Made by a program: the position numbers and the translations under genes
IMG/VR virus record: IMGVR_UViG_3300009175_001441
Span: 1 to 64,000 of that record
DNA length: 64,000 bases
Source: a virus
Reading direction: 5' to 3' (one strand)
Shown: piece after piece, positions 1 to 64,000 of the stretch
Position numbering within the stretch: position 1 is the first letter of the stretch
Layout: every line of letters starts with the position of its first letter
The notes under the pieces: generated by a model
What the model saw: the letters and a program-made list of their open reading frames with translations, nothing else
The model's database searches: none
Told to the model about the DNA's origin: nothing

Positions 1-6
1 GCCACG

Positions 7-1527
7 ATGGTGACTATATGCCCGGTCAATGAAGATCATGATCCGAGCAAGCCTTGGACAGAAGATGAATTCATTGCTTCGCTACCTCCTGAGGATCAGA
101 AACGAATCCGGCGAGCTAAATCACGGGAAAAAGATGCTGTCAAAAATGGCACGCCCATTCCGCCAGATAAAAAGATGCCGCCCATACTCATCAAAGGACA
201 GCCAAACGTCGAAGAGTTCTTCCCTTGGTTAGAAAAAGAAAAGGCTGCTGCCGCCGCTATTACTCAAGCTAGAGTGGCATCTACAACTCCCGTAGCGAGC
301 AACCGACCAGATTTACAAGAATTTTCTAGTGATGTTTACAGATTAGAAGACGTATACTCAGCCATAACGAGTTTATATTCATTTAGATATGTTCAGGGGC
401 AGAACAAAGAATATAATACAATGCCCAAATCTGGCAGGATGATGTTGGGTAAATTAATAGAAGGAGAGGTCGTTAAAGGATTAAATGCCGTTGGTGGTTA
501 TAATATTCAATTAGGCACGGTAGAGGAGGATAAAAAAGGCATTGATGCATGGATAACCGATCCGCTGCTTGGTAGTGGTAAAAAAGGCATGCAACTTAAA
601 TTCAAATCTAGCAGCAATAGTGCCGCTTTATTAGAAATGGCAATTGTAGATCACGATTTGTTTAGATGGATGAAACAAATACAAGAGATGAAAGAAAGGG
701 TGCCCAAAAAGAATTTTTTGGATACGTATTTGAAATCTAAAATAATGGATGTTCCTGGCAAGGGTCGGATTCCTATTTTAGGCAAAGACATGTATCACAC
801 AACCGAGGTATATGCTAGTGTCGAACCTTATGGATTATCGCCCGGTCGCTCTCCTGTTGTGCGAATTAGATGGATGCCTGTGTTGGAACATATCGCAACA
901 GGATTAGTCATTAACCTATTGCATCAAATAGAAAAATGGAAAATGGATGAAGCAAAAGTGGCTTCTCATATGAAAGGACGACCGTTTGATGAAGAGTCAT
1001 TTGATCCTGGTGACTTCCAGCCATTTGATTACTTCCCAAGAGATTCTAGAGATCGTCCTACACAAGAACAAAAACATATAATAGACAGACATTTAACATA
1101 TGCACCACCAGGATCTTATACAGACAGCAGCAAGCGGGTGGGTGTAGCAAAAGTACAGCAAGATCCAAAAGACGCTAGATTTATTAAAATTATCGCTAAC
1201 ATATCACCTGATATAAATTTGAAATCACAACAATTGATTGACGACATGAGTGGATCGCATCCAATGAAACAGTATAGCGAAGAAGCATATAAAAAGTATG
1301 ATAAAGATGTAACCATTGCTCCCATAACACAAAACATTGAAGATAGTTTGAATGCTATAGAGCAAATGCAAATACAAAAAGTAAAAGCTAAACAGGGTCG
1401 TAGAGCATTAGACATCATCAATCGTATACAAGGTGGATTTCCACTATTGTTTGAACGACTTCCAAATGGTGATATGAAACGAAAAAGTAGCGGAGCGATA
1501 GCTTCTCACTTTACCGGAAGATCTTAA
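7..1527 (+). CDS. PD-(D/E)XK nuclease-like protein, possibly 5' partial
   Basis: A 506-residue protein from the first ATG. The frame is open to the window edge, so the true start may lie upstream. Residues about 143-205 look like a PD-(D/E)XK nuclease core: a helix with Glu152/Glu154 in LGKLIEGEVVKGL, then Asp180 in KKGIDAWI, then a strand ending in Q196-L-K198, the Q-x-K form of the catalytic motif. The first 100 residues are charged and Pro-rich, and residues 330-420 are polar and probably extended. The stop codon overlaps the stop of the convergent CCA-enzyme gene by 4 bases. The nuclease assignment rests on motif spacing alone. It could be a DNA-processing enzyme or a structural protein that only resembles one. 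Confidence 0.5.
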   Translation: MVTICPVNEDHDPSKPWTEDEFIASLPPEDQKRIRRAKSREKDAVKNGTPIPPDKKMPPILIKGQPNVEEFFPWLEKEKAAAAAITQARVASTTPVASNRPDLQEFSSDVYRLEDVYSAITSLYSFRYVQGQNKEYNTMPKSGRMMLGKLIEGEVVKGLNAVGGYNIQLGTVEEDKKGIDAWITDPLLGSGKKGMQLKFKSSSNSAALLEMAIVDHDLFRWMKQIQEMKERVPKKNFLDTYLKSKIMDVPGKGRIPILGKDMYHTTEVYASVEPYGLSPGRSPVVRIRWMPVLEHIATGLVINLLHQIEKWKMDEAKVASHMKGRPFDEESFDPGDFQPFDYFPRDSRDRPTQEQKHIIDRHLTYAPPGSYTDSSKRVGVAKVQQDPKDARFIKIIANISPDINLKSQQLIDDMSGSHPMKQYSEEAYKKYDKDVTIAPITQNIEDSLNAIEQMQIQKVKAKQGRRALDIINRIQGGFPLLFERLPNGDMKRKSSGAIASHFTGRS

Positions 1528-3086
1528 TCTCTCTTGTTGAGAGTGTCTGCAAATCGTTCGTTTTCTAATTCATCAACTGCTTTGCCACGCATGTGCATAG
1601 GAAGTTTGCCAGTGCCGCCGCAATAAGCACATCCAGGACCACGACATTTATCACAAGTATCTTTGCCACCTTGCATTACATCATCCCATTTGGCTAGAGG
1701 ACGATCATTGTCAGCAAATTTTCTCATGTGATTTGCCCATGTCGGTCTGCTGTCTAGAGTCTTTCCACCTTCGTTCCTACGGAACATATTAATCCATTCT
1801 CTGATTTGATCTGCGGTTAAACCAGTTCCTCCCATCTTCTTGAGCATCTTAGCTCGATCTTGTGGAGTGAATTCCAGCAACTCTAGCAAGAATACAACCG
1901 CACGACGTTCTTGTGTGCTCCAACCTGTGGGGGTCTGCTCCCCACGTTCATCCCTCTTGTCTGATAGTGCTGAATCTACAGCTTCGATTGGATTACCTTG
2001 TAGCAACCACGCAAGTGCCAAAGGCTTATCTTTACGGGAAGTGAATTCAGATGGAATGTTCATGTTAACTTGAACGCCTGGGAACACTCGTTTGATAAGT
2101 CCTGTTCGATTATAAATCTTAATGTATCGCTCAATGTCCACGTCGGGGTGGAGTAATCCCTTGAGGAATTCATCTCGTACTCGCTCCAATGCAACACCTC
2201 GTAGATCAGCAAAATCTGCTAAGGAGTCTTCGATATCTTTATCCATTCGCATTCCGCTTCCAAATCGGCAGTGGAAACGAATAGCACGCATTACTCTTAA
2301 TTTATCTTCATTAAATCGATCTTTAGCTTTGCCCACAGTACGCACTAGCTTATTTCTAGCATCATGCAATCCCTTACCGGTTGGGTCATACAATTTACTG
2401 TTTTCACCATCTGCTTTTGTCAATTCGATATACATAGCATTAATGGTTAAATCACGGCGGGAGGCGTCTTCAGTTGGATTATCAACAAAGTCAACAGACG
2501 CAGCACCATCCGTAACCTTGGCATCTCGTCTAAAGGTGGCAATTTCAAATTCTTCACCATCCACAACAGCACTAATTACAAAAACCTTACGATCTTCACT
2601 GCTATCACGACCTTTAATAAACCAAATCTTTTTATCGCCCTTTTCGGCCAGCTTGGGTCGGAAAGTGAGTTTTAATGGTTTGGGTTCCTTACCTGCCGCA
2701 TCTGCTTTTCCTTCCTGTGTGCTACCGCCACGTTCTGGTGCCATATGAAAACCACCAGCGGAGAGAATGAGTGCAACCTGTTCTGGGGTGGCATTTGTAG
2801 CTAAATCATAATCTTTAATTGTTTTTCCAGCTAAAAAGTCTCTAACAGGACCACCTACCAAGAATAAAGATTTCTTAGGCAAGGTAACTGGCTTGCTAGT
2901 ATCGTGCATTACCTTAATGCTGCTGCTTTCTAAGAAAGCCTCAATAATGGGTCGCATCTTAGGAGGAGGAATAAACCCTTTTTCTAATTGGTGAAATTCT
3001 TTCCGCCAATCTTTTTGGCTTGCGCCATTAGACGGTTCTCCCTCTTCTTTGAACACTACATAATCTTTGAAACTTGGATAACTCAT
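1524..3086 (-). CDS. tRNA nucleotidyltransferase / poly(A) polymerase family (CCA-adding-like)
   Basis: A 520-residue protein with the class II nucleotidyltransferase head domain: FLVGGPVRDFLAGK at about residues 75-88, the metal-binding DYD at 92-94, then RRDLTINAMY and the LRVMRAIRFHCRFG helix of the neck. Family members add or repair CCA at tRNA 3' ends or polyadenylate RNA. An extra segment of about 60 residues (about 113-175) separates the catalytic carboxylates. Near the C-terminus CDKCRGPGCAYCGGTG is a DnaJ-like Cys knuckle likely to bind zinc. The N-terminus (SFKDYVVFKEE) carries the capsid-targeting-like motif described in the findings. It is convergent with the upstream gene. Family membership is firm. 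Whether it adds CCA or A is not decided by sequence. Confidence 0.9.
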   Translation of the reverse strand: MSYPSFKDYVVFKEEGEPSNGASQKDWRKEFHQLEKGFIPPPKMRPIIEAFLESSSIKVMHDTSKPVTLPKKSLFLVGGPVRDFLAGKTIKDYDLATNATPEQVALILSAGGFHMAPERGGSTQEGKADAAGKEPKPLKLTFRPKLAEKGDKKIWFIKGRDSSEDRKVFVISAVVDGEEFEIATFRRDAKVTDGAASVDFVDNPTEDASRRDLTINAMYIELTKADGENSKLYDPTGKGLHDARNKLVRTVGKAKDRFNEDKLRVMRAIRFHCRFGSGMRMDKDIEDSLADFADLRGVALERVRDEFLKGLLHPDVDIERYIKIYNRTGLIKRVFPGVQVNMNIPSEFTSRKDKPLALAWLLQGNPIEAVDSALSDKRDERGEQTPTGWSTQERRAVVFLLELLEFTPQDRAKMLKKMGGTGLTADQIREWINMFRRNEGGKTLDSRPTWANHMRKFADNDRPLAKWDDVMQGGKDTCDKCRGPGCAYCGGTGKLPMHMRGKAVDELENERFADTLNKRD

Positions 3087-3120
3087 TACTTTCCTCTCTA
3101 TATCTGTAAGATATCTAGCA

Positions 3121-3134
3121 TAGATTTTAACAAA
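3121..3134 (-). promoter_or_regulatory. Repeated minus-strand upstream motif (TTTGTTAAAATCTA)
   Basis: A 14-base element ending about 35 bases upstream of the CCA-enzyme start codon. A near-identical copy with one difference lies at a similar distance upstream of the minus-strand gene starting at 27272. Position and reuse suggest a promoter or transcript-leader element. The function is inferred from two copies only. Confidence 0.3.
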
Positions 3135-3156
3135 TTCGCTTCATAACTCAGTGGCA

Positions 3157-3834
3157 TTATGTCGATGCGGCAGGATTTGTCTGTGCATTTGATCCATCTG
3201 CATCAACTTGCTTATCGGCTGTCCCCTGCGTTGCAGGGGGTAATGCATGTCTTCTTCGTAATTGCTCTACTGGCAATGCATCTTTTTTAATAAGTATTAC
3301 TTTTTCATATAGTTGTTTGGGAGTAATATAATCGACCTTTTCAGTTGTTTGTGGGGCATTTTTATCTGGAGTGATTATGGATACTTTGAACGTCACTGAT
3401 TTTCCAGCTTGAGCCATAGAGGTAGGCTTTCCTATCATAGTTCTATCCCAATCCAACTCACGATCTATGCCTTGTTGCTGTGCTTGATATACTTGGCTTT
3501 CTAGCGCACGATATTGTACCAGAAGAAGGTTGACTCGTCCATCGGCATCTAAAAGATTTGGGTCCGAACTAGGTATTTTATGCTCCCATTTTAGACCAAT
3601 GGTTTGATCTCCTATGTATCCATATCCATATCCTGGTGAGCCTCTTTGTCGCATTAATGATTTGAAAGCATCACCGGTTTTTTGAATAGCCTGTGCTGGA
3701 TAGGAAGGCATATCGAGAGCCACACGTTTGAACAAATTTGGTTCTTGTTGTCTCATGCCTTGGCCATATGATGTTGATGGATATCCAAGGTGTGACGTTT
3801 CTTGTATTATTAACCATTCTTTGAATGTCTTCAT
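3157..3834 (-). CDS. Unknown protein with capsid-targeting-like N-terminus
   Basis: A 225-residue protein I do not recognise. It starts MKTFKEWLIIQETS, one of the clearest copies of the N-terminal motif shared by several proteins here and resembling the start of T4 internal protein III. The middle is mixed alpha/beta with Tyr/Gly-rich YGYGYIGDQT. The C-terminal 40 residues are Ala/Gln/Asp-rich and probably disordered. A ribosome site (AGGA) lies just upstream of the ATG. The gene follows the CCA-enzyme-like gene in minus orientation, divergent from the gene starting at 3886. Inferred virion cargo or structural protein. Confidence 0.7.
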   Translation of the reverse strand: MKTFKEWLIIQETSHLGYPSTSYGQGMRQQEPNLFKRVALDMPSYPAQAIQKTGDAFKSLMRQRGSPGYGYGYIGDQTIGLKWEHKIPSSDPNLLDADGRVNLLLVQYRALESQVYQAQQQGIDRELDWDRTMIGKPTSMAQAGKSVTFKVSIITPDKNAPQTTEKVDYITPKQLYEKVILIKKDALPVEQLRRRHALPPATQGTADKQVDADGSNAQTNPAAST

Positions 3835-3885
3835 GCTATTCCTATTATATGGAAGAATCTAAGTTCCCTGACCTATATATTTATC

Positions 3886-4386
3886 ATGAGCCAAGATAAA
3901 AACCCGCTAGAAACAATTGTGCAGGAAGTTTCTGATGATGGAGAGATCCAATCTTTGATTCCCGCTATGAATGTTAACGTGCCAGCAGTCTCCGATCAAC
4001 CAGAAAATCCACTAGTTAGCGATGAGACTTTGTTGGGTGCTTATAATGAAATATTAGTTAATCTTAGAGATGATCGAGAAAAAGCCAGTGATTTCATGGA
4101 ACAATTTGCTGAAATGGTTATTAATGGTGGGGATGCCTCCTCTGCTAGTAAAGAAGCATTAGTAAACTTTTTGAAAATCAGATCAGATGCCAATGATAAA
4201 ATGGCAAAGATAGCCGAGTTAATGACACGTATAAAAATGAAAGATAAAGATACGTTTCCCAGATATTTGGCGGCAAAGCAGAATAATACCATCAATATTA
4301 ATAGCGGGAAGAAGCAATTGATTCAAGATCTAAGTAATGCGCAAAGAAAGGCCAGAAAACAAGCAAGGGGTAATTCAGATGAGTAA
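3886..4386 (+). CDS. Unknown protein, candidate small terminase subunit
   Basis: A 166-residue, mostly helical acidic protein. A polar N-terminal 45 residues is followed by a predicted long helical region (LLGAYNEILVNLRDDREKA through MTRIKMKDKDTF) and a basic C-terminus (NAQRKARKQARG). Size, a helical core able to form a ring, and a basic tail are compatible with a T4 gp16-like small terminase, but no diagnostic motif is visible and the large terminase lies 50 kb away. The ATG sits in ATCATGAGCC behind an AT-rich stretch. The end overlaps the next gene by 8 bases, which suggests translational coupling. Treat the terminase idea as weak. Confidence 0.6.
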   Translation: MSQDKNPLETIVQEVSDDGEIQSLIPAMNVNVPAVSDQPENPLVSDETLLGAYNEILVNLRDDREKASDFMEQFAEMVINGGDASSASKEALVNFLKIRSDANDKMAKIAELMTRIKMKDKDTFPRYLAAKQNNTININSGKKQLIQDLSNAQRKARKQARGNSDE

Positions 4387-5698
4387 TAGATATAATTTAG
4401 ATGATTGGTTGATGGAAGCAGACACTCCAGCTTTAGGAGGTCAGCCCGATCCGGCCGCTGGTGGTGCTCCAAGCAGTTCTCCCGCAGGCAATATGGGACC
4501 GCCACCACAACAGGGTCAACCACCTGATCCCAATGTGGCAAATCAGCCCGGCCAAGATCAACCACAACCAGATCAACAGCCGCCCGATGTAACTCAAGAT
4601 CCGCAAGGGCCTGATATGCCCGAACCACCGGATGAAGGTGATTTTGAACAATTCAAGAAACAATACTTCAAAGAATCTATCAAAGGTGATGCACAGAAGT
4701 TAATTGATATGCTGAAACAGATTCGTGAAAGTGATCGACACTTATTGCCGTATCAACGCAAATTTGTAGATGATAATCTAAATGTACAGACCCTTAGATT
4801 AAATGCCAACATAGACAAAGCATCAAAAGAAATTAGAAAATTGATTAAAGAACAGCTTGATCGTAATAATCCTGCTGTTTCTGTAGTGAATCATTTATGT
4901 CAAGTGTTAGAAACGGTGCCATTGTTAAATAACATATTCGTTAAACTCAATGGCTATGAAGGATTGAAGGGAGATTTGCATCGCAAATTTATCGCTGCCC
5001 TCTTGGGTGGTGTGCAAGTGGGTAGTGGTGCAGATAAAGCCGACGTGGTTTTCAATGATAAAGAATACTCAATCATGTTAAGCACTCGTTTCAATTCTAA
5101 GTGGGGCAAAGTGTTTATTGGCGATTGGAGCCTAAGAGAAGATGATGCCGAAAGGTATCTCAAGGAGCCAGAACTCAAGAGACTTGGTGAAGGCAGTCCA
5201 GAAGAAAAAGACGTGCTTCGTCGTCGAGTCGTAGCAGAGTCTATTGCTGATAAGTTTAATCAACGAGCATATGTTGTTCATACTGTAGATGAAGATGGAA
5301 CTATTTTTGCATTGGGTTGGGATATTGCCACATCATTAAGAGCAGCATACGCTCAAGGCAAATTAGTGGTCCGCACACGACATTCGGATAATTCTGAGGC
5401 TATGATTACGGACGAAGGCGAGATCATTCCGTTTATTGATCTAAACATATATTTCGTAAAAGAAACCGGCCAGCAAGATGAAAATGGCCAACCAGAAAAA
5501 GATGAAGTGGAATTTATGCAGCGTAGAGACGGCATGCTGTTTTTGACAGCCGCTTTGCCTACGTTAAAAGAAGCATCTTCGGCAATGGGCACTGGCATGG
5601 TGTTTAAGGAAGTTCCTTATCAAGGAAATCCCAGTGATCTAAAAGTGTTACAGCGATGCGTGTATTCAACCCATGATATCTTGATGAAACAATGCTAG
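4379..5698 (+). CDS. Unknown virion-type protein with Pro/Gln-rich leader
   Basis: A 439-residue protein not recognised. The start chosen is the ATG at 4379, preceded by AAGGGG; upstream in-frame starts would run into the previous gene. It begins MSNRYNLDDWLMEADTP. The NLDDWLMEA part resembles the capsid-targeting-like motif and ends in L-x-E followed by Ala, the form of a T4 gp21 cleavage site. Residues about 20-85 are Pro/Gln/Gly-rich and disordered. The remaining 350 residues are a folded alpha/beta domain with regular polar and hydrophobic alternation. It lies in the gene cluster leading into the tail operon. Confidence 0.7.
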   Translation: MSNRYNLDDWLMEADTPALGGQPDPAAGGAPSSSPAGNMGPPPQQGQPPDPNVANQPGQDQPQPDQQPPDVTQDPQGPDMPEPPDEGDFEQFKKQYFKESIKGDAQKLIDMLKQIRESDRHLLPYQRKFVDDNLNVQTLRLNANIDKASKEIRKLIKEQLDRNNPAVSVVNHLCQVLETVPLLNNIFVKLNGYEGLKGDLHRKFIAALLGGVQVGSGADKADVVFNDKEYSIMLSTRFNSKWGKVFIGDWSLREDDAERYLKEPELKRLGEGSPEEKDVLRRRVVAESIADKFNQRAYVVHTVDEDGTIFALGWDIATSLRAAYAQGKLVVRTRHSDNSEAMITDEGEIIPFIDLNIYFVKETGQQDENGQPEKDEVEFMQRRDGMLFLTAALPTLKEASSAMGTGMVFKEVPYQGNPSDLKVLQRCVYSTHDILMKQC

Positions 5699-5705
5699 GA
5701 GTGAT

Positions 5706-6200
5706 ATGAAAACATTTCGTGAATTCGTTGACAAGAAAACCAGAGAATCTAAGCGACAATTAAAAATTATCGAAAAGGTTTTAAGGAAACATGGTGTAAC
5801 CACACAAAATTTCTGTGAAGAGGAAGATCCGTATGTGTTTGCCAAAAATCCGGGCGGGCAAACATCTTTCGATGGTATTCGCATATATAAAATAGCTGGA
5901 ACTATGGCCTATCGAATTCAAAAAGAAGCCAGCACCCATCCTTATGGCACCGCTTATATGCTTGATGTGGAAAGCATGTATAACGATCTCATCGCTGATA
6001 ATGTGCATGAAGAAAAAGCGGGTAAAGAGGTTATGAAAGCTATTGGCGAAGAAGTGGCTGCTTTCTTTAAGCGAAGTGGTAAAGCAGAGAAAGATCTGCG
6101 AGCTTCGGAATTTGATAAGAAGAGTGACCCGTGGGGTAATGTTATGGTTAAATCCGGTGGGGCAACAGATTATGCTAACTTGGTTCACAGCAGAAGTTAA
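5706..6200 (+). CDS. Unknown protein with capsid-targeting-like N-terminus
   Basis: A 164-residue protein of unknown function starting MKTFREFVDKKTRES, a copy of the shared N-terminal motif. The rest is a compact alpha/beta domain (residues about 35-120) with a helical, charged C-terminal part. The ATG is 8 bases after the preceding stop with AGGAGTG just upstream. It is co-directional with the tail genes that follow and separated from the next gene by only two bases. Inferred virion or capsid-cargo protein from the N-terminus and position. Confidence 0.7.
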   Translation: MKTFREFVDKKTRESKRQLKIIEKVLRKHGVTTQNFCEEEDPYVFAKNPGGQTSFDGIRIYKIAGTMAYRIQKEASTHPYGTAYMLDVESMYNDLIADNVHEEKAGKEVMKAIGEEVAAFFKRSGKAEKDLRASEFDKKSDPWGNVMVKSGGATDYANLVHSRS

Positions 6201-6202
6201 TT

Positions 6203-6859
6203 ATGACAAGGATAGGAACAGGTCCAAATAATCCGGTATTAACGGCTAGTACGCCTACCAATACTTTTGCACAAAGTTTATTTCAATCTGTTGGCAAACG
6301 TAGTCCCAATGCTACCGATCCTGGTGCTCCTGTTGATCCCATTGTTAAAGAAGGAAGTTTAATTACCTTTAATTACTTGTTTAGAAAGCGTGATCCTTAT
6401 CCAATGATAATTGTCACCCGTGTAAAGCAAGGAGAAAGAATAAAAGGAATTAACTTAAATTATTTGACATTTTTTGACATACGAAGATTAATTCAAGCCT
6501 GGGGTGATAAAACAGCGTTTTCTTATCAAGCCATCAAAGGAGACAGGGCTATAGTAGATTTGGGGTTCAGAGAATACAAATGGGATGGAATTAGACAAGT
6601 CAAAAAATTCAATGCTCAATTCCTATTGCAGGTCATCACCATGTCTAGAACATTTGATATTAATCAAGTGCAAATAATGCGAAACGCTATAAAAGCCCAA
6701 TTGAGACAAGTAAATATTCAAGCCAAACAAATGAAAGAAGGCAAATCACTATATACTCCCGAGGCACCTCCCTCTTCATCCGAACAGGCGGGAGCATTCC
6801 CCAATGTACCAACAATTGCAGCAAAGGCACCTTTGGGCTCAATGGAGACTAATCAATAA
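6203..6859 (+). CDS. Tail/virion-associated protein of unknown function
   Basis: A 218-residue protein immediately upstream of the tape measure; its TAA shares a base with the tape-measure ATG (TAATG), so the two are translationally coupled. A disordered, Pro/Thr-rich N-terminus of about 50 residues is followed by a beta-rich segment (SLITFNYLFRKRDPYPMIIV) and then IKGINLNYLTFF. The P-x-I-x-V ... G-x-N-x-x-Y-L pattern reminds me of a small structural protein found in many T4-like phages, but I cannot name it. The C-terminal 40 residues are Pro/Ser-rich. Possibly a tail-assembly partner of the tape measure. Confidence 0.65.
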   Translation: MTRIGTGPNNPVLTASTPTNTFAQSLFQSVGKRSPNATDPGAPVDPIVKEGSLITFNYLFRKRDPYPMIIVTRVKQGERIKGINLNYLTFFDIRRLIQAWGDKTAFSYQAIKGDRAIVDLGFREYKWDGIRQVKKFNAQFLLQVITMSRTFDINQVQIMRNAIKAQLRQVNIQAKQMKEGKSLYTPEAPPSSSEQAGAFPNVPTIAAKAPLGSMETNQ

Positions 6860-9800
6860 TGTCTGAATTAACTGATGCTTTTGGAAGGACAGTAGATTCC
6901 ATCGGAAAATCGATGGATGAAATGCGAACCCTTCTGCGCCAAATGCTCAGTAATAAAGACGATCTAAAGACTCAAAAAGTTGCTGAGGAAGGCAACAAAT
7001 CACTAGAAGATCTTGTTGATAAGCTTGATGATTTAACCAAAAATTCTGAGGAAACCATTAAAGTTCTCAAAGACGTAGGCGATAACATGGTTAAAGCCAT
7101 CGTAGACACTCGCACTGGAAAGTCTACTCCGGTAACTGGGAAAGCAAACGTTGCAAGCAAGAAAGATCCCACGGCCGCTACACAAGATGCTTTAGGTAGC
7201 AAAGATGGCGCTAAGAACATGGCAGAGATAGAAAAGTCATTAAAATCTATTACTACCATGAACAGCGAATTAGTGAAGGGATCAGCATTCGCTGGTATGT
7301 CTCTTGCCATCACTGGTGTAATACGACAATTTGATTTGTTTAGCGGTTTGTTTGAAGGCGTACTTACACACGAATTGGATTACATGAGAAACATGCGTGC
7401 GGTTGCCTTTGAAACTCAAGGCATCACAGCAGAAACAAGAGGTTTGCAAGAAGCCTATCAAGCTACTGGAAAAGTGGTGGCAGAAATAGGGATGAATTTG
7501 TCTGAATTTCAAAAGACTTATACAAAAAATCTAAAAGGTGGCGTAAGAAGTCAAAAAGAAATGTTGACTGTCACCAAAGCAAGTCTGTCTACTGCAACCA
7601 TGATCGGTTCTAATGCAGAGTCCACTAATGATTTATTTGCTAAATGGCACATGCAAATGGGACTAACAAGCAATCAAGCATCTCAATTGGGTAGAGATGT
7701 ACAAACAGTTGCTAGATGGACTGGCGTGACTGGTGATAACCTTATAAAGGTCGTACAAAGCTCTGAAAAGTTTGTTAAGTCCATGAGAGATGCTGGCACC
7801 CTTACTTCTCAAAGTGCTAAAAATGTAATGGGTCTAATGGCTGAAGCAGAAAAATCTGGTATTGGAGATCAGATGGAGAGGATTGTGGGAGCGGCCAGCA
7901 ACACATATGAATTGTTTATGAAGGCTGGCAAGGAAACGCAATCTCTTATGTTTGCGGCAGCTTCTCAAGTTGGCAAAGTAAATGAATTAAGACAAGGAAC
8001 ATTGTTTCAGACAAGAGATGGTATCAAAGCTACGGCCGATGGCATGAAGAATCTTATGACGCAAATGGGCTGGGTAGAAGATGCCGCTTCTAAGTTGGGT
8101 GGAGAAGAATTAGCCCAATTGAATTTGCGGTTACAATCTGCTTTTGGTTTACAGGCTGGAGAGGTGGATCGCCTAATTAAGTCTTTGGACGATGGCTCTA
8201 AAGGCTATGCGGAAAGAATCTCAGATATCAATAAAAAGCTTAAAGAACAAAATCTAACCGCAGAAGAAAGATTGAATTTGGAAAAGCAAGGAAAGAAACT
8301 TGCTGAAGATAAGGGATTTGAATTTTTGAATGCCGTTGAAGAAGCCGCCAAGGGTGCTAAGAGCATGGATGAGGCCATCAATAAGACATTTGCCAAGAAC
8401 AAAGATATGGCTTCTGATTTAGGAGCTATGGGCGTCAATCTAAAAAGTAACATGTCTGCCATGCAAGGTGCTGCCATGTTAAGTGCTAAATCCATTAAAG
8501 AAGCTGGTGGAAAGGATTTTACCAAAGACATTCAAAAGGCTTTATCTTCTGGAGACATGGGTAAAATGCGAGAGGTAATTCAAGCAATGCATGCTGAATC
8601 TCGTAAAGCTAATGTTGATCAAAAGAAATCTTTAGATCCAATGTCTAAAATGGAGCAAACATTAGATCTAATCAATGAATCTATTAGAGGATTCACGGGG
8701 CCAATGGTGCGATACTTTGCTGGATTCGCACTTAAATTGATATATTTAGGTGCAACACTTGCATCCGCTTATAGTGTCCTTAGAAGTATGGAAGTGGGCA
8801 TGAAAGTTGTTAGCGATCATTTTGCCAAAGAAGATGGGGTAAAAGGCATGGATGATCCTGCTGGTAGCGGTGGAATTAAAGGATTTATTGGAGGACTAGT
8901 TAATAAACTTAAAGGCGGTAAAACTCCAGGCGAAAAGGTTGCAGGTGGTCCAGGTGCAGAAAAGCAGTTAACGCTATTTGATATGGGTGCGGAGAAAGGT
9001 CCAGGTGGCGGCTTGGCTGCCGCTGGGGACATGGCAAAGAAATATTTAGGAGAAGCGAAAACAACTGCTCTTGGTGTGGTCAATACTCTGAGAGATAAAT
9101 TAGGCAAAGCCGCAGAAGGTGATACTCTATTTGGCAAAATGATAAAGGGATTTAGAGATAGATTTAATGAAATTACTAGCAAGGATGGCATACTAGGTAA
9201 AGCCGCACAAGGATTCAAAGATCGATTTAATGACATGACTAGCAAGGATGGCATGTTGGGCAAAGCCGCACAAGGATTCAAAGATCGATTTAATGACATG
9301 ACTAGCAAGGATGGCATGTTGGGCAAAGCTACACAGGGATTCAAAAAACGTTTTGGTGATATGACCAATAAAGATGGAGTTTTAGGCAAGGCTGCTAAAG
9401 GTTTCAAAGATAGATGGAGTAAAATGTTTGGAGGAGCAGGTGCCGCTGAAAAAGGTGGAGTCGCAGCAGGTGCCGCTGAAAAGACGCAAGGGACATTTGA
9501 TTTTGCCAAAGCGGGTCCGGGAGATATCGGAGAAGGAATACGAAGTTCAGTTGTAGCGGGGTTTAAGAAATTAAAATCTAAGTTTACCAACATGAATGAT
9601 AAAAAAGGCATGTTGGGAATGTTCAAAGAGAGTCTTACCAAACTCAAGACCAAGATATTACCAAAAACGATGGAGGCAGCAGAAGCACCCACTCCAGGTG
9701 CAGGCGGAGGCGCTATAGCGGAGCCCAAGGTTCCAGAAATTCCATCCATGAAAGATATGGCCAAGATGGGACCAAGCATGTTAAAGATAGCTGCGGCGGT

Positions 9801-12800
9801 TGCTGTTGTTGGTGCCGCAATGTTAATATTAGTAAAGATAGTGGGTGCTTTGGGAATAGATTCAGGGCAAGTCATAGAAACCACTAAAACCATTGGGGCT
9901 ATACTAGTGGGCGCAGCATTAATCATTACTGCCGCTGGTGCTGCCGCATTAGCCATGAAAGAAGTGGGTAAGAACGTAGACGCTATTAAGAAAGCAATAC
10001 CAGATATGATTAAAGGAGCAATAGTCATGGCGGTCTTAGCACCTGTCATGGTATTGTTTGCGGCTGGGCTTATTGGTTTTATTGATGCCATGCTAGGTGT
10101 TATGGGAATTGATGCTGGAAAAGCGGAAGAAGTAGCGAGCAATGTGGCTGGAATACTTATGTCAGCAGGAAAGATTCTTGTGGCTACAGCTTTAGCTGCA
10201 TTAGTTTTAGTTGGCGTCGGTACAGTTGCATCTATGTTGTGGGGTCCACAAGGATGGGTTTTTCTTGGATTAATGGCTGCTGGTGCCGCAGCTTTACTTG
10301 TTTTAGCTCCAGTGATGGTATTGTTAGCTACATCAGTGGTTAAATTCTGTGATTGGGTGATGGGAGCAATTGGTGTCGATGCTTCAATGGCCGCTTCTGT
10401 GGCAGATGAGGTAAGTAACATCCTTGGTAGCGCAGCAAGTATTTTATGGACTACTGCAAAATCAGCGGCTATGTTCTTAGCTTTAGGTGTCGCTATGGCT
10501 TTATGTATTGGACCACAAGGGCTTATTCTATTAAGGTTAATGAGTTTAGGAGCCGTAGCATTGATGGTGTTAGCTCCAGTAATGGCTGGGTTATCTGCAT
10601 CAGTGGTTAATTTTTGTAATGAAGTAATGGGATCAATTGGAATAGATGCTGGAACTGCTTCCCAAGTTGCAGATGAAGTTAGCGGAATTCTCGGTAGTGC
10701 AGCAAGTATTTTGTCAAGTACCGCAAAATCAGCGGCTATGTTTTTAGCTTTGGGTGTGGCTATGGCCTTATGTGTTGGCCCACAAGGATTAATCCTATTA
10801 AAATTAATGAGTTTGGGAGCCGTAGCATTAATGGTAATGGCACCGGTAATGGCGTATTTGGCAGGCTCCGTTGTTAAATTCTGCATGGACGTGATGAGAT
10901 CAATAGGAATTGATGGCGCAACAGCCAAGGCAGCAGCCGAAGATGTGGAAACCATCTTAAATAGTGCATATGAAATAATGCAATCAATAGGTAAAGCAGC
11001 GGCGGTATTCTTGGGAGCAGGAGCGGCCACTTATATGTTGATCGGACCACAAGGACTTATACTGGGCGGGCTCATGCTGTTGGGGGCGGCAGCACTGATG
11101 TTTATTGGTCCAAAAATTGCCGCATTGGCGGCAGGAATCGCCATGATGGTTGTATCGGTATTGAGATCCAACATTCCTAATCCTAATGTATTGAAAACAG
11201 CAACACAAGTTATGCAAGACATTAGCACAATGGTAGAGGCTTTGGGGAACACCATAGGAACCATGACGCAAGTTTTAGTGCCTATGGTTGCAGCCAATTA
11301 TTGGAAGTTCTGGGATACACGATCTCCGTTACAGGTATTACAAGATGCGAGCGGTGGGATATACGACGGATTATCTGTTTTATTTGACTTTTTGGGAGAA
11401 ACCGGGGATAGAAGTATTATTCCTATGTTAATAGAAAACTTCCCAAACACAAGTGATGTGAAAACTGCTGGACAAGTATTGCAGGATGTGGCGGTAATGG
11501 CAGCAGCCATAGGACAAGCACTCGATGTAACTGCTAAAGCATTAATACCATTAACTCAATCATCTGGAATATTGTTTTTTAGTACGCCATCGACATTTGA
11601 TCAATTGAATCAAAAGGCAATAGATAATATGAAGGATGGGTTGTCTAGAGTATTTGCGTTTTTGGGAAGTCCAGTAGATGGTAAAGGCGATAGTATTATT
11701 GCCATGTTAATCAAGAATTTCCCAAACACAAGTGATGTGAAAACTGCTGGACAAGTTATGCAAGATGTAGCAATGATGGCATCGGGCATAGCGACAGCAC
11801 TTGATGTAACTGCTAAGTCATTGATACCACTAACTAAATCATCTGGAATATTGTTTTTTAGCAAGCCATCGACATTTGATCAATTAAATGAAAAAACGAT
11901 AACCATTATGAAGGATGGGCTATCTAGAGTATTTGCATTTTTGGGAAGTCCAGTAGATGGTAAAGGCGACAGTATTATTGCCATGTTAATTAAGAATTTC
12001 CCAAACACAAGCGATGTGAAAACTGCTGGACAAGTTATGGAAGATGTAGCAATGATGGCATCGGGCATAGCGACAGCGCTTGATGTAACCGCTAAATCAT
12101 TGATACCATTAACTCAATCATCTGGAATATTGTTTTTTAGTACACCGTCGATGTTTGATCAGTTGAATGACAAAACGATGAGTACCATGCGAGAGGGGCT
12201 GTCTAAGATCTTCGCATTTTTGGGAAGTCCAGTAGATGGTAAAGGCGACAGTATTATTGCCATGTTAATTAAGAATTTCCCAAACACAAATGATGTAAAA
12301 ACTGCTGCTCAAGTCATGGAGGATGTAGCAACGATGGCTATCAGTATGTCGGCTGCATTAGATGCCACTTCAAAACAATTAGGTCCATTAGTTGAAGAAC
12401 CAGCATGGTATAATTTCTGGCGAGAGTCCCCCTTTACTACTTTGGAAAAGATGACCGAACCGATTAAAACGGGATTCGGTCAATTGGCAAACTTCATCAA
12501 TTCCTCTATCTTGGAAGAAGTTGATAAATTACCAGAAACGAATAAAATGCGTGATGCCGCCAACAAATTATCGGCGGTTGCAGATGCCATGTTGAGTATG
12601 AGTGCTGCATTACAGGCAATGGGAGATGCAGCCAAAGGCTTTAAGAGTAAAAGAGCAATGAATCTTGCGGATGGAGGTTTTTGGTCAACTATAACTGGAT
12701 TATTTGGGTTTGGTGGCGGTGCCAGTGGTGCAGATATAGGGAAGGGATTATTAAATCCATCATCAGCCGAAAAAGCGCAAGCATCGATTGACGATGCCAG

Positions 12801-13923
12801 AAAAAAGACGGAAACAACTGGAGATAAAATAAAAGACTCGCTTTACAAAAAAGGCGTACAGGCCCAAGCGCAAGATGTAAATAAGAGTGCGAAACAAACG
12901 GAAGGCGTAGTAGGGGATAACATGTCTGGGGCTACAGAGGCATTGCAATCGTCTTTGGAAGAGTTTAATGGTGGTATTGATAAATCTGTAGACGATGTTA
13001 AATCCAGTCTGGAGCGAGCGAAGAACAAAGTGAGTGGAGTGGAGGCAGCAGCCGCAGCAGGTGGTGCAGCAGGTGAAGCGGCTGCATCGGCTGGTAAAGG
13101 TGGATGGGGACAAACTGGGCAAGCTGGAAGTGGTTGGGGAAAACCCAGCAGTTGGAGTAATAGCAAAGCAACTGGGGTAAACAATGCGACTTCTACTAAT
13201 AATATACCAACTTATAAGAGCGATTTGCAAGAATCGGAAGCCACTTTAGCACAAAGAGAAAAAGATAAAGTAAGCTTTAGAGATGCATTACAATTTAGTG
13301 GCAATGACACTCCTGCCGAATATGGCGGTGGCGGTGGCGGTGGCGGTGGAGGTGGTAGTGGTGGCGGCGGATGGGGGCAAAAGACTCGTTGGGGAATGGC
13401 CAAGGGTGGCAGTTTTGTTGCCAAACAAGCAACACCACTAACAGTTGGAGAAAAAGGCTTAGAGCGAGTAACTGTCACTCCAGGAAACAATATTCCAGAT
13501 TTGGAAACAAAAACCGCTTCGATGGCCGAAGCTGCTGCTAATAAAGCGGCGATGACAATTCCCGCAGCACGTGCAGGTGGAATTCAATCATCACCTCTAA
13601 GCGATGCTTATGATAGAATGGGCCAACAACAGGCGGGTGCGGAAGCGGGCACACAACAAATAAAAAGTGATGAATTAGTGTCTATCGATAATGCCACCAA
13701 CAAACAAGTGGAACATTTAGGAGATATTCACGAAACTTTACAAGATATTAAAAGATTACTCACACCTAATTTAGGAAGCATGTCTGGTGCTTCTCCGACA
13801 CCCCTTGCCGGAAGTACGGCCCCTCAGACATCTTCTTTCGGATCAACCGACTATGGTAAATGGCAATTTGGTCGCCACGGCGGCAATGCTAATAGCCAAG
13901 TATTGAACGATGGCACTTCATAA
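6859..13923 (+). CDS. Tail tape measure protein
   Basis: A 2354-residue protein, the largest in the window, directly upstream of the baseplate genes, as expected for the tail ruler and DNA-channel protein. Residues 1-110 are coiled-coil-like. A long helical region follows, then five 21-residue repeats, about five 89-residue strongly hydrophobic modules, four 93-residue repeats, a Gly-rich tract, and finally AKGGSFVAKQATPLTVGEKG, which matches the GGxVxxxTxxxVGExG motif near the C-terminus of many tape measures. At about 0.15 nm per residue it predicts a tail near 350 nm, very long for a contractile tail. The hydrophobic modules may insert into the host membrane during ejection. Identification is strong. 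Tail length is an inference. Confidence 0.9.
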   Translation: MSELTDAFGRTVDSIGKSMDEMRTLLRQMLSNKDDLKTQKVAEEGNKSLEDLVDKLDDLTKNSEETIKVLKDVGDNMVKAIVDTRTGKSTPVTGKANVASKKDPTAATQDALGSKDGAKNMAEIEKSLKSITTMNSELVKGSAFAGMSLAITGVIRQFDLFSGLFEGVLTHELDYMRNMRAVAFETQGITAETRGLQEAYQATGKVVAEIGMNLSEFQKTYTKNLKGGVRSQKEMLTVTKASLSTATMIGSNAESTNDLFAKWHMQMGLTSNQASQLGRDVQTVARWTGVTGDNLIKVVQSSEKFVKSMRDAGTLTSQSAKNVMGLMAEAEKSGIGDQMERIVGAASNTYELFMKAGKETQSLMFAAASQVGKVNELRQGTLFQTRDGIKATADGMKNLMTQMGWVEDAASKLGGEELAQLNLRLQSAFGLQAGEVDRLIKSLDDGSKGYAERISDINKKLKEQNLTAEERLNLEKQGKKLAEDKGFEFLNAVEEAAKGAKSMDEAINKTFAKNKDMASDLGAMGVNLKSNMSAMQGAAMLSAKSIKEAGGKDFTKDIQKALSSGDMGKMREVIQAMHAESRKANVDQKKSLDPMSKMEQTLDLINESIRGFTGPMVRYFAGFALKLIYLGATLASAYSVLRSMEVGMKVVSDHFAKEDGVKGMDDPAGSGGIKGFIGGLVNKLKGGKTPGEKVAGGPGAEKQLTLFDMGAEKGPGGGLAAAGDMAKKYLGEAKTTALGVVNTLRDKLGKAAEGDTLFGKMIKGFRDRFNEITSKDGILGKAAQGFKDRFNDMTSKDGMLGKAAQGFKDRFNDMTSKDGMLGKATQGFKKRFGDMTNKDGVLGKAAKGFKDRWSKMFGGAGAAEKGGVAAGAAEKTQGTFDFAKAGPGDIGEGIRSSVVAGFKKLKSKFTNMNDKKGMLGMFKESLTKLKTKILPKTMEAAEAPTPGAGGGAIAEPKVPEIPSMKDMAKMGPSMLKIAAAVAVVGAAMLILVKIVGALGIDSGQVIETTKTIGAILVGAALIITAAGAAALAMKEVGKNVDAIKKAIPDMIKGAIVMAVLAPVMVLFAAGLIGFIDAMLGVMGIDAGKAEEVASNVAGILMSAGKILVATALAALVLVGVGTVASMLWGPQGWVFLGLMAAGAAALLVLAPVMVLLATSVVKFCDWVMGAIGVDASMAASVADEVSNILGSAASILWTTAKSAAMFLALGVAMALCIGPQGLILLRLMSLGAVALMVLAPVMAGLSASVVNFCNEVMGSIGIDAGTASQVADEVSGILGSAASILSSTAKSAAMFLALGVAMALCVGPQGLILLKLMSLGAVALMVMAPVMAYLAGSVVKFCMDVMRSIGIDGATAKAAAEDVETILNSAYEIMQSIGKAAAVFLGAGAATYMLIGPQGLILGGLMLLGAAALMFIGPKIAALAAGIAMMVVSVLRSNIPNPNVLKTATQVMQDISTMVEALGNTIGTMTQVLVPMVAANYWKFWDTRSPLQVLQDASGGIYDGLSVLFDFLGETGDRSIIPMLIENFPNTSDVKTAGQVLQDVAVMAAAIGQALDVTAKALIPLTQSSGILFFSTPSTFDQLNQKAIDNMKDGLSRVFAFLGSPVDGKGDSIIAMLIKNFPNTSDVKTAGQVMQDVAMMASGIATALDVTAKSLIPLTKSSGILFFSKPSTFDQLNEKTITIMKDGLSRVFAFLGSPVDGKGDSIIAMLIKNFPNTSDVKTAGQVMEDVAMMASGIATALDVTAKSLIPLTQSSGILFFSTPSMFDQLNDKTMSTMREGLSKIFAFLGSPVDGKGDSIIAMLIKNFPNTNDVKTAAQVMEDVATMAISMSAALDATSKQLGPLVEEPAWYNFWRESPFTTLEKMTEPIKTGFGQLANFINSSILEEVDKLPETNKMRDAANKLSAVADAMLSMSAALQAMGDAAKGFKSKRAMNLADGGFWSTITGLFGFGGGASGADIGKGLLNPSSAEKAQASIDDARKKTETTGDKIKDSLYKKGVQAQAQDVNKSAKQTEGVVGDNMSGATEALQSSLEEFNGGIDKSVDDVKSSLERAKNKVSGVEAAAAAGGAAGEAAASAGKGGWGQTGQAGSGWGKPSSWSNSKATGVNNATSTNNIPTYKSDLQESEATLAQREKDKVSFRDALQFSGNDTPAEYGGGGGGGGGGGSGGGGWGQKTRWGMAKGGSFVAKQATPLTVGEKGLERVTVTPGNNIPDLETKTASMAEAAANKAAMTIPAARAGGIQSSPLSDAYDRMGQQQAGAEAGTQQIKSDELVSIDNATNKQVEHLGDIHETLQDIKRLLTPNLGSMSGASPTPLAGSTAPQTSSFGSTDYGKWQFGRHGGNANSQVLNDGTS
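9133..9447 (+). repeat. Five tandem 63-bp (21-residue) repeats in the tape measure
   Basis: Units start at 9133, 9196, 9259, 9322 and 9385 and encode variants of GKAAQGFKDRFNDMTSKDGML. Copies two and three are almost identical at the DNA level, which points to recent duplication. The outer copies have diverged. Confidence 0.9.
9785..11160 (+). repeat. About five 89-residue hydrophobic modules in the tape measure
   Basis: Each module carries an I-G-I/V-D-A/S phrase, a polar helix (VADEVSGILGSAASIL type), then two strongly hydrophobic helices around GPQGLILL and LMVLAPVMA. Copies three and four are the most alike. Each hydrophobic helix is long enough to span a membrane. Confidence 0.75.
11400..12350 (+). 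repeat. Four tandem 279-bp (93-residue) repeats in the tape measure
   Basis: The same bases (CCCAAACAC) recur at 11442, 11721, 12000 and 12279, exactly 279 bases apart. Long stretches around them are identical or nearly so, for example the codons for GSPVDGKGDSIIAMLI in copies two to four. This is in-frame duplication that changes protein length without changing the frame. Confidence 0.9.
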
Positions 13924-13950
13924 TGTATAGGGTAATGCACGCAGCGTTAA

Positions 13951-13958
13951 CTATATAA
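13951..13958 (+). promoter_or_regulatory. Late-promoter-like element (CTATATAA)
   Basis: CTATATAA lies in the 67-base gap between the tape measure and the next gene, 32 bases before its ATG. It resembles the T4 late promoter core TATAAATA. The same octamer occurs upstream of the terminase gene and of the minus-strand gene starting at 52405. No -35 element is needed in the T4 late system. Confidence 0.35.
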
Positions 13959-13990
13959 GAATAGAACCTTTAGTACAAGGTAGGATTATT

Positions 13991-14524
13991 ATGCCCAAGG
14001 CAACCCTTCAAGGTGGAGCTTTAACCGTAATTCGTGATTGTTGGATATACATACCCACTTTTGGGCCAATTCTTCTATATGCGCTGCCAGACATTTCGGA
14101 TAGTAAATCAGCGGCGTATAACGATGAACCAATTATTGGAAGATCATTTCCTCTAAAAACATACTCTCACTCTGATAATAGAAGTATCAGCATGCAAGTG
14201 CATTTGTATGTTACTAAACCAGATGATGTAGCTACAAATTTAGCATATTTACGAGCAATAGAAAGTTGCACCTATCCAAAAGATGGAGCTATGGGAACGC
14301 CTTTTGCCCCACCTCCCGTGTGTCAAATTAAGTGCGGTAAATTATTGGGAGCGACTCCTTTGTGCGTTGTATTGAAACAGTATTCTGTGAAGTTTCCCAC
14401 AGATGTTACTTGGGATGACACAGATTACACGCCTTGGAAGTTTGATATAGACACTACTTGGGAAGTGGTTTACAGCAGTGCAGCATTACCAGGACAAGAA
14501 AGAATTATGGCGTGGGGTAAATAA
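13991..14524 (+). CDS. Tube/baseplate connector protein (CIS-tube/LysM-type)
   Basis: A 177-residue protein between the tape measure and the gp53-like wedge gene. The central pattern RSFPLKTYSHSDNRSISMQV, then a helix, then PPPVCQIKCGKLLGATPLCV, LKQYSVKFPTDVTW and a final beta strand TWEVVY follows the layout of contractile-injection-system tube-initiator proteins: beta strand, helix around LRAI, PPxVxxxxG, VVL, then a strand pair. These proteins cap the tail tube at the baseplate, as T4 gp48/gp54 do. The stop abuts the next ATG with no gap. Assignment is by pattern and position, so the T4 equivalent is uncertain. Confidence 0.65.
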   Translation: MPKATLQGGALTVIRDCWIYIPTFGPILLYALPDISDSKSAAYNDEPIIGRSFPLKTYSHSDNRSISMQVHLYVTKPDDVATNLAYLRAIESCTYPKDGAMGTPFAPPPVCQIKCGKLLGATPLCVVLKQYSVKFPTDVTWDDTDYTPWKFDIDTTWEVVYSSAALPGQERIMAWGK

Positions 14525-14857
14525 ATGGCAAATCAAATTATTACAACTAACATTAGACCTATTGATGGATATGTATCTGGGTCTAGTCGATATGCAAATT
14601 CTGCAATAATATATTATGGAAGTCTGCATAAAATAACATTCCCAACCTATAGACGCAAATCCATTATTCCCAGTGAAAATGACATGTTTATGGTCATTCC
14701 TGGAGGATTAGAATATAGACCTGATCTTGTGTCTAAAGAAATGTATGGAAGTGTGGATTTTTGGTGGAGAATTTTAGAAATGAATGGTATGACAGATATT
14801 TTTCAATTCAAGTCAGGGGTGAATATCAGACTGCCTTCAAATGTATATGGAATATAA
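14525..14857 (+). CDS. Baseplate wedge protein, gp53-like
   Basis: A 110-residue protein with the gp53/LysM-like phrase RPDLVSKEMYGSVDFWWRIL, then an MNGMTDIFQFKSGVNIRLPS ending. In this family a YG..xxWW..I..xN element is followed by a Gly turn and a hydrophobic strand with a Pro. T4 gp53 binds the wedge to the hub in baseplate assembly. It is shorter than T4 gp53 (about 196 residues), keeping essentially the conserved domain. It is co-transcribed with the genes on both sides. Confidence 0.8.
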   Translation: MANQIITTNIRPIDGYVSGSSRYANSAIIYYGSLHKITFPTYRRKSIIPSENDMFMVIPGGLEYRPDLVSKEMYGSVDFWWRILEMNGMTDIFQFKSGVNIRLPSNVYGI

Positions 14858-14866
14858 GGAGCAACA

Positions 14867-16441
14867 ATGAATCCTTGGGATAGAGATTTTGGTAGTGTTA
14901 GACCGACAGGAACGCAATTAGACAATCATTGCACATCTGGCGTTATTGCTCCATTTACACAATGCACTGGCGGCGATGTAGTCAAGCCCATTCATGGTGA
15001 TAATATTTCTCCGTGGGTTAAGGTTGCGTTTGGAAAACAGTCTGGAGGAACTCTAAATGCATTGATTACTGTTGGTAACAAATCCGCTCCTGGAATGCCA
15101 GTTAAACATCGAGCCGCTATTAAAAGTTTTGAATATGGATTTACCGATGGTCACAAAGGTAAAGTAGAAATAATAGATGAAGAAGGCGGAGCGTTTACGC
15201 AATTTGCCGACAAGCTCATCAAGTGTATGGAAAATGTGTCTAAAGAGTATGTCATGCAGTGTCAGTGGGGTTGGGTAGTCACCAATTGCAATGGAAGCTG
15301 GAATGTAGAGTCGTCTCCCATTGTAACTTTTGCCATTGGCAATATGGAAGTAAGTTTTAATCAAGGTGTAATCAAATATAACATTACTGCATTGGATTTA
15401 GGTCAAGTATCATTTGTTGGTCGTGAAGATAAGGCTTATGGAGCAGAAAATCACAAGCTGGAATTGAAACAAGCCATGAAAAAGATGATGAAAGACAATG
15501 AACCTAAAATGAACATCATCTACAAAAGAAAAGAAAATGGTCAAACAAATGGAGAATGGAAATGGAAATCTCCAGAACCCAAACATGCTTGGACAACTGA
15601 TAATCAAAATAAACTAGGATCAATGACTAGATGGGTACAACCATTCCGTACAGATAAAGATAAAGGATTGGTGCTCACTTGGGATAATACGGCCACCGAT
15701 CCCACCTGTATTATGTGGGAGCATGTTGGCATAGATTGTCATGGTACGCCTTCTTGTGGTAAAGCTTCTGTTATTGGCACATTTGTTGTTAATGGAGGGA
15801 AATGTTCTAATGTTATAAGCTTTTCTCCGAACATCAATTGGTTTACAGCTTTTGCTTCACTTGGTACAGGTGGAAATGCTGGAGGTGCTGCTAATGCTGG
15901 AGGTGTAAAGGCTAAAAACGTTCGACCAAATGGTTGTAAATTTCAAACACAGAATACGGGTGTTATGCGAAGCGTAGAACACACCAGACAAAGTTTAGAA
16001 ATTCATGGGCCAAAAAAAACATCAAAAGAATCAGAAAAATCAGAAATGTCACATCGAGAGGCTAATAATCAACGAGAGGGTATTCAGCCTATAGAAGCAG
16101 AGCTAAGAATTCAAGGTAACCCCAATGTAGAATACGTGGATGTAACAAAAATCTTTGGCACATATGCCACAGTAGTGGTCATTAATCCATTTTCTCTTGG
16201 CGGGAGTGATGAAAACAACATAGAAAGATGTGATGACTGGAAAGTTTTAGCAGATACAAAATACAATAAGGTGCTAAGCAATCGGTTTTGGCAAATTATG
16301 GGTGTAAATCATCAGATTAAAGAGGGATCATACATCACTACATTAAAGTTGAAACTAGCCGTTCCTGGTTTGGACTTGGCTCCAGGCCGACCTTTGGGTG
16401 CAGACGATTTAGCGTGGAACCCACCAAATGCAACTTGTTAA
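14867..16441 (+). CDS. Baseplate hub protein (gp27 / gpD-like)
   Basis: A 524-residue protein upstream of the spike gene, where hub proteins normally sit. The N-terminal half is beta-rich with ALITVGNKSAP and a strand-helix-strand segment ending FADKLIKCM. The C-terminal part has IQPIEAELRIQGNP, an NRFWQIMGVNHQI segment and a closing GSYITTLKLKLAVPG, typical of the tail-hub fold that trimerises to join tube and spike. The middle (about 175-400) is larger and more polar than in T4 gp27, with a Gly/Ala-rich loop (GTGGNAGGAANAGG) and a Lys/Ser/Glu-rich loop. The family call is inferred from fold-like pattern and context. Confidence 0.65.
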   Translation: MNPWDRDFGSVRPTGTQLDNHCTSGVIAPFTQCTGGDVVKPIHGDNISPWVKVAFGKQSGGTLNALITVGNKSAPGMPVKHRAAIKSFEYGFTDGHKGKVEIIDEEGGAFTQFADKLIKCMENVSKEYVMQCQWGWVVTNCNGSWNVESSPIVTFAIGNMEVSFNQGVIKYNITALDLGQVSFVGREDKAYGAENHKLELKQAMKKMMKDNEPKMNIIYKRKENGQTNGEWKWKSPEPKHAWTTDNQNKLGSMTRWVQPFRTDKDKGLVLTWDNTATDPTCIMWEHVGIDCHGTPSCGKASVIGTFVVNGGKCSNVISFSPNINWFTAFASLGTGGNAGGAANAGGVKAKNVRPNGCKFQTQNTGVMRSVEHTRQSLEIHGPKKTSKESEKSEMSHREANNQREGIQPIEAELRIQGNPNVEYVDVTKIFGTYATVVVINPFSLGGSDENNIERCDDWKVLADTKYNKVLSNRFWQIMGVNHQIKEGSYITTLKLKLAVPGLDLAPGRPLGADDLAWNPPNATC

Positions 16442-16456
16442 TAAGAGGAAACAATA

Positions 16457-18499
16457 ATGCCAATAGGATCAAATGCACATGGAATTGCAAGAGCCGCAGC
16501 CAGTCGAGCCAATAGAGCTAGAGGTGGTGGTGGATCTAGCGCTAGCATTATTGATTGGGTACAAGGTCTTGATGCCAGATTAAAAGCAGTTGAAGACCGG
16601 TTTTATGAAATGGGCTTTGATATGAAACAAGTGGCCCAAACAGAAGTGAAGAAGAGATGGAAAGTGCAAGCGCAATCAGAGACTTTCTTTGGGGTGTATA
16701 CCGCTCTTTGCATTGATACATTGGATATATGGAAACAGGGTCGTGTTAGATTTTATAGTCCGCTATTGAACAAACCAGATACACAGGTTAAACAATTAGA
16801 GTGGGCCTATCCCATTTCATCAATGGGAGGATTTGATGATAATGGATTAAATTGGGTGCCCCCTGCTGGATCGACTTTGCTTATTAGCTTTGAACGTGGA
16901 AGCCGATCTACACCTTATTATCATGGTACTACTTGGCATCGAGATCGTGGCCCCACAGGAGAACATACGTGGGATTATCCCATTGAAGAATATTACAAAA
17001 TACATGAAGGCCATAGAAAAGGATATTTGGTTGGTCCCAATGATGAATCACAGGTATTTCCTCCCTGGAATACAGAATCATACAATGGATTTGATCTCAC
17101 TTCAATAAAAGATTTAGATGATGATTCGGAAGCATCTAAAAAGATATGTTATCCACATATTTATGGATTCAAAACTGTAGAAAAGCATATGTTGAAGATG
17201 GTGGATGGCAATCCCAAGTGTAATCGTAGATGGAAGCGATTAGAAATACAAAGTGGTTGTGGCAATCATCTAATCTTCAAAGACGATCACATGCATCCTA
17301 CTCCACAATGGGCAAATCCATCTTCGGGAGGAGGGGGCGGCACCGGTGTAGAATTATGTCCATGTACGGATGCAAGTGGACAACAACCTGTTGAACAAAC
17401 GTCTTGTGACGCTGGTTGCAAGGTAAAGAAAGCTAATCCATACTTTAAGCATGCTAATGAAATGAGACCTTATAATGGTCCTGGCACACCTCAGAATAAC
17501 AAATGTGAGTTGCCACAAACGGGAATTCAATTTTTATCTATTAGCGGACATACGCTGTGGATGGACGATTCAGTTGAACAACCACAAGGCATTCCCAATT
17601 GGGAAAGAAGTCTTCAGCCTTTTGACTTTGGATGTACTAATAGATTTCTTGGAAAGACCGCTTGGGTTTCTACTACCGGTCATCGAATTGAAATGAATGA
17701 CTGGGAAGAGCCATCAAAGATTCGAGGGTATCAAGACAAAAAAGTGGGTAATTGGATTCAATTGTTATCAGCATGCGGAAACAAAATTGAATTAAATGAT
17801 CACACCACTGCTGGAAAATTAGCTGGCGAGCATCGTGGCATTCACATGCAAAGCACCAGCAATCATACAATAGACTTGTGCGATTGGGATAACGAACAGC
17901 AATCTGAGAGAAAAGACGGGGGCGTACCCACTCCTCAGGCCAAAAAAGCCTATGTAAAAATCCGTTCTGGCTACGGAATGGAAATTATGATGGATGATAA
18001 TGCTACTCAAAAACAAGAGACGCAACAACAATCATTACAGATCTTTTGTCCTCAATACACCAATCCATGTGGTCCACATTTAATGCGATTTCAAGAAAGA
18101 GCCACGCCGGATAATGCTTTAGTGTTTTTACGAGTAGGTGGTAATTATATTTGTTCTACATGTAGGCATCATTATACAGTAGTTGGTGATGAAGACAAGG
18201 GTTTGGTGGCCAATAAAATTACCGTAGTCACCAAAGATTATATGGAAGTAACGAAAGGTATATACTTCAATAAGGCTAGAACGCACATGTTTTTAGCTGA
18301 TGAAATGATTTACTTACTAGCTGGTAAAGATTGTCCATCAATGAACAGTGGAGATTTAGGACCGTGCGCATTCCCCATATTGGTCTATACGCCTTGGGGA
18401 ATTACAATTAGCGATAGAGTAATTGCATCCGCATCTCAAAAAAGTCAAACGGCACCCGTGTGGGCGTTACAACCATTTATACATAATCCCAATACGTAA
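16457..18499 (+). CDS. Baseplate central spike protein (gp5/VgrG-like OB domain)
   Basis: A 680-residue protein. Residues about 80-165 have an OB-fold spike pattern: GRVRFYSPLLNKP, then WAYPISSMGG, then WVPPAGSTLLISFERGSR and YYHGTTWHRD, matching gp5/VgrG domains that attach the spike to the hub. No lysozyme domain is seen. The C-terminal 400 residues repeat phrases such as SISGHTLWMDD, STTGHRIEMND, SACGNKIELND and STSNHTIDLCD, which fit a triple-stranded beta-helix spike with inward residues. Cys-rich patches (CPCTDASGQQ, CDAGCK, CSTCRHH) may bind metal or form disulfides. The spike punctures the outer membrane. Confidence 0.8.
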   Translation: MPIGSNAHGIARAAASRANRARGGGGSSASIIDWVQGLDARLKAVEDRFYEMGFDMKQVAQTEVKKRWKVQAQSETFFGVYTALCIDTLDIWKQGRVRFYSPLLNKPDTQVKQLEWAYPISSMGGFDDNGLNWVPPAGSTLLISFERGSRSTPYYHGTTWHRDRGPTGEHTWDYPIEEYYKIHEGHRKGYLVGPNDESQVFPPWNTESYNGFDLTSIKDLDDDSEASKKICYPHIYGFKTVEKHMLKMVDGNPKCNRRWKRLEIQSGCGNHLIFKDDHMHPTPQWANPSSGGGGGTGVELCPCTDASGQQPVEQTSCDAGCKVKKANPYFKHANEMRPYNGPGTPQNNKCELPQTGIQFLSISGHTLWMDDSVEQPQGIPNWERSLQPFDFGCTNRFLGKTAWVSTTGHRIEMNDWEEPSKIRGYQDKKVGNWIQLLSACGNKIELNDHTTAGKLAGEHRGIHMQSTSNHTIDLCDWDNEQQSERKDGGVPTPQAKKAYVKIRSGYGMEIMMDDNATQKQETQQQSLQIFCPQYTNPCGPHLMRFQERATPDNALVFLRVGGNYICSTCRHHYTVVGDEDKGLVANKITVVTKDYMEVTKGIYFNKARTHMFLADEMIYLLAGKDCPSMNSGDLGPCAFPILVYTPWGITISDRVIASASQKSQTAPVWALQPFIHNPNT

Positions 18500-18507
18500 G
18501 GAAACCA

Positions 18508-18927
18508 ATGAAATTTTTTGGGGCACCATATCCAATAATTAAACATCCAAGAGGATTTTTACACACTCAGAATGGAATTGATCAAGTAAAAGCAGATTTA
18601 CTGGTTTTATTATTGACCAATCCTGGTGAGCGTGTGATGTTGCCAGAATATGGCACGCCATTAAGAGAACTCATGTTTGAACCTAACGACGAAACAATAA
18701 TAACTTTAGCAAAAGATATGATAGCGGCCTCTATTAGGATGTGGGAACCAAGAATTACCATTAGCGACATTACCGTTACTATGGGATTACCAATAGATGA
18801 TCTTAATGTAAACGATCCCTTGGAAGACATAGAACATATTTTAGGAATATCAATTTCATTTTTTGATCCCGATCAAATTAATGAAATACAACAATTGACA
18901 TTAGAAGTGCCACTAGGAGGCTCATAA
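18508..18927 (+). CDS. Baseplate wedge protein, gp25-like
   Basis: A 139-residue protein of the GPW/gp25 family, about the usual length. It shows the family signatures NPGERVMLPEYGTPLRELMF and the E-P-R triad in RMWEPRITISDI. In T4, gp25 forms part of the inner baseplate core and nucleates the sheath. It lies between the spike and the gp6-like gene in the same order as other contractile tails. A clear GGAAACC ribosome site precedes the ATG, and the stop is one base from the next ATG. Confidence 0.95.
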   Translation: MKFFGAPYPIIKHPRGFLHTQNGIDQVKADLLVLLLTNPGERVMLPEYGTPLRELMFEPNDETIITLAKDMIAASIRMWEPRITISDITVTMGLPIDDLNVNDPLEDIEHILGISISFFDPDQINEIQQLTLEVPLGGS

Positions 18928-18928
18928 T

Positions 18929-20512
18929 ATGGATTATCAAGAAAATTGTCCGGTTAGCATAACACCATATGCACAATCTACGGATATTACCAATCCTAAA
19001 ATCGTTAGTTTGAATTATACAAATCAAGATTTTTGGTCAATGAAAAGTCGTTTGATTCAATTTATACAAGAAAGATTTGGTTCAACGGGTACGATGTTGC
19101 CAAATACATTTAATGATTTTGTGGAATCGGATATTGCTATTATGCTTATTGAGAATTGGGCATTTTTAGCTGACACACTTTCCTTCAAAATGGACCAAAT
19201 TGCCAATGAAATTTTCATTGATACCGTAGCTGAATTAGAAAACGTTTTTAGACTAGCCAGACTCGTAGGATTTTATCCACAGCCTCCCATTGCAGCTAAA
19301 TCTCTTTGGAGTGGAACAATCAATAATCGATTGGCTGTTGATGTAAGCATTCCCACACCAATGCCTGTAGATGTAGCTGTAGATGGGGCTCCATTAACCA
19401 TAGAATTGTTCGCATGTGATTCTAATTTCAATCCTATATTCAATCAGCCGATAGTTATCCCCGCTGGTAGCATAGAATGCAAAAACGTTGTGGGGCTAGA
19501 AGGAACAACCACTGATGAATCTTTTGTGTCCACAGGCAACATTTCCATGTCGTTACCACTATCTCAATCCCCAGTAATTTATGATTCTATACAAGTGGAA
19601 ATAGATGGGGTGTTATGGAAACAAGTGGATTATTTTACAGACTCTAATCCTAGACGGGAATATAGAATAGAATTTGATTCTAATTGGTATGCTTATATCA
19701 TTTTTGGGAATAATCGAGCAGGATTAATTCCATCTGGTGGTTCTGCCATAAAAGTTACTTATAGAATTGGCGGTGGAACAATTGGTAATATCGTGACCAA
19801 TTACTCAGTCGCACAATGGCAAGCTGAAGCTCCTGGAATAGAGTATAACATTCCAGTTTCTTTCACCAATTACACTCAGGGGAAGTATGGTTACAATGGT
19901 GATACCTTAGAAGATATCAAAAACAAACTTCCAAAGTATTTAAGAACTCAAAATCGTGCAGTATCCGGTACAGATTACAAGACATTTGCTGACCAATTCG
20001 TCACACCCTACAATGGACAGATTGGCAAATCCACAGCCGTACTAAGAAATTATGGTTGTGCAGGAAACGTTATTGATATATATGTTTTAGCCTTATGGAA
20101 CACGCTTTATTTGGAACCAGCAAGTCCAGAACTTAAAGCTGAATTTTCTACTGCGCTCAATAATGTAAAAATGCTGACAGACTTCGTGTGTATTAGGGAT
20201 GGAATAGTAGTTTCTGTTGATGTGGCAATTGAAGCCTCATTAGACAAGTCTTATAGAAAATTTGAAGAAGAAATAAAATTATCCATAGAATCCAAGGCAA
20301 AACAATTTTTCTCACTAAACAATTGGGATTATTACAAACCATTAAAAGACACAGATTTAATTAAAACGCTTTCGGATTTGAAACAAGTAGATGGTTACAA
20401 TATTAATTTTACCAATTTATCGGATGAAGCTAATGGTGGAACGTATGTGGATACAAGATACTATGAAATTATTCGTCCAAACAATATTGTCATAACCATG
20501 TTTTACACGTAA
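18929..20512 (+). CDS. Baseplate wedge protein, gp6 / baseplate J-like
   Basis: A 527-residue protein following gp25, as gp6/gpJ does in contractile phages. Its N-terminus has the typical LNYTNQDFWSMKSRLIQFIQ helix and DFVESDIAIMLIENWAFLAD, a signature of this family. The centre has YIIFGNNRAGLIPSGGSAIK and TYRIGGGTIGNI (the G-x-G-x-x-G-x-x-P turn), and the C-terminal part has the NRAVSGTDYKTFADQF and VCIRDGIVVSVDVAIEA elements. T4 gp6 (about 660 residues) forms the dimer ring joining wedges and triggers contraction. Assignment is strong. Confidence 0.88.
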   Translation: MDYQENCPVSITPYAQSTDITNPKIVSLNYTNQDFWSMKSRLIQFIQERFGSTGTMLPNTFNDFVESDIAIMLIENWAFLADTLSFKMDQIANEIFIDTVAELENVFRLARLVGFYPQPPIAAKSLWSGTINNRLAVDVSIPTPMPVDVAVDGAPLTIELFACDSNFNPIFNQPIVIPAGSIECKNVVGLEGTTTDESFVSTGNISMSLPLSQSPVIYDSIQVEIDGVLWKQVDYFTDSNPRREYRIEFDSNWYAYIIFGNNRAGLIPSGGSAIKVTYRIGGGTIGNIVTNYSVAQWQAEAPGIEYNIPVSFTNYTQGKYGYNGDTLEDIKNKLPKYLRTQNRAVSGTDYKTFADQFVTPYNGQIGKSTAVLRNYGCAGNVIDIYVLALWNTLYLEPASPELKAEFSTALNNVKMLTDFVCIRDGIVVSVDVAIEASLDKSYRKFEEEIKLSIESKAKQFFSLNNWDYYKPLKDTDLIKTLSDLKQVDGYNINFTNLSDEANGGTYVDTRYYEIIRPNNIVITMFYT

Positions 20513-20525
20513 TTGAGGAGTTCAA

Positions 20526-23500
20526 GTGGCTCTTAAAAGAATAAATGAAAACCCAACCATTACCGATAAAGCAATTTTTGATATCGTCACGCCCGATTAT
20601 CAAGATTGCTTTAGTAGCAATCCATATAAAGTAAGCAAGGTTATCATTTATCATGCTGAAATTAATACGGAAAGCAGTAATGCCGAAGAATACAATGAGA
20701 TAATATATGATGATACAGCTAAAGCAAATGTAGAAGCGGCCAGAACAACATATTGCATGTCTGGATCTGAAGCAGATCTTTTGGCATTTATAAGCGCACA
20801 AGATAAATTAGCGCAAAGTGCCCGCACCACGCCTATTTATTATCGAGGAGTTGTTCCAGTAACAATTATAGGTACAGATAACACTCCTGCTTGGCTTGAT
20901 CCCACAAGCATATATGATGCTGATACGCAAAAGAAAGTGAGGGGAGAAAACAGATTAATTTTAATTGATGAAGATGTTGATGGTAATACTCAATGTGGAC
21001 ATTTTGAGCTTCATTGGGAACCGTTGGGAATGCGAGAGGGCGACTACTTCATCTGTTGGACATGGAGCCCCGTAGCAAATGGTGAAACCAGAACAGCACA
21101 TATACACTTTACACTGTACGGCAACACGCAGTTAACCACCAGCATCCCATCTCATTATACCGTTCCAGATAAATATGATATTTTATTAGAAAGATATTTA
21201 CCGGAAGTTTTCAAGATGAGCCTTTCGGATTCTGATCTTGCTCCACAAGTCTTGCACGAATTAAATGCTGCAATAGCCAAAGGATTTACCTTTTTGGAAA
21301 ATATGGCTAATCAATTGGTGGATTTACAAGATGCCAACAGTACGCACGAAGCACTTCTACCCTATTTAAGTAATTTGTTTAATCTCAAACTCAAAAGTGA
21401 AGATCCAACGCTTTGGCGAGGACAAATCAAAAGAGCCATACCTCTTTTCAAAAAGAAAGGAACCATTTCAGCTTTACGAGAAGCAATGAGTTTAGCTGGG
21501 ATTAATCTATTAAAGCTGACTAGGATGTGGCAGGTAATCTCCCCTTATACATGGCAAGAACTGTTTAACGTGGTAGATCCATTAATTAACACCTTTACTT
21601 TAGAAAAACAAGCAATTTTTCCTATTGATGGAAATAATTTAGAATTGTATTATCGGTATGCAGATCCCGCAGGGACGTTACCCAATGAAAGGCACGAATG
21701 GGTACGATTGGACAGTCCTTTAGATTATATTCAATTTGTTGATTTGGGAGATGGCACAACAGAATTGCGATGGATTGGAAGTGGAGCCTCTGCTGGCATC
21801 ACTTTGCAAGAAGGAGACAGTTTCCGAGTGGTGTATCAAGTAAGATCGGTTGGCAGCCAACAAAACGTAGAAACATATATTCGAACTAAACCTTTAGATC
21901 TTGCAGATCAGAGAGATGAGAGAAATCAATCTTGTCCCAAAAATAATTGGAATGTCAGACTTATTGAAGAAGACGATCCAATGTTTGACGTGATCATACC
22001 AACAAGACATCCATATTTTAGCCCATTGATTTATGGTAATATTAGGACCGAGTTCCCATATTCTGAAAATATTTATAACATGGAAGAGTATAACGGTAGT
22101 ACCCGTGAATCACTTAATCCATGTGATATAGATTGTGATTTTGTAGATCCATGTACTTATTGTCAGAGTAGCAGTTACATAGTAGACCTAGAAATTGAAA
22201 ACTTAGGCGATCATAGAATTATAGAAGCTATGGAGATACTACAAGAATTTACTCCATTTCACTTCCAATTACACGCTATGATACTAAGTGGATCTGTTAA
22301 CGATTTTATTCCGCCACCGCAAGAACAAATTGAAGCTATTATGCAAATAGGCCAAGAAGACATGATAATAGCTGGCGAAGGTCAAATGTCTATTAATCGA
22401 GATATGATATTAGCAGCACAAGCCGAACGAACTGACTTGACCACTGAAGATGGAACTGCCCCATTCCCCATTATTGATTCTGGTAACGGTTATTATGATC
22501 ACATTGCATTCTTTTGCCCGAGTCACAATCTGCAAAACATTCAGATGAATCCTAGTCCACCGACCGGTAATAATCTACTAGAAATATTGAGTGGAAACAA
22601 TTCGGGTAATAAATATGACCTACTTGATCCTGATGGCCATTACGCACAAATTTCTATTGTGACAGGTTCAACGATAGAACAACCCACTAATCCTTTTACA
22701 TTTAGACTTTCTAATTTACAATATCCATATCCAGGAGAGAGCAGAACTGCTTCTTTCACTAAAGAGTTTGGATTATTAGATAGCACACATTTAGACACCT
22801 TGCTGTCCCTTAACATTAAAACACAATGGGATGTTTTACACAATCCATCACACATTAGATCGGGGAGTGCGTGGAGTGTTCAATTAAATGGAAGTGGACC
22901 ATTTTATATTGTTGATCACATGCTTTCAGATGGCACGATTATATTAGATGGTTCTACTCCGACCATTGCCGCACCCGTTATTTCTTATGTAATCCATAAT
23001 GCTAGTGGCACAACAGAATATGCTGCTTCTACAGGCAATTGGAAATTAACTGGAAGAACAATAGTATGTGTTGAAAATGACATCACCGGTATGGATTTGA
23101 GAAGTGTAATGCGTGAAGGAAATTATGCCCTTTATGGCGGAACGCAATATCCAATTATTGGATTTGTGTCTGATTCTTTACTTAAATTTTATGTAAGTGG
23201 ATATTCTGGAGGCGATGCTTCAGGTAATCCCATTACTGTCTATAGAAGATTAATAGATAATGAAATTGGATTTTTTGTATATCAGGGTCTTACTTTAACA
23301 ACAACAGTTGATTATGAATCATATTTGGTTATTGATAATGGCAGTGGAGGATCGCCTGTGTACGAGGATTTAATCAACAATTTCAAAGAAAACTTCTTAA
23401 TAGTAATCGGCAGTCAATACTATAATATTGATAGCATTATTGGCACCACAATCACATTGATAGGCCCGGCACAATCCACGTGGAAAACTACCGCTACACC

Positions 23501-23810
23501 AGTTTCTTTCACCATACATAAATATGATAGAAAACTATTCAGTGTATACAGACCAGATAAGATAACAACCCCAGTACATACCTTTGGCGAATTTCCCATT
23601 GGCGATCTCAATTGGCAAAGTGATAAATTAGACCGGCGTGGCAAGAGTCTTATTGAATTAACTACAGTAAATAGTACGCCAATGGCATTTTGGGCATGGG
23701 CGCAAAATATGACAAACGATCAATCTGGAAACCAAATTACAAATTTGGTTGCTCAGAAAGAAAATATTACATATTCCATACAATGGAAGGAGAGCGATGA
23801 ACATAATTGA
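20526..23810 (+). CDS. Baseplate wedge/tail protein with gpI-like domain (gp7-like)
   Basis: A 1094-residue protein with a GTG start behind TTGAGGAG. Residues about 220-330 form a P2 gpI-like domain: LLERYLPEVFKM, the helix around FTFLENMANQLVDL, LLPYLSNLFNL and the end FKKKGTISALREAMSLAGI, which matches the Arg/Lys-R-G-T sequence of the family. The rest is beta-rich, with a Cys cluster (CDIDCDFVDPCTYC) and repetitive immunoglobulin-like or fibre-like C-terminal domains. In T4 the large gp7 joins inner and outer baseplate; here gpI and gp7 roles seem to be in one polypeptide. It overlaps the next gene by 14 bases. Confidence 0.72.
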   Translation: MALKRINENPTITDKAIFDIVTPDYQDCFSSNPYKVSKVIIYHAEINTESSNAEEYNEIIYDDTAKANVEAARTTYCMSGSEADLLAFISAQDKLAQSARTTPIYYRGVVPVTIIGTDNTPAWLDPTSIYDADTQKKVRGENRLILIDEDVDGNTQCGHFELHWEPLGMREGDYFICWTWSPVANGETRTAHIHFTLYGNTQLTTSIPSHYTVPDKYDILLERYLPEVFKMSLSDSDLAPQVLHELNAAIAKGFTFLENMANQLVDLQDANSTHEALLPYLSNLFNLKLKSEDPTLWRGQIKRAIPLFKKKGTISALREAMSLAGINLLKLTRMWQVISPYTWQELFNVVDPLINTFTLEKQAIFPIDGNNLELYYRYADPAGTLPNERHEWVRLDSPLDYIQFVDLGDGTTELRWIGSGASAGITLQEGDSFRVVYQVRSVGSQQNVETYIRTKPLDLADQRDERNQSCPKNNWNVRLIEEDDPMFDVIIPTRHPYFSPLIYGNIRTEFPYSENIYNMEEYNGSTRESLNPCDIDCDFVDPCTYCQSSSYIVDLEIENLGDHRIIEAMEILQEFTPFHFQLHAMILSGSVNDFIPPPQEQIEAIMQIGQEDMIIAGEGQMSINRDMILAAQAERTDLTTEDGTAPFPIIDSGNGYYDHIAFFCPSHNLQNIQMNPSPPTGNNLLEILSGNNSGNKYDLLDPDGHYAQISIVTGSTIEQPTNPFTFRLSNLQYPYPGESRTASFTKEFGLLDSTHLDTLLSLNIKTQWDVLHNPSHIRSGSAWSVQLNGSGPFYIVDHMLSDGTIILDGSTPTIAAPVISYVIHNASGTTEYAASTGNWKLTGRTIVCVENDITGMDLRSVMREGNYALYGGTQYPIIGFVSDSLLKFYVSGYSGGDASGNPITVYRRLIDNEIGFFVYQGLTLTTTVDYESYLVIDNGSGGSPVYEDLINNFKENFLIVIGSQYYNIDSIIGTTITLIGPAQSTWKTTATPVSFTIHKYDRKLFSVYRPDKITTPVHTFGEFPIGDLNWQSDKLDRRGKSLIELTTVNSTPMAFWAWAQNMTNDQSGNQITNLVAQKENITYSIQWKESDEHN

Positions 23811-24273
23811 TCCCATTAAAACAAAGGGTAATATTATCCGAGCGATTGAATATAAAGACGGCACGAAAGAAACAGCTTATTTTCGAAATACTGTTTTAGA
23901 CGGCGGCAAGATGGCATTGACCTATAGTTTGGCCAATCAATATGGAGATGGATATAATTATTACATTCGATTTATGGTCTTTGGTGATAATGGCATGGAT
24001 GCCGGTAGCGAACGATTTGTTGATAGCACCCGTACTAGTCTGTTTGGAAATACTAGAGCACAATTATACGTAAGTCCGGTTATTGATAACAGTATAGTTT
24101 CTCAAGTAATTTTTGTAGCTGTTATGGGATTTGAAGATGCCAACGGGTATGATTTAAGTGAAATGGGTTTACAAATGGCAAATGGGCAGCTTTACAGCAT
24201 GGTAACATTTCCAACCCTAACAAAAACCAGCTTAATGCAAATTACATGGAGTTGGAGGCAAAGCTTCATCTAA
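23797..24273 (+). CDS. Small baseplate or tail-fibre connector protein
   Basis: A 158-residue beta-rich protein starting at the ATG at 23797 (AAGGAGAG upstream), overlapping the preceding gene's end. It ends with MQITWSWRQSFI, a strand ending I-x-W-x-W-x-x-x-F as in many T4-like baseplate or fibre connector proteins. MNIIDPIKTKGNIIRA at the start and GFEDANGYDLSEMGLQ in the middle recur in such proteins. I cannot give a T4 number. The homing endonuclease gene immediately follows, so this gene marks the insertion border but looks intact. Confidence 0.6.
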   Translation: MNIIDPIKTKGNIIRAIEYKDGTKETAYFRNTVLDGGKMALTYSLANQYGDGYNYYIRFMVFGDNGMDAGSERFVDSTRTSLFGNTRAQLYVSPVIDNSIVSQVIFVAVMGFEDANGYDLSEMGLQMANGQLYSMVTFPTLTKTSLMQITWSWRQSFI

Positions 24274-24317
24274 TGGCAAGTTGCAAAATATTTGCATATA
24301 TGTTACTATATAATGAT

Positions 24318-25385
24318 ATGAAACCATATCTAATATTGCCACCTCTTACTTGCGAACAAATAGAAATCATCAATGGCTCTTTATTGGGAGATGCATCCAT
24401 TGGGCACAGCGGGAAGCCAAATCACAATGGAAGTTTGATAAAATCTCAAAGTAAGTTCGACATACTTGGAATAGACAAAATAGATTATATGCAATGGCAT
24501 ATAAACAAATTAACGCCTTACAGCAACATGACAATATATTGCAAATCATCAAAATACAAAATAATAAACAACAAATTACGTCAACCATGCAATGTGCGAA
24601 CTGCATTTGTTCAATATGTAGGATATGTATTTACGACACACCGCAATCCAATTTTAACCGATATGTCATATAAATGGTATGCCACAGATTGTAATGGTCA
24701 TTATACATATCGCAACAAACGAAGAGTTAAAATCATACCACACGATATAAAACTTACGCCACTCACTCTTTGTGTATGGCATATGGACGATGGATATGCC
24801 AATTCAATAGATGGAAATATTACGTTGAATACGCAGGGATTTACTTGGGATGAATGTGAATTTTTATCTGAGAGATTAAGATTAGATTTGAATATTACAT
24901 CGAAAGTGCGTGCTAAAGATGGACACCAAATTATATATGTGCCGCTGAAATCATATTTTGACTTCATAAATATCATAAAGCCATATGTGGAATGGAATTG
25001 TTTCAAACACAAAATAGACATGGAAACATATAATAAAAAACCACAGATTGGTGAAACGCATTCGCAAGCAACATTTACAAATAGTAAAATTAAACAATTA
25101 GTACAACTGCATAAGCAAGGTTGGTCACATGAAAAATTGTCTAAAAAATTTAGAACGGCAAAAGCCAATATTAGTTTAATATTAAGTGGAAGCCACTGGT
25201 CTCATATAACCGGCATTCAATACAAACCCACAAAACCAAGAATGGGCGAGGAGGTCAAAAGACACATTGTTGAACTTTCTCAAGTTGGACTCACTCAAAA
25301 AGAAATAGCAAAAACGCTTAAAATAAATCAATCCACTGTCAGTAGAACCATCAAAGGAGCAATATGCCAGACATCGGTAACCTAA
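24318..25385 (+). CDS. LAGLIDADG-family homing endonuclease with C-terminal HTH
   Basis: About 355 residues from the ATG at 24318; in-frame ATGs at 24273 (overlapping the previous stop as TAATG) and 24246 are possible but poorly supported. Two active-site helices are visible: INGSLLGDASIG near the N-terminus and LCVWHMDDGYA in the middle, the two-motif pattern of the LAGLIDADG_2 group. The C-terminus has two helix-turn-helix units (SHEKLSKKFRTAKANIS and TQKEIAKTLKINQSTVSRTI) that would aid DNA binding. Its last 22 bases overlap the start and ribosome site of the following tail gene. A freestanding mobile gene sitting between structural genes, with no function in the particle. Length and base use do not stand out from its neighbours. 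Confidence 0.88.
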   Translation: MKPYLILPPLTCEQIEIINGSLLGDASIGHSGKPNHNGSLIKSQSKFDILGIDKIDYMQWHINKLTPYSNMTIYCKSSKYKIINNKLRQPCNVRTAFVQYVGYVFTTHRNPILTDMSYKWYATDCNGHYTYRNKRRVKIIPHDIKLTPLTLCVWHMDDGYANSIDGNITLNTQGFTWDECEFLSERLRLDLNITSKVRAKDGHQIIYVPLKSYFDFINIIKPYVEWNCFKHKIDMETYNKKPQIGETHSQATFTNSKIKQLVQLHKQGWSHEKLSKKFRTAKANISLILSGSHWSHITGIQYKPTKPRMGEEVKRHIVELSQVGLTQKEIAKTLKINQSTVSRTIKGAICQTSVT

Positions 25386-26194
25386 GTGACGTTCAATATT
25401 CTGCATTAGATCCATATCATGTTAGTGTAGATAATCGACCATTGGCATCCTTGTTCTCCAAACTAGAACTTGTCAATGATGCCACAGATACTAATACATC
25501 AGAATTATCTGCCGCAAGAGGCAGTTGGAACACACTCGATAATCGTTTAGACATTTCTCTTCAAGAGGATGGGACGTTTCAGCCTGGATCAATAGATGCC
25601 GCATTACACAACATTGCTTTGCATAATGATGGGGTGGATGGTGGCGGCATCTCTTATATTCGTATGTTATATGATGAGCGTACCAAGCTAAGCACCATAG
25701 CACCTGATGCCAATTTTATACAATTTCGTTTTACAACTGGTCCTTATATTTCCACCATTTCTACAACAAGCATTATATGTGACAATGGAACTATTAATAT
25801 AGAACCATCCTCTACGGTACAGTGGTTGTTGGGCGGCACGACAGGTAATCAAACAGTGCAAGCTCACATGAATTTCCCACCGGAATTAGCACATATTCAC
25901 ATCTATGATGAAAATCCCACTCCGTATAGTATTATTAGTCCAGATTATCAAACATATGTCACAGGACGAGGCACCTTCTTAGATACCTCCCTAAAGGTTT
26001 ACGTGAATGGTGTCAAAATTAGCGAAGCAGATAAAGGCACTTATGTTTATGTCCCGCCTTATAATGGCATTGGCACTTGGCAACTCACAGCATTTAGTTA
26101 TGCCAGCGGTTCTAGCACCAACCAATTTCAATTTTCTAGAGTGCTTTCGGCTAATGATAGAATTAGAATCGATTACGATATTGCAGCAAGTTAA
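25364..26194 (+). CDS. Tail/baseplate-associated structural protein
   Basis: A 276-residue protein behind a strong AAAGGAG site. N-terminal PDIGNLSDVQYSALDPYHV and a helical segment with SIDAALHNIALHNDGVDGGG resemble the attachment regions of tail-fibre proteins. The C-terminal half is beta-rich with GRGTFLDTSLKVYVNGVKI and ANDRIRIDYDIAAS, a strand-rich fold commonly seen in phage fibre or baseplate appendage proteins. It opens the fibre module after the homing endonuclease. No catalytic motif was seen. Virion role inferred from composition and neighbours. Confidence 0.65.
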   Translation: MPDIGNLSDVQYSALDPYHVSVDNRPLASLFSKLELVNDATDTNTSELSAARGSWNTLDNRLDISLQEDGTFQPGSIDAALHNIALHNDGVDGGGISYIRMLYDERTKLSTIAPDANFIQFRFTTGPYISTISTTSIICDNGTINIEPSSTVQWLLGGTTGNQTVQAHMNFPPELAHIHIYDENPTPYSIISPDYQTYVTGRGTFLDTSLKVYVNGVKISEADKGTYVYVPPYNGIGTWQLTAFSYASGSSTNQFQFSRVLSANDRIRIDYDIAAS

Positions 26195-26205
26195 GAGAAC
26201 AATAA

Positions 26206-26763
26206 ATGTATCAAACTAAACCCATGAACTTCGGGTTCGTGATTCTTTCTCCAGATCATGATGTCGGAAGATTGAAATCAACAATGAATTCAATTAGGAA
26301 TCGCTATTTGAACATTCCCTGCGTCTGTGCCACTGGTAAAGATGCCACAACGGAAGATTTGAAGGAGATGAATGAAATATGCCCTACCTTTAGAGGCGGC
26401 ACTACATTTACCTCCTTAATCAACAAAGGAATGGCTAAAGGTCATAAAGAATGGAATTTGATTATCGTAGAAGGCACAATTGTTCGACGAGGAATGGAAT
26501 GGAAATATTCTAGATTTATTGAAAATGATTTAGACATACTCTACCCCATCGTCGTAGATTATGACCGAGACGGCAAACCAATTAAACTCCACATATCTTT
26601 TGACGAGGCTCCTCTTAATGGCATTTTTATTCATCAAAAAGCGTTTAAGCTAGTGGGCAATTTTGGAGATAACCCATTAGAAATAGAAAAGTTATTGTGG
26701 GCATTAGATGCTAATAAAAAAGGCTGTAAATTCAAAGGAATTCTGGGCGCAAAAATGATTTAG
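26206..26763 (+). CDS. Unknown, weakly glycosyltransferase-A-like
   Basis: A 185-residue alpha/beta protein. MNFGFVILSPDHDVGRLKST looks like the first strand, loop and helix of a nucleotide-sugar fold, and FTSLINKGMAKGHKEWNLII then LIIVEGT resembles the fold's N-x-G/A ... W-x-x-x-x-E segment. However, there is no clear D-x-D metal motif, so catalysis is doubtful. It lies in the fibre region with two other sugar-related genes and is convergent with the next gene (4-base overlap). It could be a glycan-modifying enzyme, a lectin-like virion part, or unrelated. Confidence 0.55.
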   Translation: MYQTKPMNFGFVILSPDHDVGRLKSTMNSIRNRYLNIPCVCATGKDATTEDLKEMNEICPTFRGGTTFTSLINKGMAKGHKEWNLIIVEGTIVRRGMEWKYSRFIENDLDILYPIVVDYDRDGKPIKLHISFDEAPLNGIFIHQKAFKLVGNFGDNPLEIEKLLWALDANKKGCKFKGILGAKMI

Positions 26764-27272
26764 ATTAGTCCGTATACAAATGCCCAACGATCATCTTTTT
26801 TACACTTGCCATGATGTACTTTATCCAAATACGCATATAATTCATCAAATGAACCAAACATGTATTTGAGCCGTACAAATCCATATAGCCAGAACGGCAG
26901 ATGTTGTTTGCCTTCTGGACACACCAATAAAACAGGCTTTTTACGATCATTGGCGTCAATAATTTCATGGATGCTGCCAGTTGTGGGAACGCCCTTCGGA
27001 AGTCGTGTAATAATGAAATCGGACCTATCAACAACGCATAGGTCTTTACGAACAAATTGCTTTGCATGCTTTCGCATGGTTTTGAAATCACAAGCGTTTC
27101 TTGCAGCCAACATTTCAGGCACAAATTGCTGTTTGGGATCGCAAGCAGGATCAAAAACCTCAATTCCAAATCGATTTAGCAGCACTTCTTTGATAGCAGG
27201 ACGCCAATCGGGACCGGAATCGTTCTCAATCGGTCCCCCCAAATAACAATGTTTTCCATTCAAATAGCTCAT
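26760..27272 (-). CDS. Nucleoside 2-deoxyribosyltransferase-like protein
   Basis: A 170-residue protein of the nucleoside deoxyribosyltransferase-like Rossmann family. Seen: CYLGGPIENDSGPDW at residues 9-23 (the Y-L-x-G-P loop), VRKDLCVVDRSDFIITRL at 74-91 with the D-x-x-x-x-D helix, and TGSIHEIIDA at 98-107 with the acidic residue that serves as catalytic nucleophile or acid in the family. Such enzymes exchange or hydrolyse the bond between base and deoxyribose, so a role in nucleotide salvage or modified-base metabolism is likely. The alternative is a non-catalytic nucleotide sensor. AGGTG precedes the ATG. Confidence 0.65.
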   Translation of the reverse strand: MSYLNGKHCYLGGPIENDSGPDWRPAIKEVLLNRFGIEVFDPACDPKQQFVPEMLAARNACDFKTMRKHAKQFVRKDLCVVDRSDFIITRLPKGVPTTGSIHEIIDANDRKKPVLLVCPEGKQHLPFWLYGFVRLKYMFGSFDELYAYLDKVHHGKCKKDDRWAFVYGLI

Positions 27273-27302
27273 ATTTATACACCTCGTACTTTAATAATCA
27301 TA

Positions 27303-27316
27303 TAGACTTTAACAAA
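27303..27316 (-). promoter_or_regulatory. Repeated minus-strand upstream motif (TTTGTTAAAGTCTA)
   Basis: Second copy of the element seen at 3121-3134, 31 bases upstream of the deoxyribosyltransferase-like start codon. One base of fourteen differs. It lies in the short gap between two divergent genes, where a promoter for each is expected. Confidence 0.3.
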
Positions 27317-27327
27317 AAGGACGCACG

Positions 27328-28020
27328 ATGTCAAGTGAAACCTTGGATACCCAAATAGCACACATTTTGGATAGGGAGATTGTTAATAGACACAGCTATT
27401 TTCAACTTAAATATTTTGTAGTAGGTAAAGAGTATACTCGTCAAAGTAAAATGTGGTGTTGTATTCGAGAGCTTCGGGCTCGCCAACAATCAATTATGGC
27501 TATGCAATCTAAACTAGAAGATTTAGCAGACGACATAGAGTTGATGAACATTGAAATGGAACGAATCCAATCAATAGAATTGGATAGTAATGAGCTAAAT
27601 ACTAGAGAACGAGCCCTTCATTTGAGAAAAAAAGAACGGCAAAAGCAGTCTATTGAACAATCAGTCGTTGAAATCAACAATAAATTGAAAGATGCCAGGG
27701 AAGAAGCAAGTTTTTTTGCGCAAGCTTTTAATGCAATATCAGCAGAAGAAGAGTTAAAGCCTTATGACGACCTGCCTTCGCAAACCGCCTATTGGAATGA
27801 GAAGCTTACCCAAGAAGTGTATCTTAGGACACTTTTGAATCAACCGCTTGAACTAGAGTTGGTTAAGACGATTTTGTCTATAAAAGATGATGTGCCAATC
27901 AAAAAAGAAATACTAGATATGTTGGAAGCTCAAAAACAACAATTGATGTTAGCTGTAAAGCATCAGATACCAGAAAAAATGCAACTATATAACGAATCAC
28001 TGGAGGAACATGGCCGATAG
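27328..28020 (+). CDS. Coiled-coil protein of unknown function
   Basis: A 230-residue, highly charged helical protein. Residues about 45-140 have heptad-like hydrophobic spacing (QQSIMAMQSKLEDLADDIEL, EINNKLKDAREEASFF), and a second helical stretch covers 155-225. It ends 11 bases inside the next gene (stop in TGGCCGATAG), which indicates coupling. It starts the operon of three fibre genes that share an N-terminal domain, so it may be an assembly chaperone or a trimerisation partner. I have no family for it. Confidence 0.65.
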   Translation: MSSETLDTQIAHILDREIVNRHSYFQLKYFVVGKEYTRQSKMWCCIRELRARQQSIMAMQSKLEDLADDIELMNIEMERIQSIELDSNELNTRERALHLRKKERQKQSIEQSVVEINNKLKDAREEASFFAQAFNAISAEEELKPYDDLPSQTAYWNEKLTQEVYLRTLLNQPLELELVKTILSIKDDVPIKKEILDMLEAQKQQLMLAVKHQIPEKMQLYNESLEEHGR

Positions 28021-29071
28021 AATATCAAGTTTGGATTCAGGATACGTGTCCGGTGACATATCAGTATTCCCCAATGCTGTTGATGATCGTGAATCTCTTT
28101 ATGAAGTAAGAAATAAAGCAGAAACCACATTGGCAAGAGGATTGCCATTTTCCGCCACTAGAATCGCAGTCGAAGACGCATCTGCTTTTCCTCCAAAAGG
28201 CTTATTACGAATTGGACCCAAACCCGGAGAAGCTGGAAATGCTGAATTGATTTATTATGGCAGCCGTACCGAGACAACGTTTTCTAGTCTATTGAGGGGA
28301 TTTGCGGGTTCGGTTCAAACGCAGTGGGCATCTAATGCTTATGTTAGCAATGCTGTCATGGCAGAACATCACAATGCTGTTAAAGATGCCCTATTGAATA
28401 TGGAAACTTATCTTGGCACAAGAAGCAATCCTGCCATTGGGTCATTTAATGATAATTTGCATAATCAAGAAGTAAGATTTTTGACACCGAGAGCGGCGTT
28501 TCTTGCTTATCCCAGACAAGGCAAACCACCATTAACAGTAAGATTTCAAAGCTTTTCTGATGGTGATGTCTTGCGTACTTTTTGGGATTTTGGCGATGGT
28601 GGAGTAGACACCGATCCCAATCCTATTCACACATACGCTACTGAGGGCGTGTTTAGTGTTAGCTTAAACATTATTACCTCTACTGGAGGGCAAGGATCAG
28701 CCACTAAAGATAATTATATTACGGTTTCTGAAAATATTATTACACCATTTTTCTACATTGTGCCAATTAACGCCAGCACAACTGGCCCGTGGTATTCAGA
28801 GGAAACAGCCGCAGAGCGAAGAATCACCGTAGATCCATTATGTGAAGCTACAGAATTCCAATTTGTAGATCAAACAGATGGAAACATTACTGAAAGGTAT
28901 TGGATATTCGCAGATGGAGATAAAGATAATGATTTAGATCCTGACGTACATGTAACCACGCATACATATGCATCTCCGGGAACGTATGCTCCCACATTGA
29001 TTTTGGTATTTGCAGATCAGAGTACACAAAGATCGTTCTTGTCTCCCGACAAATCTCTTGAAATTTTATAA
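28010..29071 (+). CDS. Tail appendage protein with shared N-terminal domain and PKD domains
   Basis: A 353-residue protein. Residues about 20-135 are the domain shared with the next two genes, with SLYEVRNKAETTLARG, YYGSRTET and the helix AEHHNAVKDALLNMETYLG. The second half has two PKD-like domains: PPLTVRFQSFSDGD ... FWDFGDGGVDTDPNPIHTYA, then FQFVDQTDGNITERYWIF ... THTYASPGTY. PKD domains are immunoglobulin-like and commonly mediate surface or carbohydrate contact. It lies in a row with two larger paralogues. Inferred fibre, collar or baseplate decoration. Confidence 0.75.
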   Translation: MADRISSLDSGYVSGDISVFPNAVDDRESLYEVRNKAETTLARGLPFSATRIAVEDASAFPPKGLLRIGPKPGEAGNAELIYYGSRTETTFSSLLRGFAGSVQTQWASNAYVSNAVMAEHHNAVKDALLNMETYLGTRSNPAIGSFNDNLHNQEVRFLTPRAAFLAYPRQGKPPLTVRFQSFSDGDVLRTFWDFGDGGVDTDPNPIHTYATEGVFSVSLNIITSTGGQGSATKDNYITVSENIITPFFYIVPINASTTGPWYSEETAAERRITVDPLCEATEFQFVDQTDGNITERYWIFADGDKDNDLDPDVHVTTHTYASPGTYAPTLILVFADQSTQRSFLSPDKSLEIL

Positions 29072-29081
29072 AGGAAACCCA

Positions 29082-31358
29082 ATGACCATTCCAATAGCCA
29101 GCACTTATCCCGCAGTTTTAGATTCAGACACCAATCTCTATGCGGTTCATGATGCTTTACGAGTCACATTGGCAGAAGACTATCTTCCGGGTCAAACCAG
29201 CATTTATGTTACGGGAGAGGTTGGGATGATGAGTAAGTTTCCATCCACTGGAATTATCACTCTGACAGAGCAGTGTAGTGATGTTAATTTACGAGCACTA
29301 AGTTTCTTTTACAGTAGCAAAACAGATTATTCGTTTGATGGACTTATAATACTTCCAGAATTTTCTCAAAAAGATTATGCAAAATCTAAAAACATAACCC
29401 ATGTGACTCTTAATGTAATAGCGCAGCACCATAATTCTCTTAAAGATGCCCTGATAGCTATTGAGACTTTTATGGGAGTAAGCGGCAAAATTGATACTGT
29501 ACCTTTTGGAGATACAATAACAGGTCGTCTTAATTTTCTAACAAAACTAGTGTTTACGCCTAAAGCATGGTTTAGAATTATGGGATCAACTGTTGGATTG
29601 GTGCCCATAGACTTTCAATTCAAAGACGAGTGTATGCGATTGGGTACAGGAGAGGTTTTGTTTACGTGGAATTTTGGAGACACAAATGTATCAGTGGCAT
29701 CGGTAATACAAACCATATCTATTACTGATCCCACCATTAGCGTAATATCGGTAGCTGCGGGAGTGAATATCCTTAACGTATACGATTTTATAGAATCTCC
29801 AGAAACCTATGTTAAAAAGACTTATGTAAAAACTTATGATGATGCAGGGAAATGTGACATAGGATTAACAGTGCAAAATGCTTATGGTGTAGCGAGCGTG
29901 ATATTTACTGATATGGTTAACCCGAGATTGGAAGCTCCACGGGAAGCTATAATTAGTATTATTGGTGTGGTTCCAGCCATTAGCACCATTCCTGTTATAC
30001 GAAGCCCGATCAATACAGTAATTACATTAGAAGTACCATCTGGAAAAATACCCGGATCGAGCCCCTCACAATCCTATGGCGGAGAACTGTTAGATGGTTC
30101 AGATACGCCCTATGATCCGATTCTTGAATACGTGTGGTCTTTGGGAGATGATCTTACTCATTCACAATCCTCCGTCACCAAAGCCATGTATAGTATTGGT
30201 GGATTATATGACATCAAATTGCGGACCAATACTGAATTTGGAGCATTCAGAATTACGCATTATCAAAATGCCATAGATATCGTAGAAGATGTAAACTTGT
30301 GGTTATGGACAAAATCCACGTCCGTAACAAAAAGAGCACATGAATTTGGTTTAATTAGCGAAACGTTCAAAATACAACCGGGAACACTAGCTGTTACACA
30401 AGATGATAGTTTCTTAACAGGTAGCAATAATGAAACTCAAGCCAAGAGAGAATTTAACAGAAATGTGGCTGTGACTCCCAAAACAACCACATCTTCAGGA
30501 CAATCAGGATTAATGAGAATGTATTGGTCGCAAGGCGGCAACAATCCTGCTAGTTCTCAATCAATAGGAATTGCTGAATATATAGGATTTACAGATTCTT
30601 ATACATCGCCAGTATCCTTCCCTACTAAATATTGGAATTGGCTTTGCCTTAATTCATCAACTATCAGTTACTTTTTGTTTGGGTCTATGCCTACTGGTTC
30701 TATTCCTGCTGGTCATAATCCTTCCGATCAAAACTTTGGAGTATTACCTAAATCATCTGTTACCTATACTACAGATAGTGATCAAACATATATCAATGGG
30801 GCGGATGATCTCATGGAACACATATCTGATTATGGATTGGGTACAGTGCCGCTAAATGGTTATTTTGCTGTATACAGAGGATGCTGGAAGGGCGGTTCTG
30901 GATATTTTATTAGAAATGGCGCAGTTGATCCATATTTTCAGTTAAATAATTTCTATAAAACCAATAGCGTGATAGGCGATGAATTGGTGTCTATTACTAA
31001 AATGCCAGATATGGCTGGATCTGCTAAGGTTGAGGGTCAGTTAGTGCCATTGTATAATGGCGTATTTTTCTTTAATAATTCGGGCAGTATATCAGCATAT
31101 AATGATACAACTGGTGTTTGGGAAACAGGGGGTCCATCTTTAAGTAGTGTGGCCTATCGATCTGTACAAGATACATCAGTAGTAGGATTTGATAGTGCGG
31201 CTAACACTTTACTTGCAGCTTCAGATGGAGGATATGTAGCATATTTAAGCTTTGATTACAGTGTCAATGCATTTATTAAATTCAATGGTCAAAATTTAAC
31301 ATTCAGTAGTATGGTTAGCAGACCCACCGGAGATCAGTTCGTCATGGGTATATATTGA
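29082..31358 (+). CDS. Tail appendage protein, paralogous N-terminus with PKD-like domains
   Basis: A 758-residue protein starting at the ATG at 29082 behind AAGGAAACC, chosen because upstream starts lie inside the previous gene. Residues 1-125 repeat the shared attachment domain (LDSDTNLYAVHDALRVTLAE ... AQHHNSLKDALIAIETFMG). A PKD-like segment follows around 175-290 (VPIDFQFKDECM, FTWNFGDTN), and another around 345-425 (LEYVWSLGDDLTHS, FGAFRITH). Residues 430-758 are beta-rich with kelch/propeller-like phrases (GVFFFNNSGSISAYNDTTGV, AASDGGYVAYLSF), so a distal receptor-binding or lectin-like head is likely. Virion role inferred. Confidence 0.72.
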   Translation: MTIPIASTYPAVLDSDTNLYAVHDALRVTLAEDYLPGQTSIYVTGEVGMMSKFPSTGIITLTEQCSDVNLRALSFFYSSKTDYSFDGLIILPEFSQKDYAKSKNITHVTLNVIAQHHNSLKDALIAIETFMGVSGKIDTVPFGDTITGRLNFLTKLVFTPKAWFRIMGSTVGLVPIDFQFKDECMRLGTGEVLFTWNFGDTNVSVASVIQTISITDPTISVISVAAGVNILNVYDFIESPETYVKKTYVKTYDDAGKCDIGLTVQNAYGVASVIFTDMVNPRLEAPREAIISIIGVVPAISTIPVIRSPINTVITLEVPSGKIPGSSPSQSYGGELLDGSDTPYDPILEYVWSLGDDLTHSQSSVTKAMYSIGGLYDIKLRTNTEFGAFRITHYQNAIDIVEDVNLWLWTKSTSVTKRAHEFGLISETFKIQPGTLAVTQDDSFLTGSNNETQAKREFNRNVAVTPKTTTSSGQSGLMRMYWSQGGNNPASSQSIGIAEYIGFTDSYTSPVSFPTKYWNWLCLNSSTISYFLFGSMPTGSIPAGHNPSDQNFGVLPKSSVTYTTDSDQTYINGADDLMEHISDYGLGTVPLNGYFAVYRGCWKGGSGYFIRNGAVDPYFQLNNFYKTNSVIGDELVSITKMPDMAGSAKVEGQLVPLYNGVFFFNNSGSISAYNDTTGVWETGGPSLSSVAYRSVQDTSVVGFDSAANTLLAASDGGYVAYLSFDYSVNAFIKFNGQNLTFSSMVSRPTGDQFVMGIY

Positions 31359-31394
31359 TATACTGGCAACCCATTTGTAACGCATAAGGAAAAA

Positions 31395-33944
31395 ATGGCA
31401 ATAGGATTCCCCCCACAACCAGTTTACCCCTGGGCAATTGACTCAGATCGCAATCTGTTTCTAGTGTATAATACTACGGAATCTCGACTAGCCAGTGATA
31501 ACAATGCTTGGTCCCAAGAATTGGAAATCACTCCTGTAAACGCTGATGAGCCGGAAATATGGCCAGACAACGGCTTTGCTACAATTGAAGGCGAAATGCT
31601 TTATTATGATGCCGTAGATAAAAATTCTGATGGAAAGGTTTATCGTCTAAAAAGGTGTGCAAGAAACATAGGAGGAGAACAAACTAAATTTAATTCGGCT
31701 AAAACTTGGGTGCGAGGATTCATCATTGCCGAACATCACAATCAATTAGTGGATGCTATTACATTAACTCAAGATTATATTTTAGAAGAAGCGGTGGTTC
31801 TTTCAGAATTAGAAACAGAACCAGACATTCCAGATGACCATCGATGCGCAATAGTATCCTTTGATATTGTCACCACTGAAGATTCTCTAAAGGGCGTGAC
31901 TATTCAATATGAAATTATTGTCACAGGAACGTTTAACAGTTTTATTTTAGACTTTGGAGATGGTACAACTACAGCCGATTTAATTGGCAGTCATACGTAT
32001 CCACCTAATACCAGTCCCGATCCGGTAGTTACAGTAAGCAATAATAGTTGCACGGTGGTAGTCACTCCTTCGGAAAGAACAGTACCTACAACTCCTCCGC
32101 CAACTGAAATTCCTCCGCCATTTGAAATTCCTATTTGCGATACTCCAGAAATTCCAAGACTGTCTTGTGCAAACTGTAATGTATCTACAGATTTTACATT
32201 ACCACAATTTGTATTTCCATGTCTTGATATACCCAGCATTACTTTCCCAAGTGTGTATATCAACATACCCAGCATGCCGTATATTTCAATATACATAAAC
32301 ATCCCTAGCGTTATCACAATTGTTCCAAGCACAATACAATTAATAGTTCCTAGTATAGCCAATATCTCATTGATCGTACCATCGTTTGCAAACATTTCAT
32401 TGGTAGGATGTCAAGTTCCAAGCATTATTACAATACAACCTGCTATACCCTCGGTAATTTCCATACAATTATCACCAGCTATTCCAAGCATTATTTCATT
32501 GGTTCCGGCCATTCCATCTATTATTAGTGTGGTGGGTATTCCATCGGTAATCAGAATTGAACCTACGATTCCATCGGTTATCTCTCTGCTCAATTGTTTG
32601 CCGTCATTAATCAGTGTGGTTTGTAATATACCATCAACTATTGCTTTGGTAGGCACCATACCATCCACCATTAGTTTGATTGGAGTAATACCGTCAACCA
32701 TTAATTTGGTTGGCACCATACCGTCAATTATCAGTTTAGTTGGCACCATACCGTCCATCATTAGTGTAATTGATGACATACCTCATACGATTAGTTTACA
32801 GGGTAGCATACCATCAATAATTAGTTTGGTGGGTTGCAGCATACCATCAATAATCAGTTTGGTGGGCACTATACCATCAATTATCGATGTAATAAACACG
32901 GTGCCGTCAATCATAAGTGTAAGAGACGATATTCCGCACATTATCAGTTTAGTAGGCACACTGCCCTCCATCATCAACGTGTTAAACACAGTGCCATCAA
33001 TCATAAGTGTAAGAGATGATATTCCACACACAATTAGTTTGATAGGAGTGTTGCCATCTATTATTTCATTGATTCAAAACATACCAACTACAATTAGTAT
33101 AGTTGGTTGTACGATTCCATCGATTATTTCGATACTTGGCTGTTGCAACATCCCATCAATAATCACAGTGAATTGGGGCAATGCACCCACTGCAAGTTTT
33201 ACCGTTGATGTAAACTGGAACACTCCTCCGTCCGTAGTGGTTACATGGTCCGCACCGCCGCTCGTAAGCTGCGTAGTAATTGTCAGATGCCCCACATCCA
33301 CCACTCAAGCATCACCATTTACTGGACCGATACTGAATGAACGATTCGAAGACAGCTTTAATTACAACATGTTATCTCCTAGTTTTGAGGGTAATGATCT
33401 TGGAATACCGTCAGAAATTAAAATCATTGCACCAGTTAACTTACCGCACGTGCAAATGGTACATGATTTACCAACGGAAATCAAACTAAGAGTACCCAAA
33501 ATACCAGATATTAAAATTGCCGATCATGATAAACCAATTAGAATTGAAGGTCCGATCAAACCATTACCAACACAAATTCGAATTAAAAGTGATGTCAACC
33601 TACCTAATACGATTGAATTAATAGCTGACAATGTTCCAAAAGCAATAAAATTGGATGCCAGCGATGTTCCTTTGGCCATTAGGTTAGAAGTGCCAGCACA
33701 CTTTCCATCGATCATTTTCTTAGATGCATCGGGTATTCCTGCCACGATTCAAGTAACAGGCGTACCAAAATCTATTGAATTGTTACATAATTTACCAAGC
33801 TATATTCCACTTATGGTGCCGGAAAATCTAGAAGTGCCACTTGTTTATAAAGGAAGCCCAATTCCCATCCAACTTACTATGGATAATATAACAGGTGAAA
33901 ACGGCGAAAACTGTTTCGCTCTAGTGCCTTGCGGTAGAAAATGA
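31395..33944 (+). CDS. Fibre-like protein with decapeptide repeat
   Basis: An 849-residue protein. Residues 1-130 are the attachment domain shared with the two preceding genes (AIDSDRNLFLVYNTTESRLA ... AEHHNQLVDAITLTQDYIL). A PKD-like domain follows near 150-215 (SFILDFGDGTTT, SHTYPP), then a Pro-rich linker. From about residue 279 to 595 there are about 32 units of roughly ten residues with consensus I-P-S-I-I-S-L-V-G-T. About a dozen more diverged units follow to residue 830, then a short C-terminal end. Regular strand-turn units suggest a long beta-helix or spiral shaft. It overlaps the next gene by four bases. Confidence 0.8.
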   Translation: MAIGFPPQPVYPWAIDSDRNLFLVYNTTESRLASDNNAWSQELEITPVNADEPEIWPDNGFATIEGEMLYYDAVDKNSDGKVYRLKRCARNIGGEQTKFNSAKTWVRGFIIAEHHNQLVDAITLTQDYILEEAVVLSELETEPDIPDDHRCAIVSFDIVTTEDSLKGVTIQYEIIVTGTFNSFILDFGDGTTTADLIGSHTYPPNTSPDPVVTVSNNSCTVVVTPSERTVPTTPPPTEIPPPFEIPICDTPEIPRLSCANCNVSTDFTLPQFVFPCLDIPSITFPSVYINIPSMPYISIYINIPSVITIVPSTIQLIVPSIANISLIVPSFANISLVGCQVPSIITIQPAIPSVISIQLSPAIPSIISLVPAIPSIISVVGIPSVIRIEPTIPSVISLLNCLPSLISVVCNIPSTIALVGTIPSTISLIGVIPSTINLVGTIPSIISLVGTIPSIISVIDDIPHTISLQGSIPSIISLVGCSIPSIISLVGTIPSIIDVINTVPSIISVRDDIPHIISLVGTLPSIINVLNTVPSIISVRDDIPHTISLIGVLPSIISLIQNIPTTISIVGCTIPSIISILGCCNIPSIITVNWGNAPTASFTVDVNWNTPPSVVVTWSAPPLVSCVVIVRCPTSTTQASPFTGPILNERFEDSFNYNMLSPSFEGNDLGIPSEIKIIAPVNLPHVQMVHDLPTEIKLRVPKIPDIKIADHDKPIRIEGPIKPLPTQIRIKSDVNLPNTIELIADNVPKAIKLDASDVPLAIRLEVPAHFPSIIFLDASGIPATIQVTGVPKSIELLHNLPSYIPLMVPENLEVPLVYKGSPIPIQLTMDNITGENGENCFALVPCGRK
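32228..33180 (+). repeat. About 32 decapeptide-coding repeats (I-P-S-I-I-S-L-V-G-T type)
   Basis: Roughly 30-base units, each coding a hydrophobic residue, Pro, usually Ser, then alternating Ile/Val/Leu and small residues. Some units carry one extra residue (often Cys or Gly), so the period shifts slightly. The DNA is less conserved than the protein, so selection on the repeat structure is more likely than very recent duplication. Longer composite units repeat too: the block around IINVLNTVPSIISVRDD occurs twice. Confidence 0.9.
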
Positions 33945-34810
33945 TCATCAATAAACACGCCAACAAAAATCACTATCTGCGAACCGAAGACGGATTGTGG
34001 ATAAGAGATTTTACTAAGCCATATGTCAAAGCTATTGATATTAATCGATTAGTTTCAGATGGTGATTGTCATACATTTCTGTCCAATGAATTAATCAATG
34101 GCAAACGAGATGTGATTGGCATAGATGGAGAGATATTAGAATACAATGATGCCGTTATTGTTTCTGATGGCTACGACTTTGAAAACAAACATAAATTATT
34201 GGCTAGCCTACCAAACAATATTGTTATCATAGGTGTAAATGGAGCATTAGCTAAGTGGAAACTAATGCAAAAAAATACCCCACCCGAACTTCGTAGGATT
34301 ATGTCATGTTATGTGGTGAACAACCCATACACTGAATGTTTGCACTATCTTCCAAGACAGCATTCCTATTATCCACAATGCATTGCTTCTTTAAGAACAA
34401 AGCCAGAATTTTTAGATGGATATAGAGGTAATATTGCCACATATAGTCCTTCACCGAGCGAATATTATGCTGGCCCGAAAACCGATCCTCAATATTTTAT
34501 AGATGATTATAGAAACCCCATTTGTGCAGCTATTGGCCTAGTCTATAAATTCCATGTAAAAAGACTGTTACTTCTATGTTGTGATAACTTATTTGAAGGA
34601 ATGCGACCAGGAGCCGTGCCCATTAATGAGACTCTTTGGTGCTATCCGCAGCAATGTGTTTCACACCGTATCATTGATGGTAATTTATATTGGTTGGAAA
34701 AAAGTGGAGTACAAATTGCAAACTGTTCTAGCGGAATTGTGTATAATTATGCTAGATATATTTCAGAAACAGAAATACACTCCTTCTTCACAGAAGAGGA
34801 AGAATTATAA
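33941..34810 (+). CDS. DUF115/MptE-like Rossmann protein, possibly sugar-related
   Basis: A 289-residue alpha/beta protein. NNIVIIGVNGALAKWKLMQ, a short strand SCYVVNNPYTECLHYLP, then DYRNPICAAIGLVYKFHVKR and LLLLCCDNLFE follow the outline of the MptE-like/DUF115 Rossmann group: a first strand ending V-N-x-A, later an A-x-x-L-A/G-x-x-F-x-x-K helix, and a strand ending in Asp. Related proteins are linked to flagellin glycosylation or pterin metabolism. It directly follows the fibre gene (4-base overlap) and is coupled to the next gene by TAATG. It could modify the fibre or be a structural chaperone. Moderate-to-low certainty on function. Confidence 0.55.
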   Translation: MIINKHANKNHYLRTEDGLWIRDFTKPYVKAIDINRLVSDGDCHTFLSNELINGKRDVIGIDGEILEYNDAVIVSDGYDFENKHKLLASLPNNIVIIGVNGALAKWKLMQKNTPPELRRIMSCYVVNNPYTECLHYLPRQHSYYPQCIASLRTKPEFLDGYRGNIATYSPSPSEYYAGPKTDPQYFIDDYRNPICAAIGLVYKFHVKRLLLLCCDNLFEGMRPGAVPINETLWCYPQQCVSHRIIDGNLYWLEKSGVQIANCSSGIVYNYARYISETEIHSFFTEEEEL

Positions 34811-35115
34811 TGCATAACTCAGATGATTATCTTTCGCTAGACAACTTTAAGAAATGGATGCGTTCTCAAGAAAAGAGCAATCTTAATCAAGGCAACAATT
34901 GGCACAAAAGTGGCGTGGGATTAGTCATAGAATCAAAATTGTCAGCTAAACGACTTCTATTAAAAATCAGAGCAGAAGAAGGTGAAGTGGATACCTTGGT
35001 CAAAGATTTTTCTGAAAAGGGTGGTACAGTTATCGATGTAGATAACAAGCACTTTCTTGTAGAAGTATCTACGGGTACATTTTACATTCATCGCTGTTAT
35101 GTAAAGAAGTCATGA
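34810..35115 (+). CDS. Small unknown protein
   Basis: A 101-residue protein starting in the stop of the previous gene (TAATG). LSLDNFKKWMRSQEK at residues 9-23 is a weak match to the N-terminal motif in the findings, shifted inward. The rest is one small alpha/beta domain (residues 38-100: GVGLVIESKLSAKRLLLKIR ... HFLVEVSTGTFYIHRCYV) that looks like a compact beta barrel. Last gene of the plus-strand fibre operon, with a convergent gene beginning two bases after its stop. No function assigned. Confidence 0.6.
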   Translation: MHNSDDYLSLDNFKKWMRSQEKSNLNQGNNWHKSGVGLVIESKLSAKRLLLKIRAEEGEVDTLVKDFSEKGGTVIDVDNKHFLVEVSTGTFYIHRCYVKKS

Positions 35116-35116
35116 T

Positions 35117-35515
35117 TCATCTAAGCATTGTCTTTCGCTGAGGAATTCTTTGAGACAACATTTGACTGGAATGTGTAGTCACATTAGAAACTTGTATGTT
35201 GTGTGAAGTGCTCTCTGAACTAGTGAAATGTCTCACAAATGAAGTAACAGGCACATTGGAATAACCCCTGTTTTTCAACGTAGCTACCAAATCTGCATAT
35301 GAGTCAGCGGCTTCTATCCAAGGTTCCCAATACATACGGTCATCGTGAATAGATTGTTTTAACTGTTCTGTTAAGTTGCGAGGCAAACCCAATCGTTCTA
35401 CATCGGCTACTCTAGTTGGTGGCACTGCTGGACCGTGTAAGATCGTCAGTATCTCCACTCCCTTCTTGTCCCGTCTCGCCAGATATAGATACAGCTTCTT
35501 GATGTCTTGTCCCAT
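35117..35515 (-). CDS. Unknown protein
   Basis: A 132-residue protein starting at the ATG at 35515 behind GAGGAG; the longer in-frame start at 35539 has no such site. The N-terminal 90 residues are helical and strand-rich (IKKLYLYLARRDKKGVEILT, DADSYADLVATLKNRG type). The C-terminal 40 residues are Ser/Thr/Gln-rich and probably disordered. I see no motif that gives a function. Convergent with the 34810 gene. Confidence 0.6.
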   Translation of the reverse strand: MGQDIKKLYLYLARRDKKGVEILTILHGPAVPPTRVADVERLGLPRNLTEQLKQSIHDDRMYWEPWIEAADSYADLVATLKNRGYSNVPVTSFVRHFTSSESTSHNIQVSNVTTHSSQMLSQRIPQRKTMLR

Positions 35516-35630
35516 ATAGCTCCTCAAAAAACACTTCAAGCACTATCTTAGTATAGGGATCTGGTGCTCCAAATTGTCCGAAAAAAGCACCCCATGTCTC
35601 TAAACATTGTTTTTCTTCAGGTGATTGCAT
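35412..35630 (-). CDS. Possible small protein upstream of the 35117 gene
   Basis: A 72-residue frame. Its first 40 residues (CLETWGAFFGQFGAPDPYTK, then IVLEVFFEELYG) look like a real amphipathic protein and cover the 113 bases otherwise unassigned between the neighbours. The last third overlaps the following minus-strand gene in another frame. Its ATG overlaps the ATG of the divergent gene at 35629 by two bases, and no good ribosome site is seen. Low certainty. Confidence 0.3.
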   Translation of the reverse strand: MQSPEEKQCLETWGAFFGQFGAPDPYTKIVLEVFFEELYGTRHQEAVSISGETGQEGSGDTDDLTRSSSATN

Positions 35631-35970
35631 GACATTACCATTTGCTCAATACGTAAAAGTAAAAGACAGATATTGTATACACTATGTAGGTCCGAATGAT
35701 GAATATATCGATCAACTTCTACACATACGCCAAGCTATTGAAGAAGACCTTCCAGGCATTCAAATTTATATTTGTTGTCGAGTTGGACTAGAGCACCTTA
35801 AAGAAAAATATGAACGATTGATTGTCGAATCAGAATTTGATAAAAATGAAGTCGCATATGTGCGATATTTGGATGATCAAAAAGCAGTGTGGAAATTAAT
35901 TGTTGAATCCGATCTTCCTAAGACTAAAGCAAGCTTTTTACGAGTTTTTCCAAAAGAATGTGAATTTTAG
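35629..35970 (+). CDS. Unknown small protein
   Basis: A 113-residue alpha/beta protein with AGGTG upstream of its ATG. It reads as one domain: a strand RYCIHYVGPNDEYIDQLLHI, a helix, IQIYICCRVGLEHLKEKY, and a second helix. The strand-helix-strand layout, with a Gly-Pro-Asn turn after the first strand, is similar to Rossmann-like sugar- or nucleotide-handling domains, but it is too short for a full enzyme. Neighbour to a fibre operon and the isolated gene at 36037. No function assigned. Confidence 0.6.
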   Translation: MTLPFAQYVKVKDRYCIHYVGPNDEYIDQLLHIRQAIEEDLPGIQIYICCRVGLEHLKEKYERLIVESEFDKNEVAYVRYLDDQKAVWKLIVESDLPKTKASFLRVFPKECEF

Positions 35971-36036
35971 ATGATCATGCATAGATAATTATGAAGATTT
36001 GAACCAAAAGACAATCTCTTATATTTGGGAGACACA

Positions 36037-36666
36037 ATGAGTAAGTTTACAGTTAGATTAAATCAAACAGGCGTACAAGGTCAAATGGACGTATCTATGA
36101 CCACAGGCCAGATCAACGCCACCAGTAATCAAAGAACCGTTTATATTATGGGTCCAGATAAGCAAAATTATTTGCTACGGGACGGCCAGAGCTTCACGGG
36201 AAACAATTATTGGCTACGCTATGTTAGCACTGCCCAGGGCGGCAAGGCATTGCCAGGACAGGATTTCTTGTATTTTGCAGCGTATACCGCAGGTGCAGTT
36301 TATGATCCAGGCGCTATGGATTATGATGGTGGAGCTTGGAGCGATGTTACCGACAATATGGCCACTACTTCATTGAATGTTGCAGTAGTTGCTGGAACTC
36401 CTCAAACCGTTGATTTCCTTGGAAAGTATGGCGGAATTGCTAAGTTCTTACAAATGTTGGCAGACGGCACTGGCGTTACCTATAAGATTAATGGAAGCAC
36501 AGTATCAGCAGGATCGGTTTCTAATTCTGCTACTACCATTTTTGAGCCGGGCGACATCAATTGGACATCCATCACCTTTACAAATGGAAATGGTGGAAGC
36601 GGCACGGTAAACGTCAAGATTACCTTCAGCATCGAGCCCGACAATCGTATTGCAAATATTGTCTAA
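36037..36666 (+). CDS. Probable abundant structural protein
   Basis: A 209-residue protein starting at the ATG at 36037, after GGGAGACACA (a TTG at 36025 in frame is rejected because it lies inside the ribosome site). It is beta-rich and Gly/Thr/Ser/Asn-rich with no Cys, for example YIMGPDKQNYLLRDGQSF, SGTVNVKITFSIEPDNR. That composition fits a beta-sandwich virion protein such as a capsid decoration, tail or fibre component. It is a single-gene unit closed by a strong terminator, which often marks highly expressed structural genes. No homology recognised. Confidence 0.65.
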   Translation: MSKFTVRLNQTGVQGQMDVSMTTGQINATSNQRTVYIMGPDKQNYLLRDGQSFTGNNYWLRYVSTAQGGKALPGQDFLYFAAYTAGAVYDPGAMDYDGGAWSDVTDNMATTSLNVAVVAGTPQTVDFLGKYGGIAKFLQMLADGTGVTYKINGSTVSAGSVSNSATTIFEPGDINWTSITFTNGNGGSGTVNVKITFSIEPDNRIANIV

Positions 36667-36691
36667 ACATATAGATAATTAAAGACAGTTT

Positions 36692-36726
36692 AAGAACCCC
36701 CGCAGCTAGCTGCGGGGGTTCTTTTT
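36692..36726 (+). terminator. Rho-independent terminator
   Basis: AAGAACCCCCGCAGC pairs perfectly with GCTGCGGGGGTTCTT across a two-base centre, followed by TTTCTTG. It closes the 36037 gene. One of the strongest hairpins in the window. Confidence 0.92.
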
Positions 36727-36747
36727 CTTGATACACTATATTATTTT

Positions 36748-37713
36748 ATGCGAATAGTTTCAAATAAAGCAAAGGCTCTCCCATTAGGACTTCAGCAATT
36801 TTATGATCAAAGAAACCAAATATGCATTATATATGCGAGCGGTGGTCTTGGTGATTATTTAATGTTACGAATGATACTAGACGACATTAAACGATTGTTG
36901 CCAAATGGAAAATTGATTTTATCTTGTGCTAGCGAAAAGGAACGATATGTCATTTTAGCAGATCATCCTGCAATTGATGAATTTGTTAATATTCATACAG
37001 ATTATGATGGCTATGGTGCGGTTTATGATTTATCTCATTCTGCCAGTCGTTATGAATCAATAATGGCTCCTCGATCAGAAGATCATCGTAGTGACATTTT
37101 TGCTTCTGCTTGTGGCTTTACATTGACCACGCATAATATGCATTTTAATCTAAGTGAAAGCACCATGATAAATGGTAAAAACACATTAGATAAACTGTGC
37201 GGTGGATCGACAAAGCCCAAACTAGCCTTTTGTCCTAGATCTGTTATGTCCAATAAGAATTTAGACTTAACACAGATGCAGGCAGCATTGGAGGCTATAC
37301 GGGAACAAGATGTATTTGTTTTTGCTATTCACACACAACCCATTGAGGGATTAGAACAAATTCCAACCTTATGTGATTTAGATATCACATCATGGATGGG
37401 AGTAGTCAATGCCATAGACTACATGGTAACAGTAGACACCAGTCATTTCCATTTAGCAGGCGGAATGAAAAAACCATTAACGGGAATTTTCACTTGGGCA
37501 GATGGTAAGGTGTATGGAAAATATTTTGATTTTGAATTAGTACAAAAGCATCGAGACAACGGAGATTGGCCATGTGGTCCTTGTTACGCATATGAAAGAT
37601 GCCCAAAAACAAAAGATTTCGTTAAGCCATGTCTTACCGAATTGACATCTGAGGAAATTAAAGATGGTATTCGTAGGATGTTTGCTCGTTGGCCGGTGGA
37701 ATCCAAGCGTTAG
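36748..37713 (+). CDS. Glycosyltransferase family 9-like (heptosyltransferase fold)
   Basis: A 321-residue GT-B-type protein. Near the N-terminus IIYASGGLGDYLMLRMILDD has the Gly-rich G-G-x-G-D loop of heptosyltransferases that contacts the acceptor or nucleotide-sugar. The C-terminal half has DYMVTVDTSHFHLAGGMKKP, the family's D-[ST]-x-x-x-H-[LI]-A-x-x-x-x-x-P motif. CGPCYAYERCPKTKD at about 276-290 is Cys-rich, as in several phage members. Host enzymes add heptose to the LPS core; in a phage this could alter host LPS or modify a virion part. The identity of the sugar is not visible from sequence. Confidence 0.75.
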   Translation: MRIVSNKAKALPLGLQQFYDQRNQICIIYASGGLGDYLMLRMILDDIKRLLPNGKLILSCASEKERYVILADHPAIDEFVNIHTDYDGYGAVYDLSHSASRYESIMAPRSEDHRSDIFASACGFTLTTHNMHFNLSESTMINGKNTLDKLCGGSTKPKLAFCPRSVMSNKNLDLTQMQAALEAIREQDVFVFAIHTQPIEGLEQIPTLCDLDITSWMGVVNAIDYMVTVDTSHFHLAGGMKKPLTGIFTWADGKVYGKYFDFELVQKHRDNGDWPCGPCYAYERCPKTKDFVKPCLTELTSEEIKDGIRRMFARWPVESKR

Positions 37714-37727
37714 GCAATAGATAAAGC

Positions 37728-37958
37728 ATGCGTATATTACAGGCTCCAACACAAATTGTTACATCAAATGGTCAAGCCACAGTAGAAATTCATTTAACTT
37801 TAGACTTAAATATTAGTGCAGATGGACTAAATGTATCTGCAAAAGCTCGGTCCAACAGTGAAAAAGTATCTGTGATTGACGATGATAAAGATAGTGTAGA
37901 TTGGGCTATTCCAGATTTTGGAACAAATGAACGAATTGCATTTGGAAAAGATGATTAA
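37728..37958 (+). CDS. Small unknown protein
   Basis: A 76-residue acidic protein between the glycosyltransferase-like gene and the actin-like gene. N-terminal strands (TQIVTSNGQATVEIHLTLDL) are followed by a polar C-terminus (VIDDDKDSVDWAIPDF). The frame fills the gap, but the ATG follows only a weak site (AGATAAAGC). No motif recognised. It could be a partner of the actin-like protein because their spacing is 11 bases. Confidence 0.55.
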   Translation: MRILQAPTQIVTSNGQATVEIHLTLDLNISADGLNVSAKARSNSEKVSVIDDDKDSVDWAIPDFGTNERIAFGKDD

Positions 37959-37969
37959 AGGAGAGAATT

Positions 37970-38986
37970 ATGAGTATAAGTTTTGATTGTGGGACATATA
38001 ACCTAGTGTGTTGTCGTAGGGATTTAACTGGCAATTTCATACACAAGCGTGAGGTGAATGCTTTCTTGAAGATTTCTTTAGACAAACCATTTGTCTTCAA
38101 TATGATGAAGCAGGTGGGCGTACCGCTTATCGAGAGAAAAGAGGCGGGAGTAGCTTATGCATTGGGTGAAGCGGCCGTCAATATGGCTTACACCATGAGC
38201 CAGCTTGAACTTCGCAGACCGATGTCGCAAGGGTGTTTGAATCCAAAAGAAAAGAATGCTCAGCAGATTATGAGCATTATGATGTATGGATTATTAGGCG
38301 ATACCGTTCAGGACGGAGAAACCCTTTATTACAGCGTGCCAGCTAACGCCATCAACGAAGAGACTGATGCTGATTACCACTCCAAGGTTTTAGAAGCCAT
38401 ATTCAAAGGATACAAAGATAAGAATGGAAATAAAGTAAAGGCATATCCAATCAATGAAGGTCTGGCTCTTGTGTATGCGGAACTTGCGGATAAAGCTTTC
38501 ACCGGCATTGGTATAAGTTTTGGTGCAGGTATGGTTAATCTTTGCTATTCTATTTATGGGGCTCCGGTATTTGATTTTGCTTTGGTTAACTCCGGGGACT
38601 GGATTGATAAAATGGCTGCAAAAGCTACGGGTGAGACTCCTGCCTTTATCAATCAAGAAAAACTTAAAACCGATTTGCTAGTAGATCCCGATTCTCTTGT
38701 GCAACGAGCTATAAAGTCACAATATGAGATTATGATGCAGAAAACTGTATCAGGAATCAAAAAAGGTTTGGAAAGCATGGGCAATAAAGTACATGCTACT
38801 CAAGCTGTAGATATTGTTGTGGCTGGTGGCAGTAGTTTGCCAAATGGATTCGATGTTTTGTTCACAGATGTAGTTCAAAAAGCCAACCTTCCTATACAGG
38901 TTGGGAAGATTATTCGTCCTGCTGATCCTCTTTATAGTGTGGCAAGAGGTTGTCTTGTGGCCGCAGAAGCCGCAGATAAAGGGTAA
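37970..38986 (+). CDS. Actin-fold ATPase-like protein
   Basis: A 338-residue protein of the actin/Hsp70/ParM superfamily. Visible: phosphate-1 loop SFDCGTYNLV at residues 4-13, connect-1-like INEGLALVYA at 161-170, phosphate-2 region GISFGAGMVNLCYS at 181-194, adenosine motif IVVAGGSSLPNGF at 282-294, and a C-terminal RGCLVAAEAA helix. In phosphate-2 the usual Asp before the Gly-x-Gly is Ser, so ATP hydrolysis may be slow or altered. AGGAG precedes the ATG. Possible roles are phage-DNA or virion positioning, partition, or a chaperone-like function. Fold assignment is good. Function is inferred. Confidence 0.78.
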   Translation: MSISFDCGTYNLVCCRRDLTGNFIHKREVNAFLKISLDKPFVFNMMKQVGVPLIERKEAGVAYALGEAAVNMAYTMSQLELRRPMSQGCLNPKEKNAQQIMSIMMYGLLGDTVQDGETLYYSVPANAINEETDADYHSKVLEAIFKGYKDKNGNKVKAYPINEGLALVYAELADKAFTGIGISFGAGMVNLCYSIYGAPVFDFALVNSGDWIDKMAAKATGETPAFINQEKLKTDLLVDPDSLVQRAIKSQYEIMMQKTVSGIKKGLESMGNKVHATQAVDIVVAGGSSLPNGFDVLFTDVVQKANLPIQVGKIIRPADPLYSVARGCLVAAEAADKG

Positions 38987-39047
38987 AAATAATTAATAAG
39001 CTGCTTAGATATGAGCAGAAGGTTAGTGTTTTTACCAAAGGACTAAA

Positions 39048-39737
39048 ATGGAAGAACTACATGTAATCAAGCGGGAGAGGTATTTTCCCGCATTGCCTAG
39101 CGGCAGCGAAGACTGCCCACTTAATCCCATCCCTAACTTTACAGAAGGTAAGATTTATGACATCTACGAAGAAGTCAGACAATCAAACTTCAGGCCACCG
39201 TGTAGTGGTATCAGATATAAAGTAAAGGATGATGTTGGAAATATCCGCTTTGTAGGTTGTGAATACTTTCACAAAGACCCAGTTTTACTCTGGGATCATG
39301 ACACAGAAAGAAGATTAGAAATGGCTGCCGAGCGATCCGCAGCAATTTGTGATTTACAGCCAGAATTCTGGACCAAAGTAAAAGATACAATGGAAAAGAT
39401 GGACAAGGCTGCATCCGGGGATATTGACCACAATGCCATGCTGGATGTTCGAGAGGAACACAGTAAATGTGCTTGTAATTATGCAGGCATCCCTGCGAAA
39501 TCGATTTCGACTAATCGCACTCCTCCTTGTTTGTTGGAAGAGGTGGCAGAATTTGATGCAAATGCAGGATTAGCAGAAACAAAGATCCTGGCAGGATTGA
39601 AAAGAAATAAGAATAGTTTTGAAATAATTGATGAGCTAATTACTTCATTAGAAAGACAAATGAACAGCCTAAATGGTAATCTTCTTACTTTGAGGGTGGA
39701 AGTTCACATGTTGAAGAAATTGGCTTTATATAAGTAA
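39048..39737 (+). CDS. Unknown protein with C-terminal coiled coil
   Basis: A 229-residue protein. The first 90 residues are a small domain with a Tyr-rich, positively charged surface (RERYFPALPSGSEDCPLNP, GIRYKVKDDVGNIRFVGCEY) that looks like an SH3-like barrel. A middle region with Cys (CACNYAG, TPPCLLEE) follows, and then a predicted coiled coil from about 180 to 229 (NSFEIIDELITSLERQM). A strong terminator lies 9 bases after its stop, so this is the end of its transcription unit. I do not recognise a family. Confidence 0.65.
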   Translation: MEELHVIKRERYFPALPSGSEDCPLNPIPNFTEGKIYDIYEEVRQSNFRPPCSGIRYKVKDDVGNIRFVGCEYFHKDPVLLWDHDTERRLEMAAERSAAICDLQPEFWTKVKDTMEKMDKAASGDIDHNAMLDVREEHSKCACNYAGIPAKSISTNRTPPCLLEEVAEFDANAGLAETKILAGLKRNKNSFEIIDELITSLERQMNSLNGNLLTLRVEVHMLKKLALYK

Positions 39738-39746
39738 GTAAACAAA

Positions 39747-39779
39747 GCCCTCCCCGCCCGTGGGCGGGGAGGGCGTTTT
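39747..39779 (+). terminator. Rho-independent terminator
   Basis: GCCCTCCCCGCCC pairs with GGGCGGGGAGGGC, followed by GTTTTG. Very GC-rich stem in an AT-rich setting, closing the 39048 gene. Confidence 0.9.
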
Positions 39780-39795
39780 GAATGAAAGGCAAATC

Positions 39796-40047
39796 ATGGA
39801 AATGAAACCCATCGAAAAGGCAGTGCAACGTGAAATTAGCGATCTAGGTGCTGGCGCATATTTAATGATGCATGGTTATAAGGTTATAGGCCGTAGAGGC
39901 AAGGCTATTGTTTTTGAAGTTGAAGAACAAGGTAGTCGTGAATTCGAAGAACGCACTATGGAATATCTAAGCAGTGAATTTCACCGTTTTGATTCTTGCC
40001 TCATGTCTTTGAAGAAGATTGGCGAATACATGCCTGATCGTAGGTGA
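39796..40047 (+). CDS. DUF5659-like small protein
   Basis: An 83-residue protein. The ATG at 39796 is chosen because GAAAGG lies just upstream and longer frames start inside the terminator. Residues about 14-75 (AYLMMHGYKVIGRRGKAIVF, then EYLSSEFHRFDSCLMSLK) follow the DUF5659 pattern: a short helix-strand-strand-helix protein with a K-G-K hairpin. This family is frequent in phages, with unknown function. The gene is followed by a small gap and the repeat-containing gene. Confidence 0.55.
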   Translation: MEMKPIEKAVQREISDLGAGAYLMMHGYKVIGRRGKAIVFEVEEQGSREFEERTMEYLSSEFHRFDSCLMSLKKIGEYMPDRR

Positions 40048-40102
40048 TATTTTGACCAATGCCAGATATATATTCCATAAGGAATTATTGAGGAATATTA
40101 AT

Positions 40103-41605
40103 ATGGCTGAAGCAACTAAAGAGCAAATGACGCAATTAGAGAAGGAAAAGGAAGACCTTTTCATAAATCTTAATCGTCAGTCGCAAGGGCTTGTAGATCA
40201 ATTAGAAAAAGCATTATTGGCCTTAGAACCCAAGACTGCTACTGGACAACTTGCGACACAGGTTGCGGGGGCTACACCAGCACAAAAAGCCATTCAAGGG
40301 TCTTTGCCTTGGTTCAAACATGGAATGAGAGGTTTCTTACGTAAACTTTGGTATGGAGATCATCCAACCAATCCCGATTGGAAGCACGTAGCAGGTGTCT
40401 ACGAGAGCATTAATAAAAGGATTACTCTTAGAGAATACATTGAGATTCAAGAAGGTATTGAGCAAGCAGTGAATGAGTTTTTTGCAGAAGCTACATCTGT
40501 GCAAAGTTTACCAGATGCGATTCAATCGTATTTTATAAAATTCAAAACTGATTTAGCGGCCACTATTAATTATTACACAAATCAGATGTACGACTTGGGC
40601 AAGAAGCACGCCAATACAAATGCTTCTATATCTGCAAAGGCTCCAGAAACACAAGTAGATAAACCAACAGGCATGGGAGCCATAGATCGAAATGCTCCTA
40701 TACACCCCGAGCCAGAAGTGTCTCATGCTCCAACTCCACTTCCGCCTCCACAGCATGAACCAGAGGCCCAGCATGAACCAGAGGCCCAGCATGAACCAGA
40801 GGCCCAGCATGAACCAGAGGCCCAGCATGAGCCAGAGGCCCAGCATGAGCCAGAGGCCCAGCATGAGCCAGAGGCCCAGCATGAGCCAGAGGCCCAGCAT
40901 GAGCCAGAGGCCCAGCATGAGCCAGAGGCCCAGCATGAGCCATCAGATAATCCATTTGAGGATGAATCTGAAGCTGAGCCGTTGCCAGGAGAAGGTGAAG
41001 AATCGAGAGCATCTCGCATTAGAGATTTGCCCACTAATCATAGAGGAGACGCCATATTGGGTGTCCAAGCAGCCACCGATTTTAATCCTTGGGAACCAAA
41101 ATATGGAGCGGATGAAGTAGAGTCGCCAAAAGTTCCACGTAAAAAAGGTCGCCCCCGTGGTACAGGAGAAGCAGATAAGGCATCAGATCCAGTGTTCAAT
41201 AAAATATTACGCAAGTCTGGATCGGATTTATTGTTAAAGCGGCACTTGTCACCAGAAGACTTAGAGACAACCCTCATACATCTTCATCGACAAGGCGTAG
41301 ATTTACAAGATATTAGATCAGTTAAAGATGTTTTATATCGTGCCACTGGAGGCAAATATGATGACACTGGTGCGCTAGTAAGAAAATATGCTGAACTTCA
41401 AGGCATGGATAGAACCCATGCATATGAATACATTAAATCTAGAGCAGAAGAACAACAAGAGTCTAGAAAATGGACTATGAGCAATGTACAGCGTATGTTA
41501 TTGGAACAATCGTTGGCACAAAGCAACAAATTACCGTTGCCTGAAAAGATTGCTTTCTATAAAAATTTACTAAAATCCACCACTCATACCGCTGGGAATG
41601 TTTGA
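40103..41605 (+). CDS. Unknown protein with hexapeptide repeats and AT-hook-like motif
   Basis: A 500-residue protein from the ATG at 40103 (TTGAGGAA upstream). Residues 1-180 are helical, ending near YYTNQMYDLGKKH. Residues 216-278 are ten full copies and one partial copy of Q-H-E-P-E-A. An acidic linker follows, then KKGRPRGTG (about residues 348-356), which resembles an AT-hook that binds AT-rich DNA. The C-terminal helical part (HLSPEDLETTLIHLHRQ) may bind protein. The last 36 bases overlap the convergent 41570 gene. Possibly a DNA-organising or virion-internal protein. Confidence 0.7.
   Translation: MAEATKEQMTQLEKEKEDLFINLNRQSQGLVDQLEKALLALEPKTATGQLATQVAGATPAQKAIQGSLPWFKHGMRGFLRKLWYGDHPTNPDWKHVAGVYESINKRITLREYIEIQEGIEQAVNEFFAEATSVQSLPDAIQSYFIKFKTDLAATINYYTNQMYDLGKKHANTNASISAKAPETQVDKPTGMGAIDRNAPIHPEPEVSHAPTPLPPPQHEPEAQHEPEAQHEPEAQHEPEAQHEPEAQHEPEAQHEPEAQHEPEAQHEPEAQHEPEAQHEPSDNPFEDESEAEPLPGEGEESRASRIRDLPTNHRGDAILGVQAATDFNPWEPKYGADEVESPKVPRKKGRPRGTGEADKASDPVFNKILRKSGSDLLLKRHLSPEDLETTLIHLHRQGVDLQDIRSVKDVLYRATGGKYDDTGALVRKYAELQGMDRTHAYEYIKSRAEEQQESRKWTMSNVQRMLLEQSLAQSNKLPLPEKIAFYKNLLKSTTHTAGNV
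40751..40942 (+). repeat. 18-bp tandem repeat (QHEPEA), ten copies plus a partial
   Basis: Units start at 40751 and recur every 18 bases to 40931. The first four use GAA for the first Glu and the later ones GAG; otherwise units are identical. The array is direct and without spacers, so it is expanded by slippage or recombination. Confidence 0.95.
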
Positions 41606-44600
41606 TTGACCACCTATATCTACACCCGTTTGATGAGTCTTGGCGTTTACGGCATCTACAATTGCTTTGGCTAATTCTAAAAATCTAGGATGATGAGTGA
41701 GATTAATACTCTGTCCTGGGCCAAATCCAATATGGGGGTGCTCACCGGTAGTTGGATGCGAATAATCATTTAACCGATCATAGATTTGTCTTCCACCATC
41801 TCCATGTATGATCATGTGAATGGTTGAATCTGGCACCTGTATCGGTCCTGCTGGGGGCGGATCTTGGCCACCAAACAGTTCTCTCATGTAAGCCTGCAAC
41901 ATTGCTGATTCTTGTTGTGCTGTAAATCCTTGAGATGGCCGTACTGCTTGTGGGTCTTGTGGAGCAGATGCTACTCCTTCGTGTCTATTAAAATAATACA
42001 ACACGAATTCAATAGCAATGCGTGCCATTTCGGGATCAGTGCCAGCAGCGTGTGCTTTTTGGCCTAGATCTGTTTGATTAGACAATGAATTTTCTAAAGT
42101 ATCAAGCAAGCGAGATGCTTGTTGTTCTCGATCATTGTTGTTCAATTGCTCTAATTGATAAATGAGATTTACCGTCATGTCTCCACCCGGACCTAGATCA
42201 TGCACCACATCTTTGGGTTGAGTCTTTTCCATATCCCACTGTGTAATAACAGTTTCCATCTTTTGGAAGAACTCTTTCTTTTGAGATTCATAACCACTAT
42301 CGTCTTGTGCTGCATCCTCTGCATCGAGACCTAATACTTGTCGTGCGTATGTTTCCGCATCTTCGTAGGTGTAATCTCGATTGATCTTCTTTCCAGAATC
42401 GCTCATTTTGGAAATATAGATGTTGACCATTGTTGCCAATAATAGATCCTTAGCCATACCCGAGGCTAATCGTTCAAAAGCCGGTCCAAGATCTGTCTGC
42501 TTACGAGCGATTTCAACAGCCTTCAATTGTGCCTTGATTGCATCGATACTATGTCCAGGAATACCTGAGGCTCCTAATGACATTGGTCGTTGTACTCTAT
42601 GTTGATGTTGGGGCTGTAAGTCTTTGGCTAAATCTTCCAATGTTTGCTTCTGTGCTTTTAAGAATTGACCCAATTCTTCCACCACAGACAATTGTGCGTC
42701 AGCTTTATGGCCAGAACGTGTTCTGACTGTGCCACGACCAAGGATATCCAATTGGAACAAGCTAATAACAAAGTTTTGTGATTTAGTTCTAATTCTCTTG
42801 AACAACAATTTGCCCATTTGTTCCATGCGCTCAACGTCATCTTCATTGTAGGCATCCATGAAATCTCGGAAGGCGGCTTCTCCAGTTTGCCACATCATCC
42901 ATTCATTGATAACTTGAAACAGATCACGCTTATGGTGACTTAATGTTTGCCATTCTGGTACATGCTTCATCACTACATCACTATTTAATGCGTAGTGAAT
43001 GCCCTGCCAAATAGCTCCGCCTTTTTCGTAAGCCGAATTGGGCAAACTAGAGGACGTTTCTACATTTGGAATATTAGCTTTAAGCACATAAGGAACACCA
43101 TTGATTTCTCTAGCTTGTCCAAAGTAATACACTAAAACATTGCGCCAATCATCAGGATCAGAAATAGTTTTCACCTTTTGCTGACGATTGGGGAATATCC
43201 CTCCAAAAGTGACGGTTTTGTATAATCTCTTATGTCTTTTTTGATTGCCGTCATATGCGTTATTGTGATCACCAAGTACCCAATCCCAAACATCGTACCG
43301 AGTGGCATGAGCTTTAATATGTGCCATTCTTTGTTTGGCATGTTCTAGGAATTCAGACAATTTTTCAATAAGAGAATTTCTTAGAGGTTCGTTTTCAAGA
43401 ACTCTATCTGAAGATAGAGTATCCATGTTTATTCCCTTTTCTTTTAACCAGTATTTAACCGACAAAATCGCTTCATTCAAAGCCAAAGAGTCCAATCGCT
43501 CTTCTAACGCTTCTGGGGCTAACTTGCCAAATTCATCTCTTAGTTTCTGCTTTTCCTCTTCCACATAGTTTGGCAATTCGGCACTTCTAATTTTATTGAT
43601 TAAAGTTACCAGCTTACTGTTGTCACCCTCTTTGTTTTTTATGGCCTCTTCGACCTGATCGTGAGCACTATGATATTGGTCGTGCTTTTTGACATCTTGA
43701 CGATCAATAGATCTAGCGGGCAGTAAGAAAGGTATGTAGTCTTTGGCAGCTACAACAACCTTTTCGTCGGAAGGCACCAATGCCTTCCAAACAACCTTAT
43801 TGCCCTCTAAGTCTATTGGCATTTTATCAATGATAAATTGTGGTAGTGGAGGACGAATGGCTTCTAGAGCCGCCTTCATTTTTCTTTGCCAAGTTGGCAC
43901 CCATTCATTAAGCCACAATGGAGAATAGACCAATTGTTCTTTTTTACCACCACCACCCCAAGTTAATTTTCTAATTTCCACTTCGTCATTTTGTTGTGGG
44001 TGGCCAAGCCATCCTTGTCGAATACCATCAAGCCAATGATGCAATCGCTCTTCGGCCGTGGCTTCGCCCACTCCTACAAAGTCTTCTGTCAACCAAACTT
44101 TATTGGTTCGCTTGGAGTCCGTTTTTGTGTCTTTTTGCTCTGCTTCTTCTGCACGTTTAGCCGCTTCATCAGCCGGATGAGCTTTTCTGTGCTGCATTTC
44201 GTCCATTGCTCGTTGTAGATTCAAGAATTTTGGATTATCAAATGTGTGATGCCAAAATCCTCCGCCGCCATGCTCATACTCACCTCTTTGATCTTTATTC
44301 ATTCGACGAAGCTTGTCGATATCTTTAGGTTTGGTTAATTTTTCATATAAACTGGTTATACGGGTATCAACAAAGAATAACATTCTTCCCTTAGGACTAT
44401 GCATGGCCATCCACAGCCAATCATTCATAGGTTTCGGGCCACCCTTTTTTGCTCTATTCTTATGATCGGTATTCAAGTGTTTGGCAATCAAAAGATTGTT
44501 GTATCGCTTAGCCAAGGCTTGTTTCCAATAACGAACTGGGAATTGACGAAGATAGTAAATATCGTCCTCATCCATATACAATGGAACTTTATTAACATTC

Positions 44601-44788
44601 CAATATTCACGACCCTTGTTATCGGTATAAGTAGCAGCCATCTCCATGAGATCATAGAAATCCCAAGTATCATCAAACACGCCAGTAGCGATTGCTAGCT
44701 GTTCAATGCGAAGATCACGCTCTAAAACCGATACCGGCTCTCGATGTGCATAAAAGTCCAAAAAGGAAGTGTCATAATAATCAAGCAT
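41570..44788 (-). CDS. Large unknown protein, candidate virion cargo
   Basis: A 1072-residue protein starting at the ATG at 44788 behind GAGGTGGG; a GTG at 44797 lies inside that site. The first residues, MLDYYDTSFLDFYAHREP, contain F-L-D-F-Y-A-H-R-E, a close match to the N-terminal motif of other minus-strand genes here. The body is largely helical and charged with Trp/Asn-rich patches (YWNVNKVPLYMDEDDIYYLR, GQAREINGVPYVL), a HxTTGEHPHIGF phrase and a Gly-rich end. I do not see polymerase, transferase or protease motifs. Size and motif fit an injected enzyme, as T4 Alt is, but this is inference. Confidence 0.75.
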   Translation of the reverse strand: MLDYYDTSFLDFYAHREPVSVLERDLRIEQLAIATGVFDDTWDFYDLMEMAATYTDNKGREYWNVNKVPLYMDEDDIYYLRQFPVRYWKQALAKRYNNLLIAKHLNTDHKNRAKKGGPKPMNDWLWMAMHSPKGRMLFFVDTRITSLYEKLTKPKDIDKLRRMNKDQRGEYEHGGGGFWHHTFDNPKFLNLQRAMDEMQHRKAHPADEAAKRAEEAEQKDTKTDSKRTNKVWLTEDFVGVGEATAEERLHHWLDGIRQGWLGHPQQNDEVEIRKLTWGGGGKKEQLVYSPLWLNEWVPTWQRKMKAALEAIRPPLPQFIIDKMPIDLEGNKVVWKALVPSDEKVVVAAKDYIPFLLPARSIDRQDVKKHDQYHSAHDQVEEAIKNKEGDNSKLVTLINKIRSAELPNYVEEEKQKLRDEFGKLAPEALEERLDSLALNEAILSVKYWLKEKGINMDTLSSDRVLENEPLRNSLIEKLSEFLEHAKQRMAHIKAHATRYDVWDWVLGDHNNAYDGNQKRHKRLYKTVTFGGIFPNRQQKVKTISDPDDWRNVLVYYFGQAREINGVPYVLKANIPNVETSSSLPNSAYEKGGAIWQGIHYALNSDVVMKHVPEWQTLSHHKRDLFQVINEWMMWQTGEAAFRDFMDAYNEDDVERMEQMGKLLFKRIRTKSQNFVISLFQLDILGRGTVRTRSGHKADAQLSVVEELGQFLKAQKQTLEDLAKDLQPQHQHRVQRPMSLGASGIPGHSIDAIKAQLKAVEIARKQTDLGPAFERLASGMAKDLLLATMVNIYISKMSDSGKKINRDYTYEDAETYARQVLGLDAEDAAQDDSGYESQKKEFFQKMETVITQWDMEKTQPKDVVHDLGPGGDMTVNLIYQLEQLNNNDREQQASRLLDTLENSLSNQTDLGQKAHAAGTDPEMARIAIEFVLYYFNRHEGVASAPQDPQAVRPSQGFTAQQESAMLQAYMRELFGGQDPPPAGPIQVPDSTIHMIIHGDGGRQIYDRLNDYSHPTTGEHPHIGFGPGQSINLTHHPRFLELAKAIVDAVNAKTHQTGVDIGGQSNIPSGMSGGF

Positions 44789-44833
44789 TTTTCCCACCTC
44801 AATGTATGGAATTATATATCAAGAGAAGCGTTA

Positions 44834-45235
44834 TTATTTGTCGAATGCGGCTTTAGCATGTTCGGCAAGTTTAGAAAGACCTTCTATATTTACAAAAGGC
44901 GTATTGTCTGGCGTGTGTACCGCAACGTCGGGTTGTGAGTATCCCGGCTCTTCTTTAACGATTTTTTCGACTTCTTCTTGACTCAATATTTCAACCTGTT
45001 CTTCAGCAATAGCTACCATATTATGCATGAATAAATAGGTTTTCAATCCAGTTGCCGCCTGCCTAATTAATATACCAGATTCATCAATATCTTCTATGAA
45101 TCCAACAAAATAATTGTAAAGCTGCTTGGGATAATCTGTGGGATTTTCATCCTTGAAATTTCTATTGATAGAAGTGGTAAATACAGTACACACTTTGCCC
45201 TTGAAGTATTCTTGATGTTTGCTTGGAATTTTCAT
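44834..45235 (-). CDS. Unknown small protein
   Basis: A 133-residue protein. Residues about 10-85 (KGKVCTVFTTSINRNF, YVGFIEDIDESGILIRQAAT, YLFMHNMVAIAEE) look like a small five-strand beta barrel of the SH3/Sm type, which often binds RNA or protein. The C-terminal 45 residues are acidic and probably disordered. It lies between the 41570 gene and a divergent gene. No family assigned. Confidence 0.6.
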   Translation of the reverse strand: MKIPSKHQEYFKGKVCTVFTTSINRNFKDENPTDYPKQLYNYFVGFIEDIDESGILIRQAATGLKTYLFMHNMVAIAEEQVEILSQEEVEKIVKEEPGYSQPDVAVHTPDNTPFVNIEGLSKLAEHAKAAFDK

Positions 45236-45274
45236 ATCTTAGCAGAGTAAATACATTAAAAGAATGAGGTAAAT

Positions 45275-45811
45275 ATGGTTCAATCATTAGTAGAATGGAT
45301 AGAAGAGAACGATAACAATGAAGAATTGATGTCAGAAGTTGCTCCTCCTGGATTTAGCGGTACAGTAAGAGCCATGCAATCAAAACATCCTGAACTATTT
45401 GGAGATAAGAGTAAAAACGCCTATGCTCTTGCATGGTCCATGTATAAAAAAGGTGATTCGCCTCATTATAAAGAAATGCCAGAAAAAGATTCCAGAAAAG
45501 GCACGCCCGTGAAAAAGAAAAAGGCAAAATCCAAAAAAAAGAAGGTTGAAAAAAAGAGTGCTAAGAAAAGCGGGAAAAAGCCCTCCACTAAGAAAGGTGT
45601 CAAGAAATTCAATGAATGGGCACAAGATCGAGTTTCAACGCCCAATCTTCAATCAGAAGGTGCTATGAATTTTAATGATTTGCCCAAAGAGGATTTGCAA
45701 ACAATGAGTGCTTTTCAAATCATGCAAAAGTTAAAGGGTCGTCAGCTTCCACCAGGAGTTGATCCATTTGCCTATGCTGTCATGTTAAAGCACAGAGGAT
45801 CTATGCAATAA
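45275..45811 (+). CDS. Lys-rich protein with GTVRAM ... ALAWSM motif
   Basis: A 178-residue protein. It starts MVQSLVEWIEENDN, a weak copy of the shared N-terminal motif with an I-x-E site. Residues 28-60 hold GTVRAMQSKHPELFGDKSKN and AYALAWSMYKKG, a short motif found in many T4-like phage proteins. A run of Lys/Ser (residues about 75-110, for example KKKKAKSKKKK) is followed by KKFNEWAQDRV, which repeats the motif inside the protein, then a helical end. A basic linker suggests DNA binding or condensation in the capsid. Function not known. Confidence 0.6.
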   Translation: MVQSLVEWIEENDNNEELMSEVAPPGFSGTVRAMQSKHPELFGDKSKNAYALAWSMYKKGDSPHYKEMPEKDSRKGTPVKKKKAKSKKKKVEKKSAKKSGKKPSTKKGVKKFNEWAQDRVSTPNLQSEGAMNFNDLPKEDLQTMSAFQIMQKLKGRQLPPGVDPFAYAVMLKHRGSMQ

Positions 45812-46837
45812 TTAAAGATCCTTAAATCTTAAACTTTCGCCAGCCCACGGATCATACCGCTTCTCATTATGGGTAATGTACAGATTAATCATCCGTGGGT
45901 TGGTTTTTTGCAGCATTTCATTCCAATCTTTATATTGTTTGGGTGGACGAATGAATCCAATGTCTGTAAATCCCTGTCTCAATAGGAAATCTCCCAGTAC
46001 CGGTAATGCAGTTTTTCCAGCGGGATCATTATCCAGACACAGCACCACAGAATACCCCCGCAATAGCGTAGCCTGCTCTTCACTCAAAGCTTTGCCACCG
46101 AATGCACCCGCATTGAGTCCTGATTTAATAACAGACATAGCATCGAATTCGCCTTCAGTAAGATATACTTTATTTCCACTGGTGGGCCAGCTTGGAAAAT
46201 ATAAAACGTCACCTTTGCCAATTCCGCATTCTTTAGATGGGCCTCTGTATTTACTGACTTTGGTCGATGCACCGATATATCGCCCATTGAAATAAATAAG
46301 CTTCCCAGTGCGATCATAGTAGGGTACAATAATTCTGTTTTTGTAATCTTCCCCGGCAGTGCAAATATACAAATCTGCGGTATCTAATTTACGTTCAAAT
46401 AAATAGATCTCAGATTGTACACGATATAAGTTACTTGAAGATAATTCCTGAATTAAATAACTGTATGGGGGAATCACCAGCCCTGCCAGCGGCAGGGCTG
46501 GTGTGTCGATTGTGGCTTTTTCATCAAAAAAAGTATCAACTTCCCGTTCCATACGAGCAAGGTTGACATCGCCAGTTTCTAAAATTTCACAGGCTTCTTC
46601 GTAAGCACAATGGTCACGCAGCATGACCAGAGTAATAAGGCTGCCCCGACGATCTGTTTTCCAACAACGAAATACGCCATTTTCTCGATTGTTTTTTCCT
46701 CCATAAGGATTACACCACATGTGTTGCTTATGGTCTTCTTCAAAAATAGAATCTACCCGTACCTCATCGCCCTTGACGATGACAGTAGGAAATCGAGATT
46801 CGGCCCAGTTAAGAAATCGATCAAAATCAATTGCCAT
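45812..46837 (-). CDS. DNA primase with TOPRIM domain
   Basis: A 341-residue protein. The N-terminal part (MWCNPYGG ... VFRCWKTDRRGS, Cys42 and Cys58) resembles the zinc-ribbon region that recognises priming sites. TOPRIM signatures follow: VYLTEGEFDAMSVIKSG at 224-240, with Glu228, and VVLCLDNDPAGKTALP at 264-279 with the D-x-D pair, plus KDWNEML. It probably makes RNA primers for lagging-strand synthesis like T4 gp61; the helicase is not in this window. A 13-bp GC hairpin is embedded in the linker between the two domains. Convergent with 45275. Confidence 0.88.
   Translation of the reverse strand: MAIDFDRFLNWAESRFPTVIVKGDEVRVDSIFEEDHKQHMWCNPYGGKNNRENGVFRCWKTDRRGSLITLVMLRDHCAYEEACEILETGDVNLARMEREVDTFFDEKATIDTPALPLAGLVIPPYSYLIQELSSSNLYRVQSEIYLFERKLDTADLYICTAGEDYKNRIIVPYYDRTGKLIYFNGRYIGASTKVSKYRGPSKECGIGKGDVLYFPSWPTSGNKVYLTEGEFDAMSVIKSGLNAGAFGGKALSEEQATLLRGYSVVLCLDNDPAGKTALPVLGDFLLRQGFTDIGFIRPPKQYKDWNEMLQKTNPRMINLYITHNEKRYDPWAGESLRFKDL
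46475..46503 (-). repeat. Perfect 13-bp inverted repeat inside the primase gene
   Basis: CACCAGCCCTGCC pairs with GGCAGGGCTGGTG across a three-base loop. It lies in the coding sequence (residues about 112-121 of the primase) in a Pro/Leu/Ala linker, and no T tract follows on either strand. Very GC-rich compared with the surroundings. Confidence 0.9.
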
Positions 46838-46854
46838 GATATCACCTAATCGTC

Positions 46855-46883
46855 TGGACTTGCAAGATAATTTATGTTACACT
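46855..46883 (+). promoter_or_regulatory. Possible host sigma-70 promoter for the 46914 nuclease gene
   Basis: TGGACT (46855-46860) and TACACT (46878-46883) are spaced 17 bases apart, with a TG dinucleotide one base before the -10, an extended -10 arrangement. Both boxes match 4 of 6 positions. Low-to-moderate certainty without transcript data. Confidence 0.4.
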
Positions 46884-46913
46884 GAGTCTATCAATTTTGC
46901 AATAGGAGTCGAA

Positions 46914-47690
46914 ATGGACATACAGCATATCAGTATTTCACGTAAAGGTGTATGGGAAGAATGCCCTCAAAAGTACAAGTATCACTATCATCTAAAGACG
47001 GAAAAGCCAGAACCAGAGCCGTTTTATTTTACCTATGGCAAAATCATTCACAAGATAGCTGAAGAGTACGTAAGTCGTAAAGGGCAAATACTTTTACAAG
47101 AAGTGGCAAGGGATGTTCTGCGTGGTCAAATACCGATGGACACCAATGCAGATGGCAGTCCTGTTAAGGCTCCAATATTACCGGCCGATTATAAACAAAG
47201 AGTAGCAGGCCATTTGAAGTCTATTGAAAAACTAACAGAACAGGTAGGTACGGATGGAGAAACAGAGTTTGAATTTAATTATGATCTTGACCCACCAAAT
47301 GGAAAATTTGTTAAAGGCGTTATAGATCGTTTGTTTCAGAAAAAAGACAAATGGTTTATCATAGATTACAAAACCACTAAACGAGGCCCTTGGCGAAAAA
47401 CATCCACTACTATAACTGATGATTTACAATTACGATGTTATGCACGGGTTGTGCAACGCACATATGATGTCCCTGCTAAAGACATTAATACGGCTCTTTA
47501 TTATTTAGAAGGGGGTAGTCTAATTGGCGCACAATTTAATGATGCTTCGTTATTGGCTGCGGAAAAGGAATTATTAGAAGCCCACAATCAAATATCAGCA
47601 TCAGATCCAGATAAAGTGTGGGGCAACGTCACTGAAAGATGTCGTCGTTGTGAATTTCGATCTTTGTGTCCATTTTACAATTTGTCCTAA
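46914..47690 (+). CDS. RecB/Cas4-type PD-(D/E)XK exonuclease with Fe-S cysteines
   Basis: A 258-residue protein from the ATG at 46914 behind AGGAG. The catalytic set is complete: H46 in GKIIHKIAEEY, D138 in KGVIDRL, D151-x-K153 in IIDYKTTK and Q172 in LQLRCYA. Cys17 (WEECPQKY) and Cys243, Cys246 and Cys252 (CRRCEFRSLCPF) have the layout of the four-Cys iron-sulfur site of Cas4/AddB nucleases. It would degrade or trim DNA ends in recombination or replication, or act against foreign DNA. Convergent by 4 bases with the ArfB-like gene. No adjacent CRISPR or helicase genes. Confidence 0.9.
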   Translation: MDIQHISISRKGVWEECPQKYKYHYHLKTEKPEPEPFYFTYGKIIHKIAEEYVSRKGQILLQEVARDVLRGQIPMDTNADGSPVKAPILPADYKQRVAGHLKSIEKLTEQVGTDGETEFEFNYDLDPPNGKFVKGVIDRLFQKKDKWFIIDYKTTKRGPWRKTSTTITDDLQLRCYARVVQRTYDVPAKDINTALYYLEGGSLIGAQFNDASLLAAEKELLEAHNQISASDPDKVWGNVTERCRRCEFRSLCPFYNLS

Positions 47691-48163
47691 GACCAATCGT
47701 TTTGCCAACCACCAGATCGTTGCGATTTCTTTAATCGCATTTTGTCTTTGTCTCTAATGCGTCGTTCAACAGATCCTTGGGTCGGTCTGGTGTCAATGCG
47801 TTGCATTGGAATGTCGGCCGCTTGTGCTATTAAATCTGCTAATTTAGCAATGGCGGCATTGAGATTTTGTCGTTGCTTACGCTCCTGCTGGGATTGAATT
47901 ACCAAGTCACCTTCTCTATTAATACGATTGGCAAACATGGATAAGAATCGATGTAATATCTCTTCGTGCCCGACCCAAGCTACGCTGGATGCAACTGGCC
48001 ATTTCAATGTGGCTTTTGTGGCAAGTTTATTAACATTTTGACCACCGGCTCCACCACTTGCATCAAAGCGAATGATTAATTCCCTTCTAGGAACCACAAT
48101 ATTTCCGACCACTATATCATCCATTGCTTCACGCAAAACAACATATTCTTGAAAACTTCTCAT
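47687..48163 (-). CDS. ArfB/YaeJ-like peptidyl-tRNA hydrolase (class I release-factor domain)
   Basis: A 158-residue protein with the release-factor catalytic loop GGAGGQNVNKLATKATLKWP; the GGQ is at residues 40-42. As in ArfB, the domain stands alone, with no stop-codon-reading domains, and ends in a basic tail (RDKDKMRLKKSQRSGGW) suited to inserting into an empty ribosomal mRNA channel to release stalled ribosomes. The start chosen is MRSFQEYVVLREAMDD (48163), which carries the shared N-terminal motif with an L-x-E site; the ATG at 48184 is possible. Convergent with the nuclease gene. Confidence 0.9.
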   Translation of the reverse strand: MRSFQEYVVLREAMDDIVVGNIVVPRRELIIRFDASGGAGGQNVNKLATKATLKWPVASSVAWVGHEEILHRFLSMFANRINREGDLVIQSQQERKQRQNLNAAIAKLADLIAQAADIPMQRIDTRPTQGSVERRIRDKDKMRLKKSQRSGGWQNDWS

Positions 48164-48211
48164 ACTACTATCTATCTTCCACATTATTGAAAAATTTGAT
48201 ACAATAAATAT

Positions 48212-48724
48212 ATGACTAAAACAAAATCCGCAAAATTAATTCTTGCAATATCACATCAGATCTTTTTGACTAAAGAAGAGAGATATGCTTTAGTTGGTGG
48301 GGAGACCATTAACACTGTAGCATATAATGTACCCGTGTGGTTTTTTCAAGGCGCAACTTCAGAACCAGCAACCGAGGTATTTTGTCGTTATACTATTTGT
48401 AATAAGCCTACTGGAGCAGATGTAAAATTTGCAACTGAAGGGTATAAGATTACTATTCCGCACTTGCCCTCAGACTATCAACCGCTGCCCCAAATATCTA
48501 ATGATGAGTGGCGAAAACTGTCTATGGACGACAGAGAAAAATTGCATGCGCAATATAGCCCGCCTCCGCATGGCAAGAATTTATTAGACTTAAAAGATGG
48601 AGGAAGTGCCTACCTTAGATTTCAACTACAAAAGAAAATGAAAAAGGATAAGAAGTTCATAGACATTGTTCATTATGTCACTGTTCAAGATATGAATGCC
48701 CTTTTATGTTCTTTGGAATTGTGA
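48212..48724 (+). CDS. Unknown protein
   Basis: A 170-residue alpha/beta protein with no recognised family. TYNVPVWFFQGATSEPATEV-type beta strands at residues 30-80 and a Lys-rich helical end (QLQKKMKKDKKFIDIV) are visible. The upstream gap to the divergent ArfB-like gene is AT-rich and holds CAATAAATATATG just before the start; no classical ribosome site is seen, so the start is less certain. It continues into the small 48737 gene. Confidence 0.6.
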   Translation: MTKTKSAKLILAISHQIFLTKEERYALVGGETINTVAYNVPVWFFQGATSEPATEVFCRYTICNKPTGADVKFATEGYKITIPHLPSDYQPLPQISNDEWRKLSMDDREKLHAQYSPPPHGKNLLDLKDGGSAYLRFQLQKKMKKDKKFIDIVHYVTVQDMNALLCSLEL

Positions 48725-48736
48725 GCTATATAAGAT

Positions 48737-48922
48737 GTGGAAAGATTATTTTTCAAAAAATGGCTTATAGAAACATACGGGTCTACTGGAGCAATAGAAC
48801 CAGATAAGCAAGATCCTACAAAGTTCCCCGGTGCCTGGGCCACGGCTAGCGGCCCAGGCTCCAGTGAACTCCCGCCTACAAAACGAAATCAGTTTAAGAT
48901 GAAAAAATGTAAAAAACATTAA
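48737..48922 (+). CDS. Small protein with N-terminal motif (GTG start)
   Basis: A 61-residue frame; the first in-frame start after a stop is GTG. The beginning RLFFKKWLIETYG has the F-x-K-W-L-x-E form of the shared motif with an L-x-E site; the middle is Pro/Gly/Ala-rich with TASGPGSSELPPTKRNQFK, and the end is basic (KMKKCKKH). A GC hairpin lies inside the gene. No clear ribosome site. Plausible because it fills the gap, but the annotation is uncertain. Confidence 0.45.
   Translation: MERLFFKKWLIETYGSTGAIEPDKQDPTKFPGAWATASGPGSSELPPTKRNQFKMKKCKKH
48833..48859 (+). repeat. 9-bp perfect inverted repeat
   Basis: GCCTGGGCC and GGCCCAGGC separated by nine bases (ACGGCTAGC), inside the 48737 frame. 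All-GC arms in an AT-rich region and no T tract, so not a simple terminator. Confidence 0.85.
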
Positions 48923-49179
48923 TATTCATCATCTTCGTCCTCATCATCTTCATCCTCGTCCTCATCATCTTCTTCATCATCCCAATCATCGTCATCGTCT
49001 AAATCATCATCGTCGTCTAAATCGTCATCGTCGTCATCGTCTTCTTCATCCCAATCATCTTCATCATCCTCGTCCCAATCATCGTTTTCGTCTTCATCGA
49101 CATCTTCTTCTTCGTCATCATAATACCAGCCTTGATCGGCTTGATCGGATGCTATTAACTTATCAAACGAACGTTTCAT
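48919..49179 (-). CDS. Extremely acidic protein (Asp/Glu-rich tail)
   Basis: An 86-residue protein. The first 20 residues are ordinary (MKRSFDKLIASDQADQGW), and the remaining two thirds are almost only Asp and Glu with a few Trp, Tyr, Leu and Asn. AAGGAG precedes the ATG. Strong negative charge suggests DNA mimicry: such proteins can block DNA-binding proteins of host defence (for example restriction enzymes) or chaperone basic proteins. The end overlaps the 48737 frame by 4 bases, convergent. Composition alone supports this inference. Confidence 0.75.
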   Translation of the reverse strand: MKRSFDKLIASDQADQGWYYDDEEEDVDEDENDDWDEDDEDDWDEEDDDDDDDLDDDDDLDDDDDWDDEEDDEDEDEDDEDEDDEY

Positions 49180-49232
49180 TATTCGAACTCCTTTTTATAG
49201 GGTTAATGTCATAGATATAAAAGGAGGCATCT

Positions 49233-49673
49233 ATGAAAAATATTATGAAATTTTTTACAATTTTAGCATTATTGTTACCAATAATCGGTTGCGCTGCTGC
49301 TATTCCTATAGCAGGAGGGTTTGCTGCTGGGGCCTACAACTTCTATCTACAATGGAAAGAAGGGGAGGCAAAGAAATGCTATCCTTTCAGTGATGATATA
49401 GTATATCGGGCTGTAAAACGTTCTGTTAAAGAAATGGGATTTAATATATCCAAAGATGAAATAGATAAAAAAGGAGTCCGCTCCTTAGTTGCAGGAGATA
49501 AGGATAAACTTAAAATAAAAATCGAGCCACTAAAGAAAAATGTAGCTCGATTAAAAGTCCGAATTAATTGCATGGGGGATAAACCCTATGCTGAACTTCT
49601 ATACAAGAAGGTAGACGAAGGATTAAACTTTATTAAATTTGACGCTCAAGGCAAACCTGTACAAGTTCGTTAA
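49233..49673 (+). CDS. DUF3568-like lipoprotein
   Basis: A 146-residue protein with a signal peptide (MKNIMKFFTILALLLPIIGC): a hydrophobic stretch ends in the lipobox I-I-G-C, with Cys20 the lipidation site. The remainder, AGAYNFYLQWKEGEAKKCYP, IVYRAVKRSVKEMGFNI and KIEPLKKNVARLKVRINCMG, follows the DUF3568 domain. Strong AAGGAGG site. It would sit in the outer or inner membrane of a Gram-negative host. Phage lipoproteins often block superinfection or change the surface. The same fold also occurs in host proteins, so acquisition from a host is possible. Confidence 0.8.
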   Translation: MKNIMKFFTILALLLPIIGCAAAIPIAGGFAAGAYNFYLQWKEGEAKKCYPFSDDIVYRAVKRSVKEMGFNISKDEIDKKGVRSLVAGDKDKLKIKIEPLKKNVARLKVRINCMGDKPYAELLYKKVDEGLNFIKFDAQGKPVQVR

Positions 49674-49678
49674 TAGTG

Positions 49679-51148
49679 TTAAACCATGTGTCGTCTTATC
49701 AAACGACCATTTTCTACTTTCCACATGTGGTGTTCTTCATCGCCCACATGTGCGGATGCTTGAATGCTTGTCACACAGCGACGAGCGGCTGCTGCAATTT
49801 CTTCATCATCAGGAACCATTTCGTAAACTAAATTGCCAGTCATATCAAATTCATAGTATTGATCCGCAGGAACTTCTAACTCTACGTTAGATAGATCAAT
49901 CCCGTTAACCGACAAGGCTGCAATACCAGCGTTGCCCGGCATATCTGTCAACTTAATTACTCTATTTTCTCGTTTGGTTGCTACCATGCCGTGAGAGAAA
50001 ATGGCGGCTTTACCGCCTGGAAGCTTCTCTGATAAATCTGCAAAACTCATTGCAGACATTGCACTAATTGGTTTTTGCAACAAAAGATTTCTATCCTGGA
50101 ACACCTTGAGCAATATATCTTGATGCGTTCCGCCTTGAGCCTTATCAATAATTAACATGCTTCTGCAAATCGCATCATGAAACTTGACCACTCTTGGAGC
50201 CTGACATGCGGCTTCAACAGTATAAGCATAGGCTTTATCTCTGGCGTTTTTGGCTGCTTGTAACGGGGCAATACCAGTGGCTACTTCTTTTTCATATATG
50301 CCACATACAATATCCCACCAAGCACCCGCAAATATCCTTCCAAAACTATGACACTCGGCCGCTAATTGTGTATCTGAAGCTGCTTGCGGTGGCAGCGAAC
50401 TTGGATCTACATACTTAAAAGTGTTAACGACATTTCGTAAACAATCTGGCATGTATCCTTTTTGCCCACGCATTAAATGATAAATCGCAGCACCTAATTC
50501 TTTAGCTAAACGAGAAAGAGAATTAGATTGTCGTAAATTACCCTTTGTTTCTTCTAACGCAAGCTGAATAGCTTCATCGAATTGCATTACTGTTACCAAG
50601 GCATTAATATCACCAAAAGCTTCATGAAAAGCCCAAATTTCCAATGCTTGCACACTCCAAAAATCACTACGAAGAATATCTAAGAAAGCATGCCCTGTTT
50701 CATGAGCTATGACATCAGTGCTATTTGCAGCATAAACCATTTTTCTGGTGACCGGATCGGTTGCGTAGAAAAATCTAAGAGCTTCTCGATCATAGTAGGC
50801 ATTAAAATCCTGACCTGCCAATGGGACTATTAGTAAATTAGAAGATGCAGCCCAGCGACCAAGCTGTTTATTCATAGCAGCGACAGGTTTATTAAAACAT
50901 CCGATAGCTGTATCAAGAGTTACTAAACAATGTATTGCTTGAGGGTTAAGATCGGGCCTAGATCGATTCAGTCCATCAATAGTGATGGGTAAAATTTGTG
51001 GATCACTAGGAATTTTCATATTCCGAACCAGTTGAGGCATGGTTGGATCTTCAATTAAGAAATTAATTGTAGGATATGGCATCATCATGTCAGATGCTTT
51101 TTGTCCTTTGTTTTTACTACAAAAAATTTCTTTTAGCCAGTCAAACAT
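49679..51148 (-). CDS. Thermolysin-like (M4-type) zinc metallopeptidase
   Basis: A 489-residue protein. The zinc site is clear (numbered from the first ATG, 51151): VIAHETGHAFLDIL (H150-E-x-x-H154), followed 22 residues later by WAFHEAFGDINAL, whose Glu177 fits the third ligand, the gluzincin order. No signal peptide was seen, so it works inside the cell or virion. The second ATG (51148) is better spaced from AAGGAG than the first. C-terminal residues 370-490 are a separate small beta-rich domain. Possible roles are degrading host proteins, virion maturation or defence countermeasure. Confidence 0.78.
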   Translation of the reverse strand: MFDWLKEIFCSKNKGQKASDMMMPYPTINFLIEDPTMPQLVRNMKIPSDPQILPITIDGLNRSRPDLNPQAIHCLVTLDTAIGCFNKPVAAMNKQLGRWAASSNLLIVPLAGQDFNAYYDREALRFFYATDPVTRKMVYAANSTDVIAHETGHAFLDILRSDFWSVQALEIWAFHEAFGDINALVTVMQFDEAIQLALEETKGNLRQSNSLSRLAKELGAAIYHLMRGQKGYMPDCLRNVVNTFKYVDPSSLPPQAASDTQLAAECHSFGRIFAGAWWDIVCGIYEKEVATGIAPLQAAKNARDKAYAYTVEAACQAPRVVKFHDAICRSMLIIDKAQGGTHQDILLKVFQDRNLLLQKPISAMSAMSFADLSEKLPGGKAAIFSHGMVATKRENRVIKLTDMPGNAGIAALSVNGIDLSNVELEVPADQYYEFDMTGNLVYEMVPDDEEIAAAARRCVTSIQASAHVGDEEHHMWKVENGRLIRRHMV

Positions 51149-51204
51149 CATAGTCTCCTTTTGTGGTCACGAATCTATTATATATAGAGTATCAGGGAGT
51201 AACA

Positions 51205-51834
51205 ATGCGAGAAATAGAAAAACGTGTACAAGAGAAACGAGCGATAGAAGCTGCCAAAAAGAAACTTATGGGTTTCACTGGAAAATTAGGCTGCATTGCT
51301 AGAAATATGGGGCAAGTGATCACAGTACATACCGAGGGTGGAGGAGGACATGAGATTCATCATATGGATGATCCTTATGCATTACCAACAGATGATGATC
51401 CACTAGAATTGAAAGCTGGTTATGCTAGAGAAATTATGGAGCAAATTCCTGTTGATGCAATGGGTGAAGAAATAGATGAGCCGACTAGTCCTGAGTGGGG
51501 GGAGAGGCAGGAACAAAGAAACTCTGCTACGTATGACATTGGTTGGTATTTTGATGGTCTTAGTAGAGGTATGCATTTAGAAATTAAATTTGATGATTAT
51601 CAAAAGGTATTGACGGCTAGTTATCAAGGATATGAAGTATATCGAGAGGCGGCTGGAGAACTACTTGCATACGCACCTTCTCCTGATTGGGAAGACAAAG
51701 TAGAACAATTATATGCTGTAGCCAAAACGCTAGATAAATATCGTAAAAAATTAGAACGAGAAGAAGAAATATTAGCTGCTAAAGCAGAAAAAACATCGTG
51801 GTGGAATAATGTTAAAAAACGATGGGGACTATAA
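51205..51834 (+). CDS. Unknown helical protein
   Basis: A 209-residue protein from the ATG at 51205 (GGGAG upstream). It starts with a charged helix (REIEKRVQEKRAIEAAKKKL), has a central domain with ATYDIGWYFDGLSRGMHLEI and ends with a long charged helix and the amphipathic tail SWWNNVKKRWGL, which could bind membrane. It is divergent from the metallopeptidase and ended by a strong terminator. I do not recognise a family. Confidence 0.65.
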   Translation: MREIEKRVQEKRAIEAAKKKLMGFTGKLGCIARNMGQVITVHTEGGGGHEIHHMDDPYALPTDDDPLELKAGYAREIMEQIPVDAMGEEIDEPTSPEWGERQEQRNSATYDIGWYFDGLSRGMHLEIKFDDYQKVLTASYQGYEVYREAAGELLAYAPSPDWEDKVEQLYAVAKTLDKYRKKLEREEEILAAKAEKTSWWNNVKKRWGL

Positions 51835-51839
51835 AAAAC

Positions 51840-51871
51840 AAGCCCACCGGCCTTTGGCCGGTGGGCTTTTC
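51840..51871. terminator. Bidirectional rho-independent terminator
   Basis: AAGCCCACCGGCC pairs with GGCCGGTGGGCTT around TTT, with A and T tracts on the two sides. It lies between convergent genes (51205 and 51899) and can serve both. Confidence 0.92.
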
Positions 51872-51898
51872 TGTTCTGCGTTGCTTCACTTTGCCGTA

Positions 51899-52405
51899 TT
51901 ACATAAAGAACAGAATGTAACCTAGAACTGCAACCTGTGCAGCAATCAACACTGACAATCCTACATGCACCCACGATGTATTAGTAGTGCCCACTCTATT
52001 TTCTACTGTTTCCTGCATGCGAACTTGTCGTCTTGGAGTCAACAAAAGATCACGGAGTTCTTCTCTTGTTACACAGGTCGGTTCTGACTTAACAGAAGGA
52101 TCGACACCTATGTGATCTACCACTCGCATCTTAGAACCCCAATCAAGTTGTTCTTCTTTACGTTCGATAATATTGCCCGCCTCATCTACCTCTTCTGTGA
52201 CTCGTTCACAAACCACAGGGCACTTTTTCTCAGTTACTCTAGTGGCAAGATACTTGGGCGGCTTCTTCTCGACATAAAGTTCCCGCACGGTTCGCTCTTC
52301 GCAGCAATCTTCCTGACCAACGGCATTAAGTACAGGTTGTACCACTACTCGTTCTTCGGCCTCACGACCATCTTCCATCCAAAGTGTTCTGGTTTGATTA
52401 TTCAT
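51899..52405 (-). CDS. Tail-anchored membrane protein
   Basis: A 168-residue protein starting at 52405 behind AAAGGGG. A mostly polar, charged, soluble part of about 140 residues (with Cys pairs in EDCCEERT and KKCPVVCER) is followed by one C-terminal hydrophobic helix, LSVLIAAQVAVLGYILFFM, long enough to span a membrane. With the anchor at the very end, the soluble part would face the cytoplasm. No holin or spanin features such as a second segment or lipobox. Candidate defence, lysis-timing or membrane-linked function, undetermined. Confidence 0.7.
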   Translation of the reverse strand: MNNQTRTLWMEDGREAEERVVVQPVLNAVGQEDCCEERTVRELYVEKKPPKYLATRVTEKKCPVVCERVTEEVDEAGNIIERKEEQLDWGSKMRVVDHIGVDPSVKSEPTCVTREELRDLLLTPRRQVRMQETVENRVGTTNTSWVHVGLSVLIAAQVAVLGYILFFM

Positions 52406-52444
52406 GGATTTCCCCTTTGATTCTACTGATATGGGCAACTGTTA

Positions 52445-52452
52445 TTATATAG
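52445..52452 (-). promoter_or_regulatory. Late-promoter-like element (CTATATAA)
   Basis: CTATATAA on the minus strand, 39 bases before the ATG at 52405. Same octamer as at 13951 and 53950. Confidence 0.3.
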
Positions 52453-52474
52453 TATAGTAAGGTTTCGAAAATCT

Positions 52475-53422
52475 TTATTTGATTCCAGTAGTTCCATTCG
52501 TAAGGTAATCTATCTGAGTTGGCGTTAATACGTATGGTGTTTCATATACACCATTGGGACTGGATGTTGCATTTGCTACAGCATAATAATATTCTATTTT
52601 CCTTGCCAAATCCCCTGCTTTTGCACCTGTTTGGAACTCAATAATTACAGATACTCTATTTGTGACATCCAAAGTAATAATTTGACAATTGAAAGCACCA
52701 GATCTACCGGTTAATAATTGCCAGTCTGTTTGTATAGTTCCATGAGCAAACCCAGCAAAAGTACCCTTGGCATCAACGGCACTGTTAATGACTAATTGAT
52801 CTTCAGCATTAGAAGTATTTAGATAAACCAATGAACCAGTGCTATCTGCATGATACGGCCAAGAAGTAAGATTCGTGCTACTGGCAAGATATGCTGGACT
52901 TGTTGAATGTGTCCAAATGGCATGTCGATCAAAATAAGTGGGTAGCTCTGCTACCCCTACCCGTGCATTAAATCTTGCCAAGCGTTCAAATGAAATGTTA
53001 TCTACATAAAATTTCATTCTAGTTTCTTGGAACACTTGTTTAATTTTCAAACGTGGTGCATTTTCTGCAAATAGCGGCGGATCGGTAGCTGTGGCAGTGA
53101 AATAAGAAGAAAATCCTGTAAGGCCATTTAGATAAGTTGCTATTTCCGTGGCTGTCGCAGCCGCATTAGTAGCTGCATACGTGCCACCACTTAAATCAAA
53201 CGATAATGTGCTCCAATTACGAAAATCATTATCTATTGCCACTCGTAATGTAAGAGTTTTATACGTAGTCGATACGTCATATGGTCCAGGAAGCCAAGCT
53301 ATAACAAAATTGGGACCACGGCCCCAATTCTGCGGACACTTGAATTCTATAACTTGCTTGCGATCTGCCAGCACCATATTGCCGATGTAGTCGGAAGTAA
53401 AGGGATTCATGTAAAATGACAT
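52475..53422 (-). CDS. Probable virion protein of unknown function
   Basis: A 315-residue beta-rich, Ala/Thr/Asn-rich protein. GGAGAG precedes the ATG. The sequence reads like a beta-sandwich structural protein: TLTLRVAIDNDFRNWSTLSF, GTFAGFAHGTIQTDWQLLTG and VSVIIEFQTG. The alternating small-residue strands and no catalytic motifs fit a decoration, fibre or tail component. The minus-strand position next to the terminase suggests a separate transcription unit. A hairpin at 52940 lies inside it. No homology recognised. Confidence 0.65.
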   Translation of the reverse strand: MSFYMNPFTSDYIGNMVLADRKQVIEFKCPQNWGRGPNFVIAWLPGPYDVSTTYKTLTLRVAIDNDFRNWSTLSFDLSGGTYAATNAAATATEIATYLNGLTGFSSYFTATATDPPLFAENAPRLKIKQVFQETRMKFYVDNISFERLARFNARVGVAELPTYFDRHAIWTHSTSPAYLASSTNLTSWPYHADSTGSLVYLNTSNAEDQLVINSAVDAKGTFAGFAHGTIQTDWQLLTGRSGAFNCQIITLDVTNRVSVIIEFQTGAKAGDLARKIEYYYAVANATSSPNGVYETPYVLTPTQIDYLTNGTTGIK

Positions 53423-53482
53423 TGTGATCTCTCCAATCTAATATCTAAAGCTTATCTATATATGAAGCTTTCAAAACAATAT

Positions 53483-53516
53483 GAAAAATCGCCCGGCTGT
53501 TGCCGGGCGATTTTTC
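53483..53516. terminator. Rho-independent terminator
   Basis: AAAAATCGCCCGGC pairs with GCCGGGCGATTTTT across TGTT, a perfect stem with U/A tracts on both sides. It lies between the minus-strand genes 53525 and 52475, mainly closing the former. Confidence 0.9.
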
Positions 53517-53524
53517 TTCTATTA

Positions 53525-53866
53525 TTACACGCCCTTAACAACAAGACCCAACAAGTCTTCTCTCACTAAAGTGCTGCGATTATGTAGGGCGGCGTCAGTT
53601 CGCTTACGTAATCGTTTACCACATTGCCCTATTTTGGCAATCAGAGAGCGTTTATAGGTTTTAATAGGAGCGTTGTTGAACGTCCTAATATCCGAACCTT
53701 CTCTTAGCTCATAGCCAGTTACATGAGTCGAAGTACACTGATCCTTAATGACCAGGATGGTACGTCTTACGGGATGGCTGTGGTGCCCTTGGTAATAGAA
53801 TCGCCAAACGGGCAATTGATGATTCTTGAGGGTAAGATAAACCTTCTTTGCGCTTGTGTTAGACAT
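53525..53866 (-). CDS. Small basic protein of unknown function
   Basis: A 113-residue protein from the ATG at 53866 behind AAAGGAG. Basic throughout, with HHSHPVRRTILVIKDQC and KTYKRSLIAKIGQCGKRLRK, so nucleic-acid binding is likely. Beta-rich in the first 65 residues. It is a short gene between the terminase and the 52475 virion gene on the opposite strand and closed by the 53483 terminator. No family recognised. Confidence 0.6.
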   Translation of the reverse strand: MSNTSAKKVYLTLKNHQLPVWRFYYQGHHSHPVRRTILVIKDQCTSTHVTGYELREGSDIRTFNNAPIKTYKRSLIAKIGQCGKRLRKRTDAALHNRSTLVREDLLGLVVKGV

Positions 53867-53949
53867 AAAAGTCTCCTTTCGTTTTGAATGTTCTTTTATT
53901 TTACAATTACGAAAAGGGTTAGTCAAGACTAATTCCCCCCGAATTTTAC

Positions 53950-53957
53950 CTATATAA
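53950..53957 (+). promoter_or_regulatory. Late-promoter-like element (CTATATAA)
   Basis: CTATATAAAAT lies 28 bases upstream of the terminase ATG. It resembles the T4 late promoter core and is the same octamer as at 13951. It would drive the head operon. Confidence 0.4.
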
Positions 53958-53985
53958 AATTGGACTATTTTAGAAAGGTAGTATT

Positions 53986-55938
53986 ATGGAACAACAATCA
54001 ATGAAAGAGATCCTGGCCCAATATGGAATTGAGATTCCGGGCTTGGAAAAGGTAAAGATCAACCTTCCAGATCGAAGTTTTTACGATTTTTATCGAGACT
54101 TTGATACGGTAAAAGATCTATCAGAGAGCAAAGAATTCAAAAAAATATTTTCACAATTTTATGAATTTACTCCAGACGAGTTGGATATCGTTATGGAGAC
54201 AGAAGACGAATTAGAGACTTACGGAAATCCAGACCATCCCAATTACGATACAGATTATCAGCAGCGGGAAATAATCAAATGTGCTACAAACTTCTATTAC
54301 TTTGCACACAAGTATGTTAAAATCCTTCACCCAATTGAGGGGTTGTTGCCTTGTGTGTGTTATAAGTATCAACGAAGAACAATTGACTGTTATGAAAAAC
54401 ATCAGTTCAACATTTTAAGTAAGTGTCGTCAGGGAGGGTTGACTACTACGGCTGTTATTTGGGCATTATGGAAATGTATGTTTCGCACGCACCAGCAGGT
54501 AATTCTTTTGTCTAAGACGGATCGTGAAGCTTTATCTGCTGGAGAAATATCCAAACGAGCCATTGAACACTTGCCAAGTTGGCTCAAGCCTGTATTAGAT
54601 GAAAACAATAAGCATGAAAAACAATTTGGCGAAACCGGCTCCGCTCTTAAATTCTATACACCTGAAGCTGCCCGAGGTAAAGCCGTAACCATTCTATTGA
54701 TTGACGAAGCGGCATTTATTCCAGATATGGAACAATACTGGAAGGATATGTATCCGGTAATTTCAACGGGTGGTGCCTGCGTTGTGATTTCCACCGTTAA
54801 TGGTGTCGGTAATTGGTACGAAGAAACATATCACAAGGCAGAAGCAAAAGAAAATGATTTTAATGTCATTGAAATTGATTATTGGGAACATCCAGACTAC
54901 TGTGATCCTAAGTGGGTAAAGAAAACCTATGCCAACCTTGGAAAACGAGGTTGGGATCAAGAAGTTATGCGATCCTTTATGGGATCTGGCGAGTCTTATA
55001 TTCCCACCAATATTTTAACAGAATTAACAAGTTACACTAAAGACTTGCAACCAATTAGATTTGCGTTTGAAAATTGGCGAGAAAGTGCTGAGCGTAGAAT
55101 TGATTGGGACCGGGGAGCCCTGTGGATTTTCAAAGAACCAATTGATGGCCATGAATATATTATTGGAGTAGACACTGCTGAGGGCGTGGGACGAGGTGGT
55201 GACAGTAGTTGTTTTCAAGTAATTGATGTAGTGAATTTAGAGCAAGTAGCGGAATTTTATAGCAATACCATTCCTCCAAACGTATATGCGCAAATCGTTT
55301 TTCAAATTGGAGTCTATTACAATACAGCACTTGTGGCTGTGGAAAACAATGGCGTAGGAGGGGCTGTAGCAAGTACGTTACAACACGACTTGGCTTACGA
55401 TAACCTATATTACAAAGCTGGAAAATCTAGTGCTAATAAAACGGGTGTGCAAATTACTGCCACAAATCGGCCAGTGTATCTAGAGGCTTTACAGCATCGC
55501 ATTGTCAATGGAACAATTCGAGTTTACAGCCGTAGACTCATTACAGAATTCAGAACATTCAACTACAACACTAGAACAAAACGTGCTGAAGCTCAAAGAG
55601 GCAAGCATGACGATGCCATCATGGCACTTTGTATTGCTTTATGGGTCAGAAATGATACAATGCGAGATGTGCCAATTGGCGCAGATATAGCAGAAGATTT
55701 TGCTAAAATATTTGATAGTGATACCTTTAAGGAAATTAAACAAGAAATTCTCAACGAGTCTCCAGAAGATTGGATTACTTTAGAAGCACCAGAAGATCCA
55801 ACTATTATTCCTGGCTTGGAAGAATCACTGGCGGGGCTTTCGTTAAGTTTCCGGCGAAAAAACGAGCGATTGCTGAAGGAGTTTGGGTGGGTTTTGTTTT
55901 TTGCCATAACAATATTACAATCTACAGGAATAGTATGA
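53986..55938 (+). CDS. Terminase large subunit (gp17-like)
   Basis: A 650-residue DNA-packaging motor protein. Walker A-like SKCRQGGLTTTAV at 145-157 is a variant with Leu where Lys is usual, as in some terminases with an R-Q-x-G-x-[ST] loop. Walker B is ILLIDEAAF at 236-244 with Glu241. The nuclease (RNase H fold) domain starts with GVDTAEGVGRGGDSSCF near 395 and ends with GKHDDAIMALCIALW near 560, holding the acidic metal ligands. It cuts concatemers and pumps DNA into the head. It starts the head operon, and the last bases overlap the next gene. Confidence 0.95.
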   Translation: MEQQSMKEILAQYGIEIPGLEKVKINLPDRSFYDFYRDFDTVKDLSESKEFKKIFSQFYEFTPDELDIVMETEDELETYGNPDHPNYDTDYQQREIIKCATNFYYFAHKYVKILHPIEGLLPCVCYKYQRRTIDCYEKHQFNILSKCRQGGLTTTAVIWALWKCMFRTHQQVILLSKTDREALSAGEISKRAIEHLPSWLKPVLDENNKHEKQFGETGSALKFYTPEAARGKAVTILLIDEAAFIPDMEQYWKDMYPVISTGGACVVISTVNGVGNWYEETYHKAEAKENDFNVIEIDYWEHPDYCDPKWVKKTYANLGKRGWDQEVMRSFMGSGESYIPTNILTELTSYTKDLQPIRFAFENWRESAERRIDWDRGALWIFKEPIDGHEYIIGVDTAEGVGRGGDSSCFQVIDVVNLEQVAEFYSNTIPPNVYAQIVFQIGVYYNTALVAVENNGVGGAVASTLQHDLAYDNLYYKAGKSSANKTGVQITATNRPVYLEALQHRIVNGTIRVYSRRLITEFRTFNYNTRTKRAEAQRGKHDDAIMALCIALWVRNDTMRDVPIGADIAEDFAKIFDSDTFKEIKQEILNESPEDWITLEAPEDPTIIPGLEESLAGLSLSFRRKNERLLKEFGWVLFFAITILQSTGIV

Positions 55939-56330
55939 AACATTTTACTAATTGGATAGAAACCAAATCTTCTGGAATATCACTTTGGCTTGATGATGAG
56001 CGAGATCCTGATGATCCATTTATTCAAGAAGAGTTTCATGCTCGATCTGGAATGACATGGGTCAAAAGTGCAAAAGCTGCCATTCGGATACTGGACGGGG
56101 GAGAAGTGACCTACATGAGTTTTGATCATGATCTCGGACCCGCCGAAGCTGGAACTGGATACGAGGTTGCACAGTGGGTGGAAAGAGAAGCACACGCTGG
56201 CACCCTACCTAGATTTATATGGACTGTGCATTCGTTTAACCCAGTTGGTTCAAGAAATATTATTCGAGCCATGACGAGTGCAGAAAGGTATTGGAGACAA
56301 CATGAAGAGTCAGAACATAAAGGACAGTAG
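55935..56330 (+). CDS. cREC domain protein (cyclic-phosphate-processing receiver)
   Basis: A 131-residue protein overlapping the terminase stop by 4 bases, with MKHFTNWIETK as its N-terminal tag. SLWLDDERDPDDPF (Asp20, Asp21, Glu22), MSFDHDLGP (Asp64-His65-Asp66) and TVHSFNPVGSRNI match the cREC branch of receiver domains, which is predicted to act on cyclic phosphates in RNA processing. It directly precedes a 2H phosphoesterase gene two positions downstream. The N-terminal tag may be removed or used for capsid targeting. Fold assignment is good; the reaction is inferred. Confidence 0.8.
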   Translation: MKHFTNWIETKSSGISLWLDDERDPDDPFIQEEFHARSGMTWVKSAKAAIRILDGGEVTYMSFDHDLGPAEAGTGYEVAQWVEREAHAGTLPRFIWTVHSFNPVGSRNIIRAMTSAERYWRQHEESEHKGQ

Positions 56331-56652
56331 AGAATTGTTAGAAAGGGCTTTGCGACAACTTCCTACGGATAGCCATGCAGTAACAAATTTACGAGTAGCT
56401 ATAAGACGAGCCATTAATGAAGCCTATGCTGTTGAACACAAACAGGCTAAAAAATCAGATGGCGATACGATGAATGCACACGAAAAATGGCAGCTTGATT
56501 TGAAGACTAGTACCCTGGTTAGTCCTCAACAACAAAAGCATGCCGTTAGCTTCCTTGATCAAATGATCAAAGAGCAAGAAAAAATAATAGACGACCTTAA
56601 TAAAAAGAAAGCAATAAATGCCAATCAGGACGTGGAACCACTTTTGGATTGA
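56302..56652 (+). CDS. Unknown helical small protein
   Basis: A 116-residue, mostly helical protein from the ATG at 56302 (TTGGAGA upstream), overlapping the cREC gene by 29 bases and the next gene by 35. N-terminal helices (DSRELLERALRQLPTDS, NLRVAIRRAINEAYAV) and a C-terminal coiled helix (FLDQMIKEQEKIIDDLNKKK) suggest an oligomeric partner. Double overlap suggests co-expression with the cREC and 2H genes. Function unknown. Confidence 0.6.
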   Translation: MKSQNIKDSRELLERALRQLPTDSHAVTNLRVAIRRAINEAYAVEHKQAKKSDGDTMNAHEKWQLDLKTSTLVSPQQQKHAVSFLDQMIKEQEKIIDDLNKKKAINANQDVEPLLD

Positions 56653-57193
56653 ACGGAATAATGTTCAACATGAATTTTCTTCAACGCATGTAAGATTACC
56701 CGGAAAGGTTGCTAACAAGGTAATCAAATGGGGAAAGGATAATATTGCGCCCGAAGACATTTACAATGCGGATGGAAAATATGGACGTGAAGACGAAATT
56801 CACGTGACTGTATTATATGGAATACATGATTCTTCTGAAAAGACAGCGGAAGAAATCTTACGATCAGAAAGACCCATTGTGTTGGAATTGGGAAAAGTTG
56901 CAATTTTTAACAACAATCCACAATTTGATGTAGTGAAAATCGATGTGATCAGTCCTGATTTGCATCGAATTCGCAAGGAATTAGCAGACGCTTTAGAATA
57001 TACGGATAAATATCCTCGATATCATCCACATGTAACAATAGCGTATGTTAAAAAAGGTACGGGTGAAAAGTACGAGGGCGGCAAATATTTTGATGGAGAC
57101 AGAATATCTTGTGACGCTGTGATCTTTAGTTCTAAAATCGGAAAGAAAACACCTATAGAATTATACGGTTTGGCGAAGCTCAAGGTGTCGTAA
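56618..57193 (+). CDS. 2H phosphoesterase (LigT/2'-5' RNA ligase-like)
   Basis: A 191-residue protein with both catalytic H-x-T motifs of the 2H superfamily: DEIHVTVLYGI (H62-V-T64) and RYHPHVTIAYV (H138-V-T140). Such enzymes open or process 2',3'-cyclic phosphates and 2'-5' linkages in RNA. The first 12 residues overlap the previous gene and include a Trp-rich RTWNHFWIE. The start could be further downstream but lies well before the first motif. Near the cREC gene, a predicted partner in cyclic-phosphate handling. Good confidence in family; substrate unknown. Confidence 0.85.
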   Translation: MPIRTWNHFWIERNNVQHEFSSTHVRLPGKVANKVIKWGKDNIAPEDIYNADGKYGREDEIHVTVLYGIHDSSEKTAEEILRSERPIVLELGKVAIFNNNPQFDVVKIDVISPDLHRIRKELADALEYTDKYPRYHPHVTIAYVKKGTGEKYEGGKYFDGDRISCDAVIFSSKIGKKTPIELYGLAKLKVS

Positions 57194-57754
57194 GAAATAT
57201 AAATGTCGTTCGTAACATTCTTGAGATTTTTCAATAATTTCATTCGGCACATCATCTAATTCACTGTGCGTGAATAATTCTGCATGATGTATCAATGGGG
57301 TTTTCAGTCGCAAATACTCTTCAATTAGCGGCAACCCTTTGCCTGTAGCTAAATCATTCCAGGTTAATAAAACTGCACCTGGAGTTCGTTTGGCCATTTC
57401 GCAAATTCTTCTAAGCCTAAACGCATAGTACGCAGGCACCATGTCTATGCTGTGCCTGTAATGCTCTGTTATCTCGTTTATAGATGATTTGGCCTCTCGT
57501 ATCACATAAACGAATTTGCAAAGTTTATAAAGAGCTTTACATGAAAATTGAGAATTATACCACAAGTAATCACCGTAAATAGCTGCTGTATTACTCAATT
57601 TATGTTGTTGTTCTATTAACGGCTCTAGATCAGTGGGGTGCTCATAAACGATTTGTGGGCAGAGCATCTCAATACGTGGATTGATGTTCAAGATAGAAAT
57701 CAAGCCATCGGCACCAGAACAAAGATGTGAGGTAACAAATAGAACGGGGTTCAT
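57161..57754 (-). CDS. Sulfotransferase-like P-loop protein
   Basis: A 197-residue protein, convergent with and overlapping the 2H gene by 33 bases. The N-terminus VLFVTSHLCSGADGLISILN resembles the first strand and P-loop-like turn of sulfotransferases, and LCKFVYVIREAKSSINEI resembles the second phosphate-binding segment (R-D-P-x-x-x-x-x-S type). The fit is loose: the P-loop lacks the usual R-S-G-T and the enzyme is short. Possible role in modifying a glycan. Could also be another alpha/beta nucleotide-binding fold. Confidence 0.5.
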   Translation of the reverse strand: MNPVLFVTSHLCSGADGLISILNINPRIEMLCPQIVYEHPTDLEPLIEQQHKLSNTAAIYGDYLWYNSQFSCKALYKLCKFVYVIREAKSSINEITEHYRHSIDMVPAYYAFRLRRICEMAKRTPGAVLLTWNDLATGKGLPLIEEYLRLKTPLIHHAELFTHSELDDVPNEIIEKSQECYERHLYFLRHLELRQTV

Positions 57755-57821
57755 TTCTCTATTAAATTAGTTACGCATTCGCTAAATACCGTAGAAAGGT
57801 TAGTTAACAAAGGAAATTTTC

Positions 57822-60365
57822 ATGGCTTGGTACGATTTTTACAAATTGTTTTCATACTCTTTTACGCCTGATCCTTTAGAAAAGAGCAAGCGAATAAGAG
57901 ATCTTACTGGTGCGGGCGTAACCGTGCCAGACGCCATCCCCGATATTCGGGCACAAGATGGCAGCTATTGGGGAGGTGGACGTGGACTCGTTCGTCTCAG
58001 AGATAGCAATGATTTTATAGATTTATCAACAGTTACAAACCGGCAAAGTCGTTACAAAGAATATGAACGTCTGCGTAATGTTCCCGAAATTGAAAATGCC
58101 ATGACAGTCTTCGCAGATGAAGCATGTTTGGCAGGATGGGAAAAAATAGCCACTCCGTTTTATGGGCTAAAAGAAATCAGATGGTTTGCAGAGAATAAAA
58201 AAGACGAACGATTTTTAGTATATTGTTGGGACTTTGATAAAAAAGATTATACATTAGGCTACGCTTATAATCCTAGATTAGTTAAAACGGCTGAGACAGT
58301 GCGTGTAAGCTTAGACGATGGTACAGCATTTGTAGTCACACCTGATCATCGCATGCTCATGCGAGATGCTACGTGGAAAGCGGCTGGAGAATTAGAACAT
58401 GGTGATGAACTCATGCCGTTCTATCAAGTGAAACCCAAGAGATATCTTAACAATCTTCCCAAAGGACAATTCCCTAGAATATTCACATTCACCGATGGTT
58501 GGAAACATGAGCGACAGTTTCTTGATGAATGGCGAACTGGTCGGAAGGAAAAGAAGTTTGAGAAAATCAACAAAGCTGTACGCCTTCTTGGGGAGGGAAT
58601 GTCCACTCTGGAAACAGCTAGATTAATGGGCTATCAATGGAATAGCATTAAAGATTGGTTGCACCGTGAAGGATTCTCATTAGCTGAAGTGCATCAACTT
58701 GGCAGAAAGGCAGACCACAGACGTGTTCTTCATGTAGAGCAATGGAGAACTACAGACGTTTATGATTTATCAGTAGAAAAACACGCAAACTTCTGTGGCG
58801 AGTCAGTTATTTTTCATAATTGCCAAAAGGGCGAGAATGATCATTTGTTTGAAATTAAAGTGGGAAACGATGAAATTAAGGATGAATTAGAGTGGTTGTT
58901 CTTCCACAGAAAAATGCTTAATCTAGATCGCAAAGGTTGGCTATGGATGAAGCAAGTGTGTACGTTTGGAGATCTATTTGTGGAATTGATCATTGATCCA
59001 GACGCTCCCAAGGATGGAATCCTCAAAGTACAAGAACTGCCACCTGATAGTGTATATCGTATTGAAACCACAAAAGGTAAGTTAATTGAATTCCAGCAAT
59101 CTAATGAAGGGCCTGATTATCAAAGCTTAACACGGGCACCTGTGCCCGAAGCTACGGAATCTGATTTACAACAAGCAACAGCCCTTAGATTTGCACCGGA
59201 GCAAATGGTGCATGTTAAAATCGGGGATGATAGAAAGAGTTTCTATCCCTATGGCGTTAGTTTAATCGAACCGGCACGTGGTCCAGCGCATCAATTAAGA
59301 TTAATGGAAGATGCAATGGTTGTGTATCGATTAACCCGAGCACCCGAACGAAGAGTATTTTATATTGACGTAGGACAGTTGCCTCCATTCAAAGCTGAAT
59401 CTTTCATTGAAAGAATGAAAGATCAATTTAGAAAGAAGAAAGTAGCAAATGCCCGTGGGGCTCCTGGAGCGTCTTCTGTAGAAGAAAGATGGCATGCACC
59501 ATCAGCCGACGAAGATTACTGGATTCCCATTCGTCAGAATGCAAATACCAGAGTGGAAACTCTCCCTGGCGCACAGAATCTAGGTGAAATTGATGATGCT
59601 GTTTATTTCCGCAATAAATTATATACAGCCCTTAACTTACCGGCCAATTACAATTCTAGCGAAGACCCACAGGCCACAAGAATCACTTTGTCAGCACGTG
59701 ATGTGAAGTTTTCTAAACTTATTGAGAGATTACAAAGTTATTTAGTAGATGGCCTACTTCAATTAGCGGAACGTCATTTACAACTAAGAGGTTTCCCAGA
59801 AGAGCTTTATGATGATTTGCAAATCATTATGACTCCACCTTCGGCTTGGCGTGAATTAAGCTGGCAAGAAATTGTCACTGCCAGAATTGGCAATGCTAAT
59901 GGACTCAAAGGTTCTTTGTTGATGTCTGATTTTGATATTTTAACCAAATGGATGAAATATTCAGAAGATGAAGCACAAGAAATGATAGCTCGTAATAAAA
60001 TCCAGAAACTTGAAGATCTTAAACTACAAATTATTGGTCAGAATCCACAATTGCTTGGGGTGGGAGCCCCTGGATCTTCAGACCCACAAATGGGCACAGA
60101 AACCGGTGGGCCAAATCCAATGTTACCGCCTGAAGGAGGAGCACCTCCTGGTGGCGCACCTCCAGGTGGACCTCCTCCGGGCGGAATGCCACCAATGCCG
60201 CCACAAGATAAAGAACCTGAAGGGGCTCCTGGTGGAGCGGCTGGTTCAAATAGCGCACCGTTGGCAGATGCAAGTGAAGAAGAAATCAAGAAATATGATC
60301 TTGAAATTCATAATTGGTCTGCTGAGATGGATCGAGAAGAACCGAATTCAACATTCGGTAGTTAA
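57822..60365 (+). CDS. Portal protein (gp20-like) interrupted by an intein
   Basis: An 847-residue precursor. Residues 1-101 and 334-847 form the portal, about 615 residues after splicing: N-terminal SRYKEYERLRNVPEIENAMT, the middle CTFGDLFVELIIDPDAP and YPYGVSLIEPARGPAHQLRL, and ARITLSARDVKFSKLIERL-type helices match T4-like portals, which form the dodecameric vertex for DNA entry and tail attachment. The end is Pro/Gly-rich (GGAPPGGAPPGGPPPGGMPP), longer than T4 gp20 (524 residues). The intein is at residues 102-333. It follows a divergent minus-strand gene, with AAAGGAAATTTTC before the ATG. Confidence 0.92.
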   Translation: MAWYDFYKLFSYSFTPDPLEKSKRIRDLTGAGVTVPDAIPDIRAQDGSYWGGGRGLVRLRDSNDFIDLSTVTNRQSRYKEYERLRNVPEIENAMTVFADEACLAGWEKIATPFYGLKEIRWFAENKKDERFLVYCWDFDKKDYTLGYAYNPRLVKTAETVRVSLDDGTAFVVTPDHRMLMRDATWKAAGELEHGDELMPFYQVKPKRYLNNLPKGQFPRIFTFTDGWKHERQFLDEWRTGRKEKKFEKINKAVRLLGEGMSTLETARLMGYQWNSIKDWLHREGFSLAEVHQLGRKADHRRVLHVEQWRTTDVYDLSVEKHANFCGESVIFHNCQKGENDHLFEIKVGNDEIKDELEWLFFHRKMLNLDRKGWLWMKQVCTFGDLFVELIIDPDAPKDGILKVQELPPDSVYRIETTKGKLIEFQQSNEGPDYQSLTRAPVPEATESDLQQATALRFAPEQMVHVKIGDDRKSFYPYGVSLIEPARGPAHQLRLMEDAMVVYRLTRAPERRVFYIDVGQLPPFKAESFIERMKDQFRKKKVANARGAPGASSVEERWHAPSADEDYWIPIRQNANTRVETLPGAQNLGEIDDAVYFRNKLYTALNLPANYNSSEDPQATRITLSARDVKFSKLIERLQSYLVDGLLQLAERHLQLRGFPEELYDDLQIIMTPPSAWRELSWQEIVTARIGNANGLKGSLLMSDFDILTKWMKYSEDEAQEMIARNKIQKLEDLKLQIIGQNPQLLGVGAPGSSDPQMGTETGGPNPMLPPEGGAPPGGAPPGGPPPGGMPPMPPQDKEPEGAPGGAAGSNSAPLADASEEEIKKYDLEIHNWSAEMDREEPNSTFGS
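58125..58820 (+). mobile_element. Intein in the portal protein (232 residues)
   Basis: Starts at Cys102 (CLAGWEKI) and ends at Asn333 before Cys334. Seen: an N-terminal Cys with the motif A/B features FVVTPDHRMLMRDATW (T-x-x-H) and GELEHGDEL; C-terminal DVYDLSVEKHANFCGESVI, then FHN followed by Cys, the penultimate His and terminal Asn needed for splicing. The intervening 90 residues lack a LAGLIDADG or HNH nuclease but include STLETARLMGYQWNSIKDWL, a helix-turn-helix, so it is a mini-intein with a small DNA-binding-like insert. Splicing is expected from the residues but not shown. Confidence 0.92.
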
Positions 60366-60393
60366 AAAGAATTTATTAGCAGCATTTGATAAT

Positions 60394-60442
60394 AATGTGT
60401 AGTTGCAGTATTTACTTACTACAACTACACATTTTATTTTTT
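60394..60442 (+). terminator. Putative terminator after the portal gene
   Basis: AATGTGTAGTTG (60394-60405) pairs with CAACTACACATT (60422-60433) with a 16-base loop, followed by a T-rich tail. Longer loop than the other terminators, so weaker. It may also act for the minus-strand gene. Confidence 0.6.
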
Positions 60443-60443
60443 C

Positions 60444-60782
60444 TTAATCTTCACCGCCACCATCGGCACCAGAATTTCCATCTGCTTTTGGAATCATAAC
60501 CATGTTATCGTGATTACTTCTGTCCCGTTCAGATCTACGGACAGGACCGGTAAAATCATCATCAACATCATCTGATAATTGACCTAATACTTTATCAATA
60601 TCAGAATCATTTAATTCTTTGAGAAATTGTTTGGTTCTATTTTTATACTTATCACAAGCTATCTTCATAGCGGTAATAAGTGTATCGGGCGCACCCTTTT
60701 CTGGAACCGGAGAAGCCCCGTCATCCTGTTGAGCCGACTGGTTTTCTTCTCGCATTTTAACGTATTCATTAAATCTTTTCAC
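60444..60782 (-). CDS. Small protein with N-terminal capsid-targeting-like motif
   Basis: A 112-residue protein starting with GTG; it reads MKRFNEYVKMREENQSAQQ, one of the best copies of the shared N-terminal motif. The rest is charged and Asp/Gly-rich with a helical core (TLITAMKIACDKYKNRTK, ELNDSDIDKVLGQLSDDV) and a polar acidic end. It is inside the head operon region on the opposite strand. Candidate capsid cargo. No known family. Confidence 0.6.
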   Translation of the reverse strand: MKRFNEYVKMREENQSAQQDDGASPVPEKGAPDTLITAMKIACDKYKNRTKQFLKELNDSDIDKVLGQLSDDVDDDFTGPVRRSERDRSNHDNMVMIPKADGNSGADGGGED

Positions 60783-60927
60783 TGGACACCCACAGATTTT
60801 ATGGTTTCGTGCATACTATATCTATAGCTGGCAATCAAACTTTTGTACGTAAAAAACATGGTTGCATCAATATATAACACAATAAGAGGATGTCTATAAA
60901 CTCACACGTGTATTAAGGAGTCAGATT

Positions 60928-62739
60928 ATGAAAAGAAAGCTCATAGACTACGAGGTTTTTCAAAGAATGGAGAATAGCTCTCTATCTTCTGCTGCAAATG
61001 AGCTAGTGGAGGCGGAACCGGTCCTTGCCAACGCATTGCAGATAGAAGGTTTATCTTTGCATTGTTATGGCCCGGAAGACGTGCTATATGCCACCCCTGG
61101 CGGAACATTTGTTCATGCTAATTATGAGGTGCAACCAAAGCATGTAACCTTTGAAAACATCGAGCAACTGGTTATTAATGAAGAAACAGAGAGACAAAAT
61201 GCGAAGCAAATTGTCTCCGATATGTTGGAATCATTACTGGAAAGCAATGATCGCAAAGCAGAGTCTTTGCTAGATAATTATCTATCCCTTCCCCTTACTC
61301 GCCGTCTATTCAAAGAAGGCAAGTTCCCATTCTTTGATAAGAAGAAGGATAAAAAAGACAAGAAGGATGGAGACGACAAAGAATGTGGTGAGAATAAATT
61401 CCCATTCTTTGGAAAGAAGAAGAAACACAAGAAGAAGGGTGATAAGTCCAAGGCTTTGGATCTCAAGAAAGATAAAGACAAGAAAGCTTTGGAAGAGTGG
61501 TTCCGTTTATGCGAGAACGTAAGTCAATACATTGGAATTAAAGAGTACGGGCCGGTTCTTCGTGAATCAGTAGCCAAACATGATGAGTTGGGCAACGTGG
61601 TTGCTCTTCGCATTCCAAGCGTTCTAGTTCGCAATGAATCCGCCCTCAAAACCTTTGATTGGAAGACCATTAACACCAATTGCAAGATGTTGCGAAGTGG
61701 TGCCAAGGCCGATCTAAAGGAAGATATTAACTTCTGCAAGGCTGTGGCTGAACTAAAGCGTCACAACGCATTATCAGACAACAGTGCTTTGGAAGAAAGT
61801 ATTGAAAATATCGTTAGCAAGTGGCCACAAGTTCTTTATCTTACTCAAGCTGAGTTATCTGTCAGCATTAAAGAAGCATTGGATGTGGTTAATGCAACAA
61901 ACTATGACGATCAAACATGCACATTTATGGCCGAAGGCATTCTAAGAGTGGCTCACGGTGCGTATGTTGATCGAGTCAATAAGATCATGGGTCTTGCCGG
62001 TGTTGAGCCCTGTACAGAATGTGATGACAAGTATGCCCAATTCAAAGAAACGGTAGATGAATTCTTCCCATCTTTGGACGAAGGGGATCGCTTGGACATG
62101 CAGGTATTCGTAGATCTTTACGAAGCTATTCGTCATGTTCATGTTGTAGCTGGTCAGACCAGAAATCAAACTGTACAGAATGAAGCATCCGAGCAATTGG
62201 ATACGCTCAGCGCTGTAATTCGTCAAGAAATTGATCCAACACTAGAGATCGCTCAAAATGCAGCCGATTGGCTAGAAGATTTAGTGGAAACAAATCTTGA
62301 GATGAGTGGTTGGAATGTATCCAACACTCCTCATACCACTATTCAAGGTGATCATCCCGAAATGGCTAAGAAAGCACGTGTGGGTTATGCTCCCGCATCT
62401 GATTTCACAGGTAACTGGGGCGATTCAGCACCGGTATCTGATGGCAAGAGCTATCACAATGGTTTAGCCGACGAAATGAGAAGTCGTAGCTGGGGTAATA
62501 TTGGTGGCGGAGACACCTATCCAGAACTTAACAACCCATATGTACCGAAACCGTTTGGAACATACACCATGAAGGGTGAAAAGGGTGCAGATAAAGCCGG
62601 TGGTAGCGATCTACTCACTCAGTTCTCATCTAAGGATACGTGGCCGGATCTACAGAATCCATACGTACCGAAGGCTGTTACACCACAGTCTTACAAGATG
62701 AAGAACGGCTCAGAAACGGATCTAGTAGTTGATCAATAA
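60928..62739 (+). CDS. Probable prohead core/internal head protein
   Basis: A 603-residue protein between portal and prohead protease, where T4 has the core genes 67 and 68. Residues 20-140 are helical and acidic; 130-185 are a Lys/Asp-rich linker (FPFFDKKKDKKDKKDGD, KFPFFGKKKKHKKKG) with two FPFF phrases; the remainder is a helical domain (SIKEALDVVNATNYDD) plus Gly/Asn-rich repeats with NPYVPK phrases near the end (LNNPYVPKPF, QNPYVPKAV). Several I/L-x-E sites could be cut by the protease. Behind TTAAGGAGTC. Scaffold/core role inferred from position, basic linker and helical content. Confidence 0.65.
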   Translation: MKRKLIDYEVFQRMENSSLSSAANELVEAEPVLANALQIEGLSLHCYGPEDVLYATPGGTFVHANYEVQPKHVTFENIEQLVINEETERQNAKQIVSDMLESLLESNDRKAESLLDNYLSLPLTRRLFKEGKFPFFDKKKDKKDKKDGDDKECGENKFPFFGKKKKHKKKGDKSKALDLKKDKDKKALEEWFRLCENVSQYIGIKEYGPVLRESVAKHDELGNVVALRIPSVLVRNESALKTFDWKTINTNCKMLRSGAKADLKEDINFCKAVAELKRHNALSDNSALEESIENIVSKWPQVLYLTQAELSVSIKEALDVVNATNYDDQTCTFMAEGILRVAHGAYVDRVNKIMGLAGVEPCTECDDKYAQFKETVDEFFPSLDEGDRLDMQVFVDLYEAIRHVHVVAGQTRNQTVQNEASEQLDTLSAVIRQEIDPTLEIAQNAADWLEDLVETNLEMSGWNVSNTPHTTIQGDHPEMAKKARVGYAPASDFTGNWGDSAPVSDGKSYHNGLADEMRSRSWGNIGGGDTYPELNNPYVPKPFGTYTMKGEKGADKAGGSDLLTQFSSKDTWPDLQNPYVPKAVTPQSYKMKNGSETDLVVDQ

Positions 62740-62756
62740 TTAAAGGAGGCGGATCT

Positions 62757-63470
62757 ATGCAGTTATTAAACGAACATAGCATGGTGCCTGGAACAAGGTA
62801 CAGCGAATGCCTCCTTTACGGTGATGGTAGCTTTGCTATCCTCAACGAAATGGATTTGCATGAGTCTACTGATACAAAGGGTAGTCCAGTATTAAAGTTT
62901 CGTGGCAAGTTCCAGGAAGCGGATGCGATCAATAAAAATAAAAGATCATATCCGTTTGACGTGCTAGATGAAAATGTAGGTAAGTTGCAAGAAGCAATTG
63001 GTCAGAATGGTCTTATTGGTGAACTAGATCACCCTTCTGATTCTATCATTCACTTCAAGGATGCTTCCCACAAGATCAATAAGTTGTGGTGGGATGGAAA
63101 AGTGCTTATGGGTGAAGGCTCCGTGCTTAATACGCCTATGGGTAAATTACTACGATCACTTATTAACGACGGCGTTCGTGTCGGCATTAGTAGTCGTGGC
63201 GTAGGTAATGGAAAAGTAAATGAAGATGGCATTTTAGTAATTGAAAGAGGCTACAAATTAATCACATTTGATTGCGTAGCCGATCCCTCTACCAATGCTG
63301 CCTTCCAAGAAAGAATTGCGAACGATAAGAAAGAATCCGTAGCGATCTACGGTTCTTTAGAAAAAAATGAATCCAGGAGCATAGATAGTATTAATGAAAC
63401 ATCGTTACTGCTAGCTTGCTTAGGCATAGTAAAACAAAAAACAGCAGAAATTAAAAGCGAGGTTAGATAA
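62757..63470 (+). CDS. Prohead maturation protease (gp21-like)
   Basis: A 237-residue serine protease of the herpesvirus/phage prohead type. Seen: FRGKFQEADAINKNKRSYP, GLIGELDHPSDSIIHF with the catalytic His92, and GVRVGISSRGVG with Ser145/146, the usual order. It cleaves head proteins at I/L-x-E sites in T4 and becomes active in the filled core. MQLLNEH at its own start has an L-x-E site that may be cleaved. Strong AAAGGAGG site. The TAA overlaps the next ATG (TAATG). Confidence 0.95.
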   Translation: MQLLNEHSMVPGTRYSECLLYGDGSFAILNEMDLHESTDTKGSPVLKFRGKFQEADAINKNKRSYPFDVLDENVGKLQEAIGQNGLIGELDHPSDSIIHFKDASHKINKLWWDGKVLMGEGSVLNTPMGKLLRSLINDGVRVGISSRGVGNGKVNEDGILVIERGYKLITFDCVADPSTNAAFQERIANDKKESVAIYGSLEKNESRSIDSINETSLLLACLGIVKQKTAEIKSEVR

Positions 63471-64000
63471 TGGATAAAATCGTCGAAACATTGAGCAAAT
63501 TAGTACCTCAAGACAAGGTTAAGGATTTTACTGCTGCGGTAGGTGAATATCTTTCCGAGGCACGCCAGGAAATTGAGGCGGAATTTAATACCAAGCTCCA
63601 GGAAGCATATGCCGACCTTTCAAAGGAATTGAAGGAGTCAGAGAAGGTAGCTTATGAAGGGTATAATCAAGCCGGTAGTATCATTCAAGAACTTCGTCAA
63701 AGGTTAGAAACCCAGAGAAGTGAATTCGAAACAGCCCTTGAAGAGGGTTATGAAGAAGCTTTCCAAATGCTACAAGCCGAAAAGGGCAAGAATGGCAATA
63801 TCGAAAGCGAACTTTATGAAGAGTATGACAAGAAGTTGGCTGAGATGAAGGATTACATGGTTGAGAAGATCGACCAATTCCTACAACTCAAGGGTCAAGA
63901 AATCTACGAGCAAGCACGTCGAGATATCGTTAATGATCCTCGCATGGTTGAGCACAAGGTTGCCCTCGACAATATCGTTAAGATTTGCGGTAGTTATATT
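63470..64000 (+). CDS. Prohead core scaffold protein (gp22-like), cut at window end
   Basis: The first 177 residues of a gene running off the window. It begins at the ATG inside the protease stop and is highly helical and charged (YLSEARQEIEAEFNTKLQEA, KELKESEKVAYEGYN, LEEGYEEAFQMLQ), as expected for scaffold gp22. GEYLSEA contains an L-x-E site followed by Ala, fitting cleavage by the protease. In T4, gp21-gp22-gp23 are consecutive, so the major capsid gene is expected just beyond the window. Confidence 0.85.
   Translation, partial: MDKIVETLSKLVPQDKVKDFTAAVGEYLSEARQEIEAEFNTKLQEAYADLSKELKESEKVAYEGYNQAGSIIQELRQRLETQRSEFETALEEGYEEAFQMLQAEKGKNGNIESELYEEYDKKLAEMKDYMVEKIDQFLQLKGQEIYEQARRDIVNDPRMVEHKVALDNIVKICGSYI

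Follow-up and report, generated by a model that had tools for sequence, protein, structure and literature searches.

What kind of protein does a virus build from some thirty consecutive ten-residue units? The question is raised by an open reading frame in the window (the whole 64,000-nucleotide stretch of viral DNA analysed here). Our reading, to which we assign a probability of about 0.75, is that its product is a structural fibre attached to the baseplate of a huge phage with a contractile tail, and that this fibre has a beta-structured shaft that acts as a spacer and whose length is set by unit-wise gain and loss. The gene and the parts of its product are as follows, with the evidence for each in brackets.

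31395..33944, + strand: repeat-shaft fibre gene, 849 aa (ORF list; full-length relatives)
31416..31814, + strand: N-terminal anchor ('AEHHNQ' domain), residues 8-140 (alignment A3, hhalign, AF2)
31851..32063, + strand: PKD-like domain, residues 153-223 (Pfam in relatives, profile match, AF2)
32076..32300, + strand: Pro-rich linker with irregular proto-units, residues 228-302 (AF2 pLDDT mostly <45)
32301..33188, + strand: decapeptide shaft, residues 303-598, ~30 units of consensus I-P-S-I/T-I-S-L/V-V-G-T (motif scans; AF2)
33189..33404, + strand: linker (residues 599-670) in which a W..PP..V...CP.STT motif precedes an acidic stretch
33405..33884, + strand: C-terminal module, residues 671-830, with charged IPxxIxL units of 8-13 residues (alignment A2)
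33885..33941, + strand: C-terminal tail with a CFALVPC-type ending

A motif scan of the fibre protein found 41 occurrences of P-x-x-[IVL]-x-[LVI] between residues 242 and 822, some 30 of them in the regular shaft (303-598) and about a dozen in the diverged C-terminal module (671-830). This agrees with the count of about 32 clear and a dozen diverged units in an earlier note on this DNA; the single stretch of more than 500 residues described there, however, resolves into two modules of differing composition, split by a non-repeat linker of about 70 residues (599-670). The shaft unit follows the consensus [IVL]-P-S-x-I-S-[LVI]-x-x-x, and spacing is exactly 10 in 19 of 24 consecutive intervals (residues 341-586). 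Self-identity of the shaft is 0.43, 0.37 and 0.43 at lags of 10, 20 and 30, whereas the maxima of 2,000 shuffles (lags 3-34) averaged 0.18 and never exceeded 0.23. Pro2 and Ile5 are invariant in the window's units, with Leu, Val or Ile at position 7, Ile, Val or Leu at position 1, and Ser or Thr favoured at positions 3 and 6; as the scans presuppose Pro2 and hydrophobic residues at 5 and 7, only positions 1, 3 and 6 provide independent evidence. The repeat is also seen in the DNA (TRF, period 30, 71% matches). Across units, the first and second positions of the Pro2 and Ile5 codons are 100% identical, while third positions are 0.43-0.45 identical. Scrambled third positions beside fixed first and second ones indicate that selection on the protein maintains the repeat, and that it is not a fresh DNA duplication.

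The earlier note did not recognise this repeat from known fibre shafts, and the searches support the view that it is not a described repeat family: neither Pfam, PHROGs, PDB sequences nor a Foldseek search of the PDB gave a significant match to the repeat or shaft. The window protein had no match in PHROGs or among PDB sequences and, in Pfam, only a sub-threshold PKD match and one at chance level. Among 34 relatives, PKD was the only Pfam match, and there were a few PHROGs matches of one member each. A literature search for the repeat found no description of it, and matches in plasmids were to Mycetohabitans autotransporters at 13-16% identity. The PKD-like region is recognised through the family: PKD_4 was matched in 22 of the 34 relatives (best E 1.4e-4), and a profile of the family alignment matched the PKD domain of collagenase ColH (E 7e-5).

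The case for a tail fibre comes from the genes around it, listed here with their matches.

18508..20512, + strand: baseplate wedge genes, gp25-like (18508-18927) and baseplate wedge protein (18929-20512)
28010..29071, + strand: upstream paralogue 1, anchor and PKD domains (PKD_4, E 1.9e-21; phrog_2885 baseplate wedge / phrog_4406 virion structural)
29082..31358, + strand: upstream paralogue 2, anchor and PKD (PKD_4, E 2.2e-8)
33941..34810, + strand: MptE-like (PF01973) gene (8 of 11 homologues matched, best E 9.4e-6)

The baseplate wedge genes (GPW_gp25, E 2.7e-18; phrog_261, E 2e-17; phrog_219, E 3.3e-24) lie upstream and so place the cassette in the tail region; a Phage_base_V protein gene is also found upstream of the fibre gene. 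The anchor, 35-69% identical among relatives (alignment A3), recurs in both upstream paralogues, to whose N-termini it aligns with an hhalign probability of 98.1 (E 1.2e-13), and in paralogue 1 the anchor domain itself matches the PHROG baseplate-wedge and virion-structural families. Both paralogues are kept, and the order of the cassette is preserved, in all 57 loci with sufficient flank. In one relative (L011, 8305-15351) the anchor is followed by a few units and then by RCC1 propellers (E 6.5e-158), and in two others (L086, L094) by other distal sequence. A baseplate fibre whose outer part can be exchanged would be expected to look like this, with an anchor that is shared with paralogues and joined to varied distal domains. 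The designation 'fibre protein' in the earlier note thus gains support from the baseplate neighbours, from the anchor common to two PKD paralogues and from distal exchange in relatives; as in tail fibres, a gene in the baseplate/tail region combines a conserved N-terminal attachment domain with an exchangeable distal part. L011 also carries further kelch-like repeats, and its RCC1 and kelch-like region replaces the C-terminal module.

In all 40 loci whose flank is long enough, the MptE-like/DUF115 gene lies directly 3' of the fibre gene. Its product might glycosylate a virion protein, judging from its homology to Maf-type transferases. The idea that the shaft is what this linked enzyme glycosylates was weakened by the presence of the gene beside two near-unitless relatives (L010 and L012) too.

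Direct searching retrieved one near-identical contig and a 30%-identical homologue in a 595-kb huge-phage genome (LR756511.1). Alignments served as queries to recruit further loci, one for the N-terminus, one for the C-terminal module and one for the whole pair; the scan with the C-terminal alignment (A2) led to 48 loci, and the N-terminus is carried by 69 distinct proteins, 53 of which are complete. The relatives come from metagenomic virus contigs, except for LR756511.1 and one MAG contig. The single match in a search of genome_contigs was L144, a contig of 25 kb binned as Neisseriaceae, which is probably a phage contig and not safe as a host call. The relatives, about 70 distinct ones, have the N-terminal anchor and PKD domain in common, and most also have the C-terminal module. 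This module is 38-58% identical among them (A2), starting with GIPSEIKI and ending with PENxEVPLVYKG, and the W..PP..V...CP.STT motif of the preceding linker is also found in several relatives.

What lies between these conserved parts differs from phage to phage. Complete relatives range from 592 to 2048 aa, and 184-1647 residues separate the PKD domain from the C-terminal module. The number of units ranges from 0 to ~135, the period is 10-13, and the unit sequence changes as well: IPTQITFGPVT-like in the shaft with ~135 copies (L075), PPSFDCISFC in L002, IPTSIHINTPN in L008, IPTSILAYNVN in L006, IPTTISVYDD-like in L101 and the 13-mer SPASFTFGPAPKI in L111. Almost no units are present in L010 and L012, so that, judging from the sequences, a long shaft is dispensable. 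The homologue in LR756511.1 (L002, 9986-12010) is full-length and lies in the same gene order as in the window, but it is unannotated and has ~10 copies of its Cys-rich unit. It is the only full relative among named phages in the phage collection searched, and the family has therefore probably gone unstudied so far. Two Cys per shaft unit (PPSFDCISFC type) occur both there and in L015 (5998-10146), and it is conceivable that regular disulphide or metal ladders run along such Cys-bearing fibres.

Several observations bear on how shaft length changes. Two relatives (L071 and L072) are 100% identical apart from one exact 33-nt unit. Mean similarity is 0.64 between units at lag 1 and drops with distance to 0.45 at lag 8, a decay that local duplication would predict, and the commonest larger gaps between close pairs are 11 and 13 residues, which equals one unit. 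The contig terminates within the fibre gene in 16/69 relatives, suggestive of assembly failure in near-identical repeats. Together, these sequence comparisons point to units being gained and lost singly, via tandem duplication or unequal recombination, and to the array of each genome being homogenised.

The shaft fold was approached through AF2 models of the monomer, using a 34-sequence alignment for the full-length protein and 15 sequences for the shaft (residues 363-593). In the full-length model, residues 30-110 mostly have a pLDDT of 80-91, the PKD domain 84-91 and the C-terminal module mostly <65, while the shaft is given one beta-strand per unit at ~47-65. Foldseek matches to this model were mostly PKD domains and unrelated low-scoring chains. 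The beta structure proposed in the earlier note is thus moderately supported, by one predicted strand per unit at a pLDDT of 50-70, neither disordered nor confident. As to its suggestion of a solenoid or spiral, the monomer model superposes on generic solenoids, and the triple beta-spiral repeat does not fit.

One possible fold, with odds not far short of even, is a two-sided beta-solenoid, monomeric or trimerised, in which two decapeptides (20-22 residues) form each coil and strands fall on alternate faces. The shaft-only AF2 model has regular strands, mostly of 7 residues, and 3-residue turns, and its best VIA-align matches are repeat proteins with 20-22-residue coils, YopM (Z 13.8, rmsd 7.5) and CroV FNIP (Z 12.8, rmsd 6.1), along with curli CsgA (Z 9.7). 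Some relatives (L033, L092 and L107) also have two-unit superperiods. The model is of low confidence, however (mean pLDDT 64, pTM 0.47), and at this level the solenoid superpositions (rmsd 6-11 A) are a hint of fold, not an assignment. Foldseek found no match to the shaft model in the PDB at E <= 0.001 (best E 0.0096), and the lone match at that threshold in a viral library was a nameless 1248-aa protein. Moreover, the commonest large gaps are single-unit indels, which would swap the faces of such a solenoid. A 2- or 3-unit super-period, which would fix the number of strands per coil, was sought across the family and not found; similarity just decays with lag.

The frequent single-unit indels somewhat favour an oligomer with one strand per chain, whereas the AF2 monomer favours the two-unit coil; given how dominant these indels are, a one-strand-per-unit oligomeric fold is at least as plausible as a solenoid. 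In its specific form, which we regard as a genuine but tentative possibility, small beta-barrels would be strung together into a homo-oligomeric shaft, with one short strand per unit from each chain, and every unit would be an autonomous layer at least ~15 A thick. The nearest parallel is the beta-bracelet of Orsay virus CP-delta, whose strands have 5 residues and whose loops have 3, with 8 residues spanning 15 A (PMC7565637). In both, each repeat supplies one short strand, in which inward-facing hydrophobics alternate, and a short polar turn, and the shaft links an N-terminal anchor to a distal part. Such a string would accommodate the free insertion and deletion of single units and a unit length of 10 to 13. 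On the other hand, the Orsay repeat is an 8-residue V/L-x-V-x-V with a 3-residue charged loop and no Pro in its consensus; the unit of the present family has 10-13 residues, a near-invariant Pro2 and inward positions 5 and 7 plus position 1, and virus and sequence are unrelated. The bracelet is a pentamer solved by crystallography, while the window's shaft is known from sequence and a monomer prediction. The two folds differ greatly in what they imply for size: the window's shaft would be ~7 nm long as a solenoid and ~45 nm or more as a string of barrels.

A trimeric triple beta-spiral, as in the shafts of adenovirus fibre and reovirus sigma1, is improbable. Those shafts resemble the present one in their Pro/Gly turns and buried alternating hydrophobics and in joining attachment to head by a varying number of repeats, and the gene context here is fibre-like. 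However, the triple beta-spiral repeat needs two antiparallel strands per ~17 residues (PMC7565637; also given as ~15-17), whereas the window's family has a period of 10-13 and one predicted strand. Trimeric long tail fibres whose middle is beta-helical, such as that of phage 7-7-1 (PMC12796354), are similar in having a baseplate anchor, a beta middle and a distal module and in being baseplate-proximal, but they end in C-terminal jelly rolls and have no described decapeptide repeat, and no sequence relation to them was found.

Least probable is an internal ruler, tape-measure-like or of another helical kind, whose repeats would be 11 residues long. Tape measure proteins, helical rulers within the tail, do evolve in length through duplication and loss of short units (PMC3271669), and tblastn weakly matched tape measure proteins of Ruminococcus phages (E 9e-4), which likewise carry IPxII-type motifs. 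However, the matched proteins look helical (Ala/Leu/Lys-rich), and the matches were set aside as compositional resemblance to a helical protein, while the shaft is beta-branched (I/V/S/T), Pro-rich and predicted beta, and its gene is a separate one that follows the baseplate genes. By length and position, the better tape-measure candidate is the 2354-aa ORF at 6859-13923, the probable tape measure gene.

The reading as a baseplate-attached fibre with a spacer shaft draws directly on the repeats, the conserved ends, the variation in unit number, the selection at protein level, the gene context and the exchange of distal domains. From there, we infer that the protein is present in the virion, is attached to the baseplate and contacts a receptor, as well as its beta fold and oligomeric state. 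The N-terminal anchor, shared with the two neighbouring proteins, would attach the fibre at the baseplate, and the PKD domain and Pro-rich linker would lead to a rigid beta shaft of 10-residue units, each consisting of a short strand with Ile5 and Leu/Val7 inward, followed by a Gly/Asp-x-Ile-Pro-Ser turn. The conserved C-terminal module would be the distal part of the fibre. With the shaft as spacer, unit number would set its length, and tandem duplication or unequal recombination would add or drop single units, so that phages could alter the reach of the fibre, and possibly its surface chemistry, with both ends untouched.

Variation in phage fibres is usually found at the tips. Here, throughout a broad group of uncultured huge phages, the ends are conserved and the shaft is hypervariable, be it in the number of units, their length or their residue content; this arrangement allows a direct test of selection on fibre length. 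Phage fibres with repeat shafts are already known as a kind of object, while the repeat itself, its spread through uncultured huge phages and the unit-wise length variation appear to be new, and there is a real chance that the shaft fold is new as well. Lying outside all families in the libraries searched, the repeat may represent a new viral route to a fibre of adjustable length. A bolder proposal, doubtful as a whole, is that the xPSxIxL unit forms a new fibrous beta-fold: an oligomer with one short strand per chain per 10-13-residue unit, stacked as ~1.5-nm autonomous layers into a length-programmable fibre of huge phages, to which single units are added or dropped and which would extend to 200 nm or more in the relative with ~135 units. 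The unit accommodates 10-13 residues and varied side chains (Cys-rich, Thr-rich, acidic and Phe-rich), and the structure of one so tolerant would define a robust, designable fibrous module.

The window contains several other features of note. An actin-like protein (37970-38986) matches Pfam Volactin (PF25216) with E 9.8e-67, and a gene of this type is present in 28/40 family loci with enough downstream flank, at ~61-67% identity. Volactin is otherwise known as a haloarchaeal actin, and its counterpart in huge phages merits separate study. A glycosyltransferase family 9 protein (36748-37713, E 3e-7) is present in 26/40 loci. A LAGLIDADG_2 homing endonuclease with an HTH domain (24246-25385, E 6e-21) is encoded after the baseplate genes and ahead of the PKD cassette. 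Two further tandem repeats were seen: a 279-bp (93-residue) repeat in 3.3 copies (11413-12338) inside the 2354-aa ORF, and an 18-bp repeat in 10.7 copies at 99% (40751-40942), which encodes QHEPEA hexapeptides in the ORF at 40019-41605 and is a very recent expansion.

Follow-up and report, generated by a model that had tools for sequence, protein, structure and literature searches.

Whether inteins are of any benefit to their hosts has long been an open question, argued mostly from conditional splicing in vitro. Some inteins with a homing nuclease also carry helix-turn-helix (HTH) accessory domains, as the accessible part of one account describes for TliVMA and PI-TkoII, where these domains assist the nuclease (PMC8966425). 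Inteins in the portals of mycobacteriophages are also known, and the part of the corresponding paper that was accessible reports no family with an HTH only (PMC5050341). In the accessible portions of the open-access literature, no paper was found on a nuclease-free HTH intein family in portals, nor on a phage that retains an intein as a standalone gene without a nuclease.

The locus described here lies in a window of 64,000 nt (the whole stretch of DNA analysed), which is most of the 67,394-base IMG/VR record IMGVR_UViG_3300009175_001441. An ORF of 847 aa on the plus strand (57822..60365) encodes the precursor of a T4 gp20-type portal protein (Pfam Portal_T4, E 3.6e-72; phrog_213 portal, 1.2e-73), and all parts of it given below are on this strand. 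Alignment with intein-less portals delimited the N-extein (57822..58124), which ends in ...FADEA, and the C-extein (58821..60365), which starts at the +1 nucleophile Cys (CQKGEND). The intein between them has 232 aa, Cys1-Asn232 (58125..58820), and spans portal residues 102-333, Cys102 being its Cys1 and Cys334 the +1 residue. Its N-terminal splicing half (intein 1-97, 58125..58415) contains block B as T72-P-D-H75 (TPDH, 58338-58349) and is recognized by TIGR01445, and its C-terminal splicing part (intein 202-232, 58728..58820, VYDLSV...FHN) is recognized by TIGR01443 and ends in H231 N232, directly before Cys334. Both matches were above the cut-off, as was that of Pfam Intein_splicing (52.3 bits, cut-off 35.8). 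An AlphaFold model of the intein, made from a 74-row alignment (mean pLDDT 96.5), has a HINT fold that resembles the RecA and DnaB inteins and was matched by VIA to 3ifj (Z 21.8, rmsd 1.7, 138 residues aligned). Cys1, TxxH, HN followed by Cys, and the HINT fold, the features of class 1, were all found in this intein; in block A, T6 (95% in the family) is replaced by Glu. Judged from sequence and model, residues 102-333 of this T4-type portal form an intein of the class 1 type whose splice residues are intact and for which splicing is predicted. A chance origin is excluded because many homologues, 141 distinct ones at the same site, have the same architecture. The initial annotation had given the coordinates exactly and had rightly described Cys102, T-x-x-H and the FHN before Cys334 as intact; the Pfam/NCBIfam matches, the HINT model and the homologues all agree with it. 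Two further cysteines, Cys34 (58224-58226) and Cys224 (58794-58796), make a redox effect on splicing possible.

The splicing parts are separated by an insert of about 104 residues (intein 98-201, 58416..58727), delimited from the model and the family alignment, and not of 90 residues as first estimated. The model predicts in it a beta-hairpin (118-128), a helix (129-138), three HTH-like helices within 143-181 (143-156, 161-168 and 172-181) and a fourth helix (186-193). The hairpin and its helix (intein 118-138, 58476..58538), with the motif QFPRIFTF..GW.HERQF.DEW, show the strongest conservation within the insert. The predicted HTH and the next helix (intein 143-193, 58551..58703) gave weak matches to HTH DNA-binding domains: HTH_23 stayed below the Pfam curated cut-off in the window insert (20.3 against 24.6 bits) and matched at E ≤ 1 in 22/74 inserts. 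When the insert was modelled alone (pLDDT 86.7), the structures matched were mostly HTH regulators among the matches listed, all weak (best Z 5.2), and Foldseek gave no match at E ≤ 0.001. The net charge of the insert is +10 in the window intein and positive in 112/112 distinct inteins (mean +9.9), the splicing halves being negative on average; the predicted recognition helix has little net charge (mean +0.3). The HTH had been noticed at the outset and is borne out by the three-helix arrangement in the model. Since it misses the Pfam cut-off and the best structural Z is 5.2, we only infer that it may bind DNA, a suggestion of the initial annotation that is kept as plausible on the predicted fold.

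No nuclease was recognized in the insert, in agreement with the earlier reading of its motifs. In a Pfam/NCBIfam scan of the window intein at E ≤ 1, the only nuclease was a weak pPIWI_RE_REase match below its cut-off (0.025), which covers the splicing half and lies outside the insert. There was no nuclease among the VIA and Foldseek matches listed for the insert, and the 25 families most often matched by 75 family inteins include no homing nuclease. It could nevertheless be argued that the intein is a homing element, active or lately so, with a hidden nuclease or one recruited in trans. The insert has the near-invariant residues R118, E129, R130 and E188, with H128 at 84%; HTH accessory domains aid the DNA binding of nuclease inteins, according to the accessible part of PMC8966425; and a phage insertion formerly considered nuclease-free had a hidden HNH (PMC11855218). 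However, besides the lack of a nuclease match in the window intein, no insert column of the family alignment has a His conserved at 95% or more, and the other five frames over the intein contain no long ORF, the longest stop-to-stop stretch being 76 codons. We give homing little credit.

In related T4-type portals, the HNH inteins have in common a hairpin followed by a helix ahead of the HNH core. An HNH origin of the insert is not claimed, because hhalign of the family insert against a profile of 27 HNH-intein inserts gave P 0.029 at the hairpin with an equally high score for a reversed decoy, and hmmsearch scores did not exceed those of shuffled inserts (maximum 5.0 against 8.8 bits), the window insert itself giving no in-phase match. 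NF052663 (RtcB_rel_intein2) matched 75/75 inteins scanned, at best with 1.6e-21, over approximately the whole intein; since the insert alone was unmatched among the families listed, this kinship rests on the splicing part, and RtcB inteins were dismissed as donors of the insert. A search for RtcB in 299 genomes gave matches in 55, and those listed start at profile position 311 or later, without the intein part.

The family comprises 141 distinct inteins of 228-237 aa at the ADEA/C..HN/CQ site of related portals (slashes mark insertion points), counted with a pattern that needs DE.C, the GW..E[RK] motif and HN/C, so that inteins lacking the insert would go uncounted. TxxH was present in 141/141, Cys1 and HN being part of the search pattern. 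In an aligned set of 112 distinct inteins, with ends defined by tblastn for the first search and partly by the pattern for the junction search, Cys1, TxxH and HN each occurred in 112/112. Close relatives with a nuclease at this site, which would have pointed to its simple loss, were not seen, the size range holding for 141/141. The insert was kept in every family intein examined.

IMG/VR was first searched with two queries, the intein of the window and the homologous one of LR756511, a 595-kb phage record; this covered the best 80 of 190 confirmed relatives, on contigs of up to 527 kb. Two other searches were independent of the insert. The junction search, covering the best 80 of 100 confirmed loci, gave 77 new ones, and HN stood directly before the C-extein in 76/77, the remaining locus being cut. 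The extein search, covering the best 80 of at least 567 confirmed loci, gave 75 with the HTH intein and one (L375) showing its C-terminal part; L388 was cut, two loci carried a different intein, inserted upstream by four residues, and one was empty, the site thus being occupied at 76/79 informative loci. Additionally, an insert-only search of viral contigs (best 80 of 145 relatives) gave 78 new loci, 76 of which fit the portal-site pattern; of the other two, L298 is truncated at its 5' end and L315 reads ADEM/C. Where these loci were checked, the insert fold was found at portal loci only. The family profile detected one full-length family intein in each of 28 records, mostly the largest contigs, within a portal-sized ORF in 27 of them and free-standing only in L351. 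The portals of 105 loci were 55-80% identical to that of the window (median 63%). The portal and intein were also present in a GTDB contig binned in a Neisseriaceae MAG (L182, RXKI01000042.1), which is therefore regarded as a phage contig inside a bacterial genome assembly. In LR756511, at ~225,000 (L008), a 249-aa ORF carries a short portal piece (LDVGQLPPYKAEAF) in another context, perhaps a scrap of recombination.

Intein and portal distances were correlated over 106 loci (r = 0.82; Mantel 0/1000). With 76 loci, 27/47 portal splits with support of at least 90 recurred in the intein tree, against 0.2 on average with permuted labels, and 5/47 were contradicted at support of at least 90. Median dN/dS, calculated from 45 pairs with dS 0.1-1.0 that are not independent of each other, was 0.098 in the splicing part and 0.102 in the insert; within the insert, the HTH stood at 0.145 (up to 0.97 in single pairs) and the hairpin at 0.023. 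Entropy was 1.03 in the hairpin motif, 1.36 in the N-terminal splicing half and 2.10 in the HTH; the hairpin is better conserved than the N-terminal splicing half, and conservation is lowest in the HTH. The insert is maintained by selection, as shown by its low dN/dS, and the intein is fixed in this clade of huge phages by descent, mostly vertical. Given this broad agreement of the two trees and the purifying selection on the insert, the intein shows neither decay nor recent homing. Hence, two forms offered for it by the initial annotation were abandoned: a decayed one, since the insert is found throughout the family with dN/dS of ~0.10, and a novel mobile one, since the trees are largely congruent and a single site was empty among the informative loci (best 80 of at least 567). 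The patchiness typical of homing was absent from this site, and this near-universal presence with mostly vertical descent speaks further against a homing element. By contrast, a larger second intein in the same portals was patchy, being present at 10/76 loci and changing state 8 times on the tree. Most second inteins lie at YRL/C..N/TRAPERR; those of L024, L029, L031, L043, L056, L060, L064, L072, L075, L102 and L104 have ~420-440 aa and LAGLIDADG-like motifs. That of L025, included in the 10/76, is at TLPGA/C instead. The motifs of these second inteins, LAGLIDADG- or HNH-like, were assigned by eye. Outside its portal, the 298-kb contig of L025 (G305) has one more intein match, in a 484-aa ORF (19513-20514).

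An insert conserved in this way might be kept only for the folding of the HINT domain or for fast splicing, the excised intein having no further role. Conservation of the hairpin is on a par with that of the splicing core, PFY at the hairpin start is near-invariant, and after the loss of a nuclease such a dependence would be held by selection on splicing alone. Nevertheless, the sister clade (L340 and L341, 45% identical to the window) has minimal inteins of 140 and 136 aa at TY/../SDE, exactly four residues upstream of the window site, which lack the insert, and other minimal inteins are present in related portals. An insert is therefore not generally needed, and we regard a role confined to folding or splicing as rather unlikely. 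More distant T4-type portals (21-27% identity) have intein-less sites: those of Microcystis phage Mel-JY01, Flavobacterium phage immuto, Rhodothermus phage RM378, Bacillus phage SP-15, LR756501 (735 kb) and LR756508 (484 kb). In LR756508 (L195, 931-5091) the ADEA/C site is empty within a 1386-aa portal ORF of the T4 type that contains three other inteins, two of ~140-150 aa and one HNH-like. T4-type portals look like intein hotspots in the viral contigs L201-L243, with sites at ETLPGA/C, YNPM/C, YFFAQ/C and DDRK.M/C; several of the inserts there are HNH-like, and those of L210, L233 and L235 lack the HNH core and still have the preceding hairpin.

Within the intein-bearing clade, the search for an intein-less allele, proposed with the initial annotation, yielded one case. 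An early pattern that demanded CQ[KR] had given 0 among the best 80 of 100 loci, and the resulting idea that no empty site exists was discarded when the extein search found L351, which reads CQI. L351 (IMG/VR 3300032884_000230, 33,688 bases) has the portal site YADEA/CQIGENG without an intein. Its portal, 68% identical to that of the window, falls inside the intein-bearing clade, where it groups with L043, L024 and L031 (support 98); this group adjoins the window and L012 in the tree. Read by eye from the translations, the gene order is that of the window: terminase, small ORF, ligase-like ORF, minus-strand ORF and portal. In the window, the ORFs ahead of the portal and collinear in L351 are a ligase-like or 2H-phosphoesterase-like one (56618-57193) and one on the minus strand (57161-57754), with functions assigned by eye.

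L351 has one extra gene (2345-3052), ~650 nt from the empty portal site, whose 235-aa product shares 46% identity with the window intein. This ORF has its own ATG at the first residue of the intein, with AGGA just upstream, and its stop at the last residue. The splice residues are lost (C1S, T72N, D214T and the penultimate His); it stands independently, without exteins and with its splicing motifs gone, as standalone genes of the HO/WHO type do. The hairpin (KQFPRIYTHTHGWKNERQFIDEWRT) is retained, as is the HTH region, and neither an endonuclease nor zinc fingers were seen when the 235-aa sequence was read against the family alignment. Of the 46 columns conserved at 95% or more in the family (32 in the splicing part, 14 in the insert), it departs at 12, compared with a family mean of 0.7 and maximum of 5, the C-terminal columns being shifted by a one-residue insertion. 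The departures comprise 10/32 splicing columns (family maximum 5) and 2/14 insert columns (family maximum 2), which by itself is no strong contrast. Neutral simulation up to 10 changed splicing columns left an intact ORF in 2, 5 or 8 of 2000 runs, depending on the starting intein. The free intein groups with that of L043, as its portal does, with a weak support of 72. Its closeness to the former target would suit a WHO-like standalone homing gene, the form that homing would take in this phage. As a single case on one metagenomic contig of that size, the arrangement may also be a misassembly or a recent relic.

If the insert served splicing only, a free splicing-dead copy would be unexpected; this one, dead by the class-1 route, still has its ORF and its insert, which counts against a role in folding alone. 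Such a copy beside an intein-free portal is expected where the product is needed rather than the act of splicing, and the L351 case, although a single contig, suggests from its sequence an independent function for the excised intein. Alternatively, and as the initial annotation had considered in proposing a control step, splicing could be a conditional switch which times or meters the maturation of the portal, with the insert as sensor. A portal protein is needed in exact copy number, and Cys34 (97%) and Cys224 (61%) are conserved besides Cys1; conditional splicing is known from other inteins, in the accessible parts of the literature. A switch would, however, leave a splicing-dead copy in a phage with an intein-free portal unexplained, and we think it quite improbable.

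We incline, with modest confidence, to the view that one ORF gives rise to the portal and to a free HINT/hairpin/HTH protein that acts in trans, most likely by binding DNA. The precursor would splice via the class-1 route, as its intact residues suggest, and would release mature portal and the free 232-residue intein, a HINT fold plus hairpin and HTH, in equal numbers. The nuclease would have been lost or never present, and the insert would have been kept since the released intein works in trans. It could, for example, act as a regulator that reports the amount of portal made, possibly feeding back on the expression of late or head genes. Against a DNA-binding role in trans stand the low conservation of the HTH, the near-neutral recognition helix and the HTH match below its cut-off. 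The 103 stretches upstream of portals revealed no operator or target DNA; the 9-mers they share were AT-rich and were judged without a background model. A bolder idea, which we hold only tentatively and with some doubt, is that splicing amounts to 1:1 production of portal and a DNA-binding regulator, a parasite having become an essential co-product throughout the clade and having once moved out as a gene.

In summary, a nuclease-free intein is fixed and under selection in many large uncultured phages, and one relative seems to separate its product from splicing. Since the product is apparently parted from splicing in L351, the proposal that the excised intein has a job becomes directly testable with a short, expressible protein. 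If true, an unstudied DNA-binding-like protein would be part of the head-assembly programme of huge phages.

HTH domains in nuclease inteins, standalone inteins in yeast and portal inteins in phages are known; a nuclease-free HTH intein fixed in a clade, together with a free form, was not found in the open-access literature. With class 1 inteins (Pfam Intein_splicing; 3ifj, 1mi8, 2in0) the portal intein has Cys1, TxxH, HN/C and the HINT fold in common. Unlike them, it is nuclease-free and yet not minimal, with its conserved HTH insert of ~104 aa, and its distribution is not patchy but fixed in one phage clade. Gordonia phages and, according to PMC5050341, mycobacteriophages likewise have an intein in the portal, but the Gordonia phage record differs in portal type and insertion site. 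PhoVMA is similar in that the intein persists after nuclease activity was lost (PMC8966425); its dead LAGLIDADG is still recognizable, whereas none was recognized in the portal inteins scanned. The free gene of L351 resembles yeast HO/WHO, as described in the accessible part of PMC7282813, in being standalone and intein-like, without exteins or a C-terminal splicing motif, but HO/WHO kept the endonuclease and added zinc fingers, and the L351 gene shows neither. TliVMA and PI-TkoII share with the portal intein an HTH-like module of DNA-binding type on a HINT fold (PMC8966425); in the portal intein this module stands alone, without the nuclease.
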